From assembly GCF_000213055.1 (NCBI RefSeq), contig NZ_CM001165.1, forward strand, positions 5,788,945-5,852,944: a stretch of 64,000 nucleotides of DNA, given 5' to 3'. This DNA is from Streptomyces sp. Tu6071. Lineage in GTDB: Bacteria; Actinomycetota; Actinomycetes; Streptomycetales; Streptomycetaceae. Both the position numbers and the translations under genes were made by a program. Positions 1 through 64,000 of this stretch are shown here, piece by piece; the first letter of the stretch is position 1; every line of letters starts with the position of its first letter. A model generated the notes under the pieces. It made no database searches. It had not been told where the DNA came from and saw only the letters and a program-made list of their open reading frames with translations.

Positions 1-1116
1 GGCCCGCTCAGCGACCGCTTCGGGCGCCGCCGCCCGCTCCTCGTCGGCCTCGTGATCTACGTCCTCGCGACGGCCGCGTGCGCGATCGCCCCCGGCACCG
101 CGCTGCTCATCGTCTTCCGCCTGATCCAGGGCCTCGCCGGAGCCGCCGGGATCGTCATCGCGCGCGCCGTCGTCCGCGACCTGTACGACGGGCTCGCGAT
201 GGCCCGGTTCTTCTCGACGCTCATGCTCATCTCCGGGGTCGCGCCGATCGTCGCCCCGCTCATCGGCGGGCAGATCCTGCGCTTCACCGACTGGCGCGGC
301 ATCTTCCTCGTCCTCACCGTCGTCGGCACCCTGCTCACCCTCCTCGTCGTACGACGCCTCCCCGAGACCCTGCCCCCGGAGCGCCGCCACACGGGCGGCA
401 CACGCGAGGCGCTCGCGACGATGCGCGGCCTCCTCGGCGACCGCGTCTTCACCGGGCACGTCCTCGTCGGCGGCTTCACCTTCGCCGCGCTCTTCGCGTA
501 CGTGAGCGCCTCGCCGTTCGTCGTGCAGGAGATCTACGGGGCGAGCCCCCAGGTCTTCAGCCTGCTGTTCGGCGTCAACTCGGTCGGGCTCATCATCATG
601 GGCCAGGTCAACGGGCGGCTCCTCGTGGGCCGCGTGAGCCTCGAACGCGCCACCGCCGTGGGCCTCTCGCTCATCACGGCGGCGGCCGTCGCCCTCCTGG
701 TCATGACGAGCGGCGTGCTCGGCCGCGTCGGGCTCGTGCCGCTCGCCGTCGCGCTCTTCGTGCTCATGTCCTCGATGAGCCTCGTGATGCCGAACGCGCA
801 GACCCTCGGCCTCCAGCGCGCCCCGCACGCCGCCGGGTCCGCGTCCGCGCTCATCGGCACCTCGTCCTTCCTCATCGGCGCCATCGCCTCACCGCTCGTC
901 GGCATCGCGGGCGAGGACACCGCCGTGCCGATGGCACTCGTCCAGCTCGTGAGCGTCCTCGTCGCGGGCGCCGCCTACGTCTTCCTGTGCCGCCCCGGTA
1001 CGGGTACGAAGGCGACGCTGACGGCGGCGCGGCACGACGTCACCACGACCGCGCTGCCCGCGCCCGCCACCGAGGCGGCGGGGGCGGCGTGCCGCGAAGG
1101 GGCTGACGAAGGCTGA
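1..1116 (+). CDS. Bcr/CflA-type MFS drug efflux transporter (5' end outside window)
   Basis: The reading frame is open from base 1, so the start codon and first two helices lie outside the window. The first visible residues, GPLSDRFGRRRP, are the MFS motif A loop between helices 2 and 3. About ten hydrophobic segments follow, then a short polar tail rich in Ala and Thr. Arrangement and spacing fit the 12-helix Bcr/CflA proton-driven drug antiporters of the cytoplasmic membrane. The substrate cannot be read from the sequence. The stop codon at 1114-1116 touches the open frame of the following serine hydrolase, so the two are probably co-transcribed and perhaps translationally coupled. Family call is firm; the Bcr/CflA subfamily is slightly less so. 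Confidence 0.88.
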   Translation, partial: GPLSDRFGRRRPLLVGLVIYVLATAACAIAPGTALLIVFRLIQGLAGAAGIVIARAVVRDLYDGLAMARFFSTLMLISGVAPIVAPLIGGQILRFTDWRGIFLVLTVVGTLLTLLVVRRLPETLPPERRHTGGTREALATMRGLLGDRVFTGHVLVGGFTFAALFAYVSASPFVVQEIYGASPQVFSLLFGVNSVGLIIMGQVNGRLLVGRVSLERATAVGLSLITAAAVALLVMTSGVLGRVGLVPLAVALFVLMSSMSLVMPNAQTLGLQRAPHAAGSASALIGTSSFLIGAIASPLVGIAGEDTAVPMALVQLVSVLVAGAAYVFLCRPGTGTKATLTAARHDVTTTALPAPATEAAGAACREGADEG

Positions 1117-1193
1117 ACGCCGCCCGCCTGCGCCGCGCGAGCCCCGAGCGCGCCGGACTCGACCCCCGCGAGATCGCCCTCCTCACCGAGGAG

Positions 1194-2270
1194 GTGCGGA
1201 ACCTCACCGAGGGACCCGAGCCCTGGTGCGCGGGGGCCGTCGTCCTCGCGGGGCGCGGCCCCCACCTCGCCGCCGAGGCGGCGGCGGGGTGGGCCGTGCG
1301 CTACCGCGCCTGGGACGAGGAGCGCGGCGCGGGCGTGGAACTCCCCCCGGAGGAACGCGTCCCCGTGCGCGTCGACACCCCCTTCGACCTCGCCTCGCTC
1401 ACCAAGCTCTTCACCGCGATCGCCACGCTCCAGCAGGTCGAGCGCGGCGCCCTCGCCCTCGGCACCCCCGTCGCCGAGATCCTCACCGACCACCCCGCCG
1501 CCGCCGCGCACGGCTTCACGGTCCGCGCCCTGCTCACCCACACCACGGGCCTGCGCCCCGAACTCCCGCTGTACGAACTCCCCGACGACGCCGCCCGCCA
1601 CCGGGCCCTCGCCACCGAGGAACCCGTCGCCGAGCCCGGCACCCGCCGCTACTCCGACCTCAACCCGCTCCTGCTCCAGCACCTCCTCGAACGCCTCACC
1701 GGGCAGCGCCTCGACCAGCTCGTGGCCGAGGGCATCACCCGCCCCCTCGGCATGACGTCCACCGGCTTCGGCCCGTGCCCCGGCGCGGCGGCGACCGAGG
1801 ACGAGCGGCGCCCCTGGGCGAAGGCGGACCGGGGCATGGTGCGGGGCCTCGTCCACGACGAGAACGCGTGGGCGCTCGGCGGCGTCGCCGGGCACGCGGG
1901 CCTCTTCGGCACCGGACACGATCTCGCCGTCCTGTGCCGCGTCCTGCTCGGCGGCGGCGCCTACGGCACGGCACGCGTCCTCGCCCCCGAGTACACCACG
2001 CTCATGCTCGACGAAGGGCTCGGCTTCGAGGTCGACAAGCCCTGGTACATGGGCGAACTCGCGGGCCCGCTGTGCGCGGGGCACACCGGTTTCACCGGCA
2101 CCTCGCTCGTCGTGGACCGCGCCACCGACACCTTCCTCGTGCTCCTCGCCACGACCGTCCACCCGCGCCGCCGCACCCCCGACAGCACCCCCCGCGCCCG
2201 CGCGGCGACCCGCCTCAAGCGCGCCGTACGGGACACGGGCCGCACACTCCCGTACGAGGCCGCCCCCTAG
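1194..2270 (+). CDS. Serine hydrolase, beta-lactamase class C / penicillin-binding-like family
   Basis: From the GTG at 1194 the product has 358 residues. It carries the SxxK nucleophile motif (SLTK, residues 68-71), a Tyr motif (YSD, about 153-155) and an HxG triad (HTG, about 297-299), all expected of the class C beta-lactamase/esterase/DD-peptidase fold. No signal peptide or membrane segment is visible, so it may act in the cytoplasm. The start is doubtful. The frame is open back to base 1107, and the upstream residues SPERAGLD (encoded about 1140-1163) resemble the usual N-terminus of this family. No ATG, GTG or TTG lies there, only CTG at 1113 and 1128. The CTG at 1113 overlaps the upstream stop (CTGA) and follows GAAGGGG. 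The stop codon TAG at 2268-2270 lies in the CTAG bordering the hairpin element. Substrate unknown. Confidence 0.82.
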   Translation: MRNLTEGPEPWCAGAVVLAGRGPHLAAEAAAGWAVRYRAWDEERGAGVELPPEERVPVRVDTPFDLASLTKLFTAIATLQQVERGALALGTPVAEILTDHPAAAAHGFTVRALLTHTTGLRPELPLYELPDDAARHRALATEEPVAEPGTRRYSDLNPLLLQHLLERLTGQRLDQLVAEGITRPLGMTSTGFGPCPGAAATEDERRPWAKADRGMVRGLVHDENAWALGGVAGHAGLFGTGHDLAVLCRVLLGGGAYGTARVLAPEYTTLMLDEGLGFEVDKPWYMGELAGPLCAGHTGFTGTSLVVDRATDTFLVLLATTVHPRRRTPDSTPRARAATRLKRAVRDTGRTLPYEAAP

Positions 2271-2444
2271 GCCCTGTCGTCACATTCCCGTCTGCCGCGC
2301 GGCGCCATGCACGCACTCTCGCCGCACCGCCCCCAGACCCGAGTACGTCCAGTACGAGGGCCTGGGGCGGCGCGCCGAGAGCACGCACCTGACGCCGCGT
2401 GGCCGCCCTCCGGGCGACGACGGGAATGTGACGACAGAGCCTAG
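2267..2444. mobile_element. MITE-like imperfect palindrome, about 178 bp, bounded by CTAG
   Basis: Between two CTAG tetramers (2267-2270 and 2441-2444) lies DNA whose two ends are inverted copies of each other: 5' CTGTCGTCACATTCCCGTC on the left at 2274-2292, its reverse complement on the right. The interior is also an imperfect palindrome centred near GTACGTCCAGTAC (about 2343-2355), so the whole element could fold into one long hairpin. It encodes nothing convincing. Non-coding DNA, terminal inverted repeats and a 4-bp duplicated-looking CTAG are what a MITE mobilised by an IS5-type transposase would show; that parentage is inference. It separates the serine hydrolase from the Rsm22-like gene, supplies the former's stop codon, and could also act as a terminator. 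Confidence 0.7.
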
Positions 2445-2453
2445 AATCCCCGG

Positions 2454-3509
2454 GTGAACAATCCCGGGGTGACCCACCCGCACCACGCCCCCTCCGAGGT
2501 GCTGCGCGCCGCGCTCGCCTCCCTCCTCGACGGGCTCCCGGCCCGCGCCGCCGCCCAGTCCGTGGACCGGCTCATCGGGCACTACCGGGGCCGGACCCCC
2601 ACCGGGGCGCCCGTCCTGCGCGACCGCTCCGACGTCGCCGCCTACGCCGCGTACCGGATGCCCGCGACCTTCGAGGCGATGCGGGCCGCGCTCGGCGCGC
2701 TCGCCGCCGCCCGCCCCGGCTGGACCCCCGCGGGCCACCTCGACATCGGCGGCGGCACGGGGGCCGCTGTGTGGGCGGTGGGCGCGACGTGGGACGGGGA
2801 GCGGCCCGTCACCGTCGTCGACTGGGCGCGCCCCGCGCTCGACCTCGGCGCCGAACTCGCCGCCGCTGCGCCCTGGCCCGCCGTGCGCGGCGCCCGCTGG
2901 ACCCAGGGCCGCATCGGCACGGGCGCGGCGCCCGCCGCGCCCCTCGTCACGGTCTCGTACGTCCTCGGCGAACTGACCGAGGCCGACCGCGCGGCCGTCG
3001 TGGACACCGCCCTCGCGGCGACCGGCGACGACCCCGGGGCCGCGATCGTCGTCACCGAACCCGGCACCCCCGAGGGCTACGCCCGCGTCCTCGCCGCGCG
3101 CGACCGCCTCCTCGCCGCCGGGCTCCACGTCGCCGCCCCCTGCCCGCACGACGGGCGCTGCCCCATCGAGCCCGGCCGCGACTGGTGCCACTTCTCGGCC
3201 CGCGTCGCCCGCTCCTCGCTGCACCGGCAGGTGAAGGGCGGCTCCCTGCCGTACGAGGACGAGAAGTTCGCCTACGTGGCGGCCACGCGCGCCGCCCCCG
3301 AACGCGTCCCCACGCGCATCCTGCGCCGCCCCCAGATCCGCAAGGGCCAGGTCCTCCTCGACCTGTGCGAGCCGGACGAGACCCTGCGCCGCGCGACGGT
3401 CACGAAGCGCCAGGGGTCCCTCTACCGGGCCGCCCGCGACATCGACTGGGGCGACGCGTGGCCCCCGGCCGAGGAGGCGGAGGAGGCGGGCGGCGGCACC
3501 GAGGAGTGA
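2454..3509 (+). CDS. Rsm22-family small ribosomal subunit methyltransferase-like protein
   Basis: A 351-residue protein starting at GTG 2454, ten bases after the hairpin element. A SAM-binding motif (LDIGGGTGAAVWA, about residues 94-106) sits in a Rossmann-like methyltransferase domain. The C-terminal half holds the Cys/His cluster typical of Rsm22 proteins: CPHDGRCPIEPGRDWCHF, about 231-248. That cluster is thought to bind a metal or Fe-S centre. Family members associate with the small ribosomal subunit (mitochondrial in eukaryotes); the bacterial substrate is not settled. The last 88 bp overlap the 3' end of the convergent amidinotransferase gene. The C-terminus is a Glu/Ala-rich tail. Expression with the upstream genes is uncertain because of the intervening hairpin. 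Confidence 0.85.
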   Translation: MNNPGVTHPHHAPSEVLRAALASLLDGLPARAAAQSVDRLIGHYRGRTPTGAPVLRDRSDVAAYAAYRMPATFEAMRAALGALAAARPGWTPAGHLDIGGGTGAAVWAVGATWDGERPVTVVDWARPALDLGAELAAAAPWPAVRGARWTQGRIGTGAAPAAPLVTVSYVLGELTEADRAAVVDTALAATGDDPGAAIVVTEPGTPEGYARVLAARDRLLAAGLHVAAPCPHDGRCPIEPGRDWCHFSARVARSSLHRQVKGGSLPYEDEKFAYVAATRAAPERVPTRILRRPQIRKGQVLLDLCEPDETLRRATVTKRQGSLYRAARDIDWGDAWPPAEEAEEAGGGTEE

Positions 3510-4345
3510 ACCGGCGCCGGGCGCAGCTCCTGCGTACAGCACTTCACGCTCCCGCCGCCCTTCACCAGCTCGCCCAGCTCCGCCCCCACCGGGTCGAAAC
3601 CCCGCTCCCGCAGCGGGCCGAAGAGACCCCGCGCCTCGCGCGGGAGCACCACGTGCCGCCCGTCCGAGACCGCGTTGAGGCCCAGGACCAGCGCGTCCGC
3701 CTCGCTCGCGAGGAGCGCGTCGGGGAAGAGCGCCGCGAGGGCCGCGCGGCTGCCCGGCGAGAACGCGCCCGGGAAGTACACGACCTCCTCGCGCTCCGCG
3801 TCGAGCACGGCGAGGGCCGTGTCCAGGTGGTAGAAGCGCGGGTCGACCAGCTCCAGGCCGATCGCCGGACGCCCGAAGTACTCCTGCGCCTCGGCCGGCG
3901 CGAGCGGCGAGGAGCGGAAGCCGTGCCCCGCGAGGAGCCACCTGCCCGTCACGGCGAAGTCCCCCTCGCCCTCGTTGACCTGCACGGGCACGCCGACGTC
4001 CGCCCAGCCCCGCGCCGTGAACCACGCCCGGTGCGCCACCGCCTCCGGCTCCCGCTCCGCGAAGGCGAACCGCGCCCCGAGCACGCGCCCGCCGACCACC
4101 GTCGCCCCGTTCGCCGCGTACACCATGTCCGCCAGCCCCGGCTCCGGGTCGAGCACGTCCACGGTATGCCCGAGCGCCCGGTAGCAGGCCACGAGCCCCT
4201 CCCACTGCGCGAGCGCCCGCGCCCGGTCCACGGGCGTGCCCGGGTCCATCCAGGGGTTGATCGCGTAACGGACCTCGAAGTGCTCCGGGGGGCACATCAG
4301 GTAGTGGCGCGGGCTCGCCTCGCGGGCGCTCGCGGTACGGATCAC
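3422..4345 (-). CDS. Amidinotransferase-family hydrolase (dimethylargininase/DDAH-like)
   Basis: 307 residues from ATG 4345. It has the signature of the pentein (amidinotransferase/DDAH) superfamily: an N-terminal MCPPEHFEV...NPWM segment, an Asp/Glu-rich substrate pocket (LDPEPGLADMVYAAN), the catalytic His region (FYHLDTAL) and the nucleophilic Cys near the end (GGGSVKCCTQEL). Such enzymes release citrulline and dimethylamine from methylated arginine, or act on related guanidines such as ornithine and arginine derivatives; the exact substrate is not predictable. After CCTQEL the protein continues about 30 more residues, low-complexity Pro/Ser/Ala. That tail is encoded antisense to the end of the Rsm22-like gene and is probably not functional domain. 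The 229 bp upstream separates it from the divergent Prim-Pol gene. Confidence 0.87.
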   Translation of the reverse strand: MIRTASAREASPRHYLMCPPEHFEVRYAINPWMDPGTPVDRARALAQWEGLVACYRALGHTVDVLDPEPGLADMVYAANGATVVGGRVLGARFAFAEREPEAVAHRAWFTARGWADVGVPVQVNEGEGDFAVTGRWLLAGHGFRSSPLAPAEAQEYFGRPAIGLELVDPRFYHLDTALAVLDAEREEVVYFPGAFSPGSRAALAALFPDALLASEADALVLGLNAVSDGRHVVLPREARGLFGPLRERGFDPVGAELGELVKGGGSVKCCTQELRPAPVHSSVPPPASSASSAGGHASPQSMSRAAR

Positions 4346-4574
4346 GGCAACCTCCTCGTACGGGGAGTACGGAGATCACGCGGGCCCGCGCGCAGCCGCG
4401 CGGCCCGCCGCCGGGCCACCCCGGCCCGGCACGGCCATCGTGCGGCAGACGCGCCGCGCCGGTCTGCGCGCCGAACGGGTGAACGTCGCCGGGCCCCCGG
4501 AAACGGGCCCCGTCCGTGATCACCCCGTACAAGTGGCACCATGGACGGATCACCGGGACGAAGTGAGAGGTGAG

Positions 4575-5294
4575 ATGGGCGCAGCGCACGACCGGCGGCC
4601 GGGCAGGCTCACACAGTGGTGGCGGCGTGCCACCGGACAGCCCCCCGGCAGTGAACCCCCCGCGGAGGACCGCACCGCGCTGCTGCTCGCCGTCGCCCAG
4701 GCCGGGCTGCCGCTCGCCCCCGCCGCGCACCCGGTCGGCCACCGCTGCTCCTGCGCGCGCGTCGGCTGCCCCACGCCCGGCAGACACCCCGTCTCCTTCG
4801 CCTGGCAGACCCAGTCCACGCACGACCGCGCGCAGATCGAGCGCTGGGCGACGGCGGAGCCCGAGGCGAACTTCATCACGGCGACCGGCATGGTCCACGA
4901 CGTGCTCGACGTGCCCTACGGCACGGGTGAGCGCGTCCTCGCGCGGCTCGCGGAGAGCGGGGACGGCACCGAGGTCGGCCCGGTCGCGGTGAGCGACGAC
5001 GGCCGGATGCTCTTCTTCACGGCGACCCGGGGGACGCCCGAGGACGAGGACGAGTACTGGCCCTGCGAACTGGACTCGCACCCCGAGTCCGTCGACGAGC
5101 ACCCGGGTCTGCGCTGGCACTGTCGCGGCAGCTACGTGCTCGTACCGCCCGCGCGCCTGCCGGGCGAAGGGCTCGGCGTGACGTGGCTGCGCGGCCCGGA
5201 ACACCCCCTCGTGGACCCGCTCCCGCTCCTCGCGGCCCTCACGGACGCGGAGGCGGTGGCGGCGGGCACGCCGGGGGAGGAGCAGGGCTGGTGA
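4575..5294 (+). CDS. Stand-alone bifunctional DNA primase/polymerase (Prim-Pol) domain protein
   Basis: 239 residues. ATG 4575 is chosen because a purine-rich GAGAGGTGAG precedes it; the frame itself opens further upstream. The segment CSCARVGCPTPGRHP (about residues 57-71) matches the Cys-rich hallmark of the archaeo-eukaryotic Prim-Pol domain that normally introduces phage and plasmid primases. The core continues through TATGMVHDVLDVP, where these domains have the first acidic residue. There is no attached helicase, and the downstream half is divergent, so it may be a domesticated regulatory or repair protein rather than an active primase. Streptomyces genomes often encode such short Prim-Pol proteins of unknown role. 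Nothing around it marks an active mobile element except the hairpin 2 kb away. Confidence 0.75.
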   Translation: MGAAHDRRPGRLTQWWRRATGQPPGSEPPAEDRTALLLAVAQAGLPLAPAAHPVGHRCSCARVGCPTPGRHPVSFAWQTQSTHDRAQIERWATAEPEANFITATGMVHDVLDVPYGTGERVLARLAESGDGTEVGPVAVSDDGRMLFFTATRGTPEDEDEYWPCELDSHPESVDEHPGLRWHCRGSYVLVPPARLPGEGLGVTWLRGPEHPLVDPLPLLAALTDAEAVAAGTPGEEQGW

Positions 5295-5405
5295 CGGCGG
5301 GCTGAGCCGGTGACGGGAGGACGGCGGTGCGGGTGATGACGCGGGGGCGCCGGTACGGAATCTCCCACCGGCCGTCCGCCCCGCCTCAGTTCCCCACCGC
5401 CCGTC

Positions 5406-6407
5406 TCAGCTCCCCTCCGCTCCCGTCAGCCCCTGGAGCCGGTTGAGGAAGACGACGGGCCCGCCCGACTTCGGTACCGTCACCGTCTCGTTGGACGTGT
5501 ACTCCAGCGTGTAGGAGCGGTCCACGCGGCCCTTCAGGAGCGGCTTCGCCGCGAGCGGCGGGGTGACGGCGACGTTCTGGGCGCCCGTGCGGCGCTCGTA
5601 GTGGCGGCTCGCGAAGAAGGCGAGGCTGCCGCCGTCGGCGGTGCGCAGCGCGTACGGGCGGAAGGCGCCCGAGTCGGCGGGCTCGTCGGCCCACTGGATC
5701 GTCCAGCCGGGGCGCTCGGCGTTCTTCGCGCGCTGCTCGCGCCAGCCCGTCGTGTGCTGACCGGGCGCGAAGCGCTCGCCCTTGCCGTCCTGGAGATACG
5801 TCGCGTACGCGCGGCTCAGCGCCCCCGGCGTCGCCGGGACGACGTAGCCGTCCCCGTCCGTACGGAACTTCGGTATCCGGCCGGGCGCGAGGATCGCGAG
5901 GTACGTGGCCCGCCAGTCCGCCTTCGGGCCCGAGCGCGTGAAGAGGAAGAGCCAGCGGGTGTCGCGCGCCGGGTCGTCGTCCACGTCGCGGTTGGTGTCG
6001 GTGTCCGCGACGAACCAGCGCGGCCAGCCCCGCAGGCGGGGTATCAGGTAGCGCACGTCGGAGACCTCCAGCGGGCTCGCCCCGGCGCCGCCCGCCGGGG
6101 TCTCGGCCTTCCGCGAGCGCAGGGTGTCCTGTGTGATGGCGCCGAAGGGCCCGGCGAGCACGGCGGCGTCCTTCGCCGGGTCGAGGTCGCGGGCCGCCTC
6201 GTTGTACGCGCTCCGGAACCGTTTCAGCGCGGTCGCCGCCTCGCCGCGCGTCGCGGTCGGCACGAGCGCCGTCTCGCCGTGCACGGTGACACAGCCCGTG
6301 GCCGTCAGGGCGAGGGCGAGCGCGAGGAGCCCGCCCCGCGCCCGTACCGGGTATGGCCCCCGCTCACCGCGCCGCAGAAGTCCCCGCATCCTCCGCGCTG
6401 CCCTCAT
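5406..6407 (-). CDS. Secreted lipoprotein of unknown function, last gene of the efe operon
   Basis: 333 residues. An Arg-rich N-terminus leads into a hydrophobic stretch ending in the lipobox LTATGC (Cys about residue 39), so the mature protein is a lipid-anchored extracytoplasmic lipoprotein. The rest is globular, with many Trp and Tyr and no repeats, and I do not recognise a named domain. ATG 6407 overlaps the end of efeU by 44 bp. A second ATG at 6389 has no room for a ribosome site, so 6407 is kept, although its GGGAG is only 3 bases away. The overlap suggests coupling to EfeU and a role at the membrane beside the iron permease, but that rests on position only. Confidence 0.75.
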   Translation of the reverse strand: MRAARRMRGLLRRGERGPYPVRARGGLLALALALTATGCVTVHGETALVPTATRGEAATALKRFRSAYNEAARDLDPAKDAAVLAGPFGAITQDTLRSRKAETPAGGAGASPLEVSDVRYLIPRLRGWPRWFVADTDTNRDVDDDPARDTRWLFLFTRSGPKADWRATYLAILAPGRIPKFRTDGDGYVVPATPGALSRAYATYLQDGKGERFAPGQHTTGWREQRAKNAERPGWTIQWADEPADSGAFRPYALRTADGGSLAFFASRHYERRTGAQNVAVTPPLAAKPLLKGRVDRSYTLEYTSNETVTVPKSGGPVVFLNRLQGLTGAEGS

Positions 6408-7254
6408 CGGCTCCCGTCTCCCTCTCCCCGCCGCCCTTGCCCCTGCTGCGCCCGAACCCTACCGGGGCGAGGAAGAGCCCGAGGGCGGGTACGAGGTAGA
6501 GCGTCCACACCGTGACCTGGAGGACGGTCGGGTCGGGCTGGAAGTTGAGCACGCCCTTCAGGAGCGTGCCGTACCAGGACTCCGGCGGGATCGTGGAGCT
6601 GATGTCGAAGGCGAGGTCGGTGAGGCCGCCGATCCAGCCGGCTTCCTGGAGGTCGTGGAAGCCGTAGGCGAGGACACCGGCCGCGACGACGACGAGCATC
6701 CCGCCGGTCCACAGGAAGAACTTCGCGAGGTTGATGCGGACCGCGCCCTTGTAGAAGAGCCAGCCGAGGACGACGGCGGTCAGCAGCCCGAGGACGACGC
6801 CGATGAGCGGCCCGTGGGTGCCGTCGCTCGATGCCTGCACGGAGGCCCACACGAACAGCGCGGTCTCCAGGCCCTCGCGGCCCACCGCGAGGAACGCGGT
6901 CACGACGAGCGCGCCCGTGCCCATGACGAGGGCCTTGTCCAGCCTCCCCTGGAGTTCGCTGCTGAGGTGCCGGGCGGTGCGCCGCATCCAGAACACCATC
7001 CACGTCACGAGCCCCACCGCGACGACGGAGAGCGAGCCGCCGAGCGCCTCCTGCGCCTCGAAGGTCAGCTCGCGGGAGCCGTAGGTGAGCGCGCAGCCGA
7101 AGCCGAGCGCGAGGAGCACGGCGACGACGACCCCGGTCCACACCGGGCGCAGCGCCTCGCGGCGGCCGGTCTTGACGAGGTAGGCGACGAGGATGCAGAC
7201 GACGAGGCTCGCTTCGAGTCCCTCGCGCAGCCCGATGAGGTAGTTGGCGAACAT
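6364..7254 (-). CDS. efeU: Iron permease of the FTR1/EfeU family
   Basis: 296 residues with about seven membrane helices. Two copies of the iron-binding REGLE motif are visible, LREGLEASL at residues 9-17 and VGREGLETAL near 125, as in yeast Ftr1 and bacterial EfeU. These Glu residues carry iron through the channel. It is the membrane part of the EfeUOB system, which imports ferrous/ferric iron with the cupredoxin-peptidase protein EfeO and the peroxidase EfeB. The gene follows efeB by 10 bp, with GAGAGG as a good ribosome site, and overlaps the downstream lipoprotein gene. The C-terminus after the last helix is charged and disordered. Likely transcribed from the iron-box promoter in front of efeO. 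Confidence 0.93.
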   Translation of the reverse strand: MFANYLIGLREGLEASLVVCILVAYLVKTGRREALRPVWTGVVVAVLLALGFGCALTYGSRELTFEAQEALGGSLSVVAVGLVTWMVFWMRRTARHLSSELQGRLDKALVMGTGALVVTAFLAVGREGLETALFVWASVQASSDGTHGPLIGVVLGLLTAVVLGWLFYKGAVRINLAKFFLWTGGMLVVVAAGVLAYGFHDLQEAGWIGGLTDLAFDISSTIPPESWYGTLLKGVLNFQPDPTVLQVTVWTLYLVPALGLFLAPVGFGRSRGKGGGERETGADEGSAEDAGTSAAR

Positions 7255-7264
7255 GCGGGGCCTC

Positions 7265-8515
7265 TCAGTCCTTGGCCGGTGCGGTGAAGAGCGCGCGCCC
7301 CCACCAGTCGTGGGCGTCGCGCACCCCGGGCGGGATCGCGAAGAGCGCCGAACCGACGTGCTGGATGTACTCGTTGAGCGCGTCGTGGCGCGCGAGTTCG
7401 CGCTGCACGGGGATGAACCCGGTCCGGGGATCGCGCTGGTAGGCGAGGAAGAAGAGGCCCGCGTCGAGGCGACCGAGCCCGTCCGTGCCGTCCGTGAAGG
7501 AGTAGCCGCGCCGCAGGATGCGGTGCCCGCCGTGCGCGGCGGGCCGGGCGAGCCGCACGTGGGCGGTGGGCAGCATCGCGCGCGGGGACACCGGGTCGTG
7601 CTCGGCGAGCTTCCCGGCCGGTGCCCCGGTCCGCTTCGTCCGCCCGAAGACGTCCTCCTGCTCGCGCAGCGACGTGCGGTCCCACACCTCGATGTTCATG
7701 CGGATGCGCCGCGCGACGAGGTACGAGCCGCCCGCGAGCCACGCGGGCCCGTCCTTCTCCGGGACCCACACGTGCTGGTCGAGCGCGGCGGTCTCCCCGC
7801 CCGCGATGTTGTGGGTGCCGTCCTTGAACCCGAAGAGGTTGCGCGGCGTCTCGGCGCCGGGGGTCGTCGACGAGGTCTTGCCGAAGCCGAGCTGGGACCA
7901 GCGGATCGCGACGGTGCCGAAGCCGATGCGCGCGAGGTTGCGGATCGCGTGCACGGCCACCTGCGGGTCGTCGGCGCACGCCTGCACGCACAGGTCGCCG
8001 CCCCCGCGCGCCTTGTCGAGGTGGTCCCCGGGAAAGGCGGGCAACTCCTCCAGCGCGTCCGGGCGCCGGTCTTCGAGCCCGAAGCGCGTGAAGAGCGAGG
8101 GGCCGACGCCGAAGGTGAGGGTGAGGCGCGCGGGCGAGAGGCCGTACGCCTCGCCCGTGTCGTCCGGGGGCGCCTCGTCCGCGCCGAACGCGCCCTCGCC
8201 GACGGCGTGTCCGGCGGTCATGCGCGCGGCGGCCTTCGTCCACTCCTTCAGGAGGGCGACGAGGTCGGCGCGTTCGCTCGTCGTGACGTCGAAGGCGGCG
8301 AAGTGCAGGCGGTCCTGGACGGGGGTGGCGATCCCGGCCTGGTGGGCGCCGTGGAAGGGGACGGCGGCGGCGGGCGCTGCCTTCGCGTCCCCGTCGTCGA
8401 GCGCGAGCGCGGTGCCGGTGGCGGCGCCCGCGCCGAGCACGAGCCCGGCGCCGCCCCAGCCGAGCAGGTTCCTCCGGGAGGGCCCGCCGTGGGCCCCCTG
8501 TTCGTCCGCGCTCAC
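7265..8515 (-). CDS. efeB: Dyp-type heme peroxidase, Tat-exported (EfeB)
   Basis: 416 residues from GTG 8515. The GTG overlaps the efeO stop codon (GTGA), so translation is coupled. The N-terminus has a twin-arginine signal (SRRNLLGWGG then a hydrophobic stretch), so it is exported folded with its cofactor. The Dyp motif GFKDGT with catalytic Asp is at about residues 222-227, followed by the heme-ligand region (AMLPTAHVRLA) in the C-terminal half. EfeB proteins oxidise iron, and have been proposed to extract iron from heme, before uptake through EfeU. Its place in a cluster that also imports heme makes either role plausible. The long alternative frame that reads through from upstream is an artefact of GC content. 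Confidence 0.92.
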   Translation of the reverse strand: MSADEQGAHGGPSRRNLLGWGGAGLVLGAGAATGTALALDDGDAKAAPAAAVPFHGAHQAGIATPVQDRLHFAAFDVTTSERADLVALLKEWTKAAARMTAGHAVGEGAFGADEAPPDDTGEAYGLSPARLTLTFGVGPSLFTRFGLEDRRPDALEELPAFPGDHLDKARGGGDLCVQACADDPQVAVHAIRNLARIGFGTVAIRWSQLGFGKTSSTTPGAETPRNLFGFKDGTHNIAGGETAALDQHVWVPEKDGPAWLAGGSYLVARRIRMNIEVWDRTSLREQEDVFGRTKRTGAPAGKLAEHDPVSPRAMLPTAHVRLARPAAHGGHRILRRGYSFTDGTDGLGRLDAGLFFLAYQRDPRTGFIPVQRELARHDALNEYIQHVGSALFAIPPGVRDAHDWWGRALFTAPAKD

Positions 8516-9660
8516 TTGCCCACGACCGCCGCTGCGAGCTTCGAGAGCGGCTCGGCGAGCGCGTTGACGCCGTCCGAGAGCTTCTTGCGCCGCGCTTCCC
8601 CGACCTTGTCGTAGGAGGTGAACTCGTAGGAGTCGGGGCTCGGGCGGTAGGCGTCGAGCTGCTTGTCGAGCGCGGCGAAGCGGGTGTCCAACCGGGCGAC
8701 CAGATCGGGGTCGTTGGTCTTGGCGACGGCCCGCAGGAGCGTGTACGCCTTCTCGGCGCCCTCGACGTTCGCCTTGAAGTCCACGAGGTCGGTGTGCGAG
8801 TAGCGCTCCTCCTCGCCGGTCACCTTGCCGGTCGCGACCTCGTCGAGGAGGTCCTTGGCGCCATTGGCCATCGAGGTCGGCGTGATGACGGCGCGGCCGA
8901 CGCGCCGCTGCCAGTCCTTGAGGTCCTTGTCGAGCCGCGTCGCGAGGGTCTTCTCCTCGGCGCCGATCTTCCCGTCCTCGAAGAGGGCCTTCTCCAGGCG
9001 GTGCCAGCCCGTCCACTTCTGGCCCTTCTCCAGGCCGTCCGCGCGCGTGTCGGTCTTCGGGTCGATGTCCCCGAAGGACTCGGCGACGGGCTCGGTGCGC
9101 TCCCAGCCGATGCGCGAGGGCGCGTACGCCTTCTTCGCCGCGTCCAGCTCGCCCGCGCGGATCGCGTCCGTGAACACCATGACCTTGGGCAGCGTCTGGT
9201 CCGCCTGGTCCTGCGCGTAGTCGCGGTACGCGGAGACCGCCGCGTCGAGGCGCGGGTCGCGCTCGGCTGCGGAGCCCTTCCCGGAGACGGTGAGCTTCTG
9301 CCGCACGCCGTGGCCGACCATCCCGGGACGGCACGCGATCTCGTAACTGCCCGCTTTGACCTCGGCGGTGAGCGTGTACGAGACGCCGGGCCCGATGTTC
9401 TCCTTCTCGGAGACGATCCGCCCGTCCGGCATCACGATCTCGACCTCGGTCGCCCGCTTGCCCTTGTTCGCGATGGCGAGCGTGACCTTGCCCGCCTTCG
9501 CGGTCTTCGCGGTCGTGTCGCACGTCGTGTCGGCCGCGGTGACCCCGATGGCCCCGTCCTCGCCCGCTTTCGCGTCGCTCTTCTCGGTGCAGGCGGTGAG
9601 CCCGCCGAGGGCCAGGGCGCCGCTGAGCACGGCGAGTACGGGACGACGCAGGGGACGCAT
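8512..9660 (-). CDS. efeO: EfeO: cupredoxin plus M75 peptidase-like iron-binding lipoprotein
   Basis: 382 residues. A lipobox (GLTAC, Cys about 24) anchors it outside the membrane. The N-terminal third is a cupredoxin-like domain. The C-terminal two thirds is the imelysin/M75 domain, whose HxxEK-type motif (WHRLEKALF) lies about 220 residues in and is the presumed metal site. EfeO collects iron and passes it to the EfeU permease. It is the first gene of the efeO-efeB-efeU-lipoprotein operon on the minus strand. About 80 bp upstream lies a 19-bp iron-box-like sequence, so iron-replete repression by a DmdR/IdeR-type regulator is expected. Confidence 0.92.
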   Translation of the reverse strand: MRPLRRPVLAVLSGALALGGLTACTEKSDAKAGEDGAIGVTAADTTCDTTAKTAKAGKVTLAIANKGKRATEVEIVMPDGRIVSEKENIGPGVSYTLTAEVKAGSYEIACRPGMVGHGVRQKLTVSGKGSAAERDPRLDAAVSAYRDYAQDQADQTLPKVMVFTDAIRAGELDAAKKAYAPSRIGWERTEPVAESFGDIDPKTDTRADGLEKGQKWTGWHRLEKALFEDGKIGAEEKTLATRLDKDLKDWQRRVGRAVITPTSMANGAKDLLDEVATGKVTGEEERYSHTDLVDFKANVEGAEKAYTLLRAVAKTNDPDLVARLDTRFAALDKQLDAYRPSPDSYEFTSYDKVGEARRKKLSDGVNALAEPLSKLAAAVVGK

Positions 9661-9738
9661 GAGAGTGCTCCAGGACCACGAAGCGACGGCCGCGGAGGGT
9701 CCGCCGGGGAAGGGGAGTGCCGGTGAGGCGACCCTAAT

Positions 9739-9757
9739 TTAGCTGAGCCTTACCTCA
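9739..9757 (-). promoter_or_regulatory. Iron box (DmdR/IdeR-type operator) in front of efeO
   Basis: Read on the minus strand the site is TGAGGTAAGGCTCAGCTAA. It matches the actinobacterial iron box TTAGGTTAGGCTCACCTAA at 16 of 19 positions and lies about 80 bp upstream of the efeO start. Two similar sites occur at 13027 and 18853, both beside heme genes, which supports a shared iron regulator. Regulator identity is inferred. Confidence 0.72.
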
Positions 9758-9847
9758 CCGGAACACCGGCTTCTCGTGATCTGCCTCTCATCCGTGAGGA
9801 ACAGTCATGAAAGGGTCAAGGCGAAGTCAAGTACGGCCCTGCCGGAG

Positions 9848-10687
9848 TCACTTGAGGGCGGCCCGGACCGGGAGGACCAGGGGGTCGCCGCTCGCCGGGT
9901 GGGGGATGACCTCGATCGGCTGGCGGTAGACCTCGCTCAGCAGGTCCGCCGAGAGGACCTCGGCGGGGGGCCCGTCCGCCCTGACGCGGCCGTCGTGGAG
10001 GACCGCGACACGGTGCGCGTACGCGGCGGCGAGACCGAGGTCGTGGAGCACGACGACGACCGCGTCACCGGCCGCCGCCCGCTCGCGGCACACGCGCAGC
10101 ACGAGTTCCTGGTGGCGCAGGTCGAGCGCGGCCGTCGGCTCGTCGAGCAGCACGAGCGGGGCGCGCTGGGCGAGGACGCGCGCGAGCGCGACGCGGGCGC
10201 GCTCACCGCCGGAGAGCGCCGAGAAGGGGCGCCCCGCGAAGGCCGCCGTCTCCGTCGCCGCCATCGCCTCGCGCACCGCCGCCTCGTCCTGCTCCTCGCG
10301 CTCCGTGCCCGCCCACGGCGCCCGCCCCATAAGGACCACCTCTCGCGCGACGAACGGGAACGACAACGTCGCCGCCTGCGGCAACACCGCCCGGCGCAGC
10401 GCGAGTTCCGCCGCGCTCCACTCCCCGGCGGGCCGCCCCAGGATCTCAACCGCGCCCACGTCCGGGCGCGTGTCGGCGGCGAGCACCGCGAGGAGCGTCG
10501 ACTTCCCCGCCCCGTTCGGCCCGACGAGCGCGAGCACCTCCCCGGCCCGTACGGGCAGTTCGACGCCGCTCAGCACCGGCCGCCCCCCGAGCCCGAGCCC
10601 GACCCCCGCCGCCCGCGCCACCGTCTCACCGGGCACCGGCCGCCCCGGCAGCCGCCGCGCGCGCCCGCCCGTCCCGTACCACCTCAT
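9848..10687 (-). CDS. hmuV: Heme ABC transporter ATP-binding protein
   Basis: 279 residues. ATG 10687 overlaps the stop of the permease gene (ATGA), fixing the start. Walker A is GPNGAGKST (about residues 55-63), the ABC signature is LSGGERARV and Walker B is VLLDEPTAALD, followed by the switch His in LHDLG. It belongs to the FecE/BtuD/HmuV subfamily that powers iron-siderophore, cobalamin and heme importers. Context (HtaA proteins, HmuT, HmuU, nearby heme oxygenase) points to heme. It is the last gene of the hmuTUV operon. Downstream, 9688-9847 holds the efeO promoter region and no gene. Confidence 0.9.
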   Translation of the reverse strand: MRWYGTGGRARRLPGRPVPGETVARAAGVGLGLGGRPVLSGVELPVRAGEVLALVGPNGAGKSTLLAVLAADTRPDVGAVEILGRPAGEWSAAELALRRAVLPQAATLSFPFVAREVVLMGRAPWAGTEREEQDEAAVREAMAATETAAFAGRPFSALSGGERARVALARVLAQRAPLVLLDEPTAALDLRHQELVLRVCRERAAAGDAVVVVLHDLGLAAAYAHRVAVLHDGRVRADGPPAEVLSADLLSEVYRQPIEVIPHPASGDPLVLPVRAALK

Positions 10688-11847
10688 GCCCAGCCTCCCT
10701 GCTTGCGACGGGTCCTGCGCAGCAGCCAGAAGAAGAACGGGCTGCCGAAGAGCGCCGTCAGCACCCCGAGCGGCAACTCCGCCGGAGCCGCGACGGTACG
10801 GGCCGCGAGGTCCGCGCCCACGAGCACGAGCCCCCCGCCGAGCGCGCTCGCCGGGACGAGGAAGCGGTGCCCGGGACCCGCCGCCATGCGCAGCAGGTGC
10901 GGCACGAGCAGCCCCACGAACGAGATGATCCCGGAGACCGCGACAGCGGCGGCCGTCAGCAGCGCCACGACGAGCACCAGGACGAGCCGCAGCCGCTCCA
11001 CGTCCACGCCCAGGTGCCGCGCCGGGCGTTCGCCGAGCGCGAGCAGGTCGAGCTTGCGCGCGTGCAGCGGCGCCACCGCGAGCCCGAGGAGCGCGCACGG
11101 CAGGACGGCGAGGACCTTCGGCCACGTGGCCTGCGCGAGGGAGCCGAGCTGCCAGAAGGTGATCTGCGAGACCTGCGCGTTGTCCGCGAAGAAGACGAAC
11201 AGGCCGATGAGCGCGCCCGCAAAAGCGTTGACCGCGATCCCGGTGAGGATCAGCGTCACCACCTCGGTCCGCCCGCCCGCGCGCGAGAGCGTGTAGACGA
11301 GCAGGACCGTCGCGAGTCCCGCGACGAACGCGAAGACCGACACCGTCCAGGTGCCGAGGAAGGTGATGCCGAGCGCGATCGAGGCGACCGCGCCGACCGC
11401 CGCGCCCGAGGAGATCCCGATGACGCCCGGCTCCGCGAGCGGATTGCCGAACACGCCCTGCATGAGCGCCCCCGCGCAGCCGAGCGAGGCCCCGACGAGC
11501 AGCGCGAGCACGACCCTCGGCAGTCGCACGTTCCACAGCACGCTCTCGCCGACCCGGTCGAGCGCGTGCCCGCCGACGCCCACCTTGTGCGCGAGCGAGG
11601 CGAGGAGGTCGCCGAGCGGGATGTGGTAGGCGCCGACGCTCGCGGAGACGAGGCACAGGCCGACGAGGGCGAGGACGAGGACGGGCGTGAGGACGCGGGT
11701 GACGGGGCGGGGGGCCCTGGGCGAGAGGGCCTTGGGTGAGAGGGCGTCGGGTGAGGGGGCGTCGGGTGAAGGGGCGGGTCCGCGCCGGGGTTCCGCTCCC
11801 TCCGGGGCGGGGGCTTCGTCGGCGCGTACCGCCTCGGAGGCCGTCAT
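10684..11847 (-). CDS. hmuU: Heme ABC transporter permease, FecCD family
   Basis: 387 residues. An unusual N-terminal cytoplasmic tail of about 50 residues made of Ser-Pro repeats precedes nine to ten membrane helices of the FecCD/BtuC type. Family landmarks seen are RLPRVVLALLVGASLGCAGA, the GNPLAEPGVIGISSGAA loop and the late ISFVGLLVPHLLR segment, which contacts the ATPase. ATG 11847 overlaps the hmuT stop (ATGA) and the 3' end overlaps hmuV, so the three genes form a tightly coupled operon. Function is import of heme (or a siderophore) handed over by HmuT. The N-terminal repeats are encoded by four 15-bp tandem units and are likely variable between strains. Confidence 0.9.
   Translation of the reverse strand: MTASEAVRADEAPAPEGAEPRRGPAPSPDAPSPDALSPKALSPRAPRPVTRVLTPVLVLALVGLCLVSASVGAYHIPLGDLLASLAHKVGVGGHALDRVGESVLWNVRLPRVVLALLVGASLGCAGALMQGVFGNPLAEPGVIGISSGAAVGAVASIALGITFLGTWTVSVFAFVAGLATVLLVYTLSRAGGRTEVVTLILTGIAVNAFAGALIGLFVFFADNAQVSQITFWQLGSLAQATWPKVLAVLPCALLGLAVAPLHARKLDLLALGERPARHLGVDVERLRLVLVLVVALLTAAAVAVSGIISFVGLLVPHLLRMAAGPGHRFLVPASALGGGLVLVGADLAARTVAAPAELPLGVLTALFGSPFFFWLLRRTRRKQGGWA
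11719..11778. repeat. Four 15-bp tandem repeats inside hmuU
   Basis: Units start at 11719, 11734, 11749 and 11764 and follow the pattern GGGTGAGAGGGCGTC with a few changes. They encode the Ser-Pro-rich repeats of the HmuU N-terminal tail. Because 15 is a multiple of three, copy-number change would keep the frame. Confidence 0.85.
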
Positions 11848-12959
11848 CCCTTGCCGCCCTTGCCGGAGGTGCCGCCGTTGCCGGACGTGCCGCCCTTGCC
11901 GTAGAGCTGGTCCACGAGGGTCGCCAGGACCTCGTCCGTGCGCGGGCCGTAGTTCAGGAGGACGCCGTCGTCCACCGCGACGACGCGGCGGTCGAGACCG
12001 GCGGGGGTCTCGGCGACGCCGGGGATCTTGAGGAGCCCGTCGACGCCGCCGACCGAGTCGAGTCCCTTGCTCATGACGAGGATCGCGTCGGGCGCCGCCT
12101 TCGCGAGGGCCTCGCTCGTGATCGCCGTGAAGTCCTTGCGCAGCCCCGATTCCTTGCCCGCGTCCACCGCGCCGGCCGCCTCCAGGAGCGAACTCGCCCC
12201 GGACTCCGCGCCGCCGAGGAGGTAGACGGAGGCCGTGCCGCGCAGGTAGAGGAAGGCGACGCGGGGGCGGTCGGCGTGCGCGGGGATCTTCTCGCGCTCG
12301 GCGGCGAGGCGTTCGTCGGCGCGCTTGGCGAGCGCGTCGCCCGCGCCGGGGACGCCGAGGGTCCGCGCGACGGCGTGGATGCGCTTGTCGACGTCGTCGA
12401 GGCTCTTCGCCGGATCGAGGATCACGAGCGGGACGCCCGCGTCGCGTATCTGCTCGATCGCCTCGGCGGGGCCGGTCGTGGACTCGGCGAGGACGAGCGT
12501 CGGGTGCAGCGAGAGGACGTTCTCGGCCGAGACGTCGTGCGCGCGCGTCACGAGGGGCAGCTTCCTCGCCTGCTCGAAGGTCGCCGTGACGTCCTTCGCC
12601 ACGACGTGGTCGCCGAGCCCGAGGCTGAAGACGAGTTCGCTGATGCTCCCGGTCAGCGGCACGATCCGCGAGACGTCCCGCACGGTGACGGTGTGCCCGT
12701 CGGCCGACTTCACCCGCACCGGCAGCTCCGGCGCGGGCTTCCCGGGCAGCGGTTCGACGCGGTCGCGGTGCGCGGCGGCGCTCGCCGAGGCCCTGGGGGC
12801 GCCCCCGTTCCCCGTACCGCCGGAGCCGCCGTCCGTGCCGCAGGCCGCGACGGCGAGTACGGCGAGCAGGGCGGCGCCGAGCCGGAAGCGGGCCGTGAAC
12901 GAGAGCCGTCTCGCGGCCGTGGACGACGGCCTCAGTTGCGTGCGCACCCGATCAACCAT
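11844..12959 (-). CDS. hmuT: Heme-binding lipoprotein of the ABC importer
   Basis: 371 residues. Signal peptide with lipobox AVAACG (Cys about residue 40), then a Gly/Ser/Thr linker and a class III periplasmic-binding-protein fold (vitamin B12/heme type). Landmarks are the SISELVFSLGLGDHVVAKD segment and a central HPTLVLAES. It receives heme outside the membrane and delivers it to HmuU. The C-terminus ends in a short Gly-rich repeat (TSGNGG, TSGKGG), which is odd for this family. The gene is first in the hmuTUV operon. Its promoter faces the HtaA gene across a 184-bp region carrying an iron box at 13027. Heme rather than siderophore is inferred from the HtaA neighbours. Confidence 0.9.
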   Translation of the reverse strand: MVDRVRTQLRPSSTAARRLSFTARFRLGAALLAVLAVAACGTDGGSGGTGNGGAPRASASAAAHRDRVEPLPGKPAPELPVRVKSADGHTVTVRDVSRIVPLTGSISELVFSLGLGDHVVAKDVTATFEQARKLPLVTRAHDVSAENVLSLHPTLVLAESTTGPAEAIEQIRDAGVPLVILDPAKSLDDVDKRIHAVARTLGVPGAGDALAKRADERLAAEREKIPAHADRPRVAFLYLRGTASVYLLGGAESGASSLLEAAGAVDAGKESGLRKDFTAITSEALAKAAPDAILVMSKGLDSVGGVDGLLKIPGVAETPAGLDRRVVAVDDGVLLNYGPRTDEVLATLVDQLYGKGGTSGNGGTSGKGGKG

Positions 12960-13026
12960 CCTGTCGTGCTGGGTTCGTGCTGGTTTGTGCGGGAACCGGG
13001 GGGTTCCCGGGACCGCAGGTCATACA

Positions 13027-13045
13027 TTAGGTTAGCCTTACCTCA
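13027..13045. promoter_or_regulatory. Iron box between hmuT and the HtaA genes
   Basis: TTAGGTTAGCCTTACCTCA matches the iron-box consensus TTAGGTTAGGCTAACCTAA at most positions. It is about 70 bp from hmuT and 100 bp from the htaA start, so one operator could control both divergent transcripts. Confidence 0.8.
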
Positions 13046-13143
13046 TTGACCAGGGCTTTGCCGGGTTGACCCGTCCTTTCCCTTTGGCCCCCCTGTACCG
13101 CCGCACGCCCTCCGGTGCCGTGCGCCCTTCCCTGAAGGTGTCC

Positions 13144-14604
13144 ATGACGCACGCATCGCGCAGCCGCCCGGCACGCTCCGCGGCCCTCGCCCTGCTGCTC
13201 GCACTCGCTCTCGCCCTGCTCCCGCCCGGCAACGCGCGGGCGGCCGAGCGCACGGTGAGCGGCGGGCGGCTCGACTGGGGGATCAAGTCCTCGTTCCAGA
13301 GCTACGTCACCGGGCCCATCGCACAGGGCAGTTGGAGCCTGAGCGGCGGCGTCGGCACCGTCGGGGGCAGCCAGTTCCGCTTCCCCTCGGCGACCGGCAC
13401 GTACGACCCGGACAGCGGCGCGCTGAGCACGAGCTTCGCGGGCGGGGTGCGCTTCGTCGGGCACAAGAAGGGCGCCGCGTACGAACTCGACCTCACCATC
13501 AGCCGCCCCACCGTCCGCATCGCCGACGGCGCGGGCACGCTCTACGCCGACATGCGGAGCAAGGCGAAGGGCAGCGGGCAGTGGAGCACCCGCGGTCAGG
13601 TCCCGCTCGCCACACTGAACCTCGGCGGGATCGGCACCAAGGGCGGGGGTACCCCGATCGGCCTCGCCCACGTGCCCGCGACGCTCACCGCGCAGGGCGC
13701 GAGCGCCTTCGCCGGCTACTACACGGCGGGCACCGCGCTCGACCCCGTCACCCTCTCCGTCGACGTCCTCGCCGCCGCCAAGTCCCCCACGCGGTCGAAG
13801 AGTCCGAGCCCTTCGAAGAGCCCCGAGAAGAAGACCGCGAGCCCCGCGAAGGCCGCCCGCATCGAGGACGCGGCGCTCGACTGGGGCGTGCGCCGCACGT
13901 GGCGCGAGTACGTGACGGGCCCGGTCGCCGAGGGCGAGTGGACCCTCAAGGACGGCGCGCAGGACGGCGGCGCGCTCTACCGCTTCCCGCGCGGCTCCGG
14001 CACGTACGAGGCGAGGGACGGCCGTCTCGACGCGGACTTCACCGGCACGCTCCGCTTCACCGGAGCCCACGACCTCGACCTGAGCCTCGCCGCGCCCCAC
14101 GTGAAGGTGCGCGCGGGCAAGGGCACGCTCAGCGCGAAGGTGGCCCGGGGCGGCGCGAAGGCCCGCACCCGCACCCTCGTCACCTTCGACGCGAAGAAGC
14201 TGAAGGAGGACGACGGCCTCGTGCTGCTCACCGAGGCCCCCGCGGAACTCACCGCCGAGGGCGCCGAGGTCTTCGGCGGTGTCTACAAGACGGGCACCGC
14301 GATGGACCCCGTCTCGCTCGCCGTCGCCCTCGACGACTCCGCACGACTCCCCGCCCTGCCCGACATCGGCAGCGACGCCTCCGCCGCGCCGGAGAAGGCC
14401 ACCCGGACCACCCCTTCCCCCACGGCGAGCCCCGCCGTGACCGCCTCCGCCTCCGACGACGACTCCCCGGCCCTGCCGCTCGCGCTCGGCGCGGGAGCCG
14501 TCGTCCTGATCGCCGCCGCGGGCACGGCCTACGGGCTCACCCGCAGGCGCAAGGCGCGCGCGGACGCCGGGGACGCCACCGGGGGGACGGACCCGGGCGC
14601 GTGA
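13144..14604 (+). CDS. Secreted heme-binding protein with two HtaA domains and a C-terminal membrane anchor
   Basis: 486 residues from ATG 13144 (GAAGG nine bases before). An upstream in-frame ATG at 13066 would give an implausible 26-residue extension. A Sec signal peptide is followed by two HtaA domains, about residues 40-205 and 235-405. Each opens with LDWG(I/V)(K/R).(S/T) and contains the Y-V-T-G-P and FxFP/GTY patterns of heme-binding HtaA modules known in corynebacteria. A Ser-Pro-Lys linker separates them. The end has a hydrophobic helix and an Arg-rich tail (TRRRKAR) but no sortase motif. It probably takes heme outside the cell and passes it to HmuT. It shares the iron-box region with hmuT and is followed by a second HtaA gene. 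Confidence 0.9.
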   Translation: MTHASRSRPARSAALALLLALALALLPPGNARAAERTVSGGRLDWGIKSSFQSYVTGPIAQGSWSLSGGVGTVGGSQFRFPSATGTYDPDSGALSTSFAGGVRFVGHKKGAAYELDLTISRPTVRIADGAGTLYADMRSKAKGSGQWSTRGQVPLATLNLGGIGTKGGGTPIGLAHVPATLTAQGASAFAGYYTAGTALDPVTLSVDVLAAAKSPTRSKSPSPSKSPEKKTASPAKAARIEDAALDWGVRRTWREYVTGPVAEGEWTLKDGAQDGGALYRFPRGSGTYEARDGRLDADFTGTLRFTGAHDLDLSLAAPHVKVRAGKGTLSAKVARGGAKARTRTLVTFDAKKLKEDDGLVLLTEAPAELTAEGAEVFGGVYKTGTAMDPVSLAVALDDSARLPALPDIGSDASAAPEKATRTTPSPTASPAVTASASDDDSPALPLALGAGAVVLIAAAGTAYGLTRRRKARADAGDATGGTDPGA

Positions 14605-14722
14605 CCGGACGGCGTACCCCCGTACGCCGTCCGCCCCGCGCGACGGAGCCCCGTCCCCCACCCCACCACCCACCACCGCCCCCGCAGCAGGAGGCGGTCC
14701 ACCCGAGGAGCAGCAAGCCACC

Positions 14723-16312
14723 ATGGCAGTCACCAGACGCCGCAAGACCACCGTCCTGGCGGCGGCCGTCGCCACCGCGGCGGCGCTCGGCACCGGCGCG
14801 CTCACCCTGCCCGCCGCCTCCGCCGCCCCGCGGGCCGCCGGGGCACCGACCATCACGCTCAAGGACGGGACGCTCGACTGGGGCGTCAAGGAGTCCTTCC
14901 GCAAGTACCTCCTCTCGCCCATCGCGCACGGCAAGATCACCATGGGCGACGGCGCCACGCAGGCCGAAGGCAACGGCCCCTTCACCTTCACGGGCGGCAC
15001 CGGCACGTACGACACCGGCAGCCACGGCACGCACACCGCCTTCAACGGCAGCGTGCGCTTCGAGGGCCACGAGGGCGTCCTCGACATCGAGCTGAGCGAC
15101 CTCCAGGTCACGACGACCACGACCGGCGGCGGCATCTCCGCCGACGTCACGACCGTCGCGGACGGCAAGTCGACGACCGATCAGGATGTCGTCATCGCCG
15201 ACCTGAGCCTCGACGGCATCCGTCCGGGTACGGGCGCGGGCGGCGCGATGGTCTTCAAGGACATCCCCGCCACGCTCACCGCCGACGGCTCGAAGGCGTT
15301 CCAGGGCTTCTACCAGGCCGGTGCCGTGCTCGACGCCGCGACCCTCTCGGTGACCGCCGACAGCGGCAAGCCCTCGGAGGAGCCGACGACGGGCCCGACG
15401 GACGAGCCCACGACGGGTCCGACGGACGAGCCCAGCGGCAAGCCCTCCGAGGAGCCGAGCGGCAAGCCGTCGGAGGAGCCGAGTGGCAGGCCGTCCGAGG
15501 AGCCGGGCGGTGAGCCGAGCGGTGAGCCCACCGGCAAGCCCAGCGAGACCCCGGCCGGCTCCGGCGGCGTCGCCAAGGGCGCCCTGACCTGGGGCCTCAA
15601 GGAGTCGTGGCGCAAGTACATCGCGACCGGCGGCGGCAGCGAGGTCTCCGGCGGCGCGAAGAAGAGCGGCGACGTCTTCACCTTCCCGTACACGTCGGGC
15701 ACCGCCGACGCGGGCGCCGAGAAGACCGACGCGGCCTTCGGCGGCGGCGTGCGCTTCACGTACAAGGCGCACGGCATCGACATGGAGTTCAGCGACGTCA
15801 AGGTCGTCACGAGCGGCACCAAGGGCACCCTGACGCTCGACGTCACGACCCCGCAGGGCACCAAGGACGACGTCGACTTCGCGAAGCTCGACCTCTCCTC
15901 GGCCTCCTACGCCGTCAAGAACGACGTCCTGACGCTCGACCAGGTCCCCGCGGTCTTCACGGCGGCGGGCGCGGCGGCCTTCGCCAACGACACGACCGGC
16001 TCGCTCTACAAGGCCGGGGACGCCCTCGACCCCGTCACCGTGAGCCTCGCCCTGAGCGACGACGCCGACCTCCCGGCCGCGGGCTCGGGGTCGGGCAACG
16101 GCGGCGGCACCGGCACCGGCACCGGAGCGGGCGGTACGGGCTCCGGCGCCAGCGGCTCGGGCTTCGGCACGAGCGGCGCGACGGGCTCCCTCGCCTCGAC
16201 GGGCGCGGGCCTGCCCACGGGTCCGCTCCTCGGCGGTGCCGCCGCCGTCGTCGCGGCCGGAACGGGCGCCCTGTACGCCGCCCGCCGCCGCCGCGCCACC
16301 GAGCAGGCGTGA
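14723..16312 (+). CDS. Wall-anchored heme-binding protein, two HtaA domains with LAxTG sortase signal
   Basis: 529 residues from ATG 14723. Signal peptide, HtaA domain 1 (about residues 45-210, DGTLDWGVKESFRKY), a Pro/Glu/Ser/Gly repeat linker (about 215-275), HtaA domain 2 (about 280-455, GALTWGLKESWRKY), a Gly-Thr-rich stalk, then LASTG, a hydrophobic helix and RRRR. The last three parts are the layout of a class E-type sortase substrate, so the protein should be bound covalently to peptidoglycan. Together with the membrane-anchored HtaA protein upstream it would form a wall-to-membrane heme relay ending at HmuTUV. The spacing of 118 bp suggests the same transcript. A strong hairpin follows it. 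Confidence 0.92.
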   Translation: MAVTRRRKTTVLAAAVATAAALGTGALTLPAASAAPRAAGAPTITLKDGTLDWGVKESFRKYLLSPIAHGKITMGDGATQAEGNGPFTFTGGTGTYDTGSHGTHTAFNGSVRFEGHEGVLDIELSDLQVTTTTTGGGISADVTTVADGKSTTDQDVVIADLSLDGIRPGTGAGGAMVFKDIPATLTADGSKAFQGFYQAGAVLDAATLSVTADSGKPSEEPTTGPTDEPTTGPTDEPSGKPSEEPSGKPSEEPSGRPSEEPGGEPSGEPTGKPSETPAGSGGVAKGALTWGLKESWRKYIATGGGSEVSGGAKKSGDVFTFPYTSGTADAGAEKTDAAFGGGVRFTYKAHGIDMEFSDVKVVTSGTKGTLTLDVTTPQGTKDDVDFAKLDLSSASYAVKNDVLTLDQVPAVFTAAGAAAFANDTTGSLYKAGDALDPVTVSLALSDDADLPAAGSGSGNGGGTGTGTGAGGTGSGASGSGFGTSGATGSLASTGAGLPTGPLLGGAAAVVAAGTGALYAARRRRATEQA

Positions 16313-16336
16313 GCGCCCACCCGGCCTGAGGGCCCC

Positions 16337-16383
16337 GGGGGCGGGGCGGTCGCTGTCGTCACGTGACCGCCGCCCCGCCCCCG
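16337..16383 (+). terminator. Terminator hairpin after the HtaA genes
   Basis: A G/C stem (GGGGGCGGGGCGGTC on the left, GACCGCCGCCCCGCCCCC on the right) with a 13-base loop, 25 bp after the stop. No T-run follows, as usual in Streptomyces. Confidence 0.7.
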
Positions 16384-16471
16384 CGCCCTCGCCCCGGCCG
16401 GTGAGCGGCCACTCACCGGCCACCCGGGCCGCGCCCTCCGCCGCACGTACGCACGTCCCCCGTACGCGCGC

Positions 16472-16543
16472 GCGCGGGGCGCGGCCCTCGCGTCCGCGCG
16501 GGGCGCGGCCCTCGCGTCCGCGCGGGGCGCGGCCCTTCGCGGC
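16472..16543. repeat. Three 24-bp tandem repeats upstream of phzF
   Basis: Three copies of a GC-only-looking 24-bp unit beginning GCGCGGGGCGCGGCCC start at 16472, 16496 and 16520; the last is degenerate. They lie in the non-coding stretch 16313-16603, which otherwise holds only the terminator and the phzF leader. Confidence 0.8.
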
Positions 16544-16603
16544 CCCTTCGCATGCGCGCCCCGCGCCGACCGCCCCCGCCCGCGTATGCGGTTCAATGCG
16601 GGC

Positions 16604-17275
16604 ATGAGCACATCAGGCACCCCCGGCCTCGACGTCCTGCGGGTCTTCTGCGACGCCGCCGGGCGGCACGGCAACGCGCTCGGCGTCGTCCGCGAGGGCG
16701 CGCGCTTCCCCGGCGACGCGGAGCGCCAGGCGCTCGCCGCGCGGCTCGGGTACAGCGAGACCGTCTTCGTCGACGACCCCGAGCGCGGCGTGCTCGACAT
16801 CCGCACTCCCGGCACCGCGCTCCCCTTCGCGGGGCACCCGCTCGTCGGCTGCGCCTGGCTCCTCGACCTGCCCGCACTCGCCCCGCCCGCCGGGCCCGTC
16901 GAGGCCCGCTCGGACGGCGAGTTCACCTGGATCACCGCCCGCGCCGCGTGGGCGGCCGACCGCGTCCCCGTCCGTTGCGGGAGCCCCGAGGAGGTCGACG
17001 CGCTGCCCGTCCCCGCGCCGGGAGACGGCTGGCGGTACGCCTGGGCCTGGGAGGACGAGGCCGCCGGGCGGGTACGGGCCAGGGGCTTCCCCGGGCGCGG
17101 GGACGGCATCGACGAGGACGAGGCGACGGGCTCGGCGGCGATCGCGCTCACGGCGCACCTCGGGCGCGCGCTCAACATCCGCCAGGGCAGGGGCTCGCAA
17201 CTCCTCACGGCGCCGGGACCCGACGGGCTCGTCGAACTGGGCGGGAGAGTGCGGTTCGCGGAGGGGCCGCGCTGA
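16604..17275 (+). CDS. PhzF-family isomerase/epimerase-like protein, short form
   Basis: 223 residues from ATG 16604. Conserved PhzF features are the N-terminal VFCDAAGRHGNALGVV, the catalytic Glu in YSETVFV (about residue 51), FAGHPLVGCAWLL and DEDEATGSAAIAL near the end. PhzF enzymes isomerise the phenazine precursor DHHA, but most relatives act on unknown substrates in the diaminopimelate-epimerase fold. Typical length is 260-300 residues, so this copy is short, with a compact region between the two lobes. It sits inside the iron/heme island without any phenazine genes, so a phenazine role is not supported. An upstream ATG at 16586 is in frame but has no ribosome site. Confidence 0.82.
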   Translation: MSTSGTPGLDVLRVFCDAAGRHGNALGVVREGARFPGDAERQALAARLGYSETVFVDDPERGVLDIRTPGTALPFAGHPLVGCAWLLDLPALAPPAGPVEARSDGEFTWITARAAWAADRVPVRCGSPEEVDALPVPAPGDGWRYAWAWEDEAAGRVRARGFPGRGDGIDEDEATGSAAIALTAHLGRALNIRQGRGSQLLTAPGPDGLVELGGRVRFAEGPR

Positions 17276-17560
17276 GGCACCGACGAAGGGAGGCGCAGGG
17301 CGGCGCGGAAAGGCGCGGAAAGGCGCGGGTAAAGGGGCGCTGACGACGCGACCGGGCGCGGGCAAAGCTTCGGCGGACCGAGGCAGGGGGCGCGCCCCGA
17401 ACGGCCGCCGCACTCCCGGTGCGCTCGCCGCCGCCCGGGTGAAGCGGCCGCGCCGCTCTCGCTCCCGGCCCGTACCGCGTGCGATCAAGGGACAGGACCG
17501 GGGTGCCGACGCCCCGGTCGCGGCCCGGGACCCGCCCGGGCAACGGCACGGAGGAACTCA

Positions 17561-17920
17561 ATGCGCGCAACCCGCACGGCCGCCGCTCTCGTGGGCGTCC
17601 TGCTGACCGGTACCGTCCTCGCGACCCCGGCGCTCGCGAACGACCGGACCGGCACCCAGACGATCTCCCACGAGGCCGCCGCCGCGTACGCCAAGGGCAA
17701 GGTCGTCTCGAAGATCGACCTGAACGTCCGTGAGAAGCCGACCACCAACTCGAAGGTCCTGCGCACCGTCAAGCCGGGCGCGATCATCGAGCTGCGCTGC
17801 AAGATCATCGACGGCCGCCCCGTCGACGGCAACAGCGTCTGGTACCGCACGGGCTCGAAGGGCTGGGTCGCGGCCCGCTACGTCAAGAACCTGTCGTACG
17901 TGAAGCGCTGCGACGCGTGA
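17561..17920 (+). CDS. Small secreted SH3-domain protein
   Basis: 119 residues. A clean Sec signal peptide (cleavage after ATPALA) precedes one bacterial SH3-type domain. The pattern DLNVREKPTTNSKVLRTVKPG then WYRTGSKGWVAARYV is typical of peptidoglycan- or peptide-binding SH3 modules. GGAGG lies 7 bases before ATG 17561. There is no catalytic domain, so it may bind the cell wall or regulate a wall enzyme. The 285-bp region before it (17276-17560) contains a short repeat of GGCGCGGAAA near 17302 and GC-rich hairpins but no gene. Confidence 0.82.
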   Translation: MRATRTAAALVGVLLTGTVLATPALANDRTGTQTISHEAAAAYAKGKVVSKIDLNVREKPTTNSKVLRTVKPGAIIELRCKIIDGRPVDGNSVWYRTGSKGWVAARYVKNLSYVKRCDA

Positions 17921-17942
17921 CACCCGCACAGGGCTGAACCGC

Positions 17943-17986
17943 GGCGGCCCGGCACCCCCTCCTCCGGGCAGGGGTGCCGGGCCGCC
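17943..17986 (+). terminator. Strong hairpin terminator after the SH3 gene
   Basis: A perfect 16-bp inverted repeat (GGCGGCCCGGCACCCC at 17943-17958, its complement at 17971-17986) with a 12-base loop, 23 bp after the stop. Confidence 0.82.
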
Positions 17987-18087
17987 GTTCTCCGCTCCAC
18001 CGGTTCGCGTCCTTCACCGGCCGCGTCCGCGCGCCGACGGACTCGTCGTACGGGCCTCGCCGGACCTGTGCGCGGGGCCTGACGGGC

Positions 18088-18792
18088 CTACGCGGCGGCG
18101 AGCGGGAACTCCTCGCCCAGCGCGCGGAAGACGCCGGTGTTGAGCGCGAAGGCGCGCCGGCACTCGTCCACGACCCGCTCCTTCTCCACCGCGTCGAGCG
18201 GCAGCGCGTCGAGCCGCTCGCGGTAACCGCGTTTGAAGGCGGCCGGGTTCGCCACCGTGGCGAAGACGTAGAAGCGGACCCCGTCGCCCTTGCGCGCGAA
18301 CCCCCACGTCCGCTCGGCCTTGTCGCGGATGATCTGCCCGCCCGAGAGGTCCCCGAGGTAGCGCGTGTAGTGGTGCGCCACGTACCCGCCCGGCCAGCCC
18401 GCGGCGCACTCGGTGACGCGCGCCGCGTACTCCTCGGTCGCGGGGAGCGGGGCGAGGCCCGCGCGCCAGCCGGGCCCGCGCAGGTGCGCGAGATCCCGCT
18501 CCAGCTCGGGGAGCCGGGCGAGCCCCGGATCGACGAACGGCCCGGCGACGGGATCGCCCGCGAGCGCCGCGAAGTGCTCCTCCAGGGCCCGGTAGACGAA
18601 CCAGAGCTGCTCGGTGTAGCGCGCGAAGGCGTCCACGCCGAGGCGCCCGTTGAGCAGGTCGCTCATGAAGGTCGAGTTCTCGGCCTCCGTGTGCTGGGCG
18701 TGCGAGGCGGTGCGTATGACGGTCGAGAAGGGGGTCTCAGCGGACCCGGCGTCGCTGGCGAGGCCGGGGGAGACGTCCGTCGAGGTGTCCAA
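18088..18792 (-). CDS. hmuO: Heme oxygenase (biliverdin-producing)
   Basis: 234 residues if translation begins at TTG 18792. That codon has GGAGG six bases before it, whereas the in-frame ATG at 18849 abuts the iron box and has no ribosome site. Family marks are TASHAQHTEAENSTFM with the proximal heme His (about residues 26-41) and the Gly-rich distal helix YLGDLSGGQ (about 148-156). The enzyme opens heme to biliverdin, CO and ferrous iron in the cytoplasm. It completes the path from HtaA and HmuTUV, although map-distant by 5 kb. The iron box at 18853-18870 just upstream predicts expression under iron limitation. Confidence 0.93.
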   Translation of the reverse strand: MDTSTDVSPGLASDAGSAETPFSTVIRTASHAQHTEAENSTFMSDLLNGRLGVDAFARYTEQLWFVYRALEEHFAALAGDPVAGPFVDPGLARLPELERDLAHLRGPGWRAGLAPLPATEEYAARVTECAAGWPGGYVAHHYTRYLGDLSGGQIIRDKAERTWGFARKGDGVRFYVFATVANPAAFKRGYRERLDALPLDAVEKERVVDECRRAFALNTGVFRALGEEFPLAAA

Positions 18793-18852
18793 GGAGGACC
18801 TCCAGGGCGTGGAAGAAATACCGAAGCGTGGGGGAACCGGTACGATCATCTA

Positions 18853-18870
18853 ACTTAGGTATGCCTAAGT
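18853..18870 (-). promoter_or_regulatory. Iron box in front of hmuO
   Basis: ACTTAGGTATGCCTAAGT is an almost perfect palindrome with the TTAGG...CCTAA halves of the actinobacterial iron box. It lies about 60 bp before the TTG start of the heme oxygenase gene. Confidence 0.8.
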
Positions 18871-18934
18871 CAATGGGTTCCCGACAGGCTGTCGGCAAAG
18901 CTCCGCGCCGCGCGCGCCACCGCCCCCCCCCGGC

Positions 18935-19792
18935 TCAGGGCGTCGTCAGGATCTCCGCCCCCGTCGCCGTCACGACCAGCGTCTCCTCGAACTGGGCGGT
19001 GCGCCTGCGGTCCTTCGTCACGACGGTCCAGCCGTCGTCCCACTGCTCGTAGTCGTAGGTGCCGAGGGTGAGCATGGGCTCGATGGTGAAGGTCATGCCC
19101 TCGCGCATGACGGTCGTGGCGTGCGGGCTGTCGTAGTGCGGCACGATCAGGCCGGAGTGGAAGGACGTGTTGATGCCGTGCCCGGTGAAGTCCCGGACGA
19201 CGCCGTAGCCGAAGCGCTTCGCGTACGACTCGATGACGCGCCCGATGACGTTGATCTGCCGCCCGGGGCGCACGGCCTTGATCGCCCGGTCCAGTGCCGT
19301 ACGGGTCCGCTCGACGAGCAGGCGCGACTCCTCGTCCACGTCGCCGACGAGGTAGGTCGCGTTGTTGTCGCCGTGCACGCCGTCCTTGAAGGCGGTGACG
19401 TCGAGGTTCACGATGTCGCCGTCGCGCAGCACGGTCGAGTCGGGGATGCCGTGGCAGATGACCTCGTTGACGGAGGTGCACAGCGACTTCGGGAAACCGC
19501 GGTAGCCGAGGGTCGACGGGTAGGCCCCGTGGTCGACCATGTACTCGTGCGCGACGCGGTCGAGTTCGTCGGTCGTGACACCGGGCGCGATGTGCTTCGC
19601 CGCCTCGTCCATCGCCCGCCGCGCGATCCGCCCCGCGACGCGCATCTTCTCGACCGTCTCCGCGTCCTGCACCTCGGGCCCGGTGTACGGCGTGGGCGCC
19701 GGCTTCCCGACGTACTCGGGACGCGGGATGTCCTTGGGGACCCCGCGCAGGGGGGAGATCTTTCCGCTTACGACAAATGACTGGCCAGACAT
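18935..19792 (-). CDS. map: Type I methionine aminopeptidase
   Basis: 285 residues from ATG 19792. The five metal ligands of MetAP are visible: D in [12 protein letters not shown] in HGDNN, H in TGHGI, E in TIEPM and E in AQFEETLVV. The His of the VICHG motif (about 130) is also present. It removes the initiator Met in the cytoplasm. The N-terminal 40-residue extension with PxxPxP-type segments is typical of the second actinobacterial MetAP. It is monocistronic on the minus strand, converging on the heme oxygenase promoter region. Confidence 0.95.
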
Positions 19793-19966
19793 GGGGTGAG
19801 TCTATGGCGGCCGGGTGCCGGGGGCGGGGGCGCGTACGCGGTGGGAGAGGGCGGACCCGGTCCGGGGGAGCGGTCCGGCCGCGAGCCGACTGAGCGGCCC
19901 GATCTCGGGCACGATGGGACCGGAGCCCGGGGCAGCACCCGGCCGGACCGCGGAAGGACGGAGCGC

Positions 19967-20200
19967 ATGGCTCTCTTCGGCAGGAGCGACAAGCAGGGCA
20001 GCGGCAAACCGGGCGAGTGGTACTACTGCCTGGATCACGCCAAGGTCGAGGAGGGCCCCCAGTGCCCCTCCAAGAACCGCATGGGCCCCTACGCCACCCG
20101 GGTGGAGGCCGAACACGCGATGGACCGCGCGGCGGAACGCAACCGCGAGTGGGAGAACGACGAGCGGTGGAAGGACGGGGGGCGGCCGGAGGGGCAGTGA
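19967..20200 (+). CDS. Small conserved-looking protein of unknown function
   Basis: 77 residues from ATG 19967, with GGAAGGACGGAG just upstream. The sequence is hydrophilic: Trp/Tyr-rich near residues 17-21 (GEWYYC) with two Cys (21 and 33), then a helical, charged C-terminal half (VEAEHAMDRAAERNREWEND). No signal peptide or membrane helix is present. Spacing CxnC with HAKVEEGPQCPSKNRMGPYAT resembles a small metal- or SPOR-like module, but I do not recognise a family. It is divergent from map, with 174 bp between the starts. Confidence 0.7.
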   Translation: MALFGRSDKQGSGKPGEWYYCLDHAKVEEGPQCPSKNRMGPYATRVEAEHAMDRAAERNREWENDERWKDGGRPEGQ

Positions 20201-20319
20201 GGGGCGCCGGGGAGCGCGGCGGGCGGGAGGCGGGCGCGGCGGCCGGACGGTGAGGCCGGACGGGGCGACGGCCGGCACCGCCCTCGTACGCCGCCGCCGT
20301 CACCGCCCGTCCGGCTCGT

Positions 20320-20781
20320 TCACGCCCTCTCCGTCTCCGTCTCCGTCCCCGTCTCCGGCGTGGGCGGCTCCCCCCTCGTCCACACGACATGGACCGCCAT
20401 GGTGGTGAAGCGCCAGCCCTCCGCCGTGCGGCGCAGCGTGGCTTCCCAGCGGCCTCCCACGACGAAGAGGGGATCGGGGGCGGGGGAGTGGTGGATGTGG
20501 ACCATGTACGCGTTCCACGAGGCCGTGGCGTGGTCCGTGCAGAAGGCCGCGTCCGTCACGACGCCCGAGGCGAAGTGCTGCGTGTCGGCGAAGCGGAGCA
20601 GTGCGGTCTCGGCGGTGCGTACCGCCTCGGCGCCCCGCGTCGAGCCCACCGGGGCGATCATGCTCGCGTCGTCGGTGAGGTAGGGGCGGGCCCACCCGGG
20701 GGTGAACTCGCGGGTGTCGAGCGCCAGGAAGAAGCGGTCGACGAGTGCGGTGATCTCTGCCTGATCCGTTCGCGCGGTCAT
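20320..20781 (-). CDS. SnoaL-like / NTF2-fold protein
   Basis: 153 residues from ATG 20781; an in-frame start at 20808 would add nine residues. The cone-shaped NTF2/SnoaL fold is indicated by the N-terminal ITALVDRFFLALD helix and the C-terminal strand pair GGRWEATLRRTAEGWRFTTMAV. Members include small cyclases, dehydratases and stress proteins, so no reaction can be named. The last residues are an ETGTETETE run encoded by a short GAGACG-type repeat. Monocistronic and convergent with the small 19967 gene. Confidence 0.75.
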   Translation of the reverse strand: MTARTDQAEITALVDRFFLALDTREFTPGWARPYLTDDASMIAPVGSTRGAEAVRTAETALLRFADTQHFASGVVTDAAFCTDHATASWNAYMVHIHHSPAPDPLFVVGGRWEATLRRTAEGWRFTTMAVHVVWTRGEPPTPETGTETETERA

Positions 20782-20963
20782 GGTCAGAGTCTGTGCCCCC
20801 AAGGCCACTTGAGGTCAAGAGGCGGCAAAGCCCCTGCCGCGCTCACCACTTGGCCTCAGGTCCCCGACGCCGACCGGGTGGCGGACGACTGTGGGGGAGG
20901 AAAGGGTGCGTGCCAGCGATTTTTCGCGCGGAACGAGCCGCTACTTGCCAGTAGGCTGCCGCC

Positions 20964-21671
20964 ATGACTACCACGGACGACCACGCGCAGAAGCCGCCCC
21001 GCAAGGACCCCTGGGAGCTCCCCGACGTCTCCGGGCTCGTCGTCGGCGTGCTCGGCGGCACGGGCGACCAGGGGCGCGGCCTCGCCTACCGCCTCGCGCT
21101 CGCGGGCCAGAAGGTGATCATCGGCTCGCGGGCCGCCGAGCGGGCAGCCGGTGCCGCCGCCGAGATCGGGCACGGTGTCGAGGGCGCGGACAACGCGGAG
21201 TGCGCGCGCCGCAGCGACATCGTGATCGTCGCGGTGCCCTGGGACGGCCACAAGGCGCTCCTCGCCTCGCTGCGCGAGGACCTCGCGGGCAAGCTCGTCG
21301 TCGACTGCGTCAACCCGCTCGGCTTCGACAAGAAGGGCGCCTACGCCCTCACGCCCGAGGAGGGCAGCGCCGCCGAGCAGGCCGCGTCCCTCCTCCCCGA
21401 CTCGCGCGTCACGGCGGCCTTCCACCACCTCTCCGCCGTGCTCCTCCAGGACCCCGCCGTCGAGAGCATCGACACCGACGTCCTCGTGCTCGGCGAGGCC
21501 CGTGCCGACACCGACCTCGTCCAGGCCCTCGCCCAGCGCATCACGGGTATGCGCGGCGTCTTCGCCGGGCGGCTGCGCAACGCGCACCAGGTCGAGTCGC
21601 TCGTCGCCAACCTCATCTCCGTCAACCGCCGCTACAAGGGCCACGCGGGCCTGCGCGTGACGGACGTCTGA
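20964..21671 (+). CDS. npdG: Coenzyme F420:NADP oxidoreductase
   Basis: 235 residues. The N-terminal Rossmann motif VVGVLGGTGDQGRGLAYR (about residues 26-43) binds NADP. IVAVPWDGHKALL and VVDCVNPL are characteristic of NADPH-dependent F420 reductases. The enzyme moves hydride between NADPH and the deazaflavin F420 and so feeds F420-dependent reductases of secondary metabolism and stress defence. ATG 20964 is well placed. The upstream region contains no clear operator. Streptomyces normally has one or two copies. Confidence 0.92.
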   Translation: MTTTDDHAQKPPRKDPWELPDVSGLVVGVLGGTGDQGRGLAYRLALAGQKVIIGSRAAERAAGAAAEIGHGVEGADNAECARRSDIVIVAVPWDGHKALLASLREDLAGKLVVDCVNPLGFDKKGAYALTPEEGSAAEQAASLLPDSRVTAAFHHLSAVLLQDPAVESIDTDVLVLGEARADTDLVQALAQRITGMRGVFAGRLRNAHQVESLVANLISVNRRYKGHAGLRVTDV

Positions 21672-21779
21672 GCGGCCCCGGACCCCTCGCGGGGCGAGCC
21701 CCCCGGAGCGGGGCACTCGGGGCATGGGGGACACTGGTCGGGCAGCAGGCCCGCCCGTCCACGACAAGGAGCCACCCCC

Positions 21780-21971
21780 ATGCCCCGCCTCGCGCTCTAC
21801 GCCCTCGTCGTCTGCGTCCTCGCCGTCGCCGCCGCCGTGGTCTCCTTCACGCAGGGAAGCTGGCTGGGCATCGTGTGGGTGCTGCTCGCGGGGGTCTCCT
21901 CGAACATGTGCTGGTACTACGTGCGCCGCGCCAGGGCCGAGCGCCAGGCCGCGACGCCGGTCACCGGCTGA
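21780..21971 (+). CDS. Small two-helix membrane protein
   Basis: 63 residues from ATG 21780, with CAAGGAG 8 bases upstream. Two hydrophobic segments (about residues 3-20 and 27-45) with a short loop, then an Arg-rich cytoplasmic-looking tail. No family is recognised. It follows the F420 reductase by 108 bp. Confidence 0.7.
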   Translation: MPRLALYALVVCVLAVAAAVVSFTQGSWLGIVWVLLAGVSSNMCWYYVRRARAERQAATPVTG

Positions 21972-22025
21972 ACCCCGCGGCGCCCCCGCCGCACCTCAGC
22001 GGCCTCCCCGCCGCGCCCCACGGCC

Positions 22026-22832
22026 TCACCCGACGAGCGCGCAGACCGGATCCCGCTCCACCCAGAACCGGAACAGGTTCCGCCCGCAGTACGTGGCGAA
22101 CTCCGGCACCCCGAGCGCCCGCAGCAGGCCGTCCATCGCGTCGAAGAACGCCACGTTCACCTCCGGCACCCACAGCAGCGCGAAGACCGCGATCAGCCCG
22201 AACGGCGCGAACGGCTCCACCTGCCGGCGCACACTCCGCGAGAGCCACGGCTCGATCACCCCGTACCCGTCGAGGCCCGGCACCGGCACGAAGTTCAGGA
22301 TCGCCGCCGTCACCTGGAGCAGCGCGAGGAAGCCCAGCGCGTACTGGAAGGAGCGCGGCACCCCGTCGAGCGCGTGCAGCCAGAACGGGGCCGTGCACAC
22401 GACGGCGAAGAGCACGTTCGTGAGCGGCCCCGCCGCCGAGATGAGACTGTGCCGCCAGCGGCCCCTGATCGCGCCCCGCTCGATGTACACCGCGCCGCCC
22501 GGCAGGCCGATACCGCCGAGGATCACGAAGACCACCGGCAGCACGATGCTCAGCAGCGCGTGCGTGTACTTCGCCGGGTTGAGCGTCAGATAGCCCTTCG
22601 CCCCCACGCTCAGGTCCCCGCTGTGCAGCGCGGTCCGCGCGTGCGCGTACTCGTGCAGGCACAGCGACACGACCCACATCGCGGTGACGAAGAGGAACAC
22701 GGCGAAGGCCGTCGCGTCCGCGTACCCGGTCCACACCGCCCACCCGGAGACGGCGGCCACCGCGACGATGCCCAGGAAGACGGGACTGACCCGCCGGTCC
22801 GAACGGTCCGGCCGCGAGTACGGGGTCGCCAT
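22026..22832 (-). CDS. Site-2 protease-type membrane metallopeptidase (M50)
   Basis: 268 residues with about six membrane helices. The zinc motif HEYAH (residues 60-64) lies in the second hydrophobic segment. The third-ligand motif NFVPVPGLDGY (N..P.P..DG) is near residue 180, the normal order for M50 rhomboid-like intramembrane proteases. Such enzymes cut membrane-embedded substrates, often anti-sigma factors; no substrate is visible nearby. The short form without PDZ domain resembles the SREBP-like M50 subgroup common in actinomycetes. Confidence 0.9.
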   Translation of the reverse strand: MATPYSRPDRSDRRVSPVFLGIVAVAAVSGWAVWTGYADATAFAVFLFVTAMWVVSLCLHEYAHARTALHSGDLSVGAKGYLTLNPAKYTHALLSIVLPVVFVILGGIGLPGGAVYIERGAIRGRWRHSLISAAGPLTNVLFAVVCTAPFWLHALDGVPRSFQYALGFLALLQVTAAILNFVPVPGLDGYGVIEPWLSRSVRRQVEPFAPFGLIAVFALLWVPEVNVAFFDAMDGLLRALGVPEFATYCGRNLFRFWVERDPVCALVG

Positions 22833-23078
22833 GGGGTCTGCTCCAAAAGCCGGGGATCACTCCCCGGTTCGGCCCGGGGTCCGGCAAGACTACGAGGCCG
22901 GTACCCCCCACGGGCGAACTACCCCGCCGACGTGCCGCTTTCCCCACCGGTTCCGTCCCCGCCCACACGAGACCGGCGCCCTGGCCGAGGTCGAACCCGT
23001 ACTCCCGCCGGGGCCCTGACCCCCGGACGCGCCCCGCGTGGCCGCCCGGCCCTCCCGCCGGAGCCCGTGCCGTACACA

Positions 23079-26000
23079 ATGGGTGCCGTGTTCTACCGCG
23101 TCCTCGGCACCACCGCCGCTCTCCGTCCCGACGGCAGCGCCGTTCCCCTCGGCGGGGCGCGGCTGCGCGCGCTGCTCACCGTGCTCGCCGTACGGGCCGG
23201 GCGGAGCGTGTCCGCGACCGTACTCGCCGACGAGGTGTGGGGCGCCGATCCGCCCGCCGAGCCGCAGGCGGCGCTGCAAGCGCTCGTCGGACGGCTGCGC
23301 CGGGCGCTCGGGCCCGGCGCGATCGTCTCCGAGCCCGCCGGGTACCGGCTCGACGTCCCGCCCGACGCCGTCGACCTGCACCGCTTCGGGCGGCTCGCCG
23401 ACGAGGGACGGGCCGCGCTCGACGCCGGGGAGCCCGCACGCGCCGCCGGGCTCCTCGACGAGGCGCTCGCCCTGTGGGCCGAGCCGCCGCTCGCCGACCT
23501 GCCCGAGGCGGAGGCGGAGGCCCGCCACTGGACGGAACGGCTGCGCACGGCCCGTACCGCCCGCTGGGCCGCGGCCCTCGACCTCGGCCACGCCGAGGAG
23601 GCGCTGCCCCCGCTCACCGCCCTGTGCCGCGCCCACCCCCTCGACGAACCCCTCCACCTCCTGCGCCTGCGCGCCCTGCGCGACACCGGGCGCCCCGCCG
23701 AGGCGCTCGCCGCCTACGCGGGCCTCGCCCGCACCCTCGCCGACCGCCTCGGCACCGACCCGGGCCCCGCCCTGCGCGCCCTGCACACCGAACTCCTCGG
23801 CGCGGGCGAGCGGTCCGCGCCCGGCCGGGCACCCGCCCCGGAACCCGCGCGCCCGCCGAGGACCGGCAACCTCCCCGCGCGCCTCACCTCCTTCGTCGGC
23901 CGCGGCACGGACATCGAGACGCTGCGCGCCGACCTCGCCGGGTCACGGCTCGTGACGCTCCTCGGGCCCGGCGGCTCCGGCAAGACGCGGCTGAGCCAGG
24001 AGACCGCCGAGACGCTGCGCGACCGCGTCCCGGACGGCGTCTGGCTCGCCGAACTCGCCCCCGTCACCGACCCCGAGGGCGTCCCCGCCGCCGTGCTCGG
24101 CGCGGTCGGCGGGCGCGAGACCGTCCTGCGCGGCGCCGGGGCCGAGGAGTTCCGCGTCGCGACCGACCGCCAGCACGACGACGTCCTCACCCGGCTCACC
24201 GAGTACTGCGCCCCGCGTCGGATCCTCCTCCTCCTCGACAACTGCGAGCACGTCGTCGGCGCCGCCGCGCACCTCGCGCAGACCCTCCTCGAACGCTGCC
24301 CCCGCCTCACGATCATCGCGACCAGCCGCGAACCGCTCGGTGTCCCCGGCGAAGTCCTCCGCCCCGTCGAACCCCTCCCCGAGCCCGCCGCGCGCCGGCT
24401 CTTCCGCGAACGCGCCGCCGCCGTCAGCCCCGGCTTCACGCCCGCCACGGAGCCCGAGGCCGTCGCCGAGATCTGCCGCCGCCTCGACGGCCTCCCGCTC
24501 GCCATCGAACTCGCCGCCGCGCGGCTGCGGTTGCTCACCCCGCGCCAGATCGCCGACCGCCTCGACGACCGCTTCAGGCTCCTGACCACCGGCAGCCGCA
24601 CCGTGCTGCCCCGCCAGCAGACCCTGCGCGCCGTCGTCGACTGGTCCTGGGACCTCCTCGACGCCCGCGAACGCGCCGTGCTCGCCCGCCTCTCCGTCTT
24701 CGCGGGCGGCTGCGACCTCGCCGCCGTCGAAGCCGTCTGCGCCACCCCCGGGGCACCCGCGGCGGACGTGGCCGACGTGCTCGGCGCCCTCGTCGACAAG
24801 TCCCTCGTCATCGCCGCGCCCGCCCCCGACGGCACCATGCGCTACCGGCTCCTGGAGACCGTCGCCGAGTACGCCGCCGCACGCCTCGCCGAGGAGGGCG
24901 CCGCGACGGCGACCCGCCACGCCCACCTCCTCCACTACCGCGAACTCGCCCGCACCACCGACCCGCTCCTGCGCGGCCCGGAGCAGGGCGCGGCGATCGC
25001 CCGTCTGGAGGCGGAGTACGAGAACCTGCGCCTCGCCCTGCGCGAGGCGCTGGAACGGGCCGAGGAGCAGGAGGTGCTGTGCCTCGTCCTCTCGCTCTCC
25101 TGGTACTGGCAGATCCGCGGCCCGCGCGGCGAGGCCGTGCACTGGGCGGGCGCGGCGGCGGCGCTCGGCCCCGACCCCTTCGCCGAGGGCGCTCCCGAGG
25201 CCCCGCCCGTGGCGGAGAGCTGCACGGCGACGCCCCCGCCGTGGGACGGCACCGTCCTCGACGAGGCCCGGCGCGGCGTGCACCTCATCCACCTCGCGCA
25301 CATGGACATGGACTTCGACCACTGGAGCGACCCCACGCAGCGCGCGAGGCTGCACCGGGCGGCCGAGGTCTACCGCCCCGGCCTGCCGCAGACCTGCCGT
25401 CCCCCGGCCAACGTCTGGTTCTTCGCCGTCCTCTTCACCGGCAACCTCGCCCTCGTCCGCGACGTCGCCGACAGCACCGTGCGCACCGCGCGCGAACTCG
25501 ACCTGCCCTGGGAACTCGCCCTCGCCCTCCAGAACCGCGCCAACCTGCTCGCCAACCGCGCCGACCTCGACGGCGACGCCCTCTCCGACGCGGGCGAGGC
25601 GCTGCGCATCTTCCGCGAGCTGGGCGACAGCTGGGGCGCCGCCGAGGCCCTCGCGGCGCGCGCCGAGGTCCTGGAGTGGCACGGGCGCTACACCGAGGCC
25701 GCCGCCGACTACGAAGAGGCGACGGAGCATGCCCTCACGCTCGGCGCGCACAGCCAGACCGGAGTGCTGCGGGCCCGCATGGGCGGGCTCCTCACCGAGT
25801 CCGACGACCCCGAGGAGAGCGCCCGGGGCGAGAAGCTGCTGCGCGAGATCTTCGACGAGGAGGGCCCCGCGAGCACCGAGGCCCGCCCCGTCGCCCACCT
25901 CTTCCTCGCCATGCGCTACGCCGGGACCGGCCGCCTCGCCGAGGCGCGGCAGGTCGTCGACCGGCTGCGCGACGACTTCGGCAACGGCTCCTTCGTCCTC

Positions 26001-26480
26001 TTCGACACCATGATCGGACGCCTGGAAGGCTGGCTCGACGCCCTGGAAGGCCGATACGACCAGAGTCTGAGCCGCCTCGGGCAGAGCGTGGACTCCTCCT
26101 TCGAGGACCTCGCCCTCCTCATGGCCCCGCAGCTCCCCGCGGGCCACCTCCAGACCGCCGCCTACGCCTTCGCCCTGCGCGGCACAGCCCGCCGCTCCGC
26201 CCCCGACCTGCTCCTCGCCGCGCGCCTCCTCGCCGCCGTCTCCGCGGCCCTGCCCGCGCCGCGCCACGAGTCCCGCGTCGAACGCGAACTCCACGCCGAG
26301 ACCGAACGATTGATCACGGCCGCCGCCGAGGACCCCGCCTTCCCGCTCGCCGCCCCGGCCCTGCGCACCGCGCGCGCCGAGGGCGCCCGCCTCGGCCTCC
26401 GCGAGGGCCTGGACCTCCTCCGCGGGGCCGTCCCGCTCGCCTCCCACGACGCCGAAGCCGCGCCCCCCGGCCGGGACTGA
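23079..26480 (+). CDS. AfsR/SARP-like regulator: BTAD, NB-ARC ATPase and TPR-like C-terminus
   Basis: 1,133 residues from ATG 23079 (GTG 23088 is an alternative). Order: OmpR-type winged helix (about 1-90), bacterial transcriptional activation domain (about 95-240), NB-ARC ATPase with Walker A GPGGSGKTRL (about 295-304) and Walker B ILLLLDNCEH (about 383-392), then a helical TPR-like half to the end. Proteins of this AfsR type sense a signal through the repeats and activate transcription of antibiotic or transport genes. It converges on the DrrAB-type exporter operon, a common pairing, but control of that operon is only a guess. Alternating frames over the gene are long because of GC bias. 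Confidence 0.9.
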   Translation: MGAVFYRVLGTTAALRPDGSAVPLGGARLRALLTVLAVRAGRSVSATVLADEVWGADPPAEPQAALQALVGRLRRALGPGAIVSEPAGYRLDVPPDAVDLHRFGRLADEGRAALDAGEPARAAGLLDEALALWAEPPLADLPEAEAEARHWTERLRTARTARWAAALDLGHAEEALPPLTALCRAHPLDEPLHLLRLRALRDTGRPAEALAAYAGLARTLADRLGTDPGPALRALHTELLGAGERSAPGRAPAPEPARPPRTGNLPARLTSFVGRGTDIETLRADLAGSRLVTLLGPGGSGKTRLSQETAETLRDRVPDGVWLAELAPVTDPEGVPAAVLGAVGGRETVLRGAGAEEFRVATDRQHDDVLTRLTEYCAPRRILLLLDNCEHVVGAAAHLAQTLLERCPRLTIIATSREPLGVPGEVLRPVEPLPEPAARRLFRERAAAVSPGFTPATEPEAVAEICRRLDGLPLAIELAAARLRLLTPRQIADRLDDRFRLLTTGSRTVLPRQQTLRAVVDWSWDLLDARERAVLARLSVFAGGCDLAAVEAVCATPGAPAADVADVLGALVDKSLVIAAPAPDGTMRYRLLETVAEYAAARLAEEGAATATRHAHLLHYRELARTTDPLLRGPEQGAAIARLEAEYENLRLALREALERAEEQEVLCLVLSLSWYWQIRGPRGEAVHWAGAAAALGPDPFAEGAPEAPPVAESCTATPPPWDGTVLDEARRGVHLIHLAHMDMDFDHWSDPTQRARLHRAAEVYRPGLPQTCRPPANVWFFAVLFTGNLALVRDVADSTVRTARELDLPWELALALQNRANLLANRADLDGDALSDAGEALRIFRELGDSWGAAEALAARAEVLEWHGRYTEAAADYEEATEHALTLGAHSQTGVLRARMGGLLTESDDPEESARGEKLLREIFDEEGPASTEARPVAHLFLAMRYAGTGRLAEARQVVDRLRDDFGNGSFVLFDTMIGRLEGWLDALEGRYDQSLSRLGQSVDSSFEDLALLMAPQLPAGHLQTAAYAFALRGTARRSAPDLLLAARLLAAVSAALPAPRHESRVERELHAETERLITAAAEDPAFPLAAPALRTARAEGARLGLREGLDLLRGAVPLASHDAEAAPPGRD

Positions 26481-26542
26481 GCGTCCCGGCCGGAGCCGCG
26501 GCTCCGGCCCGTGCGTCATCCGCACCCCTGCCCCCGTCCCGC

Positions 26543-27370
26543 TCAGGAGGACTTCGTACGGAACTTGTAGATCGCGACCGGCGCCATGACCACCGTGATC
26601 GCCACCGTCCAGACCAGCGTCCACGTCAGCCCGTGTGTGAGCGGGCCGCCGTTGCACAGCGCCCGCGAGGCGTCCGCGAGCGTCGAGATCGGGTTGTAGT
26701 CGGTGAACGCCTGGAGCCAGCCCGGCATCGTCGAGGTCGGCGTGAAGATCGAGGAGCCGAACTGGAGCGGCATCATCACGAGGAAGCCCATCGCCTGGAT
26801 GGCCTGCGCGCTCTTCATCGTCACGCCGAGCGTCAGGAAGATCCACATGAGCGAGGAGCCGAAGAGGATCGACAGGCCGATCGAGGCGAAGAGCCCCGGC
26901 ACGTTGGACACCGAGAGTCCGAGGGCGAAACCGACCGCCAGCAGGACGCCCACGGCGATGATCAGCCGCAGGATCTCGACCATGATCTTCGCGATGAGGA
27001 CGGAGGACCGGGCGATCGGCAGGCTGCGGAAGCGGTCCATGACGCCGGTCTGGAAGTCCTGGTTGAAGCCGGTCCCCACGCCCGTCGCCATGTTCATCCC
27101 CATCATCGCCATGAGGCCGGGGACGACGTAGTTCACGTACTCCTGCTGGTTGCCCTTGCCGGCGATGGCGCCGCCGAAGACGTAGACGAAGAGCAGCGTG
27201 AAGACGAGCGGCATCAGGATGGCGTCGAACATCGACTCCGGGTCCTGCTTGATCCACAGGATGTTGCGGCGGGTCAGCGCCCCGATGTGCCGCAGGTGGG
27301 CGCGCAGCCCGATCTTGGCCTCGCCCACGACGGGGGCGGGGGAGGGGGCGGTGAGGGTGGCGGTGCTCAT
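26543..27370 (-). CDS. ABC-2 type exporter permease (DrrB family)
   Basis: 275 residues with six membrane helices in the ABC-2 pattern; the family signature SRALCNGGPLTHGLTWTLVW is near the end. ATG 27370 overlaps the stop codon of the ATPase gene (ATGA). It pairs with that ATPase to export a drug or natural product, as DrrA/DrrB do for daunorubicin. The substrate is unknown and no biosynthetic genes are nearby, so self-protection or general resistance is likely. Confidence 0.9.
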   Translation of the reverse strand: MSTATLTAPSPAPVVGEAKIGLRAHLRHIGALTRRNILWIKQDPESMFDAILMPLVFTLLFVYVFGGAIAGKGNQQEYVNYVVPGLMAMMGMNMATGVGTGFNQDFQTGVMDRFRSLPIARSSVLIAKIMVEILRLIIAVGVLLAVGFALGLSVSNVPGLFASIGLSILFGSSLMWIFLTLGVTMKSAQAIQAMGFLVMMPLQFGSSIFTPTSTMPGWLQAFTDYNPISTLADASRALCNGGPLTHGLTWTLVWTVAITVVMAPVAIYKFRTKSS

Positions 27371-28422
27371 GCCGAGACCTTCTCTCGTACGGGGGCGGCG
27401 CCGTCCTGCGGCTGCTCCTGGTCGGTGTGGGTGGCCTTCTGGCCGGTGAGCGAGAGGAAGACCTCGTCGAGGCTCGGCAGCTCCGTGCGCAGGTCGGCGA
27501 GCGCCACGTCCTTCGCGGCGAGCAGCCCTATGACCGCGGTGAGCTGTTCGTCGCTCAGGAGGGGGATGAGGACGCTGCCGCTCTCCTGGTCGAGCGTCGG
27601 CGTGGCGAGGCCCGTGAGACCGCTCTCCTCGACGAGCCGGGCGACCTCCGGCAGCACGGACCTGTCCGCCGGGCGCACCCGCAGCACCCGGCCGCCGACG
27701 CGGGACTTCAGCTCGTCGATCGCCCCCTCGGCGACGACCCGCCCGCGGTCGATGACGGTCAGCTCGCTCGCGAGCTGCTCCGCCTCCTCCATGTACTGGG
27801 TGGTGAGGAGCACGGTCACGCCGTCGCCCACCATGCTCTGCACCTCGCTCCACACCTCCTGGCGCGTGCGCGGGTCGAGGCCCGTGGTGGGCTCGTCCAG
27901 GTAGAGCACGGCGGGGCGGCCGATCATGGACGCGGCGAGGTCGAGCCGGCGCCGCATCCCGCCGGAGTACGTGCCCGCCACGCGCTTCGCCGCCTCGGTG
28001 AGCGAGAACCGTTCGAGCAGCTCGTCGGCCCGCCGCCGCGACTCGGCGCGGCTCAGGTCGAGCAGCCGCCCGATCAGGTACAGGTTCTCGCGCCCGGAGA
28101 GCTTCGCGTCGACCGAGGCGTACTGGCCGGTGAGGCCGATCCTGCGGCGCAGCTCCTTCGGCTGCCGCAGGACGTCGATGCCCGCGACGGTCGCGGAGCC
28201 CGCGTCCGGGACGAGCAGGGTGGACAGGCAGCGCACGAGGGTCGTCTTGCCCGCGCCGTTGGGGCCGAGGACCCCGAGCACGGTGCCGCGGCGGACGTCG
28301 AGGTCCACCCCGTCGAGCGCCTTGGTGCTGCCGAAGTGCTTCTTCAGACCGCGGACCGAGACGGCGATGTCCCCGCCGTCCCGCCGCTCCGCAGGTGCAT
28401 TCGTCGTATCGATTCGCGTCAT
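27367..28422 (-). CDS. ABC exporter ATP-binding protein (DrrA family)
   Basis: 351 residues from ATG 28422. Walker A GPNGAGKTTL, signature YSGGMRRRLDLA, Walker B VLYLDEPTTGLDPRTR and a C-terminal DUF4162-like extension ending in SLDEVFLSLTG are the DrrA layout. It is translationally coupled to the permease gene. An upstream in-frame ATG exists at 28461, but 28422 gives the usual N-terminus for the family. No TetR regulator is adjacent. The region 28423-28574 between it and the panB terminator carries its promoter. Confidence 0.92.
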   Translation of the reverse strand: MTRIDTTNAPAERRDGGDIAVSVRGLKKHFGSTKALDGVDLDVRRGTVLGVLGPNGAGKTTLVRCLSTLLVPDAGSATVAGIDVLRQPKELRRRIGLTGQYASVDAKLSGRENLYLIGRLLDLSRAESRRRADELLERFSLTEAAKRVAGTYSGGMRRRLDLAASMIGRPAVLYLDEPTTGLDPRTRQEVWSEVQSMVGDGVTVLLTTQYMEEAEQLASELTVIDRGRVVAEGAIDELKSRVGGRVLRVRPADRSVLPEVARLVEESGLTGLATPTLDQESGSVLIPLLSDEQLTAVIGLLAAKDVALADLRTELPSLDEVFLSLTGQKATHTDQEQPQDGAAPVREKVSA

Positions 28423-28574
28423 GCCGATAACCCTGACAGCCGCCACCGACAAGCCACCCACAACTCACCTACACGCCTGTGACCTGCGGAAAGAGGTGAT
28501 CTGTCGGTGGCCCGTCGGCCCAGGGGGGCGCACGCGTGAGCGAATGCGCCCCGGGTGTGCGACCGCACGCGAAA

Positions 28575-28610
28575 GGGCCGGCCCGGCGGGAGGAACCGCC
28601 GGACCGGCCC
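28575..28610 (-). terminator. Terminator after panB
   Basis: A 15-bp stem with one mismatch and a 6-base loop. On the minus strand it is followed by CTTTCGC, giving a short T-run, so it fits termination of panB. Confidence 0.75.
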
Positions 28611-28672
28611 CGGCCGTGGCGCGTCGTGTCACCGCGCCCTCACGGGCGTCGGCGCACCCCGCGCCCCGGCCG

Positions 28673-29539
28673 TCAGTGCACCTCGTGCTCCGCCGCGGGG
28701 AAGGCACCGCCCGCGACATCGGCCGCGAACGTGCGGGCCGCGTCGCCGAGCAGGCCGCGCAGGTCCGCGTACTGCTTCACGAAGCCCGGCACCTTGCCGC
28801 CGGTGAGCCCCATCATGTCGGTCCACACCAGGACCTGCGCGTCGGTCGCCGCGCCGCCGCCGATGCCGACTGTCGGGATGGCGAGCGTGCGCGTGACCTC
28901 GGCGGCCAGCTCGGCGGGGACGAGTTCCAGCACGACGGCGAAGGCGCCCGCGTCCTGCACGGCCTTCGCGTCGCGAAGGAGCTGGGCCGCCGCCTCCTCG
29001 CCGCGCCCCTGCACCCGGTACCCCATCGCGTTCACCGACTGCGGCGTGAGCCCGATGTGGCCCATGACGGGGATACCGGCCTCGACGAGCGTCCTGATCT
29101 GCTCGTGCGAGCGCTCGCCGCCCTCCAGCTTCACGGCGCCGACCCCGGCGTCCTTGACCAGGCGCATCGCCGAGCGCAGCGCCTGCTTCGGGCCCTCCTG
29201 GTACGAGCCGAAGGTGAGGTCGCCGACGATCAGGGCCCGCTTGGTGCCCCGTACGACGGCGGCGGAGAGCATGGTCATCTCGTCGAGCGTCACGGGGACG
29301 GTCGAGTCGTAACCGAGGTGGCAGTTGCCCATCGAGTCCCCGACGAGGAGGACCGGGATACCGCTCTCGTCGAAGACGGAGGCGGTCATGGCGTCGTAGG
29401 CGGTGAGCATCGCCCACTTCTCGCCGCGCTCCTTGGCGCGGGCGATGTCGTGCACGGTGACCCGGCGGCGCACGGCCTTGCCGTACAGGGTCCCGGTGGG
29501 AGTTTCTGACTGTGCGCGGGCAGCGGAAAGCTCGCTCAT
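28673..29539 (-). CDS. panB: 3-methyl-2-oxobutanoate hydroxymethyltransferase
   Basis: 288 residues from ATG 29539, with AAGGAG 8 bases upstream. Earlier in-frame ATGs would add unrelated residues. Family marks: TAYDAMTASVFDESGI, VGDSMGN with the metal-binding Asp, KLEGG and GHIGLTPQS. It transfers a hydroxymethyl group from methylene-tetrahydrofolate to 2-oxoisovalerate, the first committed step to pantothenate and CoA. Cytoplasmic decamer in characterised members. Monocistronic here. Confidence 0.96.
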   Translation of the reverse strand: MSELSAARAQSETPTGTLYGKAVRRRVTVHDIARAKERGEKWAMLTAYDAMTASVFDESGIPVLLVGDSMGNCHLGYDSTVPVTLDEMTMLSAAVVRGTKRALIVGDLTFGSYQEGPKQALRSAMRLVKDAGVGAVKLEGGERSHEQIRTLVEAGIPVMGHIGLTPQSVNAMGYRVQGRGEEAAAQLLRDAKAVQDAGAFAVVLELVPAELAAEVTRTLAIPTVGIGGGAATDAQVLVWTDMMGLTGGKVPGFVKQYADLRGLLGDAARTFAADVAGGAFPAAEHEVH

Positions 29540-29802
29540 CACGCGGCTCCTTCTGGTCATCTCGAAGCGCCCTGGCGGCGTCCCCGGATTCACTCCCCAT
29601 GGTGACACCTCGCACGCGAGGGCGGAAAGAGGGGGGGCCGCCCGGCACGTACAAAAGCCACAGCCCGCACCCAACCAGGAACTCCCGCCGGGGCCTCCCG
29701 CGTCCCCACTTCACACAGGTCCGCCGTGGCGGCGGGCAGGGCCCTTTTCATCCCCTAGGGTCAGGGGCGGAACGGGTGCACGGTGGTCAGTGAGGCGGCA
29801 CG

Positions 29803-30852
29803 ATGGCGCAGGCGTACAAGGCGGAAACGGGTAGTGAGGGACAGCGCCCCGAGGGGCTGCGCGGCCGGATGCGTTTCGTGGGCCGGCGCACCGGGGCCCC
29901 GGGCGGCGGGCGGCTCCCGGGGATGTGGCGGCGCGGCCTCGTGCTCGCCGTGCTCGCGCTGGCGCTCGCGGGGCTCATGCTCGTCCACGCGCACGTCCCC
30001 AACCGCGTCGGGAACCTCGGCAGCCTCCTGGAGACCTTCCTGCCCTGGTTCGGGCTCCTCGTCCCCGTCCTGCTCGTCCTCGCGCTCGTACGGCGCTCCG
30101 CGACCGCGCTCCTCGCCCTCGTGCTGCCCGTCGCGGTGTGGCTCAACCTGTTCGGCGGGCTCGTCCTCGGCCACGACCAGTCGCGCGGCGACCTCACCGT
30201 CGTCACCCACAACGTCAACGCCGAGAACGGCGACCTCCCCGGCACCGTCCGCACCCTCGTCGGCTCCGGCGCCCAGCTCCTCGCCCTGGAGGAGCTGACC
30301 GAGCAGGCCGTGCCGGAGTACGCGAGCGCCCTCAAGGCCACGTACCCGTACCACGTCACCAAGGGCACCGTCGGCCTCTGGAGCAAGTACCCGCTGCGCG
30401 GCACGAAACCCGTCGACCTGGAACTGGGCTGGGAGCGCGCCCTGCGCACGACCGCGGAGACCCCGAGGGGCCCCGTCGCCGTCTTCGTCGCCCACCTGCC
30501 CTCGGTCCGCGTCAAGCTCGACACCGGCTTCGTCGCGGGTCAGCGCGACCGCAGCGCCGAGGCGCTCGGCAAGGCGATCCGCGAGGAACCGCTCACCAAC
30601 AAGGTCCTCGTCGGCGACCTCAACGGCACGATGAACGACCGCGCCCTGTCCCCGGTGACCTCGCAGCTCCGTTCCACGCAGGGCGCGGCGGGCAAGGGCT
30701 TCGGCTTCAGCTGGCCGGCGGGCTTCCCGATGGCCCGCATCGACCAGATCCTCGTCGGCGGCGCCGAACCGGTCTCCTCCTGGACCCTGCCCCGCACCGG
30801 CTCCGACCACCTCCCGGTCGCCGCGTCGATCCGCCTGGCGAGCACGAACTGA
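29803..30852 (+). CDS. Membrane-bound endonuclease/exonuclease/phosphatase-family protein
   Basis: 349 residues. Three hydrophobic helices (about residues 45-125) are followed by an EEP domain on the outer face. Catalytic pieces seen are THNVNAEN, LEEL with the metal-binding Glu, GDLNGT, RIDQILVG and the final SDHLPV. Enzymes of this layout hydrolyse phosphodiesters such as lipids, sphingomyelin-like substrates or nucleic acids outside the cell; the substrate is unknown. ATG 29803 lies 263 bp from the divergent panB start. It converges on nadE across a bidirectional terminator. Confidence 0.88.
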   Translation: MAQAYKAETGSEGQRPEGLRGRMRFVGRRTGAPGGGRLPGMWRRGLVLAVLALALAGLMLVHAHVPNRVGNLGSLLETFLPWFGLLVPVLLVLALVRRSATALLALVLPVAVWLNLFGGLVLGHDQSRGDLTVVTHNVNAENGDLPGTVRTLVGSGAQLLALEELTEQAVPEYASALKATYPYHVTKGTVGLWSKYPLRGTKPVDLELGWERALRTTAETPRGPVAVFVAHLPSVRVKLDTGFVAGQRDRSAEALGKAIREEPLTNKVLVGDLNGTMNDRALSPVTSQLRSTQGAAGKGFGFSWPAGFPMARIDQILVGGAEPVSSWTLPRTGSDHLPVAASIRLASTN

Positions 30853-30974
30853 GCCCTGGGGCCGCACCCGTGCCGGGGCCCATCGAGTAAGCCGCTCCGG
30901 CGATCGAGGGGGGAGTCCGGGGCGGAGCCCGGGGGAGGGCCCCAGCGGGAACGCCGAGGGGGCGGGAGCGCCGA

Positions 30975-31012
30975 GGGGGCGGGAACGGCACCTACGAGCC
31001 GTTCCCGCCCCC
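30975..31012. terminator. Bidirectional terminator between the EEP gene and nadE
   Basis: Perfect 15-bp inverted repeat (GGGGGCGGGAACGGC at 30975-30989 and its complement at 30998-31012) with an 8-base loop, placed between two convergent genes. A second copy of the GGGGGCGGGA half occurs just upstream. Confidence 0.85.
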
Positions 31013-31016
31013 CGTC

Positions 31017-32777
31017 TCACGCCCCCGCGTTCTCCCGCCACCGGTTCGTGATCGGCATGCGGCGGTCCTTGCCGAAGCCCTTCGCGGAGATCTTCGTCCC
31101 CGGCGGGTACTGGCGCCGCTTGTACTCGGCGTTGTCGACCATGCGCAGCACGCGCGCGACGACCGCCGGATCGAAACCGGCCGCGACGATCGCGTCCGAG
31201 CCCTGGTCCCGGTCGACGTACATCGCGAGGATGCGGTCGAGCACGTCGTAGTCGGGGAGCGAGTCGGTGTCGACCTGTCCCGGGCGCAGCTCGGCGCTCG
31301 GCGGCTTCGCGATCGTGTTCTCCGGGATCGGCGGCGTCTCGCCGCGCTGCTCGGCCGCCTGGTTGCGCCAGCGCGCGAGCGCGAAGACCTGCGACTTGTA
31401 GACGTCCTTGATCGGGCCGTACGCCCCGACCGCGTCCCCGTAGAGCGTCGAGTAGCCGACCGCCAGCTCCGACTTGTTGCCGGGCGCGAGGACGATCTGC
31501 CCCTCCTGGTTGGAGATGCCCATCAGCGTCGTGCCGCGCAGCCGCGCCTGGAGGTTCTCCTCGGCGAGCCCCGTGAAGCCGAGCGCCGCCATGTAGGCGT
31601 CGAACATGGGGGCGATGGGCGCGGAGCGGTAGTGCAGCCCGGTGCGCGCGGCGAGGTCGGCCGCGTCGTCCTTGGAGTGCTCCGAGGAGTACTTCGACGG
31701 CATCGAGACCCCGTACACGTTCTCCGCGCCGATCGCGTCGCACGCGATCGCGGCCGTGAGCGCGGAGTCGATGCCGCCGGAGAGCCCGATGAGGACGGAC
31801 CGGAACCCGTTCTTCTCCACGTATGCGCGCAGCCCCGTGACGAGCGCCCCGTACACCTCCTCGGCGTCCTCCAGGCGCTCCGCGTACTCCCCGGTGTACT
31901 CCGGCTCGTAGGCGGGCAGCGGCGTCGGCGAGATCGTGACGTGCTCGATGCGCAGGCCGTCGTGGACGGTCCCGGCGGGCTCCTCGGCGGGGGCCGGGGG
32001 CAGGTCCAGGTCGAGGAGGAAGCAGCCCTCGGTGAACTGCGGCGCACGCGTGATGACGGAGCCGTCCTTGTCGACGACGATCGAGTCGCCGTCGAAGACC
32101 AGCTCGTCCTGCCCGCCGGACATCGCGACGTACGCGGTCGTGCAGCCCGCCTCCTGGGCGCGCTTGCGGACCAGGTCGAGGCGCGTGTCGTCCTTCTCGC
32201 GCTCGTACGGGGACGCGTTGATGCTCAGCAGCAGCCCGGCGCCCGCCGCGCGGGTCGCGGGCACTCGGCCGCCGTCCTGCCACAGGTCCTCGCAGATGGC
32301 GAGGGCCACGTCGACGCCGTGCACGCGCACGACGGGCAGCGTGTCGCCGGGCACGAAGTAGCGGAACTCGTCGAAGACGCCGTAGTTCGGCAGGTGGTGC
32401 TTGGCGAAACGGAGCACGACGCGGCCCTGGTGCAGCACGGCGGCGGCGTTGCGCGGGGAGCCGGCGGGCATCCCGTAGCGGTGCTGGTCGGTTTCGCTGC
32501 GGTCGAGGTAGCCGAGGACGACGGGCAGCCCGCCGAGACCCTCGTCGACGAGGCGGGCGGCGAGCGCGTGCAGAGCGGCGCGGCTGGCCTCCACGAAGGT
32601 GGAGCGCAGCGCGAGATCCTCCACGGGGTAGCCGGTCAGCACCATCTCGGGAAAGGCGACCAGATGGGCGCCCCGCTCCGCGGCGTGCCGGGTCCATTGC
32701 ACGACCGACTCCGCGTTGGCGTCGAGATCACCGACGACGGCATCGATCTGATTCAGGGCGAGACGTAGTTGAGGCAC
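31017..32777 (-). CDS. nadE: Glutamine-dependent NAD+ synthetase
   Basis: 586 residues from GTG 32777, the length normal for the two-domain bacterial enzyme. The N-terminal nitrilase domain has its Glu-Lys-Cys triad: FPEMVLTGYP, KHHLPNYGVFDE and AICEDLW. The C-terminal NAD synthetase domain has the ATP-pyrophosphatase loop LSGGIDSALTAAIA (about 320). The enzyme amidates nicotinic-acid adenine dinucleotide using ammonia from glutamine. Gene order nadE beside glnA2 is a Streptomyces core arrangement. Confidence 0.96.
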   Translation of the reverse strand: MPQLRLALNQIDAVVGDLDANAESVVQWTRHAAERGAHLVAFPEMVLTGYPVEDLALRSTFVEASRAALHALAARLVDEGLGGLPVVLGYLDRSETDQHRYGMPAGSPRNAAAVLHQGRVVLRFAKHHLPNYGVFDEFRYFVPGDTLPVVRVHGVDVALAICEDLWQDGGRVPATRAAGAGLLLSINASPYEREKDDTRLDLVRKRAQEAGCTTAYVAMSGGQDELVFDGDSIVVDKDGSVITRAPQFTEGCFLLDLDLPPAPAEEPAGTVHDGLRIEHVTISPTPLPAYEPEYTGEYAERLEDAEEVYGALVTGLRAYVEKNGFRSVLIGLSGGIDSALTAAIACDAIGAENVYGVSMPSKYSSEHSKDDAADLAARTGLHYRSAPIAPMFDAYMAALGFTGLAEENLQARLRGTTLMGISNQEGQIVLAPGNKSELAVGYSTLYGDAVGAYGPIKDVYKSQVFALARWRNQAAEQRGETPPIPENTIAKPPSAELRPGQVDTDSLPDYDVLDRILAMYVDRDQGSDAIVAAGFDPAVVARVLRMVDNAEYKRRQYPPGTKISAKGFGKDRRMPITNRWRENAGA

Positions 32778-33383
32778 GGTCGCCAGTGTAATCGTCTCTC
32801 TGACGCGATGTGGGGGTGGGGCGGGGCCGTACGGGGTGTGTGGGGGGCTGGGCGGGGGGTGCGGTGGGGTGCGCGCGAGGTGTGCGACCGCGTGCGCGCG
32901 GGGTGCGCGGCGGGGCCCTAGCGGGGTGGCCGCTGGGGCGGTGGGGGCGTGGCGAGGGGGCGCCCATGGCAAACCCGCGCCGCGCCGTTTGCTGATTTCG
33001 AGGCATTCTCGGCGCAATCCGTGGCGTGTCTTTTACCCCGCCTTGGGGCGGTACGCGAGGGTGGCGCCGTTTCGCACGGCGGCGTCCGCCCCGCACCCGT
33101 ACCCCCAAAGCCCTTGCGACGTACGGGGCTTGAGCGGCCCGCCGAGGCCGGTGGGGGAGTGGGTCGACCCGGGAGGGAGGCGTCCCCCACAATGGGCGCG
33201 GCCTCCCGTGGCCCCCGGGGCCTGTCGGCCACGGCGTGCGGGCAATGCACTATGGCGGGAGCGGTTGCGCCGCGGGAGATCGTCCTTGTGTTCGCAACCT
33301 GCGGGAAACCGTGTGGTGGGATGCTCGTACGCCCAGGGCACGGCAACGGTGCAAGGCGGCTCGACCAGCAAGGATTGGTGGAT
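32778..33383. other. 606-bp intergenic region between nadE and glnA2
   Basis: No gene is supported. The first 150 bp is very G-rich with alternating GTGTG/GCGCG runs (32810-32930). The rest includes a small hairpin near 33039-33055 and a GlnR-like site at 33294. The long in-frame extensions of glnA2 through this stretch have poor codon usage and no ribosome site. Confidence 0.7.
33294..33309 (+). promoter_or_regulatory. Possible GlnR half-array upstream of glnA2
   Basis: GCAAC, six bases, then GAAAC matches the GlnR form GTNAC-N6-GAAAC except for one base of the first box. It lies 75 bp before the glnA2 ATG. One pair only, so chance is possible. Confidence 0.4.
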
Positions 33384-34745
33384 ATGAATAAGCAGCAGGA
33401 GTTCGTGCTCCGCACGCTTGAGGAGCGGGACATCCGTTTCGTGCGCCTGTGGTTCACCGACGTCCTTGGCTTCCTGAAATCCGTCGCCGTCGCCCCGGCC
33501 GAGCTGGAGCAGGCGTTCGACGAGGGCATCGGCTTCGACGGCTCGGCGATCGAGGGCTTCGCGCGGGTCTACGAGTCCGACATGATCGCCAAGCCCGACC
33601 CCGCCACCTTCCAGGTCCTGCCCTGGCGCGCCGAGGCCCCCGGCACCGCGCGCATGTTCTGCGACATCCTCATGCCGGACGGCTCGCCGTCCTTCGCCGA
33701 CCCGCGCTACGTCCTCAAGCGCGCGCTCGCGAAGGCGTCCGACCTCGGGTTCACCTTCTACACCCACCCCGAGATCGAGTTCTTCCTGCTCAAGGAGAAG
33801 CCGGTCGACGGCTCGCGCCCCACACCCGCCGACAACTCCGGCTACTTCGACCACACCCCGCAGAACGTCGGCATGGACTTCCGCCGCCAGGCGATCACCA
33901 TGCTGGAGTCGATGGGCATCTCCGTCGAGTTCAGCCACCACGAGGGCGCCCCCGGGCAGCAGGAGATCGACCTCCGCTACGCCGACGCCCTCTCGACGGC
34001 CGACAACATCATGACGTTCCGCCTCGTCATGAAGCAGGTCGCGCTGGAACAGGGCGTGCAGGCCACCTTCATGCCGAAGCCCTTCTCGGAATTCCCGGGC
34101 TCGGGCATGCACAGCCACCTCTCCCTCTTCGAGGGCGACCGCAACGCCTTCTACGAGTCGGGCGCCGAGTACCAGCTCTCCAAGGTCGGCCGCTCCTTCA
34201 TCGCCGGGCTCCTGCGCCACGCCGACGAGATCTCCGCCGTCACCAACCAGTGGGTCAACTCCTACAAGCGCATCTGGGGCGGCACCGAGCGCACGGCGGG
34301 CGCGGGCGGCGAGGCCCCCTCGTACATCTGCTGGGGCCACAACAACCGCTCCGCGCTCATCCGCGTCCCGATGTACAAGCCCGGCAAGACGGGTTCGGCG
34401 CGGGTCGAGGTCCGCTCCCTGGACTCCGGCGCCAACCCGTACCTCTCCTACGCGGTCCTTCTCGCCGCCGGCCTCAAGGGCATCGAGGAGGGCTACGAAC
34501 TCCCCCCGGGCGCCGACGACGACGTCTGGGCCCTCTCCGACGCCGAACGCCGCGCGATGGGCATCGAGCCCCTCCCCCAGAACCTGGGCGAGGCCATCGC
34601 CCTGATGGAACGCAGCGAACTCGTCGCGGAGACCCTGGGCGAGCACGTCTACGACTTCTTCCTGCGCAACAAGAAGCAGGAGTGGGAGGAGTACAGGAGC
34701 GAGGTCACGGCCTTCGAGCTGAAGAAGAACCTGCCGGTGCTGTAA
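33384..34745 (+). CDS. glnA2: Type I glutamine synthetase-like enzyme (GlnA2, probable gamma-glutamylpolyamine synthetase)
   Basis: 453 residues from ATG 33384. Catalytic GS-I motifs are clear: FDGSAIEGF with residues of the N-terminal half barrel, EIEFFL, HHEGAPGQQEID, the ATP-site HSHLSLF, NSYKRI and SARVEVRS. The Tyr that GlnE adenylylates in true GlnA (in NLYDLP) is absent: the corresponding stretch is DVWALSDAERRAMG. This and its position beside nadE and near glnE fit Streptomyces GlnA2, shown to join glutamate to polyamines rather than ammonia. The enzyme therefore may serve polyamine use instead of ammonium assimilation. A hairpin terminator follows. Confidence 0.9.
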   Translation: MNKQQEFVLRTLEERDIRFVRLWFTDVLGFLKSVAVAPAELEQAFDEGIGFDGSAIEGFARVYESDMIAKPDPATFQVLPWRAEAPGTARMFCDILMPDGSPSFADPRYVLKRALAKASDLGFTFYTHPEIEFFLLKEKPVDGSRPTPADNSGYFDHTPQNVGMDFRRQAITMLESMGISVEFSHHEGAPGQQEIDLRYADALSTADNIMTFRLVMKQVALEQGVQATFMPKPFSEFPGSGMHSHLSLFEGDRNAFYESGAEYQLSKVGRSFIAGLLRHADEISAVTNQWVNSYKRIWGGTERTAGAGGEAPSYICWGHNNRSALIRVPMYKPGKTGSARVEVRSLDSGANPYLSYAVLLAAGLKGIEEGYELPPGADDDVWALSDAERRAMGIEPLPQNLGEAIALMERSELVAETLGEHVYDFFLRNKKQEWEEYRSEVTAFELKKNLPVL

Positions 34746-34774
34746 GCGCAGGTCAGGGCGGGAAAACGAAGATT

Positions 34775-34812
34775 CCGGCGGGACGCGGCGCAGACGCGCG
34801 GCCTCCCGCCGG
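34775..34812 (+). terminator. Terminator after glnA2
   Basis: CCGGCGGGA...TCCCGCCGG with an inner CGCG/CGCG pairing, 30 bp after the stop codon. Confidence 0.72.
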
Positions 34813-34822
34813 ACGTGCTTGA

Positions 34823-35104
34823 TCAACCCTGGGCCGTGGTGGGGCCGTCAGGGCGAGGGGCCGCCACGCCGTAGAGCCCATCCATGGCCGCTCGTGCGCG
34901 GGCTTCCCCACTCGGCATCAGGTGCGTGTACGTCCGCAGCGTGAAGCCGGGGTCCGAGTGCCCCAGGTAGGTGCTCAGTGCCTTGATGTTCTCGCCGGCG
35001 TCGAGGAGACCTGGGCAGAGGGCCACGGCACGACCCCGCGCATATTCCGGCCGGGAGCTTTGACGCTCTTCGAGTCGCAAGGGTTCTTCTGCGTGCGGCC
35101 GTCG
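34823..35104 (-). pseudogene. Decayed tyrosine-integrase fragment with internal deletion
   Basis: On the minus strand, a short stretch reading KNPCDSKSVKAPGRNMRG (about 35089-35036) matches the middle of phage/ICE integrases; compare IAKNPCETGSVK in the intact integrase at 61.4 kb. It runs, out of frame, straight into the integrase C-terminus: LLDAGENIKALSTYLGH then LRTYTHLM (about 35013-34925), which contains the catalytic Tyr region. About a hundred residues including the HxxR box are missing between them. The gene cannot make an active recombinase. It marks a past integration next to glnA2. No att repeats were identified. Confidence 0.8.
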
Positions 35105-35151
35105 TCAACGGCGGCGATGGGGCGGCGATACGGGGCGGTGCGCGGTGGCCC

Positions 35152-35736
35152 TCAGCCGAAGACCCCCGCCATCGCCCCCATCGTCTCCATGATCAGCTCG
35201 CGCGGGTCGTCCGCCTCGTCGCCCGCGACCCAGCGCTGCATGGCGAGGCGGATGGAGGCGAGGAAGGCGGCGCCGAGGCAGCCGGCTTCGAGGGGGGTGA
35301 GGCCGCCGCGGTCGGTGATGGCCTCGCGCAGGTCCGTTTCGAGGACCGCGTGGTTGGCGAGCTGGCGGGCGAGCAGGGTGGGGTGGCGCAGGGCGAGGCG
35401 GCTGCGGATCGCGGTCTCGCGGTCCGGGGGCTCCTCGGTGGGGAAGCGGTCGAGGACCGCTCCGGCGAGGGCCTGCCAGGGGCCCTCGTGCGGGGGGCGG
35501 GCGCGGAAGGCGAGGACGAGGGCCTTGATGTGCTGCTCCTCGCCCCAGAGGACCGCGTCCTCCTTCGCCGTGAAGTAGTTGGAGAAGGTCCGGCGCGAGA
35601 TGCCTGCCGCGTCGGCGATCGCCTCCACGGTGAGGTGCTCGAAACCGTGCTCGACCGCCAGGTTCAGCGCCGCCTTGTGCACGGCTTCCCTGGTGGCGGC
35701 CTTCTTGCGCTCGCGCAAACCCACTGTGCTCTCCAT
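35152..35736 (-). CDS. TetR-family repressor, divergent from the efflux gene
   Basis: 194 residues from ATG 35736. N-terminal TetR helix-turn-helix LTVEAIADAAGISRRTFSNYF (split as LTVEAIADAAG and ISRRTFSNYF, about residues 33-53). The C-terminal ligand domain is helical and unassigned. It is transcribed away from a DHA2 exporter across 308 bp holding a direct repeat at 35768 and an octamer array. The classic arrangement is a repressor that releases the pump gene on binding the pump's substrate. The repeat next to its start codon also suggests autoregulation. Confidence 0.88.
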   Translation of the reverse strand: MESTVGLRERKKAATREAVHKAALNLAVEHGFEHLTVEAIADAAGISRRTFSNYFTAKEDAVLWGEEQHIKALVLAFRARPPHEGPWQALAGAVLDRFPTEEPPDRETAIRSRLALRHPTLLARQLANHAVLETDLREAITDRGGLTPLEAGCLGAAFLASIRLAMQRWVAGDEADDPRELIMETMGAMAGVFG

Positions 35737-35767
35737 GGTCCGTCCATCGTAGGCGACCCACTTTACG

Positions 35768-35797
35768 TGCCCAGTGTGCAAAATTGCCCAGTGCGCA
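35768..35797. promoter_or_regulatory. Direct-repeat candidate operator between tetR and the MFS gene
   Basis: TGCCCAGTGTGCA at 35768-35780 and TGCCCAGTGCGCA at 35785-35797, 17 bp apart and 32 bp before the TetR start. Followed by TATGGT at 35800-35805, a possible -10. A TetR site is likely here, but direct rather than inverted repeats are less usual. Confidence 0.5.
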
Positions 35798-35914
35798 TGT
35801 ATGGTGAATGTGTCAGCGCGGAGGCGAGCGGGGACACGGGGAAGCACCGCGGGGCCGCCCCGGCGAACGGCCCGGCCCGCCCCCGTACTTCCGCGCCCGC
35901 GCACCACCCGTCCC

Positions 35915-36018
35915 GTACGTCCGTACGCGTCCGCATCGGTACGCCTGTACGCCTGTACGCCTGTACGCCTGTATGTCCGTACGCCCGTATGTCCGTACGC
36001 CCGTATGTCCGTACGTCC
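35915..36018. repeat. Octamer tandem array in the leader of the DHA2 exporter
   Basis: Thirteen in-phase 8-bp units from 35915. The ten from 35939 are clear: GTACGCCT four times, then GTATGTCC and GTACGCCC/GTACGTCC alternating. The last ends 16 bases before the RBS-like GGAGG. The array lies in the untranslated leader, between the operator region and the GTG start. Confidence 0.9.
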
Positions 36019-36044
36019 CACTCCCCCCATTCCGGAGGTAGCGC

Positions 36045-37733
36045 GTGAGCGCCCAAGCGGTGGCGGCGACGGAGTCCAGCGACTCCGCCCCCATGGATCA
36101 CAAGCACGTGTTGCGGGCCCTCAGCGGGCTGCTCATCGTGCTGTTCGTCGCGATGATCAGCTCCACCGTCGTCTCGGTGGCGCTGCCCCAGATCATCGGC
36201 TCGCTCGGCGGCACCCAGTCGCAGTACACCTGGGTCGTCACCGCGACCCTGCTCGCCTCGACGGCCTCGACGCCGATCTGGGGCAAGCTCGCCGACCTCT
36301 TCAACAAGAAGCTGCTGCTCCAGATCGCGATCGGCATCTTCGTCGTCGCCTCGCTCGGCGCCGGCTTCGCGCAGAACACCCCGACGCTCATCGGCTTCCG
36401 CGCCGTGCAGGGCCTCGGCATGGGCGCGCTCCAGGTGCTCGTGCAGGTGATCCTCGCCGCGATGATCAGCCCCAAGGAGCGCGGCAGGTACAACGGTTAC
36501 CTCGGCGCCGTCATGGCGGTCGCCACGGTCGGCGGGCCGCTGCTCGGCGGCGCGATCACCGATGTGGACTGGCTCGGCTGGCGCTGGTGCTTCTTCATCG
36601 CGCTGCCCTTCACCGTCGTCGCCTCGGTGATCCTCGCCCGCACCCTCCACCTGGAGGACGTCCGCCGCCCCGACACGAAGGTCGACTACTGGGGTGCCTC
36701 GCTCATCGCGGCGGGCGTCAGCCTCCTGCTCCTGTGGGTCACCTTCGTCGACAACGACTTCGCCTGGATCTCCTGGCAGACGGGCGCGATGCTCGCGGGC
36801 ACGGTGGTCCTCCTCGGCGCGGCCGTCGCGGTCGAGGCGAAGGTCTCCCAGCCGGTCATCCCGCTGCACGTCATCAAGCGCCGCGACCCCGCGCTCGCCA
36901 TCGTCGCGAGCCTCGCGGTCGGGATGGCGATGTTCGGCGGCGCGGTCTTCCTCGGCCAGTACTTCCAGATCGGGCGCGGCAAATCCCCCACGCAGGCGGG
37001 CCTGCTGACCATCCCGCTCATGGCCGGGGTGCTCCTCGCCTCGACGGTCGCGGGGCGGCTCGTCTCCAGGACCGGCAAGGTCAAGCCCTTCATCCTCGCC
37101 GGGACCGTGATCCTCGCGGGCGGCTTCTTCGGCCTCGCCACGATCGACGCGCACACCTCGCTCGTCGTCGTCGGCGCATGGATGTTCCTCGTCGGCACCG
37201 GCGTCGGCATGTCGATGCAGAACCTCGTCCTCGTCCTCCAGAACACCGTGCCGCTCCACGAACTCGGCGCGGCGAGCGGCGCGATCACCTTCTTCCGCTC
37301 CCTCGGCGGCACGATCGGCGTCTCGGTGCTCGGCGCCGTGCTCGCGAACAGCGTGAGCGGCAGGATCGCGGACGGCCTGCGGAAGCTCGGCGTCGACGGC
37401 GCGGCGGGCGCCGCGGGCGGCGGCAGCGGCACGCTGGACGTCAAGGGCATGCCGGCCCCGGTCCAGGCGGTCGTGCGCGGTGCCTACGGCGACGCGACGG
37501 GCCACATCTTCCTGATCGCCGCCTTCATCGCCCTCGTCGGCATCCTCGCCGCCGCCTTCCTCACCCCGACGACCCTGCGCGACAGCGTGGACCTGGCCGA
37601 GCCCGCACCGGCGGCCGTCGCTCCCGGCACCACCCCGGACGGCGGTACGGTCCCCAGCGCCCCTCCCACCGAACCGGCACCCCCGACGTCCCAGGGCCCC
37701 GACGAGGGACGCGCGAAGGCCCCGGTCTCGTAG
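36045..37733 (+). CDS. 14-helix MFS multidrug exporter (DHA2, EmrB/QacA type)
   Basis: 562 residues from GTG 36045, with CGGAGG nine bases before. Fourteen hydrophobic helices, motif A as GKLADLFNKK and motif C-like GLGMGALQVLVQVILAA and GAVMAVATVGGPLLGG segments of proton antiporters. A Pro/Thr-rich cytoplasmic tail of about 50 residues ends the protein. It exports a hydrophobic drug or signal from the cytoplasm; identity unknown. Probably repressed by the divergent TetR protein. Its leader contains a variable-looking octamer array. A 13-bp-stem terminator follows. Confidence 0.92.
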   Translation: MSAQAVAATESSDSAPMDHKHVLRALSGLLIVLFVAMISSTVVSVALPQIIGSLGGTQSQYTWVVTATLLASTASTPIWGKLADLFNKKLLLQIAIGIFVVASLGAGFAQNTPTLIGFRAVQGLGMGALQVLVQVILAAMISPKERGRYNGYLGAVMAVATVGGPLLGGAITDVDWLGWRWCFFIALPFTVVASVILARTLHLEDVRRPDTKVDYWGASLIAAGVSLLLLWVTFVDNDFAWISWQTGAMLAGTVVLLGAAVAVEAKVSQPVIPLHVIKRRDPALAIVASLAVGMAMFGGAVFLGQYFQIGRGKSPTQAGLLTIPLMAGVLLASTVAGRLVSRTGKVKPFILAGTVILAGGFFGLATIDAHTSLVVVGAWMFLVGTGVGMSMQNLVLVLQNTVPLHELGAASGAITFFRSLGGTIGVSVLGAVLANSVSGRIADGLRKLGVDGAAGAAGGGSGTLDVKGMPAPVQAVVRGAYGDATGHIFLIAAFIALVGILAAAFLTPTTLRDSVDLAEPAPAAVAPGTTPDGGTVPSAPPTEPAPPTSQGPDEGRAKAPVS

Positions 37734-37755
37734 CCGACGGACGGACAGCGCCGAA

Positions 37756-37787
37756 GGGGCCGCCCGGCACGCGCGCCGGGTGGCCCC
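37756..37787 (+). terminator. Terminator after the DHA2 exporter
   Basis: GGGGCCGCCCGGC at 37756-37768 pairs with GCCGGGTGGCCCC at 37775-37787 around a six-base loop, with one G-T pair, 22 bp after the stop. Confidence 0.78.
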
Positions 37788-37864
37788 CGCCCCTTCCCCA
37801 CCACCCCGACTACGCTCACCCCCGTGGGCCCTGACCGGCAGGGTGATGGCAGGAGGGCGTGGCG

Positions 37865-40800
37865 ATGACCGTCCCGAGCGGGCGCAGGAGCAGCACCTTC
37901 ACGCGGCTGCTGCGGTACGGGTTCGTCGATCCCTCGCACGCGGAGAAGCTGCTCGGCGAGGACGCCCTCGCGGCCGTGCGCTCCGACCCCGTGCTGCTCG
38001 ACGCGCTCGGGGCCGCGGCCGACCCGGATCTCGCGCTGCTCGGACTCGTCCGGCTCGCCGAGGCGCAGCCCGACGCCGAGGCGCGGCGCACCCTGCTCAC
38101 CACGCTCGTCTCCGCGAAGCCGCTGCGCGACCGGCTCCTCGGGGTGCTCGGCGCCTCCGAGGCCCTCGCCGACCACCTCGCGCGCCACCCCGGCGACTGG
38201 AAGACCCTGGTCACGTACGAGTCGAGCGACCTGCACCCCGACGTCGCCGAGTTCGAGCGCGGCCTCGCCGACGTCACCGACCCCGTCTCGCTCCGCGTCG
38301 CCTACCGCCGCTGCCTCCTGTCGCTCGCCGCGCGCGACGTCACGGGCACCACCGACGTCAGCGAGACCGCCGCCGAACTCGCCGACCTCGCCACCGCGAC
38401 GCTGCGCACCGCGCTGCGCCTCGCCCAGGAGGCCGCGCCCGAGGACGCCGCCGCGTGCCGCCTCGCCGTCATCGCGATGGGCAAGTGCGGCGGCCACGAG
38501 CTGAACTACGTCTCCGACGTCGACGTCATCTACGTCGGCGAACCCGCGCACGACGGCGTCGACGAGGGCGAGGCGATTCGCGCCGCGACCCGCCTCGCCG
38601 CGCACCTCATGCGGATCTGCTCCGAGACCACCGTCGAGGGCACCATCTGGCCCGTCGACGCCAACCTCCGCCCCGAGGGCCGCAACGGCCCCCTCGTGCG
38701 CACCCTCTCCAGCCACCTCGCCTACTACCACCGCTGGGCCAAGACCTGGGAGTTCCAGGCCCTGTTGAAGGCCCGGCCCGTCGCGGGCGACCTCGCCCTC
38801 GGCCAGGAGTACGTCGAGGCACTCGCCCCCCTCGTGTGGCAGGCGTCGGAGCGCGAGAACTTCGTCACCGACACCCAGCGCATGCGCCGCCGCGTCATCG
38901 ACGCCATCCCCGCGGCCGAGGCCGAACGCGAACTCAAGCTCGGCCCCGGCGGCCTGCGCGACGTCGAGTTCGCCGTCCAGCTCCTCCAGCTCGTCCACGG
39001 CCGCACCGACACGAACCTGCGCAGCCCCACCACGCTCGCCGCGCTCGCCGAACTCGCCGACGGCGGCTACATCGGCCGCACCGACGCCTTCCAGCTCGAC
39101 GAGGCGTACCGCTTCCTGCGCTCCCTCGAACACCGCATCCAGCTCTTCAAACTGCGCCGCACCCACCTCGTCCCCGAGGACGAGGCCGACCTGCGCCGCC
39201 TCGGCCGCTCCCTCGGCCTGCGCACCGAACCCATCGCCTCGCTCCTCAAGGAGTGGAAGCGCCACTCCGGCGCCGCCCGCCGCATCCACGAGAAGCTCTT
39301 CTACCGGCCCCTCCTCGACGCCGTCGCCCACCTCGCCCCCGGCGAGGCGGGCCTGAGCCCCGCCGCCGCGCGCGACCGCCTCGTCGCCCTCGGCTACGCC
39401 GACCCGGCCGCGGCCCTGCGCCACCTCGAAGCCCTCACCAACGGCGTCTCGCGCCGCGCCGCGATCCAGCGCACCCTGCTCCCCGTCCTCCTCGCCTGGT
39501 TCGCCGACTCCGCCGACCCCGACGCCGGACTCCTCAACTTCCGCAAGGTCTCCGACGCCCTCGGCAAGACCCCCTGGTACCTGCGCCTGCTGCGCGACGA
39601 GGGCGCCGCCGCCGAGAACCTCGCCCGCGTCCTGTCCGCGGGCCGCCTCGCCCCCGACCTCCTCCTGCGCGCCCCCGAGGCCGTCGCACTCCTCGGCGAC
39701 CCCGCCGGACTCGACCCGCGCCCCCGCGCCCAGCTCGAACAGGAGATCCTCGCCGCCGTGGGGCGCGCCGAGACCCCCGAGGCCGGAGTCGTCGCCGCGC
39801 GCGGTGTGCGCCGCCGCGAGCTGTTCCGCACCGCCGCCGCCGACCTCATCGGCTCCTACGGCACCGAGGACACGCCCGCCGAGGAGGACCACGGCGCGCT
39901 CGTCGACCGCGTCGGCTCCGCCGTCTCCGACCTCACCGCCGCGACCCTCGCCGGCACCCTGCGCGCCGTCGTCCGGGCGGGCTGGGGCGAGGAGCTGCCC
40001 ACGCGCTTCGCCGTCATCGGCATGGGCCGCTTCGGCGGCCACGAACTCGCCTACGGCTCCGACGCCGACGTCCTCTTCGTCCACGCCCCGCGCGAAGGCG
40101 TCGACGAGGCCGAGGCGTCCCGCGCGGCGAACGCCGTCGTCGCCGAGATGCGCCGCCTCCTCCAGCTCCCCAGCGCCGACCCGCCCCTCCTCATCGACAC
40201 CGACCTGCGCCCCGAGGGCCGCAACGGCCCCCTCGTGCGCACCGTCAGCTCGTACGCCGCCTACTACCGCCGCTGGTCCCAGACCTGGGAGGCGCAGGCC
40301 CTCCTGCGCGCCGAACCCGTCGCGGGCGACACCGGACTCGGCCGCGCCTTCACCGAACTGATCGACCCGCTCCGCTACCCCGCAGAGGGCATCGGCGAGG
40401 AGGCGGTGCGCGAGATCCGCCGCCTCAAGGCCCGCATGGAGGCCGAACGCGTCCCGCGCGGCCAGGACCCCAACCTCCACACCAAGCTCGGGCGCGGCGG
40501 CCTCTCCGACGTCGAGTGGACCGTCCAGCTCCTCCAGCTCCGCCACGGCCACCACGAGCCCGGACTGCGCACGACCCGCACCCGCGAAGCCCTCGCCGCC
40601 GCCTTCGAGGCGGACCTCCTCGACCAGGAACAGGCCCGCATCCTCGACGAGGCGTGGGTCCTCGCCGCCCGCGTGCGCAACGCCGTCATGCTCGTGCGCG
40701 GCAGGGCGGGCGACACCTTCCCGAGCGACACCCGCGAACTCGGCGCCGTGAGCCGCTACCTGGGCTACGAGGCCGGGCACGCGGGGGACATGCTGGAAGA

Positions 40801-40867
40801 CTACCGGCGCACGACACGGCGGGCCCGCGGCGTCGTGGAGGAGCTGTTCTACGGGGCGGCGCTGTGA
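37865..40867 (+). CDS. glnE: Glutamine synthetase adenylyltransferase/deadenylylase
   Basis: 1,000 residues. ATG 37865 is preferred because AGGAGG lies 8 bases before it; GTG 37859 is only two bases from the same site. Two nucleotidyltransferase halves are visible: SDVDVIYVG near residue 220 (adenylyl-removing half) and YGSDADVLFVH near 734 (adenylyl-transferring half). Each has the linked LR.EGRNGPLVRT repeat and is followed by a helical GlnD-regulated segment. It switches GlnA (not in this window) off and on by adenylylating a Tyr in response to nitrogen. GlnA2 above and GlnII below lack that site, so its target is elsewhere. The gene converges on the PAP2 gene with 12 bp between stops. Confidence 0.96.
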   Translation: MTVPSGRRSSTFTRLLRYGFVDPSHAEKLLGEDALAAVRSDPVLLDALGAAADPDLALLGLVRLAEAQPDAEARRTLLTTLVSAKPLRDRLLGVLGASEALADHLARHPGDWKTLVTYESSDLHPDVAEFERGLADVTDPVSLRVAYRRCLLSLAARDVTGTTDVSETAAELADLATATLRTALRLAQEAAPEDAAACRLAVIAMGKCGGHELNYVSDVDVIYVGEPAHDGVDEGEAIRAATRLAAHLMRICSETTVEGTIWPVDANLRPEGRNGPLVRTLSSHLAYYHRWAKTWEFQALLKARPVAGDLALGQEYVEALAPLVWQASERENFVTDTQRMRRRVIDAIPAAEAERELKLGPGGLRDVEFAVQLLQLVHGRTDTNLRSPTTLAALAELADGGYIGRTDAFQLDEAYRFLRSLEHRIQLFKLRRTHLVPEDEADLRRLGRSLGLRTEPIASLLKEWKRHSGAARRIHEKLFYRPLLDAVAHLAPGEAGLSPAAARDRLVALGYADPAAALRHLEALTNGVSRRAAIQRTLLPVLLAWFADSADPDAGLLNFRKVSDALGKTPWYLRLLRDEGAAAENLARVLSAGRLAPDLLLRAPEAVALLGDPAGLDPRPRAQLEQEILAAVGRAETPEAGVVAARGVRRRELFRTAAADLIGSYGTEDTPAEEDHGALVDRVGSAVSDLTAATLAGTLRAVVRAGWGEELPTRFAVIGMGRFGGHELAYGSDADVLFVHAPREGVDEAEASRAANAVVAEMRRLLQLPSADPPLLIDTDLRPEGRNGPLVRTVSSYAAYYRRWSQTWEAQALLRAEPVAGDTGLGRAFTELIDPLRYPAEGIGEEAVREIRRLKARMEAERVPRGQDPNLHTKLGRGGLSDVEWTVQLLQLRHGHHEPGLRTTRTREALAAAFEADLLDQEQARILDEAWVLAARVRNAVMLVRGRAGDTFPSDTRELGAVSRYLGYEAGHAGDMLEDYRRTTRRARGVVEELFYGAAL

Positions 40868-40879
40868 ACGCCGCCCGCC

Positions 40880-41779
40880 TCAGCGGGAGGCCCGTGCCGC
40901 CTGTGTCGCCCCCACCGCGCGCAGGCGCGAGCCCTTGCCCGGCGAGGTGATGAGCCGGGGCAGCGCGTAGGGCGGCTTCCCGTACCAGAGCGAGGCGACT
41001 CCGTACCCGAAGGCGAGGCAAATGAGCCCGCCGACCGCGTCGAGCCAGAAGTGGTTCGCCGTCGCCACGATGACCGTCAGCGTCGCCATCGGGTAGAGCG
41101 CCCCGAGGATCTTCGCCCACGGCGTCTTCGCGAGCGCGATGATCGTCAGGCCCGCCCACGTCGACCAGCCGATGTGCATCGACGGCATCGCCGCGTACTG
41201 GTTCGAGACGTGCTTGAGGTTGCCCGAGGCCATCGAGCCCCACGTCTCGTGCACGAGGACGGTGTCGATGAAGTGGGTGTTCGCCATGAGACGGGGCGGC
41301 GCCAGCGGGTACAGGTAGTAGCCGAGCAGGGCCGCGCCCGTCGTCGCGAAGAGCGCGAGGCGCGCCGCCGCGTACCGCCCCGGGTGCCACTTGAAGAGCC
41401 ACACGAGCACGCCCAGCGTCACGACGAAGTGCAGCGTCGCGTAGTAGTAGTTCATCCCGACGATCAGCCACGTCACCTTGTTGATCGCGTGGTTGACGGA
41501 CTGCTCGAAGGCCATGCCGAGATCGTGCTCCACGCGCCAGATCCAGTCCGCGTGCCGCAGCGCCTCGGCGCGCTGCTCCGGGACCGCGTTGCGGATCAGC
41601 GAGTACACCCAGTAACTGAGCCCGATGAGGACGATCTCGAACCAGAGCCGGGGCCGCTTCGGGGTGCGCAGGCGCCGCACCGCGTGGCGCACGGCGGCGG
41701 GGCGATCGGGCTTCTCCGTCGCGGGTGAGGAGGCGGCCGGTCCACGGCCTTCCATCGGTGTCACAGTCATCTCACCCAT
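40880..41779 (-). CDS. PAP2-superfamily membrane phosphatase / inositolphosphotransferase-like
   Basis: 299 residues. N-terminal cytoplasmic tail, then five to six membrane helices. The acid-phosphatase triad is present in the lipid form: APPRLM, AAMPSMHIGWS (nucleophile-adjacent His) and ANHFWLDAVGG (second His, Asp). This PAP2_3/AUR1-like layout is shared with enzymes that transfer head groups between phospholipids or phosphatidylinositol derivatives. The second ATG at 41770 may be used. Substrate unknown. It is divergent from nothing close; the GH13 gene follows on the same strand. Confidence 0.86.
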   Translation of the reverse strand: MGEMTVTPMEGRGPAASSPATEKPDRPAAVRHAVRRLRTPKRPRLWFEIVLIGLSYWVYSLIRNAVPEQRAEALRHADWIWRVEHDLGMAFEQSVNHAINKVTWLIVGMNYYYATLHFVVTLGVLVWLFKWHPGRYAAARLALFATTGAALLGYYLYPLAPPRLMANTHFIDTVLVHETWGSMASGNLKHVSNQYAAMPSMHIGWSTWAGLTIIALAKTPWAKILGALYPMATLTVIVATANHFWLDAVGGLICLAFGYGVASLWYGKPPYALPRLITSPGKGSRLRAVGATQAARASR

Positions 41780-41942
41780 GAGCAGAGAGTCTGCCAGAAT
41801 CCGGCACGAATGCTGATCATCCCTCCGGGCGGCCTCGCCCCCCGGCTTCTCCGCCTGGAGGAGGAGAGCCGGAGTGCGGGGACTCCGGGTAAACCCCGAG
41901 CCGGAAGTCCCTGCCCCTCTCCCTCCCCACTCGGCGCCCCTC

Positions 41943-43664
41943 TCACTCCTCGCCCGCCCACCACCCGCACGTGTCCCCGGGCAGCACCACGCGCCCGCCC
42001 CGCGCCTCCACCGGAGCCGAGGCGAGCAGCGGGCGGCCCGGCAGGTCGAGCACGACCTCCGTGGACCGCGTGTTCAGCGCGCACAGCACTCCCGGCCGGG
42101 CGAAGAGCAGGACACCCTCGGGCGCCTCCCGCCACTCCATCCCCCCGTCGCCGAGACCGGGAAGCTCCCGCCGCAGCGCGAGCGCCGCCCGGTACAGCTC
42201 CAGCGTCGATCCCGGGTCCCCGCTCTGCGCCGCGACGCTGAGGCCCCGCCACGCCGGCGGCTGCGGCAGCCAGGAACCGCCCGGCCCGAAGCCGTACGGG
42301 GGCGCCTCGCCCGACCACGGCAGCGGCACCCGGCAGCCGTCCCGCATCCCCTCCTGCCCGCTCGCCTCCGTCTCCGGGAGCCCCGCCGCGTCCGGCGCCC
42401 CCGGCAGCCCCGCCGCGTCCGCCCCGTCCCGCGCGACGGCCCGGCCCCGGAAGTACGCGGGGTCCTGCCGCACCTCCTCCGGCAGGTCGAGCACCTCCGG
42501 CAGCCCCAGCTCCTCGCCCTGGTACACGTACACCGAGCCCGGCAGCGCGAGCGTGAGCAGCGCCGCCGCGCGCCCGCGCCGCAGCCCGCGCGCCGGGTCG
42601 CCCGCCGCGTACCGCGTCGTGTGCCGCACGACGTCGTGGTTGGAGAGCACCCACGTCGTCGTCGCCCCGACCGCGCCCGTCGCGCCGAGCGAGGCATCGA
42701 TCACCTCGCGCAGCGCCCGCGCCTCCCAGGGGGCCAGCACGTACTGGAAGTTGAACGCCTGGTGCGCCTCGTCGGCCCGTACGTACAGCGCCAGGCGCTC
42801 CGAGGTCGGCGCCCACGCCTCGGCGACCTCGATGCGCTCGCCCGGGTAGGAGTCGAGGAGCGCGCGCCAGGAGCGGTGGATCTCGTGCACGCCGTCCTGG
42901 TCGAAGAAGGGCAGCACCTCGGTGTTGAGCATGCGGGCCTGCCCGGCCCGGCCCACGTCGGGCAGGCCGGGTGCCTTGACCATCCCGTGCGCCACGTCGA
43001 CGCGGAAGCCGTCCACGCCGAGGTCGAGCCAGAAGCGCAGCACGTCCTCGAACTCGGCGCGCACCGCCGGGTGCTCCCAGTTCAGGTCGGGCTGCTCGGG
43101 GGCGAACAGGTGCAGGTACCAGACGCCGTCGGGCAGGCGTGTCCACGCCGGGCCGCCGAAGACCGACTCCCAGTCGTTGGGCGGCAGTTCGCCGTGCTCC
43201 CCGCGCCCGGGACGCAGTACGTAGTACGCGCGCTCGGGCGCGGCGGGCGAGGCGCGCACGGCGCGGAACCACGGGTGCCGCTCGGAGGTGTGGTTCGGGA
43301 CGACGTCCACGATGACGCGCAGCCCGTGCCCGTGGGCGGCCTCGATGAGCGCGGCGGCGTCCGGGAGGTCGCCGAAGAGCGGGTCGACGGCGCGGTAGTC
43401 CGCGACGTCGTAGCCGCCGTCCGCCTGCGGCGAGGCGTAGAACGGCGTGAGCCACACCGCGTCCACGCCGAGCCCCGCGAGGTACGGCAACCGGCTCGTC
43501 ACGCCGCGCAGATCGCCGACGCCGTCCCCGTCGCTGTCCGCGAAGGACCGTACGTACACCTGGTAGATGACGGCGTCCCGCCACCAGGCGGGCCCGGGGC
43601 GCGCGGGGGAGCGGGGGAAGGGGGCGGAGGCGCGGACGGCGCCGTCGGCGGGGTCCTGCGGCAT
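41943..43664 (-). CDS. Glycoside hydrolase family 13 alpha-glucosidase-like enzyme
   Basis: 573 residues from ATG 43664, with GAGGAGAAAGG upstream. A cytoplasmic GH13 barrel with the usual four regions: VVPNHT, GFRVDVAH with the nucleophile Asp, VAEAWA with the acid Glu and LSNHDVVRH with the third Asp. It hydrolyses alpha-1,4 or alpha-1,6 glucosidic bonds of maltose-type oligosaccharides (or isomaltose/trehalose). An Ala/Gly/Pro-rich insertion (about residues 415-440) sits late in the barrel. No sugar transporter is adjacent, and no LacI operator was identified in the 350 bp upstream. Confidence 0.92.
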   Translation of the reverse strand: MPQDPADGAVRASAPFPRSPARPGPAWWRDAVIYQVYVRSFADSDGDGVGDLRGVTSRLPYLAGLGVDAVWLTPFYASPQADGGYDVADYRAVDPLFGDLPDAAALIEAAHGHGLRVIVDVVPNHTSERHPWFRAVRASPAAPERAYYVLRPGRGEHGELPPNDWESVFGGPAWTRLPDGVWYLHLFAPEQPDLNWEHPAVRAEFEDVLRFWLDLGVDGFRVDVAHGMVKAPGLPDVGRAGQARMLNTEVLPFFDQDGVHEIHRSWRALLDSYPGERIEVAEAWAPTSERLALYVRADEAHQAFNFQYVLAPWEARALREVIDASLGATGAVGATTTWVLSNHDVVRHTTRYAAGDPARGLRRGRAAALLTLALPGSVYVYQGEELGLPEVLDLPEEVRQDPAYFRGRAVARDGADAAGLPGAPDAAGLPETEASGQEGMRDGCRVPLPWSGEAPPYGFGPGGSWLPQPPAWRGLSVAAQSGDPGSTLELYRAALALRRELPGLGDGGMEWREAPEGVLLFARPGVLCALNTRSTEVVLDLPGRPLLASAPVEARGGRVVLPGDTCGWWAGEE

Positions 43665-44014
43665 GAAGGGCCTTTCTCCTCACGGCGGATGCGGGACGGG
43701 GCCCGGCGGCGGCTGGGGGAGGGAGCGAGGCCGCCGGGCACCTGTCACGGTCATACCCGATCGGCGGACGTACCGATACGGAGTGACGCGGATCGTCATC
43801 AATTGGCGCTTTCGTTCCGGCCCCGTGCTCCTTCGCGACCCGCTCCGGCCCTGGCCCGACCGCACCACCGGTCCTTCGCGCACCGCCTGTCTGTCACGGA
43901 CCTGTCACCGCGCCGCCAACGACGCCTGATCGCGCCCGTCTTGGGCATCAGAGAGCTGTGAAGGACGGGCCGACGCGAGCGCGCGGCCCCTACGGGAGAG
44001 AGGGGAGCGCCGTC
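43665..44014. other. 350-bp divergent intergenic region (GH13 / DUF4230)
   Basis: Carries the promoters of both divergent genes. The AT-richer stretch ATCGTCATCAATTGGCGC near 43792-43809 is the likeliest promoter core. No clear operator, RNA or small gene was found. Confidence 0.55.
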
Positions 44015-44713
44015 ATGCCCCAGAAGACCGCCGTGTCCGAGGAGAGGGCGGGGACGACGCCGCGACGCCGGACCGGCCCGCCCTGGTGGGGGAAGATCCT
44101 CGCCGCCCTCGTGGCACTCGTCGTGCTGTTCGTCCTGCTCGTCCGGTTCGCCGTGATCCCCGGCCTCGGTGAGCTGTTCGGCGAGGAGACCCACGACCGC
44201 ACGGGCCCCGCACTGCTCAAGTCCATCAAGGACATGAGCCGTTACGAGGCCGCCACCGGCAACTTCCAGGTCGTCGTGGACCTGGAGAAGGACACCAAGT
44301 ACCTCCCCGACGCCCTCAAGGGCAAGCGCACGCTGTACGTCGGCGCCGGCACCGTCTCCGCCTACGTGGAACTCGGCGGCCTCAAGGACGACGACGTCCG
44401 CGTCAACGACGACCGCACCGAGGCGACCCTGCGCCTGCCGCACGCTGTGCTCGGCAAGCCCGCGCTCGACCCCGACCGCTCCTACGCGGTCTCCAAGCAG
44501 CGCGGACTCCTCGACCGGCTCGGCGACTTCTTCTCCGACAACCCCAACGACGAACGCGCCGTCCAGAAGCTCGCCGCCCAGCACATCGGCGACGCCGCCA
44601 AGGACAGCGAACTCACCGGGCGCGCCGAGAAGAACACGACGGCGATGATGGAGGGACTGCTGCACTCGCTCGGCTTCGACACCGTGCACGTCACGTACGC
44701 GGCGAAGAAATGA
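44015..44713 (+). CDS. DUF4230-family membrane-anchored protein
   Basis: 232 residues from ATG 44015 (GAGAGGGGAG just upstream; an earlier ATG at 43958 is in frame). A basic N-terminus, one membrane helix (about residues 30-52) and an extracytoplasmic domain with the DUF4230 pattern: ALLKSIKDMSRYEAATGNFQV split as ALLKSIKDMS and RYEAATGNFQVVVDLEKD, then TLYVGAGTVSAYVELGGL. The function of DUF4230 is unknown; family members sit on the outer face of the membrane. Its last 23 bp overlap the end of the convergent tetR gene. Confidence 0.82.
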   Translation: MPQKTAVSEERAGTTPRRRTGPPWWGKILAALVALVVLFVLLVRFAVIPGLGELFGEETHDRTGPALLKSIKDMSRYEAATGNFQVVVDLEKDTKYLPDALKGKRTLYVGAGTVSAYVELGGLKDDDVRVNDDRTEATLRLPHAVLGKPALDPDRSYAVSKQRGLLDRLGDFFSDNPNDERAVQKLAAQHIGDAAKDSELTGRAEKNTTAMMEGLLHSLGFDTVHVTYAAKK

Positions 44714-45446
44714 CCTCGTGAGCCCCGGCCTCCGCCCGCGCCCGCGGCAAGCCCGCGGGCGCGAGCGCGAGGAGCCCCGCCACCAGCTCGGCGAAGGGCC
44801 CGTCGACCGGCTCGCTGTCCAGGATGCCCCGCAGCAGCGCGGCGAGTCCGGGATCGCGCTGCGCGCTCACCGCGAGCAGCGCGACGAAGTCGTGCACGAG
44901 CTGGCGTTCCAGCTCGGCGCGCGCCACGCGGCGCCCGTCGAGCCACAGGAGGGCCGTCGACTCGGCGAGCGAGACCCACGACCGCACGACGAGATCGAGG
45001 CGCGCCGAGGGCTCGGCGACGCCGAGGTGGGCGAGGATCTGGTCCCGCGCCGCCTGCCGCACCGCGTCGATGAGCGCGTTCGCCGCCTGCCCCGAGGGCA
45101 CGGCGGGACCGCCGCGCATGAGCGCCGAGAACCCGGGACCGTGCGCGTCCACGAAGTCGAAGTACCGCTCCATGACCCGCAACAGCCGCGCGCCGAGCGG
45201 CCCTTCGTGCGGCTCCACGAAGCGGTGCGCGAGGTCGTCGGCGGCCCGGCGCAGCGCGGCCTCGTAGAGGCTGAGCTTCCCGGGGAAGTAGTGGTACACG
45301 AGGGGCCGCGAGATCCCGGCGGCAGCCGCGATCTCGTCTATGGACACGTCGGCGGGAGGGCGGCGGCTGAACAACTCCAGTGCCACGGAGATCAACTGTT
45401 CCCGACGCTCCTCGACACCCATCCTGCGGCGCACCCCGGTCGTCAT
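44691..45446 (-). CDS. TetR-family regulator
   Basis: 251 residues from ATG 45446 (ATG at 45422 is an alternative). DNA-binding helices VSIDEIAAAAGISRPLVYHYF (VSIDEIAAAAG plus ISRPLVYHYF) at about residues 34-54, then a helical ligand domain of TetR type. The target may be the convergent DUF4230 gene or a distant operon. Upstream, 45447-45632 holds GC-rich CCGGAGCC-type repeats and no gene. Confidence 0.88.
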   Translation of the reverse strand: MTTGVRRRMGVEERREQLISVALELFSRRPPADVSIDEIAAAAGISRPLVYHYFPGKLSLYEAALRRAADDLAHRFVEPHEGPLGARLLRVMERYFDFVDAHGPGFSALMRGGPAVPSGQAANALIDAVRQAARDQILAHLGVAEPSARLDLVVRSWVSLAESTALLWLDGRRVARAELERQLVHDFVALLAVSAQRDPGLAALLRGILDSEPVDGPFAELVAGLLALAPAGLPRARAEAGAHEVISSPRT

Positions 45447-45632
45447 ACGAACAGCCTACCGAGAGCGGCGTGTTAGAGGGGCGCGGGTCCCGGAGGGACG
45501 CGCACGGGCCCGCCCGTTCCCGCCGCCGGAGCCCACCGCCCGTTCCCGCCGCCGGAGCCTGCCCGCCCGGTCCCGCCGGTCCGTGCCCGCCCGGCCGCCG
45601 TTCCGGCCCCCGCCGCGCCGCCTCCGCGCGCC

Positions 45633-47651
45633 TCAGCCCAGTCCGTCGAGCGTGCCGCCGCTCACGAGCATGGCGCTCAGCGTCGCCGTCGAGCCCTTCG
45701 GGGCCGGGAGGGCGAAGAGGCGGGTCGGCGAGGCGCCGCGGATGCCGTCGCGCGCCGTGATCGAGGCGACGCCCCCGGAGCCCGCCGCGAGGACGTACCA
45801 CGTACCCGAGGGTGCCTTCCACATGGCGCCCGCGAGGACGTCCGGCTGCCGCGGGCCGCACGAGGCCGAGTCGGCCGCCTGCGCGGCGACGGCCCCGAGC
45901 GGGTGGCCGGGCGCGCGGTACTCGGCGAGCGTCAGCGTCCCGCCCCCGCGCCACGTGTCCATCCGCGTGCACGCCCACCGCGCCGTCCCCGCCCCCTCGG
46001 GCAGCGGCTGACTCGCGTACGACCAGGAGTTGACCGCCCGCACCCCGCGCCCCTGGCCCGCCACGAGCGAGCACGCCGAGGGCGCCCACGCCGTCCGGCT
46101 CGCGAGGTCGTCGACCTCCCCCGGCGCGGTCGGCGAGCCGGTCGTGAGGTGCGCGGGCAGGAGGTCGCCGAGGTCGGAGTACAGCCGCGCGTGCCCGTCG
46201 ACCCCGGTGACCTGCACCGTGTTCCACGTCGTGCAGCCGCCGTCGGGGGCGGGCGTGCGCCCCGGCTGCTGGAAGGGCCACACCGTCCCGTCCCGCTCCG
46301 TCGTGAACGGCGTGGACGCGCGCTGCGGGACGCGCAGATCCCGCTGCGCCACGGACTTCACCCACGGCGCGGTCAGGTACCGCACGTTGCCGTCGGTACG
46401 CGCCACCGCGACCACGGCGGCGCCCGCCTCGTCGATCCCGTCGGCCCGGACGAGATCGAGCGCCGGATCGCCGAAGCCGTCGCCCGCCGCCTCCGCGTAC
46501 CGCACGAGGCGCAGCCCGTCGTAGAAGAGCACGATGTCCGCTCCCGCCGTGTGCCCCGCCCACAGCAGCCGCGGCGGTCCCGCCGGGCCGCCGAGCGGGG
46601 TGCCGGGCGTCGCCGAGACGTGCGTACGGGGTCCGGGGTGGCCCCAGGCGCGCAGGGCCCGGCCGAGCAGGGCCCGGTCCGAGACGAGCCCGCCGCGCGC
46701 GGGCCACACCGAGAAGTCCCGGCGCGTCGCCGTCTCCCACGCGTCAGGCGCCACCGTCGTCAGGCGCGCCGGGTCGAGCGCCTCGCGCTCCGTCGCGCTC
46801 GGCACGTACGCGGGCTCCTCGCTCCGCGTGAGCGACCACCCCGTGAACGCCGCCCCGCACACGAGGAGCACCGCCGCGCCCGCGCCGAACGCGCGCACGC
46901 CCTGGCGGCGCCGGACGAGGTCGGTGGGCCGGGCCTGGAGCGAGCAGGCGTCGAACTCCGGCGAGGCGAGGAGCGCCGCCGCGTGCGCCCCCGCCGGGAG
47001 CTCGACCCCGGCCGCCTCGCCGAGCGCGGCCCCCGCGTCCGCCGCGCCCGCCTCCGTCAGCAGCGCCCGTGCCGCCTCCGCGTCGAGCCCCTCCAGGTGG
47101 ACCAGCGCGTACGCGGCACGGCCCGCCCCGCTCAGCCGCGACAGCGCCTGGTCGAGGGCGAGTTCCTCGGTGCCGCCCGCGCGCGGGAAGAGCCTCAGCC
47201 CCCACACCCGCGGCAGCCCGGACGGCACCCGCGCCTTCCCCGGGCCCCCGTCGCCGCAGGCCCGCAGCGTCTCGCGCAGCACCCGCGCCCGCACGCAGGC
47301 GTACCCCGCGTCCCGCGCCGAGCCCCCGGCACCGCCGCGCCCCGTACCGCCCGCGGCCCCCGCCCCGCGCGGTCCCGGCACCCGCGCGCCCGCGAGTTCC
47401 CTGGGCCTCGGCAGGGCCCGCTGGGTCAGCGCGTGCGCCGCGAGGACGCGGCGGGCGCGGCCGAGCGAGGCGGGCAGGACGACGTGCGCGAGGCGCACGA
47501 GCCGCGGGTAGTGCTCGACGAGCGCCGCCTCCGCCTGGGCGAATCCGACCGGCGCCGGGCCGGGGGACGAGGGGGCGGTGCCGGAACGCGACCGGCGGGA
47601 GCTTCGGGGGGCGAGCTTCGCAGAATCCACGTCCAGCGCAACGAGACACAC
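45633..47651 (-). CDS. Membrane protein with N-terminal sigma-factor-like domain and large outer domain
   Basis: 672 residues from GTG 47651 (GTG in codon 8 is an alternative). The cytoplasmic part resembles an ECF sigma factor in outline: ALVEHYPRLVRLAHVVLP near residue 45 (region-2-like) and LSRLSGAGRAAYALVHLEGLDAEAARALL near 180 (region-4-like, here split by a Pro/Gly linker). Neither half keeps the full promoter-contact motifs. One membrane helix (about 245-265) leads to a 400-residue extracytoplasmic domain, beta-rich with several Cys. I recognise no named family for the whole. Upstream lies the response regulator of a two-component system, same strand, 63 bp away. A membrane-tethered regulator or a degenerate sigma-like sensor are both possible. 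Confidence 0.65.
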   Translation of the reverse strand: MCLVALDVDSAKLAPRSSRRSRSGTAPSSPGPAPVGFAQAEAALVEHYPRLVRLAHVVLPASLGRARRVLAAHALTQRALPRPRELAGARVPGPRGAGAAGGTGRGGAGGSARDAGYACVRARVLRETLRACGDGGPGKARVPSGLPRVWGLRLFPRAGGTEELALDQALSRLSGAGRAAYALVHLEGLDAEAARALLTEAGAADAGAALGEAAGVELPAGAHAAALLASPEFDACSLQARPTDLVRRRQGVRAFGAGAAVLLVCGAAFTGWSLTRSEEPAYVPSATEREALDPARLTTVAPDAWETATRRDFSVWPARGGLVSDRALLGRALRAWGHPGPRTHVSATPGTPLGGPAGPPRLLWAGHTAGADIVLFYDGLRLVRYAEAAGDGFGDPALDLVRADGIDEAGAAVVAVARTDGNVRYLTAPWVKSVAQRDLRVPQRASTPFTTERDGTVWPFQQPGRTPAPDGGCTTWNTVQVTGVDGHARLYSDLGDLLPAHLTTGSPTAPGEVDDLASRTAWAPSACSLVAGQGRGVRAVNSWSYASQPLPEGAGTARWACTRMDTWRGGGTLTLAEYRAPGHPLGAVAAQAADSASCGPRQPDVLAGAMWKAPSGTWYVLAAGSGGVASITARDGIRGASPTRLFALPAPKGSTATLSAMLVSGGTLDGLG

Positions 47652-47713
47652 CCCCCGAGGTCACCTGCCGCCGCCCCCCAGGGCGTGTCCGCACGGGACG
47701 TCGAGGCCGTGCT

Positions 47714-48370
47714 CTAGCCCGGCTGCTTCCCGTCGAGGAAGGCGAGCACCGCGAGGACCCGGCGGTTGTCGTCGTCGGAGATCTCAAGACCCAGGCGGGC
47801 GAAGATGTTCGACGTGTGCTTCGCGACCGCCCGCTCGGTCACCACGAGCCGCTCGGCGATCGCCGCGTTCGAGCGGCCCTGCGCCATCAGTTCGAGCACC
47901 TCGCGCTCGCGCGCCGTGAGCCGGGCCAGTGGCCGCTCGGCGGCGGGACGGCGCAGCAACTGCGAGATCACCTGCGGGTCCATCGCCGTGCCGCCCGCGG
48001 CGACCTGCCGCACCGCCGCCACGAACTGCTCGGCGTCGAACACCCGGTCCTTGAGCAGGTACCCGACCCCGCCGTTGCCGTCCGCGAGCAACTCCCGCGC
48101 GTACAACTGCTCGACGTGCTGCGAGAGCACGAGCACCGGGAGCCCCGGCCGGGCGCGCCGTGCCGCGAGCGCGCACTGCAGGCCCTCGTCGGTGTACGAG
48201 GGCGGCAGCCGTACGTCTACGACCGCGACGTCCGGGCGCTCCTCGGCGAGCGCCCGGCTCAGCTCGGGCCCGCTCTCCACCGCGGCGACGATCTCGCAGT
48301 CGTACGCTTCGAGCAGCCGCACGAGACCGTCCCGCAGCAGAAACAGGTCCTCGGCTAGGACAACACGCAC
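47714..48370 (-). CDS. NarL/LuxR-type response regulator
   Basis: 218 residues from GTG 48370. Receiver domain with acidic pocket AEDLF, phosphoacceptor Asp in VVDVRLPPS (about 52) and Lys in YLLKDR. The C-terminal LuxR helix-turn-helix is LTAREREVLELMAQGRSNAAIAERL (LTAREREVLELMAQG then RSNAAIAERL). The start overlaps the histidine-kinase gene by 16 bp, so the two are translated together. Target genes are unknown; the sigma-like membrane protein is next downstream. Confidence 0.92.
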   Translation of the reverse strand: MRVVLAEDLFLLRDGLVRLLEAYDCEIVAAVESGPELSRALAEERPDVAVVDVRLPPSYTDEGLQCALAARRARPGLPVLVLSQHVEQLYARELLADGNGGVGYLLKDRVFDAEQFVAAVRQVAAGGTAMDPQVISQLLRRPAAERPLARLTAREREVLELMAQGRSNAAIAERLVVTERAVAKHTSNIFARLGLEISDDDNRRVLAVLAFLDGKQPG

Positions 48371-49728
48371 GGCAGCTCCACGGTGGCCAGAGTGGGGCCG
48401 CCGGGGGGAGAGCTGACGGCCAGGACACCGTCGAAGGTACCGAGCCGGCGCTCGACCCCGGCGAGCCCCGTCCCCTTCGCGGCCGTCGCCCCGCCCCCGC
48501 CGTTGTCCCCGACGCTGATCCGCAGCCGTCCCTCGCGGTACCCGAGGTCGATCCAGGTCCGGTCGGCGCCCGCGTGCTTGACCGCGTTGGCGAGCAGCTC
48601 GCTCGTCGCGAAGTACGCCGCCGCCTCGACCGGCGCCTCGGCGCGCCCCGGCACGTCCGCGACGACCTCCGCCTCGACGGGCAGCCGCAGCGCCAGCGCC
48701 CGCACCGCGTCCACGAGCCCGCGCTCGGCGAGCACCGGGGGGTGGATGCCGCGCACGAGGTCCCGCAGCTCGCCGAGCGCCTCCGCCGAGGACTGCCGCG
48801 CCTTGCCGAGCAGTTCCTTGGCCTTCGCCGGGTCGCGTTCCACGAGCGACTCGATCAGTCCGAGGTCCATCCCCACCGCGACGAGCCGCGCCTGCGCCCC
48901 GTCGTGCAGGTCCCGCTCGATGCGGCGCAGTTCGGCCGCCGAGGTGTCGACCGCGTCCTCCCGGGTGGCCGTGAGCCGGTTGATCCGCGCGGCCATCTCC
49001 TGCTCACGGCTCGGCGCGAGCACCGCGCGCGTCAGCCGGAAGTACGCCTGGACGAACGCCGGGGCCGACCAGCGCGCCGTGAGCCCGATCACCACGCCGA
49101 GCGCCAGAGCGAGGAGGCCCGTCGCCTGGCTGTCCACCGGGACGAACAGGTACCACTCCGGGCTGTCCTCGAAGATCCGCCAGCCCCCGGCGGCGAGCAC
49201 CGCGCCCCACACCGGGTAGAGCAGCACGAGCGGCGCGAGGACCGACAGGATCACGCCCGCCGTGCAGTCGAGGAACAGCCACCCGATGTCCCGCCACGTG
49301 GCCGGGTCCCGCAGCAGCGCGAGGCACAGGCCCGCCTCGCCCGCGAAGCCGGGCGCGAGCGGCGGCAGCGGCCGGTACGCGACCCCGATCCGCACCCCGC
49401 CCCACTCGCGGGCCCGCAGGCGGCGGCCCAGCGCGTACTCGCGGATCACGGCGAGGACCGGCGGCGTCGTGATGAGCCCGACGCCGAGCGGGATCAGGCA
49501 GAGGGAGACCAGGACGAGGCAGAACAGCCCGCACGACACGGCGAGCGAGACACCCGCGAGCGCCGCCCCCCGCCCCGCGGCGCGGAAGGTCCGCAGGACC
49601 CCGCCCCCCTCGTCCCGGCGCCCGTCGTCGTCCGCCGCCAGGAGCCGCCCGGCCGCCCGTTCACCGGCGCGCAGGCGCTCGTACACCCGCCGCCCGCCCT
49701 CTTCCCCGCCCGCCGTCAGCCCACCCAT
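48355..49728 (-). CDS. Sensor histidine kinase, NarL-partner type
   Basis: 457 residues from ATG 49728 (GAGGTT precedes; an ATG at 49794 would add 22). Four to five membrane helices form the input domain. Then come HisKA_3 with the phosphoacceptor His in ERDLHDGAQARLVAVG (about 305) and a GHKL ATPase with N-box ELLANAVKHAG, G1 DNGGGG and GLAGVERRL. It phosphorylates the coupled LuxR-type regulator. The signal is unknown; no large extracellular sensor is present, so it may sense the membrane. Confidence 0.93.
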   Translation of the reverse strand: MGGLTAGGEEGGRRVYERLRAGERAAGRLLAADDDGRRDEGGGVLRTFRAAGRGAALAGVSLAVSCGLFCLVLVSLCLIPLGVGLITTPPVLAVIREYALGRRLRAREWGGVRIGVAYRPLPPLAPGFAGEAGLCLALLRDPATWRDIGWLFLDCTAGVILSVLAPLVLLYPVWGAVLAAGGWRIFEDSPEWYLFVPVDSQATGLLALALGVVIGLTARWSAPAFVQAYFRLTRAVLAPSREQEMAARINRLTATREDAVDTSAAELRRIERDLHDGAQARLVAVGMDLGLIESLVERDPAKAKELLGKARQSSAEALGELRDLVRGIHPPVLAERGLVDAVRALALRLPVEAEVVADVPGRAEAPVEAAAYFATSELLANAVKHAGADRTWIDLGYREGRLRISVGDNGGGGATAAKGTGLAGVERRLGTFDGVLAVSSPPGGPTLATVELPCVLS

Positions 49729-49873
49729 GATCAACCTCTTCGCCCACCACGGACCCACCGGCCCGATCGGGCCCCGGCGGCCCGACACCCCCAATTCTGC
49801 GGATCGCCGCGGCGCGGGGGCAGCCGTCTTACCCCCGTGGTGGGGGTGTACCTGGGTACACCCTCGGAGCGGG

Positions 49874-50070
49874 GAGCGGAGGTCTTGCCCTCGGTGTCGG
49901 GGGGGGCCTGGCCCTGACGGCTGGCGCGGGGAGCGGGGGCCTGGCCCTCGTGGCTGGCTCGGAAAGCGGGGGCCGGGCCCTTACGGCTAGCTAGGAAAGG
50001 CGGGGGCCGGGCCCTCGCAGCCGGTGTGGCGAGCCGAGGCCGGGCCCTCGCGCCCGCTGCGGGGAGCCGG
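49874..50070. repeat. Five to six 33-34-bp tandem repeats upstream of the histidine kinase
   Basis: The 411-bp non-coding stretch 49729-50139 is filled by units built on GGGGGCCTGGCCCTCGTGGC or GGGGGCCGGGCCCTTACGGC. They start near 49905, 49936, 49969, 50003 and 50037, plus a weaker copy near 49876. Units diverge 10-30 %. No gene is supported in the region. Confidence 0.85.
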
Positions 50071-50139
50071 AGGCCGGAGCCGAAAGCCCCGCGTTCCCGC
50101 CCCTCCGGCCGCGGGGCCCCTCCCAGGCGGCCCGCGCGC

Positions 50140-51183
50140 TCAGCCCCGTACCGCCCCCAGTCCCGCCAGCGCCTCCGCCTCCTTCGCCGCGTCCAGCCCC
50201 AGCGCCGATCGCGGGTTCGTCCGCGGCGGCATCGTCTCCCCGCCCTCGCCCGACACCCACGCCCACGTGTCCGCGACCGTCTCCGCCACCGGCCTGCACC
50301 GCAGTCCCGCCTCAAGCGTCGGGGTCACGTCCGCCGTGTGCATCGCCCCGTGCATCTCGCCGGGCGGGCACCACACCGGCAGCTCCGTCCACGGCTCGAT
50401 CCCCGCCGCCTCCACCTGCTCCGGGGCCGCCCAGCGCAGCACCGCGTCCGAGCCGGTCACCGCGCGGCAGGTCTCCAGGAACTCGCCCATCGTCGTGTGT
50501 CCCGAGGGACTGACCAGGTCGAAGGCCCCCGCGTGCCCCGCCGCGCCCGCGTCGAGGAGCCACGCCGCGAGGTCCCGCGCGTCGATGTACGCGAGCGGCA
50601 GCTCGCGCGGCCCCGGGGCGAGCACCTCGCCGCCGCGCCGCATCCGCAGCAGCCACCACGGCAGCCGCCCCACGTTCTCGTACGGGCCGAGGATGAGCCC
50701 CGCCCGCGCGAAGAGCGCGCGCTCCTCGCCGAAGGCGCGCGCGACGGCGAGTTCACCGCCCCGCTTGTCGCTCGGGTAGTCGCGCGCCTCCGCGTCCGGG
50801 TCGCCCTCGACGAGCGGCGCCCCGACGCCCGTCCCCGCCGCGCGCGGCCACGTGTACACGGAGCACGTCGACACGTAGACGTACCGCCCGGCCCGCTCCT
50901 TGAGCGCCTCGGCCGCGTCCCGCACCGCCCGCGGCCCGTGCGACCACGTGTCCACGACGAGGTCCCACTCGCCGCCTTCGAGCGCCGCGAGGCCGCCCGG
51001 CGCCGTGCGGTCGCCGACGAGCGCGCGGGCGCCCTCCGGCACGGGCTTCGTGCCCCGGTTGAGCACGGTCACGTCCCAGCCGCGCGCGAGCCCCGCCTCG
51101 ACCGTCGCGCGCCCGACGAACTCGGTCCCGCCCAGGACGAGCAGCCGTGTCGCCGACGCGTTCGCTGATGTGTTCGCTGTCAT
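50140..51183 (-). CDS. NAD-dependent epimerase/dehydratase-family reductase
   Basis: 347 residues. Rossmann NAD motif LLVLGGTEFVGRATVE (about residues 14-29), then YVYVSTCSVYTWPR and the long strand RAGLILGPYEN typical of extended short-chain dehydrogenases/isoflavone-reductase-like enzymes. The catalytic Tyr-x3-Lys is present (YPSDK, about 139-143), but the C-terminal part is compact. Substrate unknown. ATG 51183 lies 132 bp from the winged-helix gene upstream, same strand. Confidence 0.82.
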   Translation of the reverse strand: MTANTSANASATRLLVLGGTEFVGRATVEAGLARGWDVTVLNRGTKPVPEGARALVGDRTAPGGLAALEGGEWDLVVDTWSHGPRAVRDAAEALKERAGRYVYVSTCSVYTWPRAAGTGVGAPLVEGDPDAEARDYPSDKRGGELAVARAFGEERALFARAGLILGPYENVGRLPWWLLRMRRGGEVLAPGPRELPLAYIDARDLAAWLLDAGAAGHAGAFDLVSPSGHTTMGEFLETCRAVTGSDAVLRWAAPEQVEAAGIEPWTELPVWCPPGEMHGAMHTADVTPTLEAGLRCRPVAETVADTWAWVSGEGGETMPPRTNPRSALGLDAAKEAEALAGLGAVRG

Positions 51184-51315
51184 GACACGAGCGTGCCCGC
51201 TCCGGACGGGACCGGGGACCGTATTTCGCTCTCGGGGGATCTTGTGCGCTGTCGGCCGAACCCCGGCGTGTACGGGAACCTTCCCGCACCTGGCGCGGCG
51301 GGCCGGCGCCCCCGC

Positions 51316-51903
51316 TCAGCCCAGCGGCGGCGTGTACTTGTAGCCGACCCGCCGCACCGTCTGGATGCTGTGCCGGTACGCGCTGCCGAGCTTGCGGCGC
51401 AGCCGCGCGATGTGCACGTCCACGGTCCGCCCGTCGCCGACGTGCCCGTAGCCCCACACCGTCGTCACCAACTGGTCGCGCGTGTGCACCCGGTGGGGGT
51501 GTGCGACGAGGTGCGCGAGGAGTTCGAACTCCAGGTACGTGAGGTCCAGCGGGCGGCCGTCGACCTCGGCGGTCCTGCGGTGCGCGTCGACCCGTACGGC
51601 CTCGGCGCGGGGCGCGGGCGCGGGCTCCGGCACGGCGCTCACGGCGGGCGCGGCGGCCTCCGCGAACGGCGGCTGCTGATCGGCCGGTACGAGCACGAGG
51701 TACCCGACCATCGGCGGGTTGCCCGGCAGCGCGGGCAGCGTGTGCGGCGGCACGGGGAGCCAGGTCGCCCCGGCGGGCAGCGCGACCTCGGGGGCGGGCG
51801 CGGGCTCGCCCGCCTCGACGGCCCGCAGCCGGTGCCGCGGGGGGCTCGCCGGGCTCACGGGCCGGGTGAGCGGGGCGGCGGAGAGGGAAGGGTGGTTCGC
51901 CAT
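51316..51903 (-). CDS. Orphan winged-helix regulator next to glnII
   Basis: 195 residues from ATG 51903. The first 95 residues are Pro/Ala-rich and disordered, with no receiver domain. The last 100 are an OmpR/PhoB-type DNA-binding domain: RPLDLTYLEFELLAHLV, GYGHVGDGRTVDVHIARLRRKLG split as shown, and RRVGYKYTPP. Such receiver-less proteins are known as atypical regulators that act without phosphorylation. It sits beside glnII in the same orientation, 421 bp downstream, which is the usual Streptomyces neighbourhood. Control of nitrogen genes is possible but unproven. Confidence 0.88.
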   Translation of the reverse strand: MANHPSLSAAPLTRPVSPASPPRHRLRAVEAGEPAPAPEVALPAGATWLPVPPHTLPALPGNPPMVGYLVLVPADQQPPFAEAAAPAVSAVPEPAPAPRAEAVRVDAHRRTAEVDGRPLDLTYLEFELLAHLVAHPHRVHTRDQLVTTVWGYGHVGDGRTVDVHIARLRRKLGSAYRHSIQTVRRVGYKYTPPLG

Positions 51904-52024
51904 GGGAGGTGTCAGCTCTTTTCGCACGAAGCGGCACCGAGACGGTGCCGGGGATGCCACGGAGGGGACATTCGTCGTCGCGCGGACCGAAGACCTGAGC
52001 CCGGCCGGAGGGGCGGGGAGGGTG

Positions 52025-52144
52025 TTAGAGGGCCCGAGCGTTCCGCGGGGGCTGACACACCCGGTCGAAATCGTGGTGCTGACGGGACGGCCAGAACGGT
52101 TCGAGGTCGACACGACCCGTCACGAGGTTCCGGAAGCTGTCCAT
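52025..52144 (-). CDS. Possible 39-residue leader or small protein between glnII and the winged-helix gene
   Basis: ATG 52144 to a stop at 52025. The sequence MDSFRNLVTGRVDLEPFWP is neither repetitive nor low-complexity, and codon choice is Streptomyces-like. It lies about 120 bp before the winged-helix start in the same direction, so it could be a short upstream frame of that mRNA. It is only a candidate: no strong ribosome site precedes it. The rest of 51904-52324 holds the glnII terminator and nothing else recognised. Confidence 0.4.
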   Translation of the reverse strand: MDSFRNLVTGRVDLEPFWPSRQHHDFDRVCQPPRNARAL

Positions 52145-52222
52145 GCGTCCATTGAAGCAGATGACCTGAGAGGCAGGGAGAGGGTTTCGGCCGAAGCCGG
52201 AGCAAAAAGCCGACAACGAAAA

Positions 52223-52251
52223 GGGCGTTCACCCCGTCATGGTGAACGCCC
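52223..52251 (-). terminator. Intrinsic terminator of glnII
   Basis: Perfect 11-bp stem (GGGCGTTCACC / GGTGAACGCCC) with a 7-base loop. On the minus strand it is followed by TTTTCGTT, the clearest classic terminator in this window. Confidence 0.88.
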
Positions 52252-52324
52252 CCGGGCCCGCGCGCCTCGCCGCGCGCGCCCGGCCGCCGGGCCGGTCACC
52301 CGGCCCGAAAGACCCTCCCGGGCC

Positions 52325-53344
52325 TCAGACCTGCCCGGCCTTCTCCAGCGAGGCGCAGCACGTCTCCGTGATGAGCCGCGTCACCACGTACGGGTCCACG
52401 TTCGCGTTCGGGCGGCGGTCCTCGATGTACCCCTTGCCGTCCTTCTCGACCTGCCACGGAATCCGCACCGAGGCGCCCCGGTCGGAGACCCCGTAGCTGT
52501 ACTCGTTCCACGGGGCCGTCTCGTGGAGCCCGGTGAGGCGGTCGTCGATGCCCGCGCCGTAGTTCTTCACGTGGTCGAGCGGCTTGGAGCCCTCGCCGAG
52601 CGATTCGCAGGCGGTGACGATCGCCTCGTAGCCCTCGCGCATCGCCTTCGTCGAGAAGTTGGTGTGCGCGCCCGCGCCGTTCCAGTCGCCCTTCACCGGC
52701 TTCGGGTCGAGCGTCGCCGAGACGCCGAAGTCCTCGGCAGTGCGGTAGAGCAGCCAGCGCGCGACCCACAGCTGGTCCGAGACGTCCAGCGGCGAGAGCG
52801 GGCCGACCTGGAACTCCCACTGCCCCGGCATGACCTCGGCGTTGATGCCGGAGATGCCGAGCCCGGCGGCGAGGCAGTTGGCGAGGTGGGCCTCGACGAT
52901 CTCGCGGCCGAAGATCTCGTCCGCACCGACGCCGCAGTAGTAACCGCCCTGCGCGGCGGGGAAACCGTTCTCGGGGAAGCCGAGCGGGCGGCTGCCCTTG
53001 AAGAAGGTGTACTCCTGCTCGATCCCGAAGATCGGCTCCTGGGCGGCGAACTTCTCGGCCACGGCCCGCAGTTCGGCGCGCGTGTTGCTCGGGTGCGGGG
53101 TGAGGTCGGTGTCGAGGACCTCGCACAGGACGAGGACGTCGGCGCCGCCCCGGATCGGGTCGGGACACGTGAGGACCGGCTGGAGCACGCAGTCCGAGGA
53201 GTGGCCCTCGGCCTGGTTCGTGGAGGAGCCGTCGAAGCCCCACACGCCCGGCTCCGCGCCGTCCGCGACGATCTTCGTCTTCGACCGGAGCTTGGCGGTC
53301 GGCTGGGTGCCGTCGATCCAGATGTACTCGGCCTTGAAGCTCAC
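52325..53344 (-). CDS. glnII: Type II (eukaryotic-like) glutamine synthetase
   Basis: 339 residues from GTG 53344, giving the familiar N-terminus SFKAEYIWIDGTQ; a GTG at 53362 would add six residues. Landmarks are GFDGSSTNQAEG, CPDPIRGGADVLVLCEV, GIEQEYTFF, NAEVMPGQWEFQVG, KPVKGDWNGAGAHTN and DRGASVRIPW. It makes glutamine from glutamate and ammonia and, unlike GlnA, is not adenylylated. The promoter carries an array of four GlnR-type pentamers 83-120 bp upstream, so nitrogen-limited activation or repression by GlnR is expected. A strong terminator closes the unit. Confidence 0.96.
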   Translation of the reverse strand: MSFKAEYIWIDGTQPTAKLRSKTKIVADGAEPGVWGFDGSSTNQAEGHSSDCVLQPVLTCPDPIRGGADVLVLCEVLDTDLTPHPSNTRAELRAVAEKFAAQEPIFGIEQEYTFFKGSRPLGFPENGFPAAQGGYYCGVGADEIFGREIVEAHLANCLAAGLGISGINAEVMPGQWEFQVGPLSPLDVSDQLWVARWLLYRTAEDFGVSATLDPKPVKGDWNGAGAHTNFSTKAMREGYEAIVTACESLGEGSKPLDHVKNYGAGIDDRLTGLHETAPWNEYSYGVSDRGASVRIPWQVEKDGKGYIEDRRPNANVDPYVVTRLITETCCASLEKAGQV

Positions 53345-53426
53345 AGCGGTTACTTCCTTCACAGCACGACGCGCCCTCGGGGCGCGGGGGGCGGGTGCGG
53401 GGACGCCCGCAGAATGGCAAGGGGCG

Positions 53427-53464
53427 GTTGCCCGGCCGTTGCCCCGGTGTGAACCGCGTGTTAC
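53427..53464 (-). promoter_or_regulatory. Four-pentamer GlnR-type binding array upstream of glnII
   Basis: Read on the minus strand: GTAAC, TTCAC, GCAAC, GCAAC, each separated by exactly six bases (starts 11 bp apart). GlnR boxes are GTNAC-N6-GAAAC with 11-bp spacing, so the first and later pentamers fit the phasing and most bases. The array ends about 83 bp before the glnII start. Confidence 0.72.
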
Positions 53465-53585
53465 CCGGACGCGCCGCCGCCCCCGGGCCGCTCACGGGCG
53501 GGTCCGAAGGGGCCGAGGAGGCGCCGTCGCACCCCTGTGGCGCCCCCGCGTTCGAACACCTCAAATCCCCTGCCACCAGCGGCTT

Positions 53586-53608
53586 TTGTCAGTGCCCGGC
53601 AGTAGAAT
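53586..53608 (+). promoter_or_regulatory. RecA-independent (PafBC-type) DNA-damage promoter
   Basis: TTGTCAGTG, then eight bases, then TAGAAT. This fits the mycobacterial/Streptomyces RecA-NDp motif tTGTCRgtg-N8-TAnnnT exactly, with correct spacing to a start about 90 bp downstream. Two GTTCGAAC palindromes flank it at 53550 and 53618. Confidence 0.75.
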
Positions 53609-53696
53609 GGGGGCAGTGTTCGAACGTGGACGGGGTGCCGGGACCGGCCCCACGAGTGACCGGTCTCACCCCGTCCGACGGCTCAGGAGGATGCCC

Positions 53697-54005
53697 GTGG
53701 CCCGAGCAGCGACCCTCGACCCGACCGCCCCCGCGACCGCTTCCACGACCCCGCTCTTCGACCTCCCCTACATGCCCGTCGAGAAGAGGGCGCTGCCCGC
53801 GGGCCGCCCCCGCGAGTGGTACATCGCGCACAACCGCCGCCTCAAGGCGATGCGGCTCGCGATCGTGCTCCTCGACGCGGGCGTCTGGCGCCCCGAGCAG
53901 GCCCCCGACCGCACCATCCGGCTCGCCGCCGAGCGCGTCGGCATCCACCCGCCGTCCCCCGTGACGTGCCACATGGTCCGCGCGCTGATGCGCTACAGCC
54001 GCTGA
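53697..54005 (+). CDS. Unknown 102-residue basic protein under a DNA-damage-type promoter
   Basis: Start GTG 53697 is fixed by AGGAGG six bases upstream; the ATG at 53691 touches the ribosome site. The product is soluble and Arg/Pro-rich, with a helical middle: REWYIAHNRRLKAMRLAIVLL (REWYIAHNRR then LKAMRLAIVLLDAG), then RTIRLAAERVGIHPPSP and VTCHMVRALMRYS. No domain is recognised. The segment spacing hints at a small DNA-binding or adaptor protein. The promoter motif predicts induction by DNA damage through PafBC. It converges on the DUF1254 gene. Function is unknown, but it deserves attention. Confidence 0.78.
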   Translation: MARAATLDPTAPATASTTPLFDLPYMPVEKRALPAGRPREWYIAHNRRLKAMRLAIVLLDAGVWRPEQAPDRTIRLAAERVGIHPPSPVTCHMVRALMRYSR

Positions 54006-54039
54006 CGAGGGGCCCGCGAAGGCTCGTACGGCGACGGGG

Positions 54040-55443
54040 TCACTCCGGCTCCTCCCGTACGAGCCCCGGCACCCGGTAGCCCGCCTCCGGCACGTACAGC
54101 CGCAGCACCGCCCGGAAGGGCCCCGCGGGAACCGGCACCCAGTTCGCCGCGGCCGCGCGCGGCGGTCGCGCCGCCAGGCGCAGGAACACGGCGCCGTCCG
54201 GCTCGCGGACGAGGCCGGGCGTGCGGTCGCTCACCGCGCGCGGCTCGGGACCCGGGCTGCGCGGCACCTCGTGCGCGCTCAGCGCCCAGCCGTAGGCGGG
54301 CGGCGGGGGCGGCAGGCGCAACGTGTAGGCGTACGCCCCGTCGAGCCGCTCCCCGGCCGCGTCCCGGTACGTCTGCGTCGTCGTCGCCTCGTACCCGTGC
54401 GGCCCCCACAGTCCGACCCGGGCGGCGACCGCGCGCCGCAGATACGCCTCGGAGCGGTCCCCGACGCGCCACAGCTCCGCGTCGAGCGTGCCGGGGCCGA
54501 GGTGGTCGAGGTTGAAGTCGAAGAGATGCGCCGCCCCCTCCCAGCCGCCGGAGCACCCGCCCGCCTTCGGGGGGTCACCGCCCGCCGCGACGCCACCCGC
54601 CGGTGCGCCGTCGTCCTCGGCGGGAGCCCCGCCTCCGGCCACCGAGCCCCCGTCCCGGCTCCACCGCCACGCCGCCGCCTCGACCTGCGCGCGCCCCGCC
54701 GCCTCGCCCTCCTCCAGCGCCCACCGCAGCTCCGCAGCCGGTTCCGCGTACGGCGTCGCGCCCTCCTCCAGGAGGCCCAGCGACTGGAACCGCTCCTGGT
54801 AGGCGCGATCGGCCCCCGAGGGCGGGAAATCACCCGCCCACACCCGCAGCCGCTCCCAGAACCGCAAGGCGGGCTCGGCGAGCGGATCGCCGCCGGGGAG
54901 CCCGCCGCGCCCCAGGCCCGGCGCGGTGAGCGGGTGCAGCGCGAGGCCGCCCCGCAGCTCCCGTACCGCCGCGACGTCCTCCGCGTCCGCGAGCGCGCAC
55001 GCGTACCGCACCACGAGCGTCGCGACCGCCGTCGGCGCCTCGATCACCTCGCGCACACTCCCCGGCACCTGCCCCTCCCAGCCGGGCGGCGCGAGCAGCC
55101 AGCTGCCGCCGTCCGCGCCGCCCGCGCGCAGCCCCGCGTACGCGAAGTCGTTGGTCCACGCGTCCACGAACTGGTACACGGCGTAGCGCGGACCGCTCGG
55201 CGGGACCTGGAGGACGAGCGGCCCCTCGGAGAGGTCGAGATGGGCGAGCGAGCACAGGGTGCCCTCGTCTCCGGGCCAGCCCGTGGCGGGATCGGCGTGC
55301 GCGAAGTGGTTGAAGGCCGTCGCCGGGAGCGAGCCGAGCCCGTCCTGCGTGAGCAGCCCGACGGTCTCCAGGCCCCGCACGAGCGGCGCGCCGTAGACGT
55401 ACGCCTCGGCGGCGAGCGAAGCCGCCCGGGTCTCGTGGCCCAT
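54040..55443 (-). CDS. DUF1254/DUF1214 domain protein
   Basis: 467 residues from ATG 55443 (CAGGAGGAGG upstream). The N-terminal part carries the DUF1254 pattern: EAYVYGAPLVRGLETVGL, then FNHFAHADP, PRYAVYQFVDAWTNDFAYAG. The C-terminal part carries DUF1214: WVPVPAGPFRAVLRLYVPE. No signal peptide is visible, whereas many relatives are exported. A Gly/Ala/Pro insertion of about 35 residues lies mid-protein (near 285-320). The role of the family is unknown; some cluster with lipid or surface-modification genes. The upstream 317 bp contains a direct repeat at 55647. Confidence 0.85.
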   Translation of the reverse strand: MGHETRAASLAAEAYVYGAPLVRGLETVGLLTQDGLGSLPATAFNHFAHADPATGWPGDEGTLCSLAHLDLSEGPLVLQVPPSGPRYAVYQFVDAWTNDFAYAGLRAGGADGGSWLLAPPGWEGQVPGSVREVIEAPTAVATLVVRYACALADAEDVAAVRELRGGLALHPLTAPGLGRGGLPGGDPLAEPALRFWERLRVWAGDFPPSGADRAYQERFQSLGLLEEGATPYAEPAAELRWALEEGEAAGRAQVEAAAWRWSRDGGSVAGGGAPAEDDGAPAGGVAAGGDPPKAGGCSGGWEGAAHLFDFNLDHLGPGTLDAELWRVGDRSEAYLRRAVAARVGLWGPHGYEATTTQTYRDAAGERLDGAYAYTLRLPPPPPAYGWALSAHEVPRSPGPEPRAVSDRTPGLVREPDGAVFLRLAARPPRAAAANWVPVPAGPFRAVLRLYVPEAGYRVPGLVREEPE

Positions 55444-55646
55444 CCCGCCTCCTCCTGCCTGCCTCGTCTCAAGGTCACACGCCCCCCGTCGTCCCGCATC
55501 CCGAGTCGTACGCGATTGCGGCCCGTCCCCTCGCCGGGTGGCGCGCGTCCCCCACACGGACCGACGCGGAATCGGACAGGCGCGCTCGCGAGGGCCGCAA
55601 GGGTGAACCGGCGCAGCGCCCGCGCGCCTGGCTCGTTGGCCGGACA

Positions 55647-55682
55647 GATCGCCTTGCGTGAGCAAGTGATCGCCATACGTGA
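55647..55682. promoter_or_regulatory. Direct repeat with inner palindrome in the DUF1254 / 55761 divergent region
   Basis: GATCGCC-TTGCGTGA at 55647-55661 and GATCGCC-ATACGTGA at 55668-55682, 21 bp (two helical turns) apart. The first copy overlaps CTTGC-GTGA-GCAAG. Looks like a regulator site, but no regulator is adjacent. Confidence 0.35.
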
Positions 55683-55760
55683 CGAACGGCGCGTGCGTGC
55701 CCGGGTGGAACCGCCCGAACATGTACGTACCGGACAGCCCGTACGAGAGGACGCCGCCGC

Positions 55761-55940
55761 ATGCCCCAGCCGCCCGCACACCCCGTCCCCGCACACCCCG
55801 TCCCCGCACACCCCGCCCCCGCACCCGCCGCATCCGCAGCTCCCGCGACCGCCCCCGCGCACCCCGCATCCGCGGCTCCCGCTCCCGCACGCCCCGCATC
55901 CCCGCGCCCCGTCCCCTCGCGTCCCGGGGGCGCGCGGTGA
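55761..55940 (+). CDS. Possible 59-residue Pro/Ala-rich small protein coupled to the next gene
   Basis: ATG 55761 (GAGAGGA ten bases before) to a TGA at 55938-55940 that overlaps the GTG at 55937 (GTGA). The peptide consists of repeats such as HPVPA and APAPAASAAP, and the DNA has CACACCCCGTCCCCG repeats. Low-complexity and GC-biased, so it may be a chance frame, but the coupled stop-start is typical of real streptomycete genes. Confidence 0.4.
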   Translation: MPQPPAHPVPAHPVPAHPAPAPAASAAPATAPAHPASAAPAPARPASPRPVPSRPGGAR

Positions 55941-56260
55941 GCCGCCTCTCGCTCGCGCTGGGCGCCGCGCACCTCGCCGGAGTGGTCTGGCTCGGGCACT
56001 GCGCCACGGCGAGCGCGCGGAACGGCGCCTGGTGGACGACCCTCGCCTTCGTCGCCGGCTCCGCGCTCCTCGTCACCGCGATCCTGCGCGAGCACGAGTG
56101 CGCCGAGGAGCACGTCCCGCGCCCCGCGCCCGTCCCGCCCCCGCGGCCCGTCGCCGACTGGCAGGTCTTCGAGGCGCTCTGCTGCCTGCGGGCCTGGGAG
56201 ACGCGGGGCCGCGCGCACGATCCCGCGCACTGCTCGTGCCGCGACTCGCTGTCCTCGTGA
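55937..56260 (+). CDS. Small two-helix membrane protein with Cys/His tail
   Basis: 107 residues from GTG 55937. Two hydrophobic segments (about 5-20 and 30-48), then a Pro-rich stretch and a C-terminal segment with HECAEEH and AHCSC. The arrangement of His and Cys could bind a metal, but no family is known to me. The start is coupled to the 55761 frame. A longer in-frame start at 55679 would add Arg/Pro repeats and is less likely. Confidence 0.6.
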   Translation: MSRLSLALGAAHLAGVVWLGHCATASARNGAWWTTLAFVAGSALLVTAILREHECAEEHVPRPAPVPPPRPVADWQVFEALCCLRAWETRGRAHDPAHCSCRDSLSS

Positions 56261-56347
56261 GGGGTGCTGAACGGCTGTGAGGAACCCGTGAACGCGGAGG
56301 GAGGGGGTGCGTCGGGGCGCCCGTGGCGCTTGAGGCAGGATGCGCAT

Positions 56348-56725
56348 ATGCCCGAACCCGCAGAGTCGCCCGAGCCGGAACCGGCGGACGAGACCTCCGC
56401 CGACCCCGAGAGACGCGCCCTGCCCGCCGACGCCGCGGCGATGTGGCTCGTCCGGGCCTCCGGTGAGCTGGATCTCGACACCGTGGGAGCGCTTCGCGAG
56501 GAGCTGGAGGAGGCCGCCGCGCGCTACCCGGTCGTCATACTCGACCTGAGCCGCGTCGACTTCGGCGACTCCAGCTTCCTCAACCTCCTCATCCGCGTCC
56601 GCGCCACGACCCGGCTGCGCCTGGTAGCGCCCACCGAGCCGCTGCGCCAGCTCTTCGCGCTGACGGGCACGGACACGGTCCTCGACGTGTACGACACGAT
56701 CGGCGAGGCGATCGACGCGGGCTGA
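56348..56725 (+). CDS. STAS-domain anti-anti-sigma factor
   Basis: 125 residues from ATG 56348. STAS fold: WLVRASGELDLDTVGALREEL, then VILDLSRVDFGDSSFLNLLIRVR, where the Ser of DSS (about 76-78) is the usual phosphorylation site. The N-terminal 30 residues are an acidic Pro-Glu extension. Such proteins bind an HATPase anti-sigma factor and release a sigma factor when dephosphorylated. The convergent gene 56733 encodes exactly such a kinase, eight bases away, so they likely form a partner pair, perhaps for a SigB-like factor not in this window. Confidence 0.9.
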   Translation: MPEPAESPEPEPADETSADPERRALPADAAAMWLVRASGELDLDTVGALREELEEAAARYPVVILDLSRVDFGDSSFLNLLIRVRATTRLRLVAPTEPLRQLFALTGTDTVLDVYDTIGEAIDAG

Positions 56726-56732
56726 GGACCCG

Positions 56733-57245
56733 TCACCGCTCCCCGGACCGCGGCGGCTTGCGCTGCGCGGGCACGAAGCCGGGGTGCTCGTACGTGCTGT
56801 GGGAGGACGTCAGCGGCAGCCGAGCCCGCACCGTCTTGCCGGAACCCGGTTCCTCCATCACCTCCACGCGCGCGAGCCGCCGCACGAGCCCCCACCCGTA
56901 CCCGCCCTCGCGCACGAGCGGGCGCGGCGTCCGCTCGACCGGCATCGCGTCCGACCCGTCCGAGACGCTGATCTCCACCTCGCCGTCCCCGATGCTCACC
57001 CGGAACCCGGTGACGCCGCCCGCGTGCCGCACGGCGTTGCTCACCAGCTCCGAGGCGACGAGCACGGCATCGGCGAGCACGAGCACGTCCACGGGCGGCC
57101 GAACCGCCAGCAGGGCGTCGTACACCCGCTCCCTCGCCTCTCCGGGGCGCAGCCCGCCCCCGCCCCGGCCCCCGAGCCCCTCGCCCTTGTTCTCGCCCTC
57201 GATGCCGTGCCCTCCGGCATGCCCGTCCTCGTCCGACACCACCAC
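56733..57245 (-). CDS. HATPase_c anti-sigma/serine-kinase (RsbW-like)
   Basis: 170 residues. Three GTGs in a row (57245, 57242, 57239) make the exact start uncertain. GHKL ATPase with N-box LVASELVSNAVRHAG (about 60-74), G1-like SDGSDAMP and G2 GGYGWGLVRRL. RsbW-type proteins phosphorylate STAS antagonists and hold sigma factors. Its partner is probably the convergent STAS protein. The first 40 residues are a Gly/Glu-rich disordered tail. Confidence 0.88.
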   Translation of the reverse strand: MVVSDEDGHAGGHGIEGENKGEGLGGRGGGGLRPGEARERVYDALLAVRPPVDVLVLADAVLVASELVSNAVRHAGGVTGFRVSIGDGEVEISVSDGSDAMPVERTPRPLVREGGYGWGLVRRLARVEVMEEPGSGKTVRARLPLTSSHSTYEHPGFVPAQRKPPRSGER

Positions 57246-57357
57246 TCACCTGCCCGCACTCGCTCCGCGTCCGGTCTCACCCGCCCCTGTGCACCGGGTG
57301 CCCCGAGCGGGGCGCGACGCACCTGTTTTGTGGGGAGAGGCTGTGGCGGGCTCAGGC

Positions 57358-60300
57358 TCAGGCGCTCGGAACGCGGGCGAGGGCGGCACGGAGGGTGTCG
57401 GCGGGGTCGGGGACGGTGAAGCCGAGGTCGCGGAGCTCGGCGACCACCCGGCGGATGGTGGTGTCACGGAGGAGGGCGGTGTGGTGGAGAAAGTGCAGGG
57501 GGAAGCCCTCGTGCCGGGAGAGCGAGCGGTGCCTCGCATCGACATCGGCGAGCGCGACGGCTTCCTTGAACGACATGCCGTCCGGCATGTCGGCCCGTGA
57601 CACGCGTATGCGGTACGAGGTGAGGACGCGGACGACGTCGGCGGGAGGGATGTTGAGATCGCGTGCGAGGGGCAGCACGAAGTGGAAGGGAATGACGTCG
57701 GCGCTGGTCAGTTCTCTCCACGCACCGGCGGCCGACAGGATCTCCGCGTCGAACGGCCCAGGCCGTGCGGGGACTTCCAACGGCAGGTCGAAGCCGTACG
57801 CGCGCAGGCGAGCGATCCTTTTCCGCAAGGCTTCCGGGTCACCCCCGTCCGCGAAGAGGTACGCGTAGGGCAGCGGGCCCGGCGGCATGAAGTCCTGGGG
57901 CTTCCACAGCGGGAGCGAGGGGAAATCCCCGGCGTCCGCGTCCTCCGGGAAGAGGGCGGGGACGGTGAAGCCGAGTGCCCCCAGCCTGTCCCGGACCACG
58001 AGGGGCGGAAGCCCCAGCGCCTCGGCGTGAGTGACGATCATCCTCGGTGTCACGGGCTCCTGCCGCTCCAGCCACGGGTATTCGCCGTCCGCCGACCGGC
58101 TCAGGAGCCGCAGCAGTTCGTGGTCCGGGCGGCCGGGAAGCCCCGAGCTGTCGACGCGCAGGCCGAGGCCGAGAGCGGAGAGCCGGCGGCACACCTCGCC
58201 GGTCGGGAGATCCAGGGCGAGGGCCAGGGCGGCGATGTGCCCCGGGGGAACGTCGCCGCCGGGACCGAGGAACCGCAGGCCCGTGGAACTGCCGGGCGCG
58301 GAGAGACGGAGCAGGGGCTCCGTCTCGGCCGTGCGGCGCCACCGCTCGTACTCGGCCGTTCCCAGGGGTTCCGGACGGGCGTGGCGAGCCGGGTCGTGAG
58401 CGGCGGTGCGACGGTGAAGGGGCGTGTGGAGGGGACGATGCGCAGAGGCTTCTCCCTCGTGGGGGTATCCGAGGTCCATGAGCTGGGCGGCGAGAGCCCT
58501 CGCGGGGCGCCCGTACGCGTGCGAGTCGATGTTCGTCCTCGGCAGACGTCGCCCCGGCCAGTGGCCCTGCGAGGTTTCGCGCGCTCGGACCAGGAGCCAC
58601 TGGTCCGAGGCGCGCGCTGTGCGCAGCGGTCGCCGCGACAGCACCTCCGGACACAGCTCGGCCAGCGAGCTGAGCGCGTCCCGCCGTCCGTGGGCGAGGA
58701 CACGCCATACGTAGATGTGGTCGGGCGCGTAACCCTCCGGCCGTACCACCCAGCTGTTCATCCCGCGGGACTGCTCCGGCAGGAGCAAGGAGACGTCCGC
58801 GGGAAACGTCCCCGTGAGGGGAGAGCAGAGAGGAACTCCCCGGTGCGTGATCTCGCGCCCCTGGCGGGCGAAGGCATCACCGACGAGGTCCGCCAGCGCG
58901 GCGCTGCCGTTCATCACGGAACGGAACCACTCGCTGAGCGGGAAGTCCGCGGGCACGTCCGCGAACACGGCCGCGGCCCGCTCGAGCAACGCGCCGATCG
59001 CGGGTCCGGCGTCATCGACGACGTGCTGCCGGTCGACGGAGAGCCGCTCGGGCGCGTCGGGGCCGCGCAGATTGACCACGGCCCCGGCCAGCCCGGCGTC
59101 GGTCCGTGCGAGTACCCCGCTCGGGTGCAAGGGCGACACCACGAGTCCGTCCACGAGCAGTCCGCCCCCTTCCTGGCACCAGAAGACCTGGGCCCCCTCC
59201 GGCTCGCGGGTCCAGGCGAGGGACCAGCCACTCGCGTTGATACCGGGGGGTTCCCGGAAGCGGTACTCGATGTCTCGCGTCCGCAGTCGCCCCGCCTCCC
59301 ACGTCGCCCACAGCGTCCCGTCCTCCGCCACCGTCCCGAACTCCGCCACCCCGAGCACCCGCTTCAGCACGTTCACGCACGACCACTCCTTTGCCACCAC
59401 CCCCTCTCGCAGGTACAGCCGCACCTTCGTCCCCGGTGCCCCTCTGTCCGCCTCCCGCACGATGCGGAACAGGTGCTCGGGGCCGCACACCGAGGCCCGC
59501 AGCACGGGCCCCGGCACGCCTTCCGGGCTCATCCGGCACGTCGTGACCCGGATCTCCTCGGCCAGCATGAAATAGCTCAACACCCCGATGCCGAAACGGC
59601 TGTTGGGGTACAGCCGGACCGGCGGGTCGAGCGCCTCCCACCGCGCCCGCTCCAGGCGGAACTCGGCCTGCTCGGCGAAGCGGGCGCCCGCGTGCGAGAA
59701 GACGCCGCGCAGCTCCGCCTCGCCCATCCCGACGCCGTTGTCCTCGCACTCCACGTACCTGCGCCCGTCCTCGTCCACGTCCTGCGTGAAGCGGATCCGT
59801 CCCTCGTAGGCGTTCGGCAGTGCACCCGTGCGGTCCAGGTACTGGCTCCGCGCGCGACGGTAGCGGCAGGCGTCCAGCGCGTTCTGGTAGAGCTCGCGGA
59901 CCGCGAGATCCCGGTCCTTGTACAGCTCGACGCCGACCGCGAGGCTCAGGAAGCGCCGGTCGTCGCTGCGGAACCGCGCATACCCCTCGAAGACGCCTCG
60001 CCCCGGGACCACTCCGGAGGAACTCAGGCGTGCGGGCAGCGCAAGGGGGACGATGCCCGTGGCGCGCACGGCGTGCAGCACCGTGTCGAGTCGCGCGGTG
60101 TACGCGCGCAGGGCCTCGACCACTGCCTCGTGATGGCACTCGGCCCGCAGGACGGGGAGTTCGGCCGTCCCGCCCCACGTCGCCCCGGCGAGCGTACGGC
60201 GCAGCCCGGCCATGTCCACGGGGTACGGGATCGCGACGTGCTCGGCGACGATGTCGGGCAGCCCGGCCGCCTCGACAGCCATCCCGTGCGCGAGCGTGGC

Positions 60301-61131
60301 CAGAAGGGCGAGCCGACGGAAGCGGATGCGCTGCGGCCCGCTCCCGCTGCGCACCCGGTCCTCCTCGGGCAGTTGGTGCAGGTGCTCGGGATGGCAGACG
60401 TCGGGACCGCGGCGCAGCCCGTGCAGCAGCGTCGCCAGCCGCTCGGCGTCCAGCACGCCGCCGAGCGGGCGCACGCACTCACCCAGTTCCGCGAGCATCC
60501 CGGCCACGGACTCCGGCTCGGCGAACTCCTGGTCCCGCGCGAGCCAGCGGTGGAAGAGCCACCAGCCCACGACCGGCTCGGCCGCCGCGTTCCGCCGCGC
60601 CCGGCGCACCAGCGCCTCGTGGCCCTCGGCGAACACCTCGAACCGCCGCCGTACGGGTTCCGCCCGGGCCCGTACCGCGAGCGACCACGGCTCCACTCCG
60701 GCCACCTCGGCGGCGCGGCGCAGGTAGTGCGTACGGTGCAGGAACGGCAGCAGGACCAGAAGCGCCGCCTCGGCGGGAAACAGATCGAGCCCGTCCGGCT
60801 CCGTCAGCCGCTCGATGTGCTCCAGGAACCGCAGAGGTACCTCGGCGTCGTGCCACGGATCCGTTCCCGGCTCCCGCCGCGACGCGGCCAGCCGGCCCAC
60901 GACCGCGGCCACGAGCGACCGGTGCTCCCGCGTCTCCCGTTCCGGCGGCACAAGGTCCCATATCGCCGAGGCGCCCGCCGCGCGCACCCATGCGTCCGGC
61001 TCCGCCTCGTCCTCGGACGTTCCGGGGGGAACCGGAGCCTCCGGCGGTGCTTGCAGGTACAGATTTCTCGCCTGGAAGACGTTCCCCACCACGGTGCCGT
61101 CCATGGAGTTGTGGCTGTCGCCCTCGCTCAC
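57358..61131 (-). CDS. Giant Hsp90/GHKL-ATPase protein with C-terminal winged-helix-like repeats
   Basis: 1,257 residues from GTG 61131 (GAGG upstream; ATG 61104 is an alternative). A short tag MDGTVVGNVFQARNLYLQ (about 10-27) opens it, a motif also at the N-terminus of many actinobacterial conflict proteins. A helical region follows (about 30-400) that may be a degenerate HD-like or coiled module. Then a complete Hsp90-type GHKL ATPase: N-box ELYQNALDACRYR (about 412), G1 DNGVGMGEAELRG (about 462), G2 SRFGIGVLSYFML (about 510) and GTKVRLYL (about 565). A middle domain with RLSVDRQHVV follows. From about 944 to the end are roughly five repeats of 60-70 residues, each ending in LG(F/L)xVP-like turns, predicted wHTH. 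No nuclease or toxin domain is seen. Directly beside an integrase, it is probably an element-borne conflict/defence sensor. Function inferred only. Confidence 0.72.
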   Translation of the reverse strand: MSEGDSHNSMDGTVVGNVFQARNLYLQAPPEAPVPPGTSEDEAEPDAWVRAAGASAIWDLVPPERETREHRSLVAAVVGRLAASRREPGTDPWHDAEVPLRFLEHIERLTEPDGLDLFPAEAALLVLLPFLHRTHYLRRAAEVAGVEPWSLAVRARAEPVRRRFEVFAEGHEALVRRARRNAAAEPVVGWWLFHRWLARDQEFAEPESVAGMLAELGECVRPLGGVLDAERLATLLHGLRRGPDVCHPEHLHQLPEEDRVRSGSGPQRIRFRRLALLATLAHGMAVEAAGLPDIVAEHVAIPYPVDMAGLRRTLAGATWGGTAELPVLRAECHHEAVVEALRAYTARLDTVLHAVRATGIVPLALPARLSSSGVVPGRGVFEGYARFRSDDRRFLSLAVGVELYKDRDLAVRELYQNALDACRYRRARSQYLDRTGALPNAYEGRIRFTQDVDEDGRRYVECEDNGVGMGEAELRGVFSHAGARFAEQAEFRLERARWEALDPPVRLYPNSRFGIGVLSYFMLAEEIRVTTCRMSPEGVPGPVLRASVCGPEHLFRIVREADRGAPGTKVRLYLREGVVAKEWSCVNVLKRVLGVAEFGTVAEDGTLWATWEAGRLRTRDIEYRFREPPGINASGWSLAWTREPEGAQVFWCQEGGGLLVDGLVVSPLHPSGVLARTDAGLAGAVVNLRGPDAPERLSVDRQHVVDDAGPAIGALLERAAAVFADVPADFPLSEWFRSVMNGSAALADLVGDAFARQGREITHRGVPLCSPLTGTFPADVSLLLPEQSRGMNSWVVRPEGYAPDHIYVWRVLAHGRRDALSSLAELCPEVLSRRPLRTARASDQWLLVRARETSQGHWPGRRLPRTNIDSHAYGRPARALAAQLMDLGYPHEGEASAHRPLHTPLHRRTAAHDPARHARPEPLGTAEYERWRRTAETEPLLRLSAPGSSTGLRFLGPGGDVPPGHIAALALALDLPTGEVCRRLSALGLGLRVDSSGLPGRPDHELLRLLSRSADGEYPWLERQEPVTPRMIVTHAEALGLPPLVVRDRLGALGFTVPALFPEDADAGDFPSLPLWKPQDFMPPGPLPYAYLFADGGDPEALRKRIARLRAYGFDLPLEVPARPGPFDAEILSAAGAWRELTSADVIPFHFVLPLARDLNIPPADVVRVLTSYRIRVSRADMPDGMSFKEAVALADVDARHRSLSRHEGFPLHFLHHTALLRDTTIRRVVAELRDLGFTVPDPADTLRAALARVPSA

Positions 61132-61187
61132 CCCGTACCTCACTTCGCTCGCTGCGGAGAATCTAGACCAGAAGCGGGCACGGGAAC

Positions 61188-61235
61188 GGGCCGTGGGCCG
61201 CACCTCCCCCGAAGGGGAGACGCGGCCCACGGCCC
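61188..61235. terminator. Strong double hairpin between the integrase and Hsp90 genes
   Basis: Perfect 14-bp inverted repeat GGGCCGTGGGCCGC (61188-61201 / 61222-61235) whose loop contains a second stem CTCCCC/GGGGAG. It lies 57 bp before the Hsp90 start and 156 bp after the integrase stop, so it likely insulates the two genes. Confidence 0.78.
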
Positions 61236-61390
61236 GAGTACGGCCGGTTCGGGGTGTGCGACCCCGGGCCTTCCTAGATGTCGAAGTACAGGTGTGAAAG
61301 CCCTGTGACCAGGAAAGACGTATGTCTGGAGGACAGGCGGTGCACAAAGGGTGCACCAGCGGGCTCTGAGAGCGACTCGGTGGTCCTGCT

Positions 61391-62668
61391 TCATGCTGCG
61401 GGCCGGTACCGCTGGCCGATCGCCCTGCGTGCCCGCTCGACAGCTCCGGTCACTCGGTGGACGTAGCGGCGAAGGGTAAAGGCGGGATCCTCGTGACCGA
61501 GGAGATCGGCGAGGGTGTATACGTCAACGCCTTCGTTGATCGCCTCAGACGCGTAGAGGTGCCGGAGGGCGTGCATCATTTTGTCGCGACACTTCTCCCA
61601 CTTGCGCCCCCTTCCGACAGGCTTGTCGTTGAGGGTCTTGATCACGCCGATCGCCTCCAGGGCGCTCTTCCAGAGGTAGTTGAAGTAGTTCTTGTTCAAC
61701 GGCTTGCGCTCCCGGGTGGTGAACATCAGGAGCACCGTTACTGGCTCGCCGTCTTTGGTCATCCAGGGCAAGGTGACCTCCACCGGCGGGTGCTCGCGCA
61801 TGTGCTCGATGAGCAGCCCGGCCAGCGGATCGCCGATCGGCACGAAGCGGTCCCTCGGGTCTTCCTCCGTGCCGCCTTTCGGTGGTGCGAAGACCAGAGT
61901 GCCTCGATCGTGACTGATTTGCCGGCGGATGTGGACGACCTTGTTCTTGTGCAGCCAGTTGACGTCGGTGGGGCTGAACGCGAAGACCTCGCCCTGCCTC
62001 ATGCCGAGACCTCGACCGCAGTCGACCGTGGCCTGGTAGGGCTTGGGCAGGTGCGCCTGTAGGGCATCCGTCTGCTCCCACGACAGGGGTACATCCTTGG
62101 CCGCCTTCTTGGACCGACGGGGTTTCACGCGCTTCACCGAGCCGGTCTCGCAGGGGTTTTTGGCGATCAGGTCATCGTCCACGGCCATGGCCAGGATGGA
62201 CGAGAGGTGCGTGAAGACCAGCCCGACCGTGGTCTCGTCGAGAACCTGCATCCGACGCTTGATCCAGGTCTGCACGGTGGACGCTTTGATCTGGCGAAGC
62301 TTGAGCGAGCCAAGAGGTCCGATGATGTGATTCCTGACGCGAGATTCGTACTGGGCGTTAGTCCTGGGGTTGGCGAAAGTCTGGTTCGCCAGCCACTGCT
62401 CGGCCACTGCCTTGAGCTGAGCTTCGCCCCTTCGAGGGTCGATGTACGTGCCGTCGTCGACACTGCCCTGCATCCTCGTGAGGTGCAGCCGAGCGTCCTC
62501 GTACCGGTCGAAGCTCTCGCTCTGCTGCTGCCCCTCCGGGTCGCGCCATCGAGCCAGCCACCGCTTGCCGCGACCATGCTCGCGGGACGGAACCTTCTTA
62601 TGAGAGGTACAGGTCTCTTCTTTGGCTCCGGGTCGCTTCTTGTGCCAGCGGTCATACGGCTCAGACAT
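61391..62668 (-). CDS. int: Tyrosine site-specific recombinase (integrase)
   Basis: 425 residues from ATG 62668. N-terminal AP2-like arm-binding and core-binding regions (RWLARWRDPEG, SRVRNHIIGPLG). The catalytic domain has Arg in GLGMRQGEV (about 226), HxxR in HALRHLYAS (about 364), His in LLGHEDP and the nucleophilic Tyr in RRYVHRV (about 402). It integrates and excises an element of the actinomycete ICE/phage type. Divergent from the excisionase gene 435 bp away. A broken acyl-CoA dehydrogenase lies 930 bp away, suggesting the att site there. Confidence 0.94.
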   Translation of the reverse strand: MSEPYDRWHKKRPGAKEETCTSHKKVPSREHGRGKRWLARWRDPEGQQQSESFDRYEDARLHLTRMQGSVDDGTYIDPRRGEAQLKAVAEQWLANQTFANPRTNAQYESRVRNHIIGPLGSLKLRQIKASTVQTWIKRRMQVLDETTVGLVFTHLSSILAMAVDDDLIAKNPCETGSVKRVKPRRSKKAAKDVPLSWEQTDALQAHLPKPYQATVDCGRGLGMRQGEVFAFSPTDVNWLHKNKVVHIRRQISHDRGTLVFAPPKGGTEEDPRDRFVPIGDPLAGLLIEHMREHPPVEVTLPWMTKDGEPVTVLLMFTTRERKPLNKNYFNYLWKSALEAIGVIKTLNDKPVGRGRKWEKCRDKMMHALRHLYASEAINEGVDVYTLADLLGHEDPAFTLRRYVHRVTGAVERARRAIGQRYRPAA

Positions 62669-63102
62669 GGCACCCCGCCACGGTGTGCGGGAGCGGAAGA
62701 CCCGGCGAAAGACTGAAGGGGCGGGCGGTAGAGGGATAGGTCTTGATTGCGGTCGGTGCTATTGCTCCGGGTTCGTTCACCATGGCAGATAGATGTAGCT
62801 CGAATCCGGTGAGTGTTGCAAGGCATATCTGTGGAACCGCGATCAGGCCGCCTCAGGGTGCTGAATCGGGGTATTCAGTGATGCGGAGGGGTCGTGTTAT
62901 TGTGCCTCGTTTCATTTCAGGCGGCTCGGCTCTTCTGTAGGTCCGGCCGGGGTGCTGCGGATTCAATGCCCATGTTGGTGGTCGGTCTGGGGGCAAGGCG
63001 TCATGTTTGGAGCGGCCGAGGAATCTCTGCACAATGCCTCCCAGGGCGGTAACCCTGCCCTCGCTGCTTTGTTCGCCCATCGCTTCTGTGAAGGAGTTCG
63101 CA
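62669..63102. other. 434-bp divergent intergenic region of the integrase and excisionase genes
   Basis: Noticeably AT-richer than the rest of the window, as in mobile DNA. It must carry both promoters; CACAAT near 62901 on the minus strand is a possible -10. No repeat or further gene is clear. Arm sites for the integrase are expected here but not identified. Confidence 0.6.
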
Positions 63103-63306
63103 GTGCCTCGAACGCCTCGTCCCGCGACTGCCAGTGGTGCTGGCTTGTTGCCGCTGGCCACCCCAGAGGAAGTAGCGGCTTACCTGGGTGTGCCCGTGAA
63201 GACGCTCTACCAGTGGCGTCATCGTCGTACCGGCCCCACTGTCCATAAGGTTGGTCGCCACCTGAGGTATCGGTGGGGTGAGGTGGACGCGTGGCTGGAT
63301 GAGTGA
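63103..63306 (+). CDS. xis: Excisionase-type small helix-turn-helix protein
   Basis: 67 residues from GTG 63103, with GAAGGAG six bases upstream. The MerR-like/excisionase HTH LATPEEVAAYLGVPVKTLYQW (as LATPEEVAAYLG and VPVKTLYQWRHR), then VGRHLRYRWGEVDAWL, is characteristic of Xis and BldC-like proteins. It is expected to direct excision by the nearby integrase. The stop overlaps a GTG of a doubtful 70-residue frame (63303-63515), which I do not list separately. Confidence 0.88.
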   Translation: MPRTPRPATASGAGLLPLATPEEVAAYLGVPVKTLYQWRHRRTGPTVHKVGRHLRYRWGEVDAWLDE

Positions 63307-63601
63307 AAGGGATCGCTTGGGATGTGTCATCTTTTTCCGGCTTACGGGAAAATGACCTGCCGGACTTGTTAGTGGCTCTATCGGAGGTTTTCTCCTGCTT
63401 CCCGGTGTGCTCGCCGGGAAGTTGTGAGGGAGGTGATCGTGGAGTGATATTTCGTGGCCCGTGCAGTCCCCACCCGCTGCAATTACTTCCATGGGTGCGT
63501 GGCAGGCGCGTCTAAAAATCCCCGTATTGATAAGAAGTTTTACGGTCTGTCTGCTGCAACCCGATGAGCCCCCGTGACGCATCACAAAGGGTGGAGCGGT
63601 G
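63307..63601. other. AT-rich stretch between xis and the broken acyl-CoA dehydrogenase
   Basis: About 295 bp of lower GC DNA ending at the element boundary. It contains a possible hairpin (TCCGG...CCGGA near 63337-63369) and, at its end, GTGGAGCGGTG directly before the dehydrogenase homology. Probably the right arm of the integrated element. Confidence 0.6.
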
Positions 63602-64000
63602 ATGAAGACGCTCGACCACACGTATCATCATCGCCGCGCAGGCCCTGGGCATCGCGCAGGGCGCCCTCGACTACGCCAAGGGCTACGTCCAGGAGCGCAA
63701 GCAGTTCGGTAAGGCCATCGCCGACTTCCAGGGCATTCAGTTCATGCTCGCCGACATGGCCATGAAGATCTCCGCCGCGCGCGCCCTCACGTACCAGGCC
63801 GCCGCCTCCGAGCGCGGCGACGCCGACCTCACCTACCAGGGCGCCGCCGCCAAGTGCTTCGCCTCGGACGTCGCGATGGAGGTCACGTCCGACGCCGTCC
63901 AGCTCCTGGGCGGCTACGGCTACACGCGCGACTACCCGGTCGAGCGCATGATGCGCGACGCGAAGATCACCCAGATCTACGAGGGCACCAACCAGGTCCA
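63602..64000 (+). pseudogene. 5'-truncated acyl-CoA dehydrogenase, cut at the element border
   Basis: From ATG 63602 the first codons (MKTLDHT) match the middle of Streptomyces acyl-CoA dehydrogenases, where MKTLDHTRI is followed by [15 protein letters not shown]. The next bases are out of frame by two, so the homologous frame proceeds from 63621: [20 protein letters not shown], then [19 protein letters not shown] and [19 protein letters not shown] to the window end. The N-terminal two thirds (FAD and substrate lobes) is absent on the left. The enzyme would oxidise acyl-CoA in fatty-acid or branched-chain catabolism; this copy cannot. The last dozen residues lie outside the window. Confidence 0.82.

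Follow-up and report, generated by a model that had tools for sequence, protein, structure and literature searches.

The question raised by this locus is what a protein with an Hsp90-type ATPase core and no fused toxin, encoded next to an integrase, might switch in a Streptomyces cell and through which output. The gene lies in what we call the window, i.e., the entire 64,000-nucleotide stretch of Streptomyces sp. Tu6071 DNA that was analyzed (Table 1). The answer that we favor, at a probability of about 0.58, is a receptor that signals, under the control of its Hsp90 switch, via an amyloid motif of the NLR type to a Bell-like effector.

Table 1. Features of the window at and around the Hsp90-type gene
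Feature	Position	Strand	Details
iHD-CE / Hsp90-like ATPase / HTH-array gene	57358..61131	minus	1257 aa, GTG start at 61131
Amyloid-signalling-type motif	61051..61122	minus	residues 4-27, GDSHNSMDGTVVGNVFQARNLYLQ
iHD-CE domain	60004..60990	minus	residues 48-376, PF24401 E=3e-91, HD dyad broken
Hsp90 N and middle domains	58855..59964	minus	residues ~390-759
ATPase N-box RELYQNALDA	59869..59898	minus	residues 412-421, aligned to HtpG RELISNASDA
ATPase motif DNGVGM	59725..59742	minus	residues 464-469
ATPase motif FGIGVLSYF	59569..59595	minus	residues 513-521
C-terminal HTH-like array	57376..58245	minus	residues ~963-1252, about five units; PF24410 and model
HATPase_c protein	56733..57245	minus	conserved left flank, context only; Pfam
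STAS-domain protein	56264..56725	plus	conserved left flank, context only; Pfam
Tyrosine integrase	61391..62668	minus	neighbor, PF00589 E=1.4e-10; membership in the system putative at most

The reading frame delineated in the first-pass annotation is a real gene, and a protein on record is 97% identical to its product; a later start, at the ATG at 61104, is possible and would cut the N-terminal motif. The domains known to Pfam follow each other in the order iHD-CE, Hsp90 N and middle, and C-terminal HTH-like array, with 306.7 bits for PF24401 (Pfam cut-off 27) and 67.8 bits for the wHTH-HSP90_Na-assoc repeats of PF24410 (cut-off 23). The latter matches fall into four stretches, in line with the approximately five wHTH-like repeats originally described, and a fold search with the array alone gave no significant match. 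The C-terminal half is fast evolving by substitution rates, with a dN/dS of 0.76 for the HTH array versus 0.085 for the Hsp90 N domain. Pfam finds no NB-ARC/NACHT P-loop STAND NTPase in the protein at E<=1 and, as had been read from the sequence, no toxin family, and PADLOC reports no defense-system match for either the protein or the integrase. The domain order is the same as in the iHD-CE/HSP90/wHTH conflict proteins (PF24401, PF24410), which are predicted to act as an immune switch. HSP90- and HSP70-related modules are reportedly presented as analogs of STAND in a 2023 study by Nicastro et al. (NAR 51:11479).

With HtpG/Hsp90 chaperones, the protein has in common the N domain, followed by the middle domain, and the full set of ATPase motifs, all of which are present in the alignment with HtpG, as claimed previously; the N-box is invariant in 42 aligned sequences, the window protein included. 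Nevertheless, the protein is not a chaperone of the HtpG type by score (43.6 bits against the NCBIfam cut-off of 371), the C-terminal dimerisation domain of Hsp90 falls outside the aligned ranges of its matches, and what comes after the middle domain is instead a region of variable sequence and then the HTH array. The effector activity that had been suggested for the helical N-terminal region is not borne out, since the region folds into the HD-CE family by match and its HD dyad is broken. The ligands of the HD superfamily are the HD dyad and a later Asp. In the alignment, P0001 and five further iHD-CE proteins have other residues at the dyad Asp, at the second His of HDxxH and at the later Asp, and the first His is retained in the window protein and in P0092; by contrast, the HD-CE proteins L234-L237 retain all ligands, and the truncated L239 retains the first two motifs. 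A catalytic, nucleotide-degrading HD-CE effector was therefore rejected on account of the lost dyad.

The iHD-CE gene is accessory, being found in 45 of 295 genomes of the genus in a census that scored 6 first-look candidates per genome; such candidates were limited in the other genome searches as well (up to 28 with the motif profile A1, and 16 in the searches behind the missing Bell-like protein of genome G010, see below), so that absences are soft. The patchy distribution, intact ATPase motifs and lack of a fused toxin are all compatible with the conflict-type receptor with an implied partner that was proposed in the first-pass annotation, which had also made an argument of the adjacent integrase. 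The adjacency and the variable genomic place stand, but the argument itself is weakened by two other genomes. In Streptomyces sp. SID11385, the orthologue is flanked by glnA (identified by eye) on one side and the same HK/STAS pair on the other, and its 15.7 kb contig shows no integrase; G010 carries other DNA at the corresponding place. The position of the gene is thus explicable without the integrase. Mobility via plasmids or phages was rejected, as in none of the plasmid or phage records does a single place span 80% of the protein (the best plasmid place matches residues 386-753 at 46%); Rfam and tRNA scans of the whole window returned nothing.

A conserved neighbor as partner was likewise rejected. 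Clustering of neighbors at 78 of the 80 fetched loci, the other two having no called bait gene, yielded, among up to 40 listed clusters present in at least 5 loci, nothing beyond synteny specific to a lineage and common families at scattered sites; the largest other family listed occurs in 18 of the 78 loci at scattered positions. One Streptomyces clade keeps the gene at a constant location close to genes that, by eye, are recR-like and aspartokinase-like. This fixed place and the HTH-like array would fit a stress regulator or a DNA-binding one with no connection to invaders, with the array binding DNA and the motif serving as an oligomerisation tag; however, such a regulator fits poorly with a gene so sparsely distributed across the genus and with a tip common to NLR-type and Bell-like proteins, and appears very improbable.

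This tip, previously described as a tag of the GNVFQA type, conforms to a conserved motif, NxVxGxTVxGxVVQAGxIG, and is the most informative part of the protein, a point that the first-pass annotation had missed. A score of 10 bits or more is reached by 95 of 118 N-terminal tails, including 55 of the 78 outside the profile. The motif is short, and the window copy scores 13.1 bits against a profile built without it, which would be the case for a composition artefact, i.e., Gly/Val/Gln-rich tails that are alike by chance. That explanation, already disfavored, is hardly credible: shuffled tails reached 10 bits once in 20 rounds of 118, and a reverse profile of 24 rows of Bell tails and NLR N-termini, which lacks independence in that every row either was retrieved via A1 or adjoins an iHD-CE gene, matches 76 of 121 iHD-CE proteins, in all 76 cases within the first 60 residues, and none in five rounds of 121 shuffled proteins. 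Against the profile of Bell-like and NLR-type motifs, the window motif (residues 4-23) scores 15.2 bits.

Profile A1, built from iHD-CE proteins only, found 108 places in 72 of the 295 genus genomes; 5 of the 108 places are iHD-CE genes by coordinate. The iHD-CE gene itself shows the motif at E<=0.01 in only 5 of the 45 positive genomes, and the motif reaches 10 bits in only 30 of the 80 fetched loci. The 20 regions fetched around the stronger non-iHD-CE hits contain 32 motif-bearing ORFs, 20 of which were compared with Pfam: seven are TPR proteins, most of them with NB-ARC or AAA and with the motif in the N-terminal part, one contains vWA, and 12 belong to no family. Nine of these 12 are Bell-like by sequence and carry the motif at the C-terminus; receptor and Bell-like genes overlap as pairs at L173, L176 and L183. 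The small proteins were called Bell-like from size, tail and gene order, and the hydrophobic segment is modest (19-residue mean of approximately 1.0-1.3 in type-1 proteins without an N-terminal extension). Judged by these comparisons, the N-terminal motif of the window protein is a member of the NLR/Bell motif family.

The closest known counterpart is the BASS signalosome, in which an NLR and a Bell effector have an amyloid motif in common (Dyrka et al., 2020, as described in PMC7889193). The likeness consists of the terminal motif common to NLR-type and Bell-like genes (with the reservation on the reverse profile given above), located N-terminally on the receptor, and of the Bell-like genes or remnants that adjoin the Hsp90 gene in three of the 80 loci (L006, L010 and L022); the differences are a GHKL switch instead of a STAND P-loop NTPase and the other 77 loci, where a search of the flanks covered did not turn up a Bell-like gene. 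Beside the window gene, neither a Bell-like gene nor a motif-bearing NLR gene was found within the window. The BASS3 peptide printed in PMC8086366, the single family compared, differs by eye from our motif. VQAG is the commonest core among the motifs in this analysis and, by sequence, resembles the hydrophobic-Q-small-Gly core of RHIM and fungal PP motif receptors (VQVG in RIPK3, according to PMC7618891), which belong to other kingdoms and other architectures.

Four Bell-like genes or remnants were observed near Hsp90 genes versus 0.24 expected. At L010, two Bell-like/NLR pairs lie beside the Hsp90 gene, whose motif scores 69 against the Bell tails, compared with 40 and 54 for the NLR motifs against their own Bell. 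At L006, a Bell-like and an NLR gene are located directly behind the Hsp90 gene, the motif of which is a poor match to the neighboring Bell tail (18) and NLR (20), and at L022 a frame-broken Bell-like remnant is immediately upstream. Ordinary clustering of defense genes could also bring such genes together. The adjacency to Bell/NLR pairs at L006 and L010, the Hsp90-type core and the disassembly of RHIM amyloid by the chaperone HSPA8 (PMC10624691) could be taken to indicate a chaperone that dissolves or blocks NLR/Bell amyloids, as a brake on the signalosome. We regard this as improbable, given the receptor-like appearance of the fast-evolving C-terminal half and the patchy distribution, and the 77 loci where the flanks yielded no Bell-like gene.

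Under the favored reading, the effector would be encoded elsewhere in the genome. The candidate is a Bell-like protein at G000:C1:4491412 (~4.4914 Mb), 1.36 Mb from the window gene, which matches profile A3 (Bell type 1) with E=3.5e-28 and has a tail, GDTYNSVSGTVHGGLVVQGRDF, that resembles the window Hsp90 motif and scores 10.5 bits when scored directly. This pairing is the weakest link of the reading. The A1 search of the window genome (E<=10) recovered neither this protein nor a second strong motif carrier. The window strain and SID11385 both encode this Bell-like protein, as orthologues, and in each its tail resembles the Hsp90 motif of the same genome; the corresponding site of G010, which has no iHD-CE gene, yielded no such protein. 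Behind the SID11385 Bell-like gene lies the broken remnant of an NLR that has a motif of its own, so that an NLR may have been the true receptor.

When the Hsp90 motif was compared with the Bell tail of the same genome in 16 genomes chosen by eye, the match had p=0.03, which becomes 0.11 without SID11385, 0.07 without the window genome and 0.25 without both, so that general within-genome matching is unsupported beyond the clade of the window. The pool for this test comprised 29 of the 80 loci, lying in 27 genomes, and was searched for Bell type 1 (A3) only, which left the type-2 genes at L006 and L010 outside the test. Of 48 A3 matches, 30 were inspected; 15 of the 27 genomes were retained by eye for a motif-like tail (G309 despite an odd one), plus the window's own, 12 were dropped, three of these without a match, and the other tails of retained genomes (L224, L225, L226, L228) were left out. 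In Fisher tests that are weak and raw as to genome size and kinship, Bell type 1 is present in 36 of the 45 iHD-CE-positive genomes versus 157 of the 250 others (p=0.027), type 2 in 17 versus 63 (p=0.10), and either type in 39 versus 178 (p=0.04).

These results also bear on a stand-alone conflict protein, in which the motif would self-assemble the receptor and the assembly itself would be the output, by sequestration or by DNA binding of the HTH array; a Bell-like effector would play no part. Such a protein would readily account for the scarcity of Bell-like neighbors (3 of 80 loci), the failure to find a conserved partner gene and that of the motif profile to find a second carrier in the window genome. 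Nevertheless, it appears unlikely, though worth keeping in view, given that the motif family is otherwise seen partly as receptor/effector pairs and that the L010 Hsp90 motif is closer to the Bell tails than the NLR motifs are.

For the favored receptor, we infer sensing, clustering driven by ATP, templating of amyloid and death of the cell, in the following sequence. The layout would be that of an NLR in which an Hsp90 ATP switch stands where the STAND NTPase is otherwise found, and the C-terminal HTH-like half would sense either an invader or a host component that has been disturbed. Binding of ATP would close the Hsp90 N and middle domains, and closure would gather copies of the intracellular receptor by way of the iHD-CE domain, in the role of a dead, adaptor-like module. 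Once clustered, the motifs at the N-termini could nucleate an amyloid-type fold that would be passed to the motif of the same kind at the C-terminus of the small Bell-like effector. The effector would then arrest the growth of the infected hypha or kill it.

More broadly, bacterial amyloid signaling might be independent of NLRs, the chaperone-derived Hsp90 switch having independently taken the place of the receptor, sharing effectors with NLRs and swapping N-terminal modules as NLRs do; we put this forward tentatively, at slightly less than even odds. The modules meant are the amyloid motif or another, HTH-like one. A word search of two papers from the group behind these domain names, PMC8195603 and PMC7159879, did not return Hsp90, and within the part of the literature covered, no text was found that joins an NLR/Bell-type motif to an Hsp90 protein. 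The family is a concrete bacterial case of an Hsp90-type ATPase with an NLR/Bell-type tip, and at 2 of 80 loci the gene adjoins a Bell/NLR pair. The tip suggests that amyloid signaling in bacteria may also be run from a chaperone-like switch. If this is true, Hsp90 would be more than a helper of NLRs, namely a receptor switch in its own right.

The N-termini of the homologues of the window protein have a common motif, NxVxGxTVxGxVVQAGxIGxVxV, which was captured in a profile (A1) of 35 rows picked by eye out of 57 non-redundant segments of iHD-CE proteins, the row of the window protein included. With this profile, 95 of 118 tails, including 55 of the 78 absent from the profile, scored at least 10 bits, compared with one shuffled tail in 20 rounds of 118; some of the misses are proteins with a called start inside the domain. 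The window motif scored 13.1 bits when its own row was left out. In the window's genome, A1 matched the Hsp90 gene (E=7.5e-6, own row in the profile) and one place at a chance-level 12 bits, so that no second carrier above chance level was found there. The motif reaches 10 bits in 30 of the 80 loci of our set. A different N-terminus, without the tag, is found in two clades, one of Actinomadura and one of Streptomyces with conserved neighbors (recR-like, by eye); in L041, one of these loci, it is weakly HTH-like (HTH_31, E=0.007, under its cut-off). NLRs too swap N-terminal modules. The proteins of three tag-less loci (L041, L054, L083) contain five or six PF24410 repeats each.

At E<=0.01, A1 matched 108 places in 72 of the 295 genus genomes, only five of which are iHD-CE genes by coordinate; the tag is thus common to other proteins and not private to the iHD-CE/Hsp90 family. 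The 20 regions fetched around the stronger matches outside iHD-CE genes contain 32 motif-bearing ORFs (12 bits or more), and a Pfam scan of 20 of these yielded seven TPR proteins, one vWA protein and 12 ORFs without a family (see the table). Nine of the 12 belong to two related-looking kinds of about 140-150 residues, with N-terminal extensions beyond this length in the called frame and the motif near the C-terminus. The small gene overlaps that of the receptor in L173 and L176, and the two are divergent in L183, which is the arrangement outlined for bacterial amyloid signalling (BASS) in a review, where NLRs carry the motif N-terminally, Bell domains carry it C-terminally and the genes are adjacent or overlapping (PMC7889193). 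By that description the small proteins, with their modest hydrophobic segment, are called Bell-like here. A reverse profile, built from 24 motif-bearing tails and N-termini of Bell-like and NLR-type proteins (including one row from the vWA protein, two from ORFs outside the Pfam scan and six from the L006 and L010 clusters), matched 76 of 121 iHD-CE proteins, in all 76 inside the first 60 residues; the window protein matched at residues 4-23 (15.2 bits), and shuffled proteins gave no match in five rounds. This shows consistent position and specificity but not independence, because A1 matches and neighbors of iHD-CE genes supplied the rows of the profile. Further non-NLR carriers are listed in the table; two small ones near Bell-like genes (L179, L185), where the hydrophobic segment is strong, are possibly membrane effectors with reversed order.

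Features of the loci and genomes compared
Locus	Coordinates	Strand	Feature
L006 (Streptomyces sp. NRRL F-6492)	14640-15149	minus	Bell-like gene behind Hsp90 gene
L006	15173-17272	plus	NLR gene behind Hsp90 gene
L167, L169, L183, L186			TPR motif-bearing proteins above NB-ARC cut-off (Pfam)
L173			TPR motif-bearing protein, weak AAA and NB-ARC matches (Pfam)
L181			TPR motif-bearing protein, AAA match weaker than in L173 (Pfam)
L168			Motif-bearing protein, TPR alone (Pfam)
L177	4232-6721		vWA-domain protein, motif at residues 271-295 of called frame
L182	4888-6567		Large motif carrier, no Pfam family, P-loop-like stretches by eye
L186	4990-8808		Large motif carrier, no Pfam family, P-loop-like stretches by eye
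L179	3086-3544		Small protein, motif near N-terminus, 19-residue hydrophobic mean 2.0
L185	6290-7048		Small protein, motif near N-terminus, 19-residue hydrophobic mean 2.4
G104 (genus genome), C1	5878005-5878364 and 5895232-5896269		Type-2 Bell-like gene with motif match, about 17 kb from iHD-CE gene
G000 (window's genome), C1	4491412-4491714		Bell-like gene
G000, C1 (L196)	1437670		Second Bell-like gene
L134 (G010)	9446-12306		DNA at the place of the Hsp90 gene
Window; L084	63744-64000; 2789-3076		C-terminal fragment of acyl-CoA dehydrogenase-like gene (by eye), just past integrase
NC_022001.1 (Streptomyces collinus plasmid)	43380-44462		Hsp90 core

Searching with Bell-like proteins (tblastn) revealed Bell-like genes next to the Hsp90 gene in three of the 80 loci. 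L006 has one Bell-like and one NLR gene; L010 (S. olivochromogenes) has two Bell-like/NLR pairs, one of them divergent from the Hsp90 gene across a gap of about 0.8 kb; and L022 (NRRL S-244) has a frame-broken Bell-like remnant immediately upstream. In L029, an NB-ARC protein with the motif (13.7 bits) is encoded about 6 kb from the Hsp90 gene. Comparison of the Hsp90 motif of L010 with each Bell tail gave 69; the NLR motifs reached 40 and 54 with the Bell tails of their own pairs and 43 with the Hsp90 motif. No match of this kind exists in L006 (Hsp90 motif against Bell tail 18 and NLR motif 20; NLR against Bell 14). From genus densities (359 type-1 and 97 type-2 matches in 295 genomes, counted by hand) and an assumed average genome size, 0.24 Bell-like genes are expected in the 1.34 Mb of flank; the four observed correspond to P=1e-4 and, taken as three loci, to P=0.002, an excess that is not proof of a link because defence genes cluster anyway, the flanks stem from several genera and the genome size is an average.

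In the window's genome, a profile of type-1 Bell-like proteins built without the motif (A3) detected a Bell-like protein (E=3.5e-28), and no NLR gene was seen next to it. Its tail GDTYNSVSGTVHGGLVVQGRDF is identical to the window motif GDSHNSMDGTVVGNVFQARNL in 11 of 23 aligned residues, which none of 5000 shuffles equalled. The orthologue in Streptomyces sp. SID11385 is 84% identical, and its tail matches that strain's own Hsp90 motif in 12 of 23 residues; there (L229) an NLR remnant with a broken frame and a motif at its N-terminus follows the gene, and no such remnant was seen behind the Bell-like gene of the window's genome. Neither this gene nor the iHD-CE/Hsp90 gene was found in the relative G010. 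On tail similarity, this Bell-like protein is a candidate effector of the window's Hsp90 protein. A comparison of 16 genomes chosen by hand speaks against this pairing, since a genome's own effector is not as a rule the best motif match there (p=0.03 with the window's clade, 0.25 without it). The tail of the second Bell-like protein (E=2.6e-9) differs (GKGVVVGRDLHVRADGG...), and the gene of this protein lies immediately before one that is, by eye, P-loop- and NB-ARC-like; the two may form a separate effector/receptor pair with another motif.

The first-pass annotation had allowed for an effector activity in the helical N-terminal region. Aligned with HD-CE proteins of other genus genomes, all six iHD-CE proteins have the Asp of the HD dyad substituted (LHDAA of L234 is LHRTH in the window protein and FLYRV, FLHRV, FLHQV or FLFRV in the others). 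Both the later Asp and the HDxxH motif's second His are likewise replaced in them, and of the six the window protein and one other retain the first His. The region is thus a dead HD-CE domain, so that an enzymatic effector activity of it is unlikely; a role as adaptor or scaffold is the natural guess. In a comparison of the window protein with its orthologue from SID11385, the Hsp90 N domain is 95% identical (dN/dS 0.085), iHD-CE 83% (0.24), residues 601-780 57% (0.53), residues 781-940 44% (0.55) and the HTH array 53% (0.76). The motif and its linker vary as well (54%, 0.45). The five domains rank alike by median identity of homologue pairs across five bands of Hsp90 identity, and the fast-evolving part is the C-terminal half. 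A slow switch joined to a fast sensor would be a receptor-like pattern. The plasmid-borne Hsp90 core of S. collinus is 46% identical to residues 386-753, and the rest of the architecture is absent from that match.

With residues 1-700 as query, at least 1152 homologues were found at E<=0.001 among 7989 scored candidates; 293 loci lie in named genomes, and among the best 80 of these, which form our locus set, every record that gives a genus is from an actinobacterium. Given its presence in 45 of the 295 genus genomes, the gene is accessory. In SID11385 (L004) it lies between glnA and an HK/STAS pair; at the same place in G010, whose left flank is 86-90% identical where aligned, a different stretch of 2.9 kb precedes glnA and contains, by eye, a sigma-like gene and pieces resembling transposases. 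In the window's genome (57325-61391 of the window), the HK/STAS side is the same as in SID11385, and the far side holds the integrase, the acyl-CoA dehydrogenase-like fragment and other mobile-looking DNA (by eye). Near relatives thus differ in what lies to the right of the HK/STAS pair; the comparison does not identify the integrase as the carrier of the gene. The next ~77 kb after the fragment contain transposase pieces, VirD4-like and other conjugation-type genes (by eye); on its right side the window thus adjoins DNA that is mobile or has been rearranged.

In our reading of the observed anatomy, motif kinship and three clusters, the window protein would be an Hsp90-switched receptor plugging into the NLR/Bell amyloid network; its trigger and its ATP cycle, the nucleation of fibrils, the choice of effector and cell death are presumed steps. 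The iHD-CE/Hsp90/HTH-array architecture is already in Pfam and was reportedly described by Nicastro et al. in 2023; in a partial search of the literature we found no tie of these proteins to amyloid signalling. The BASS review (PMC7889193) calls for just such non-NLR cases.
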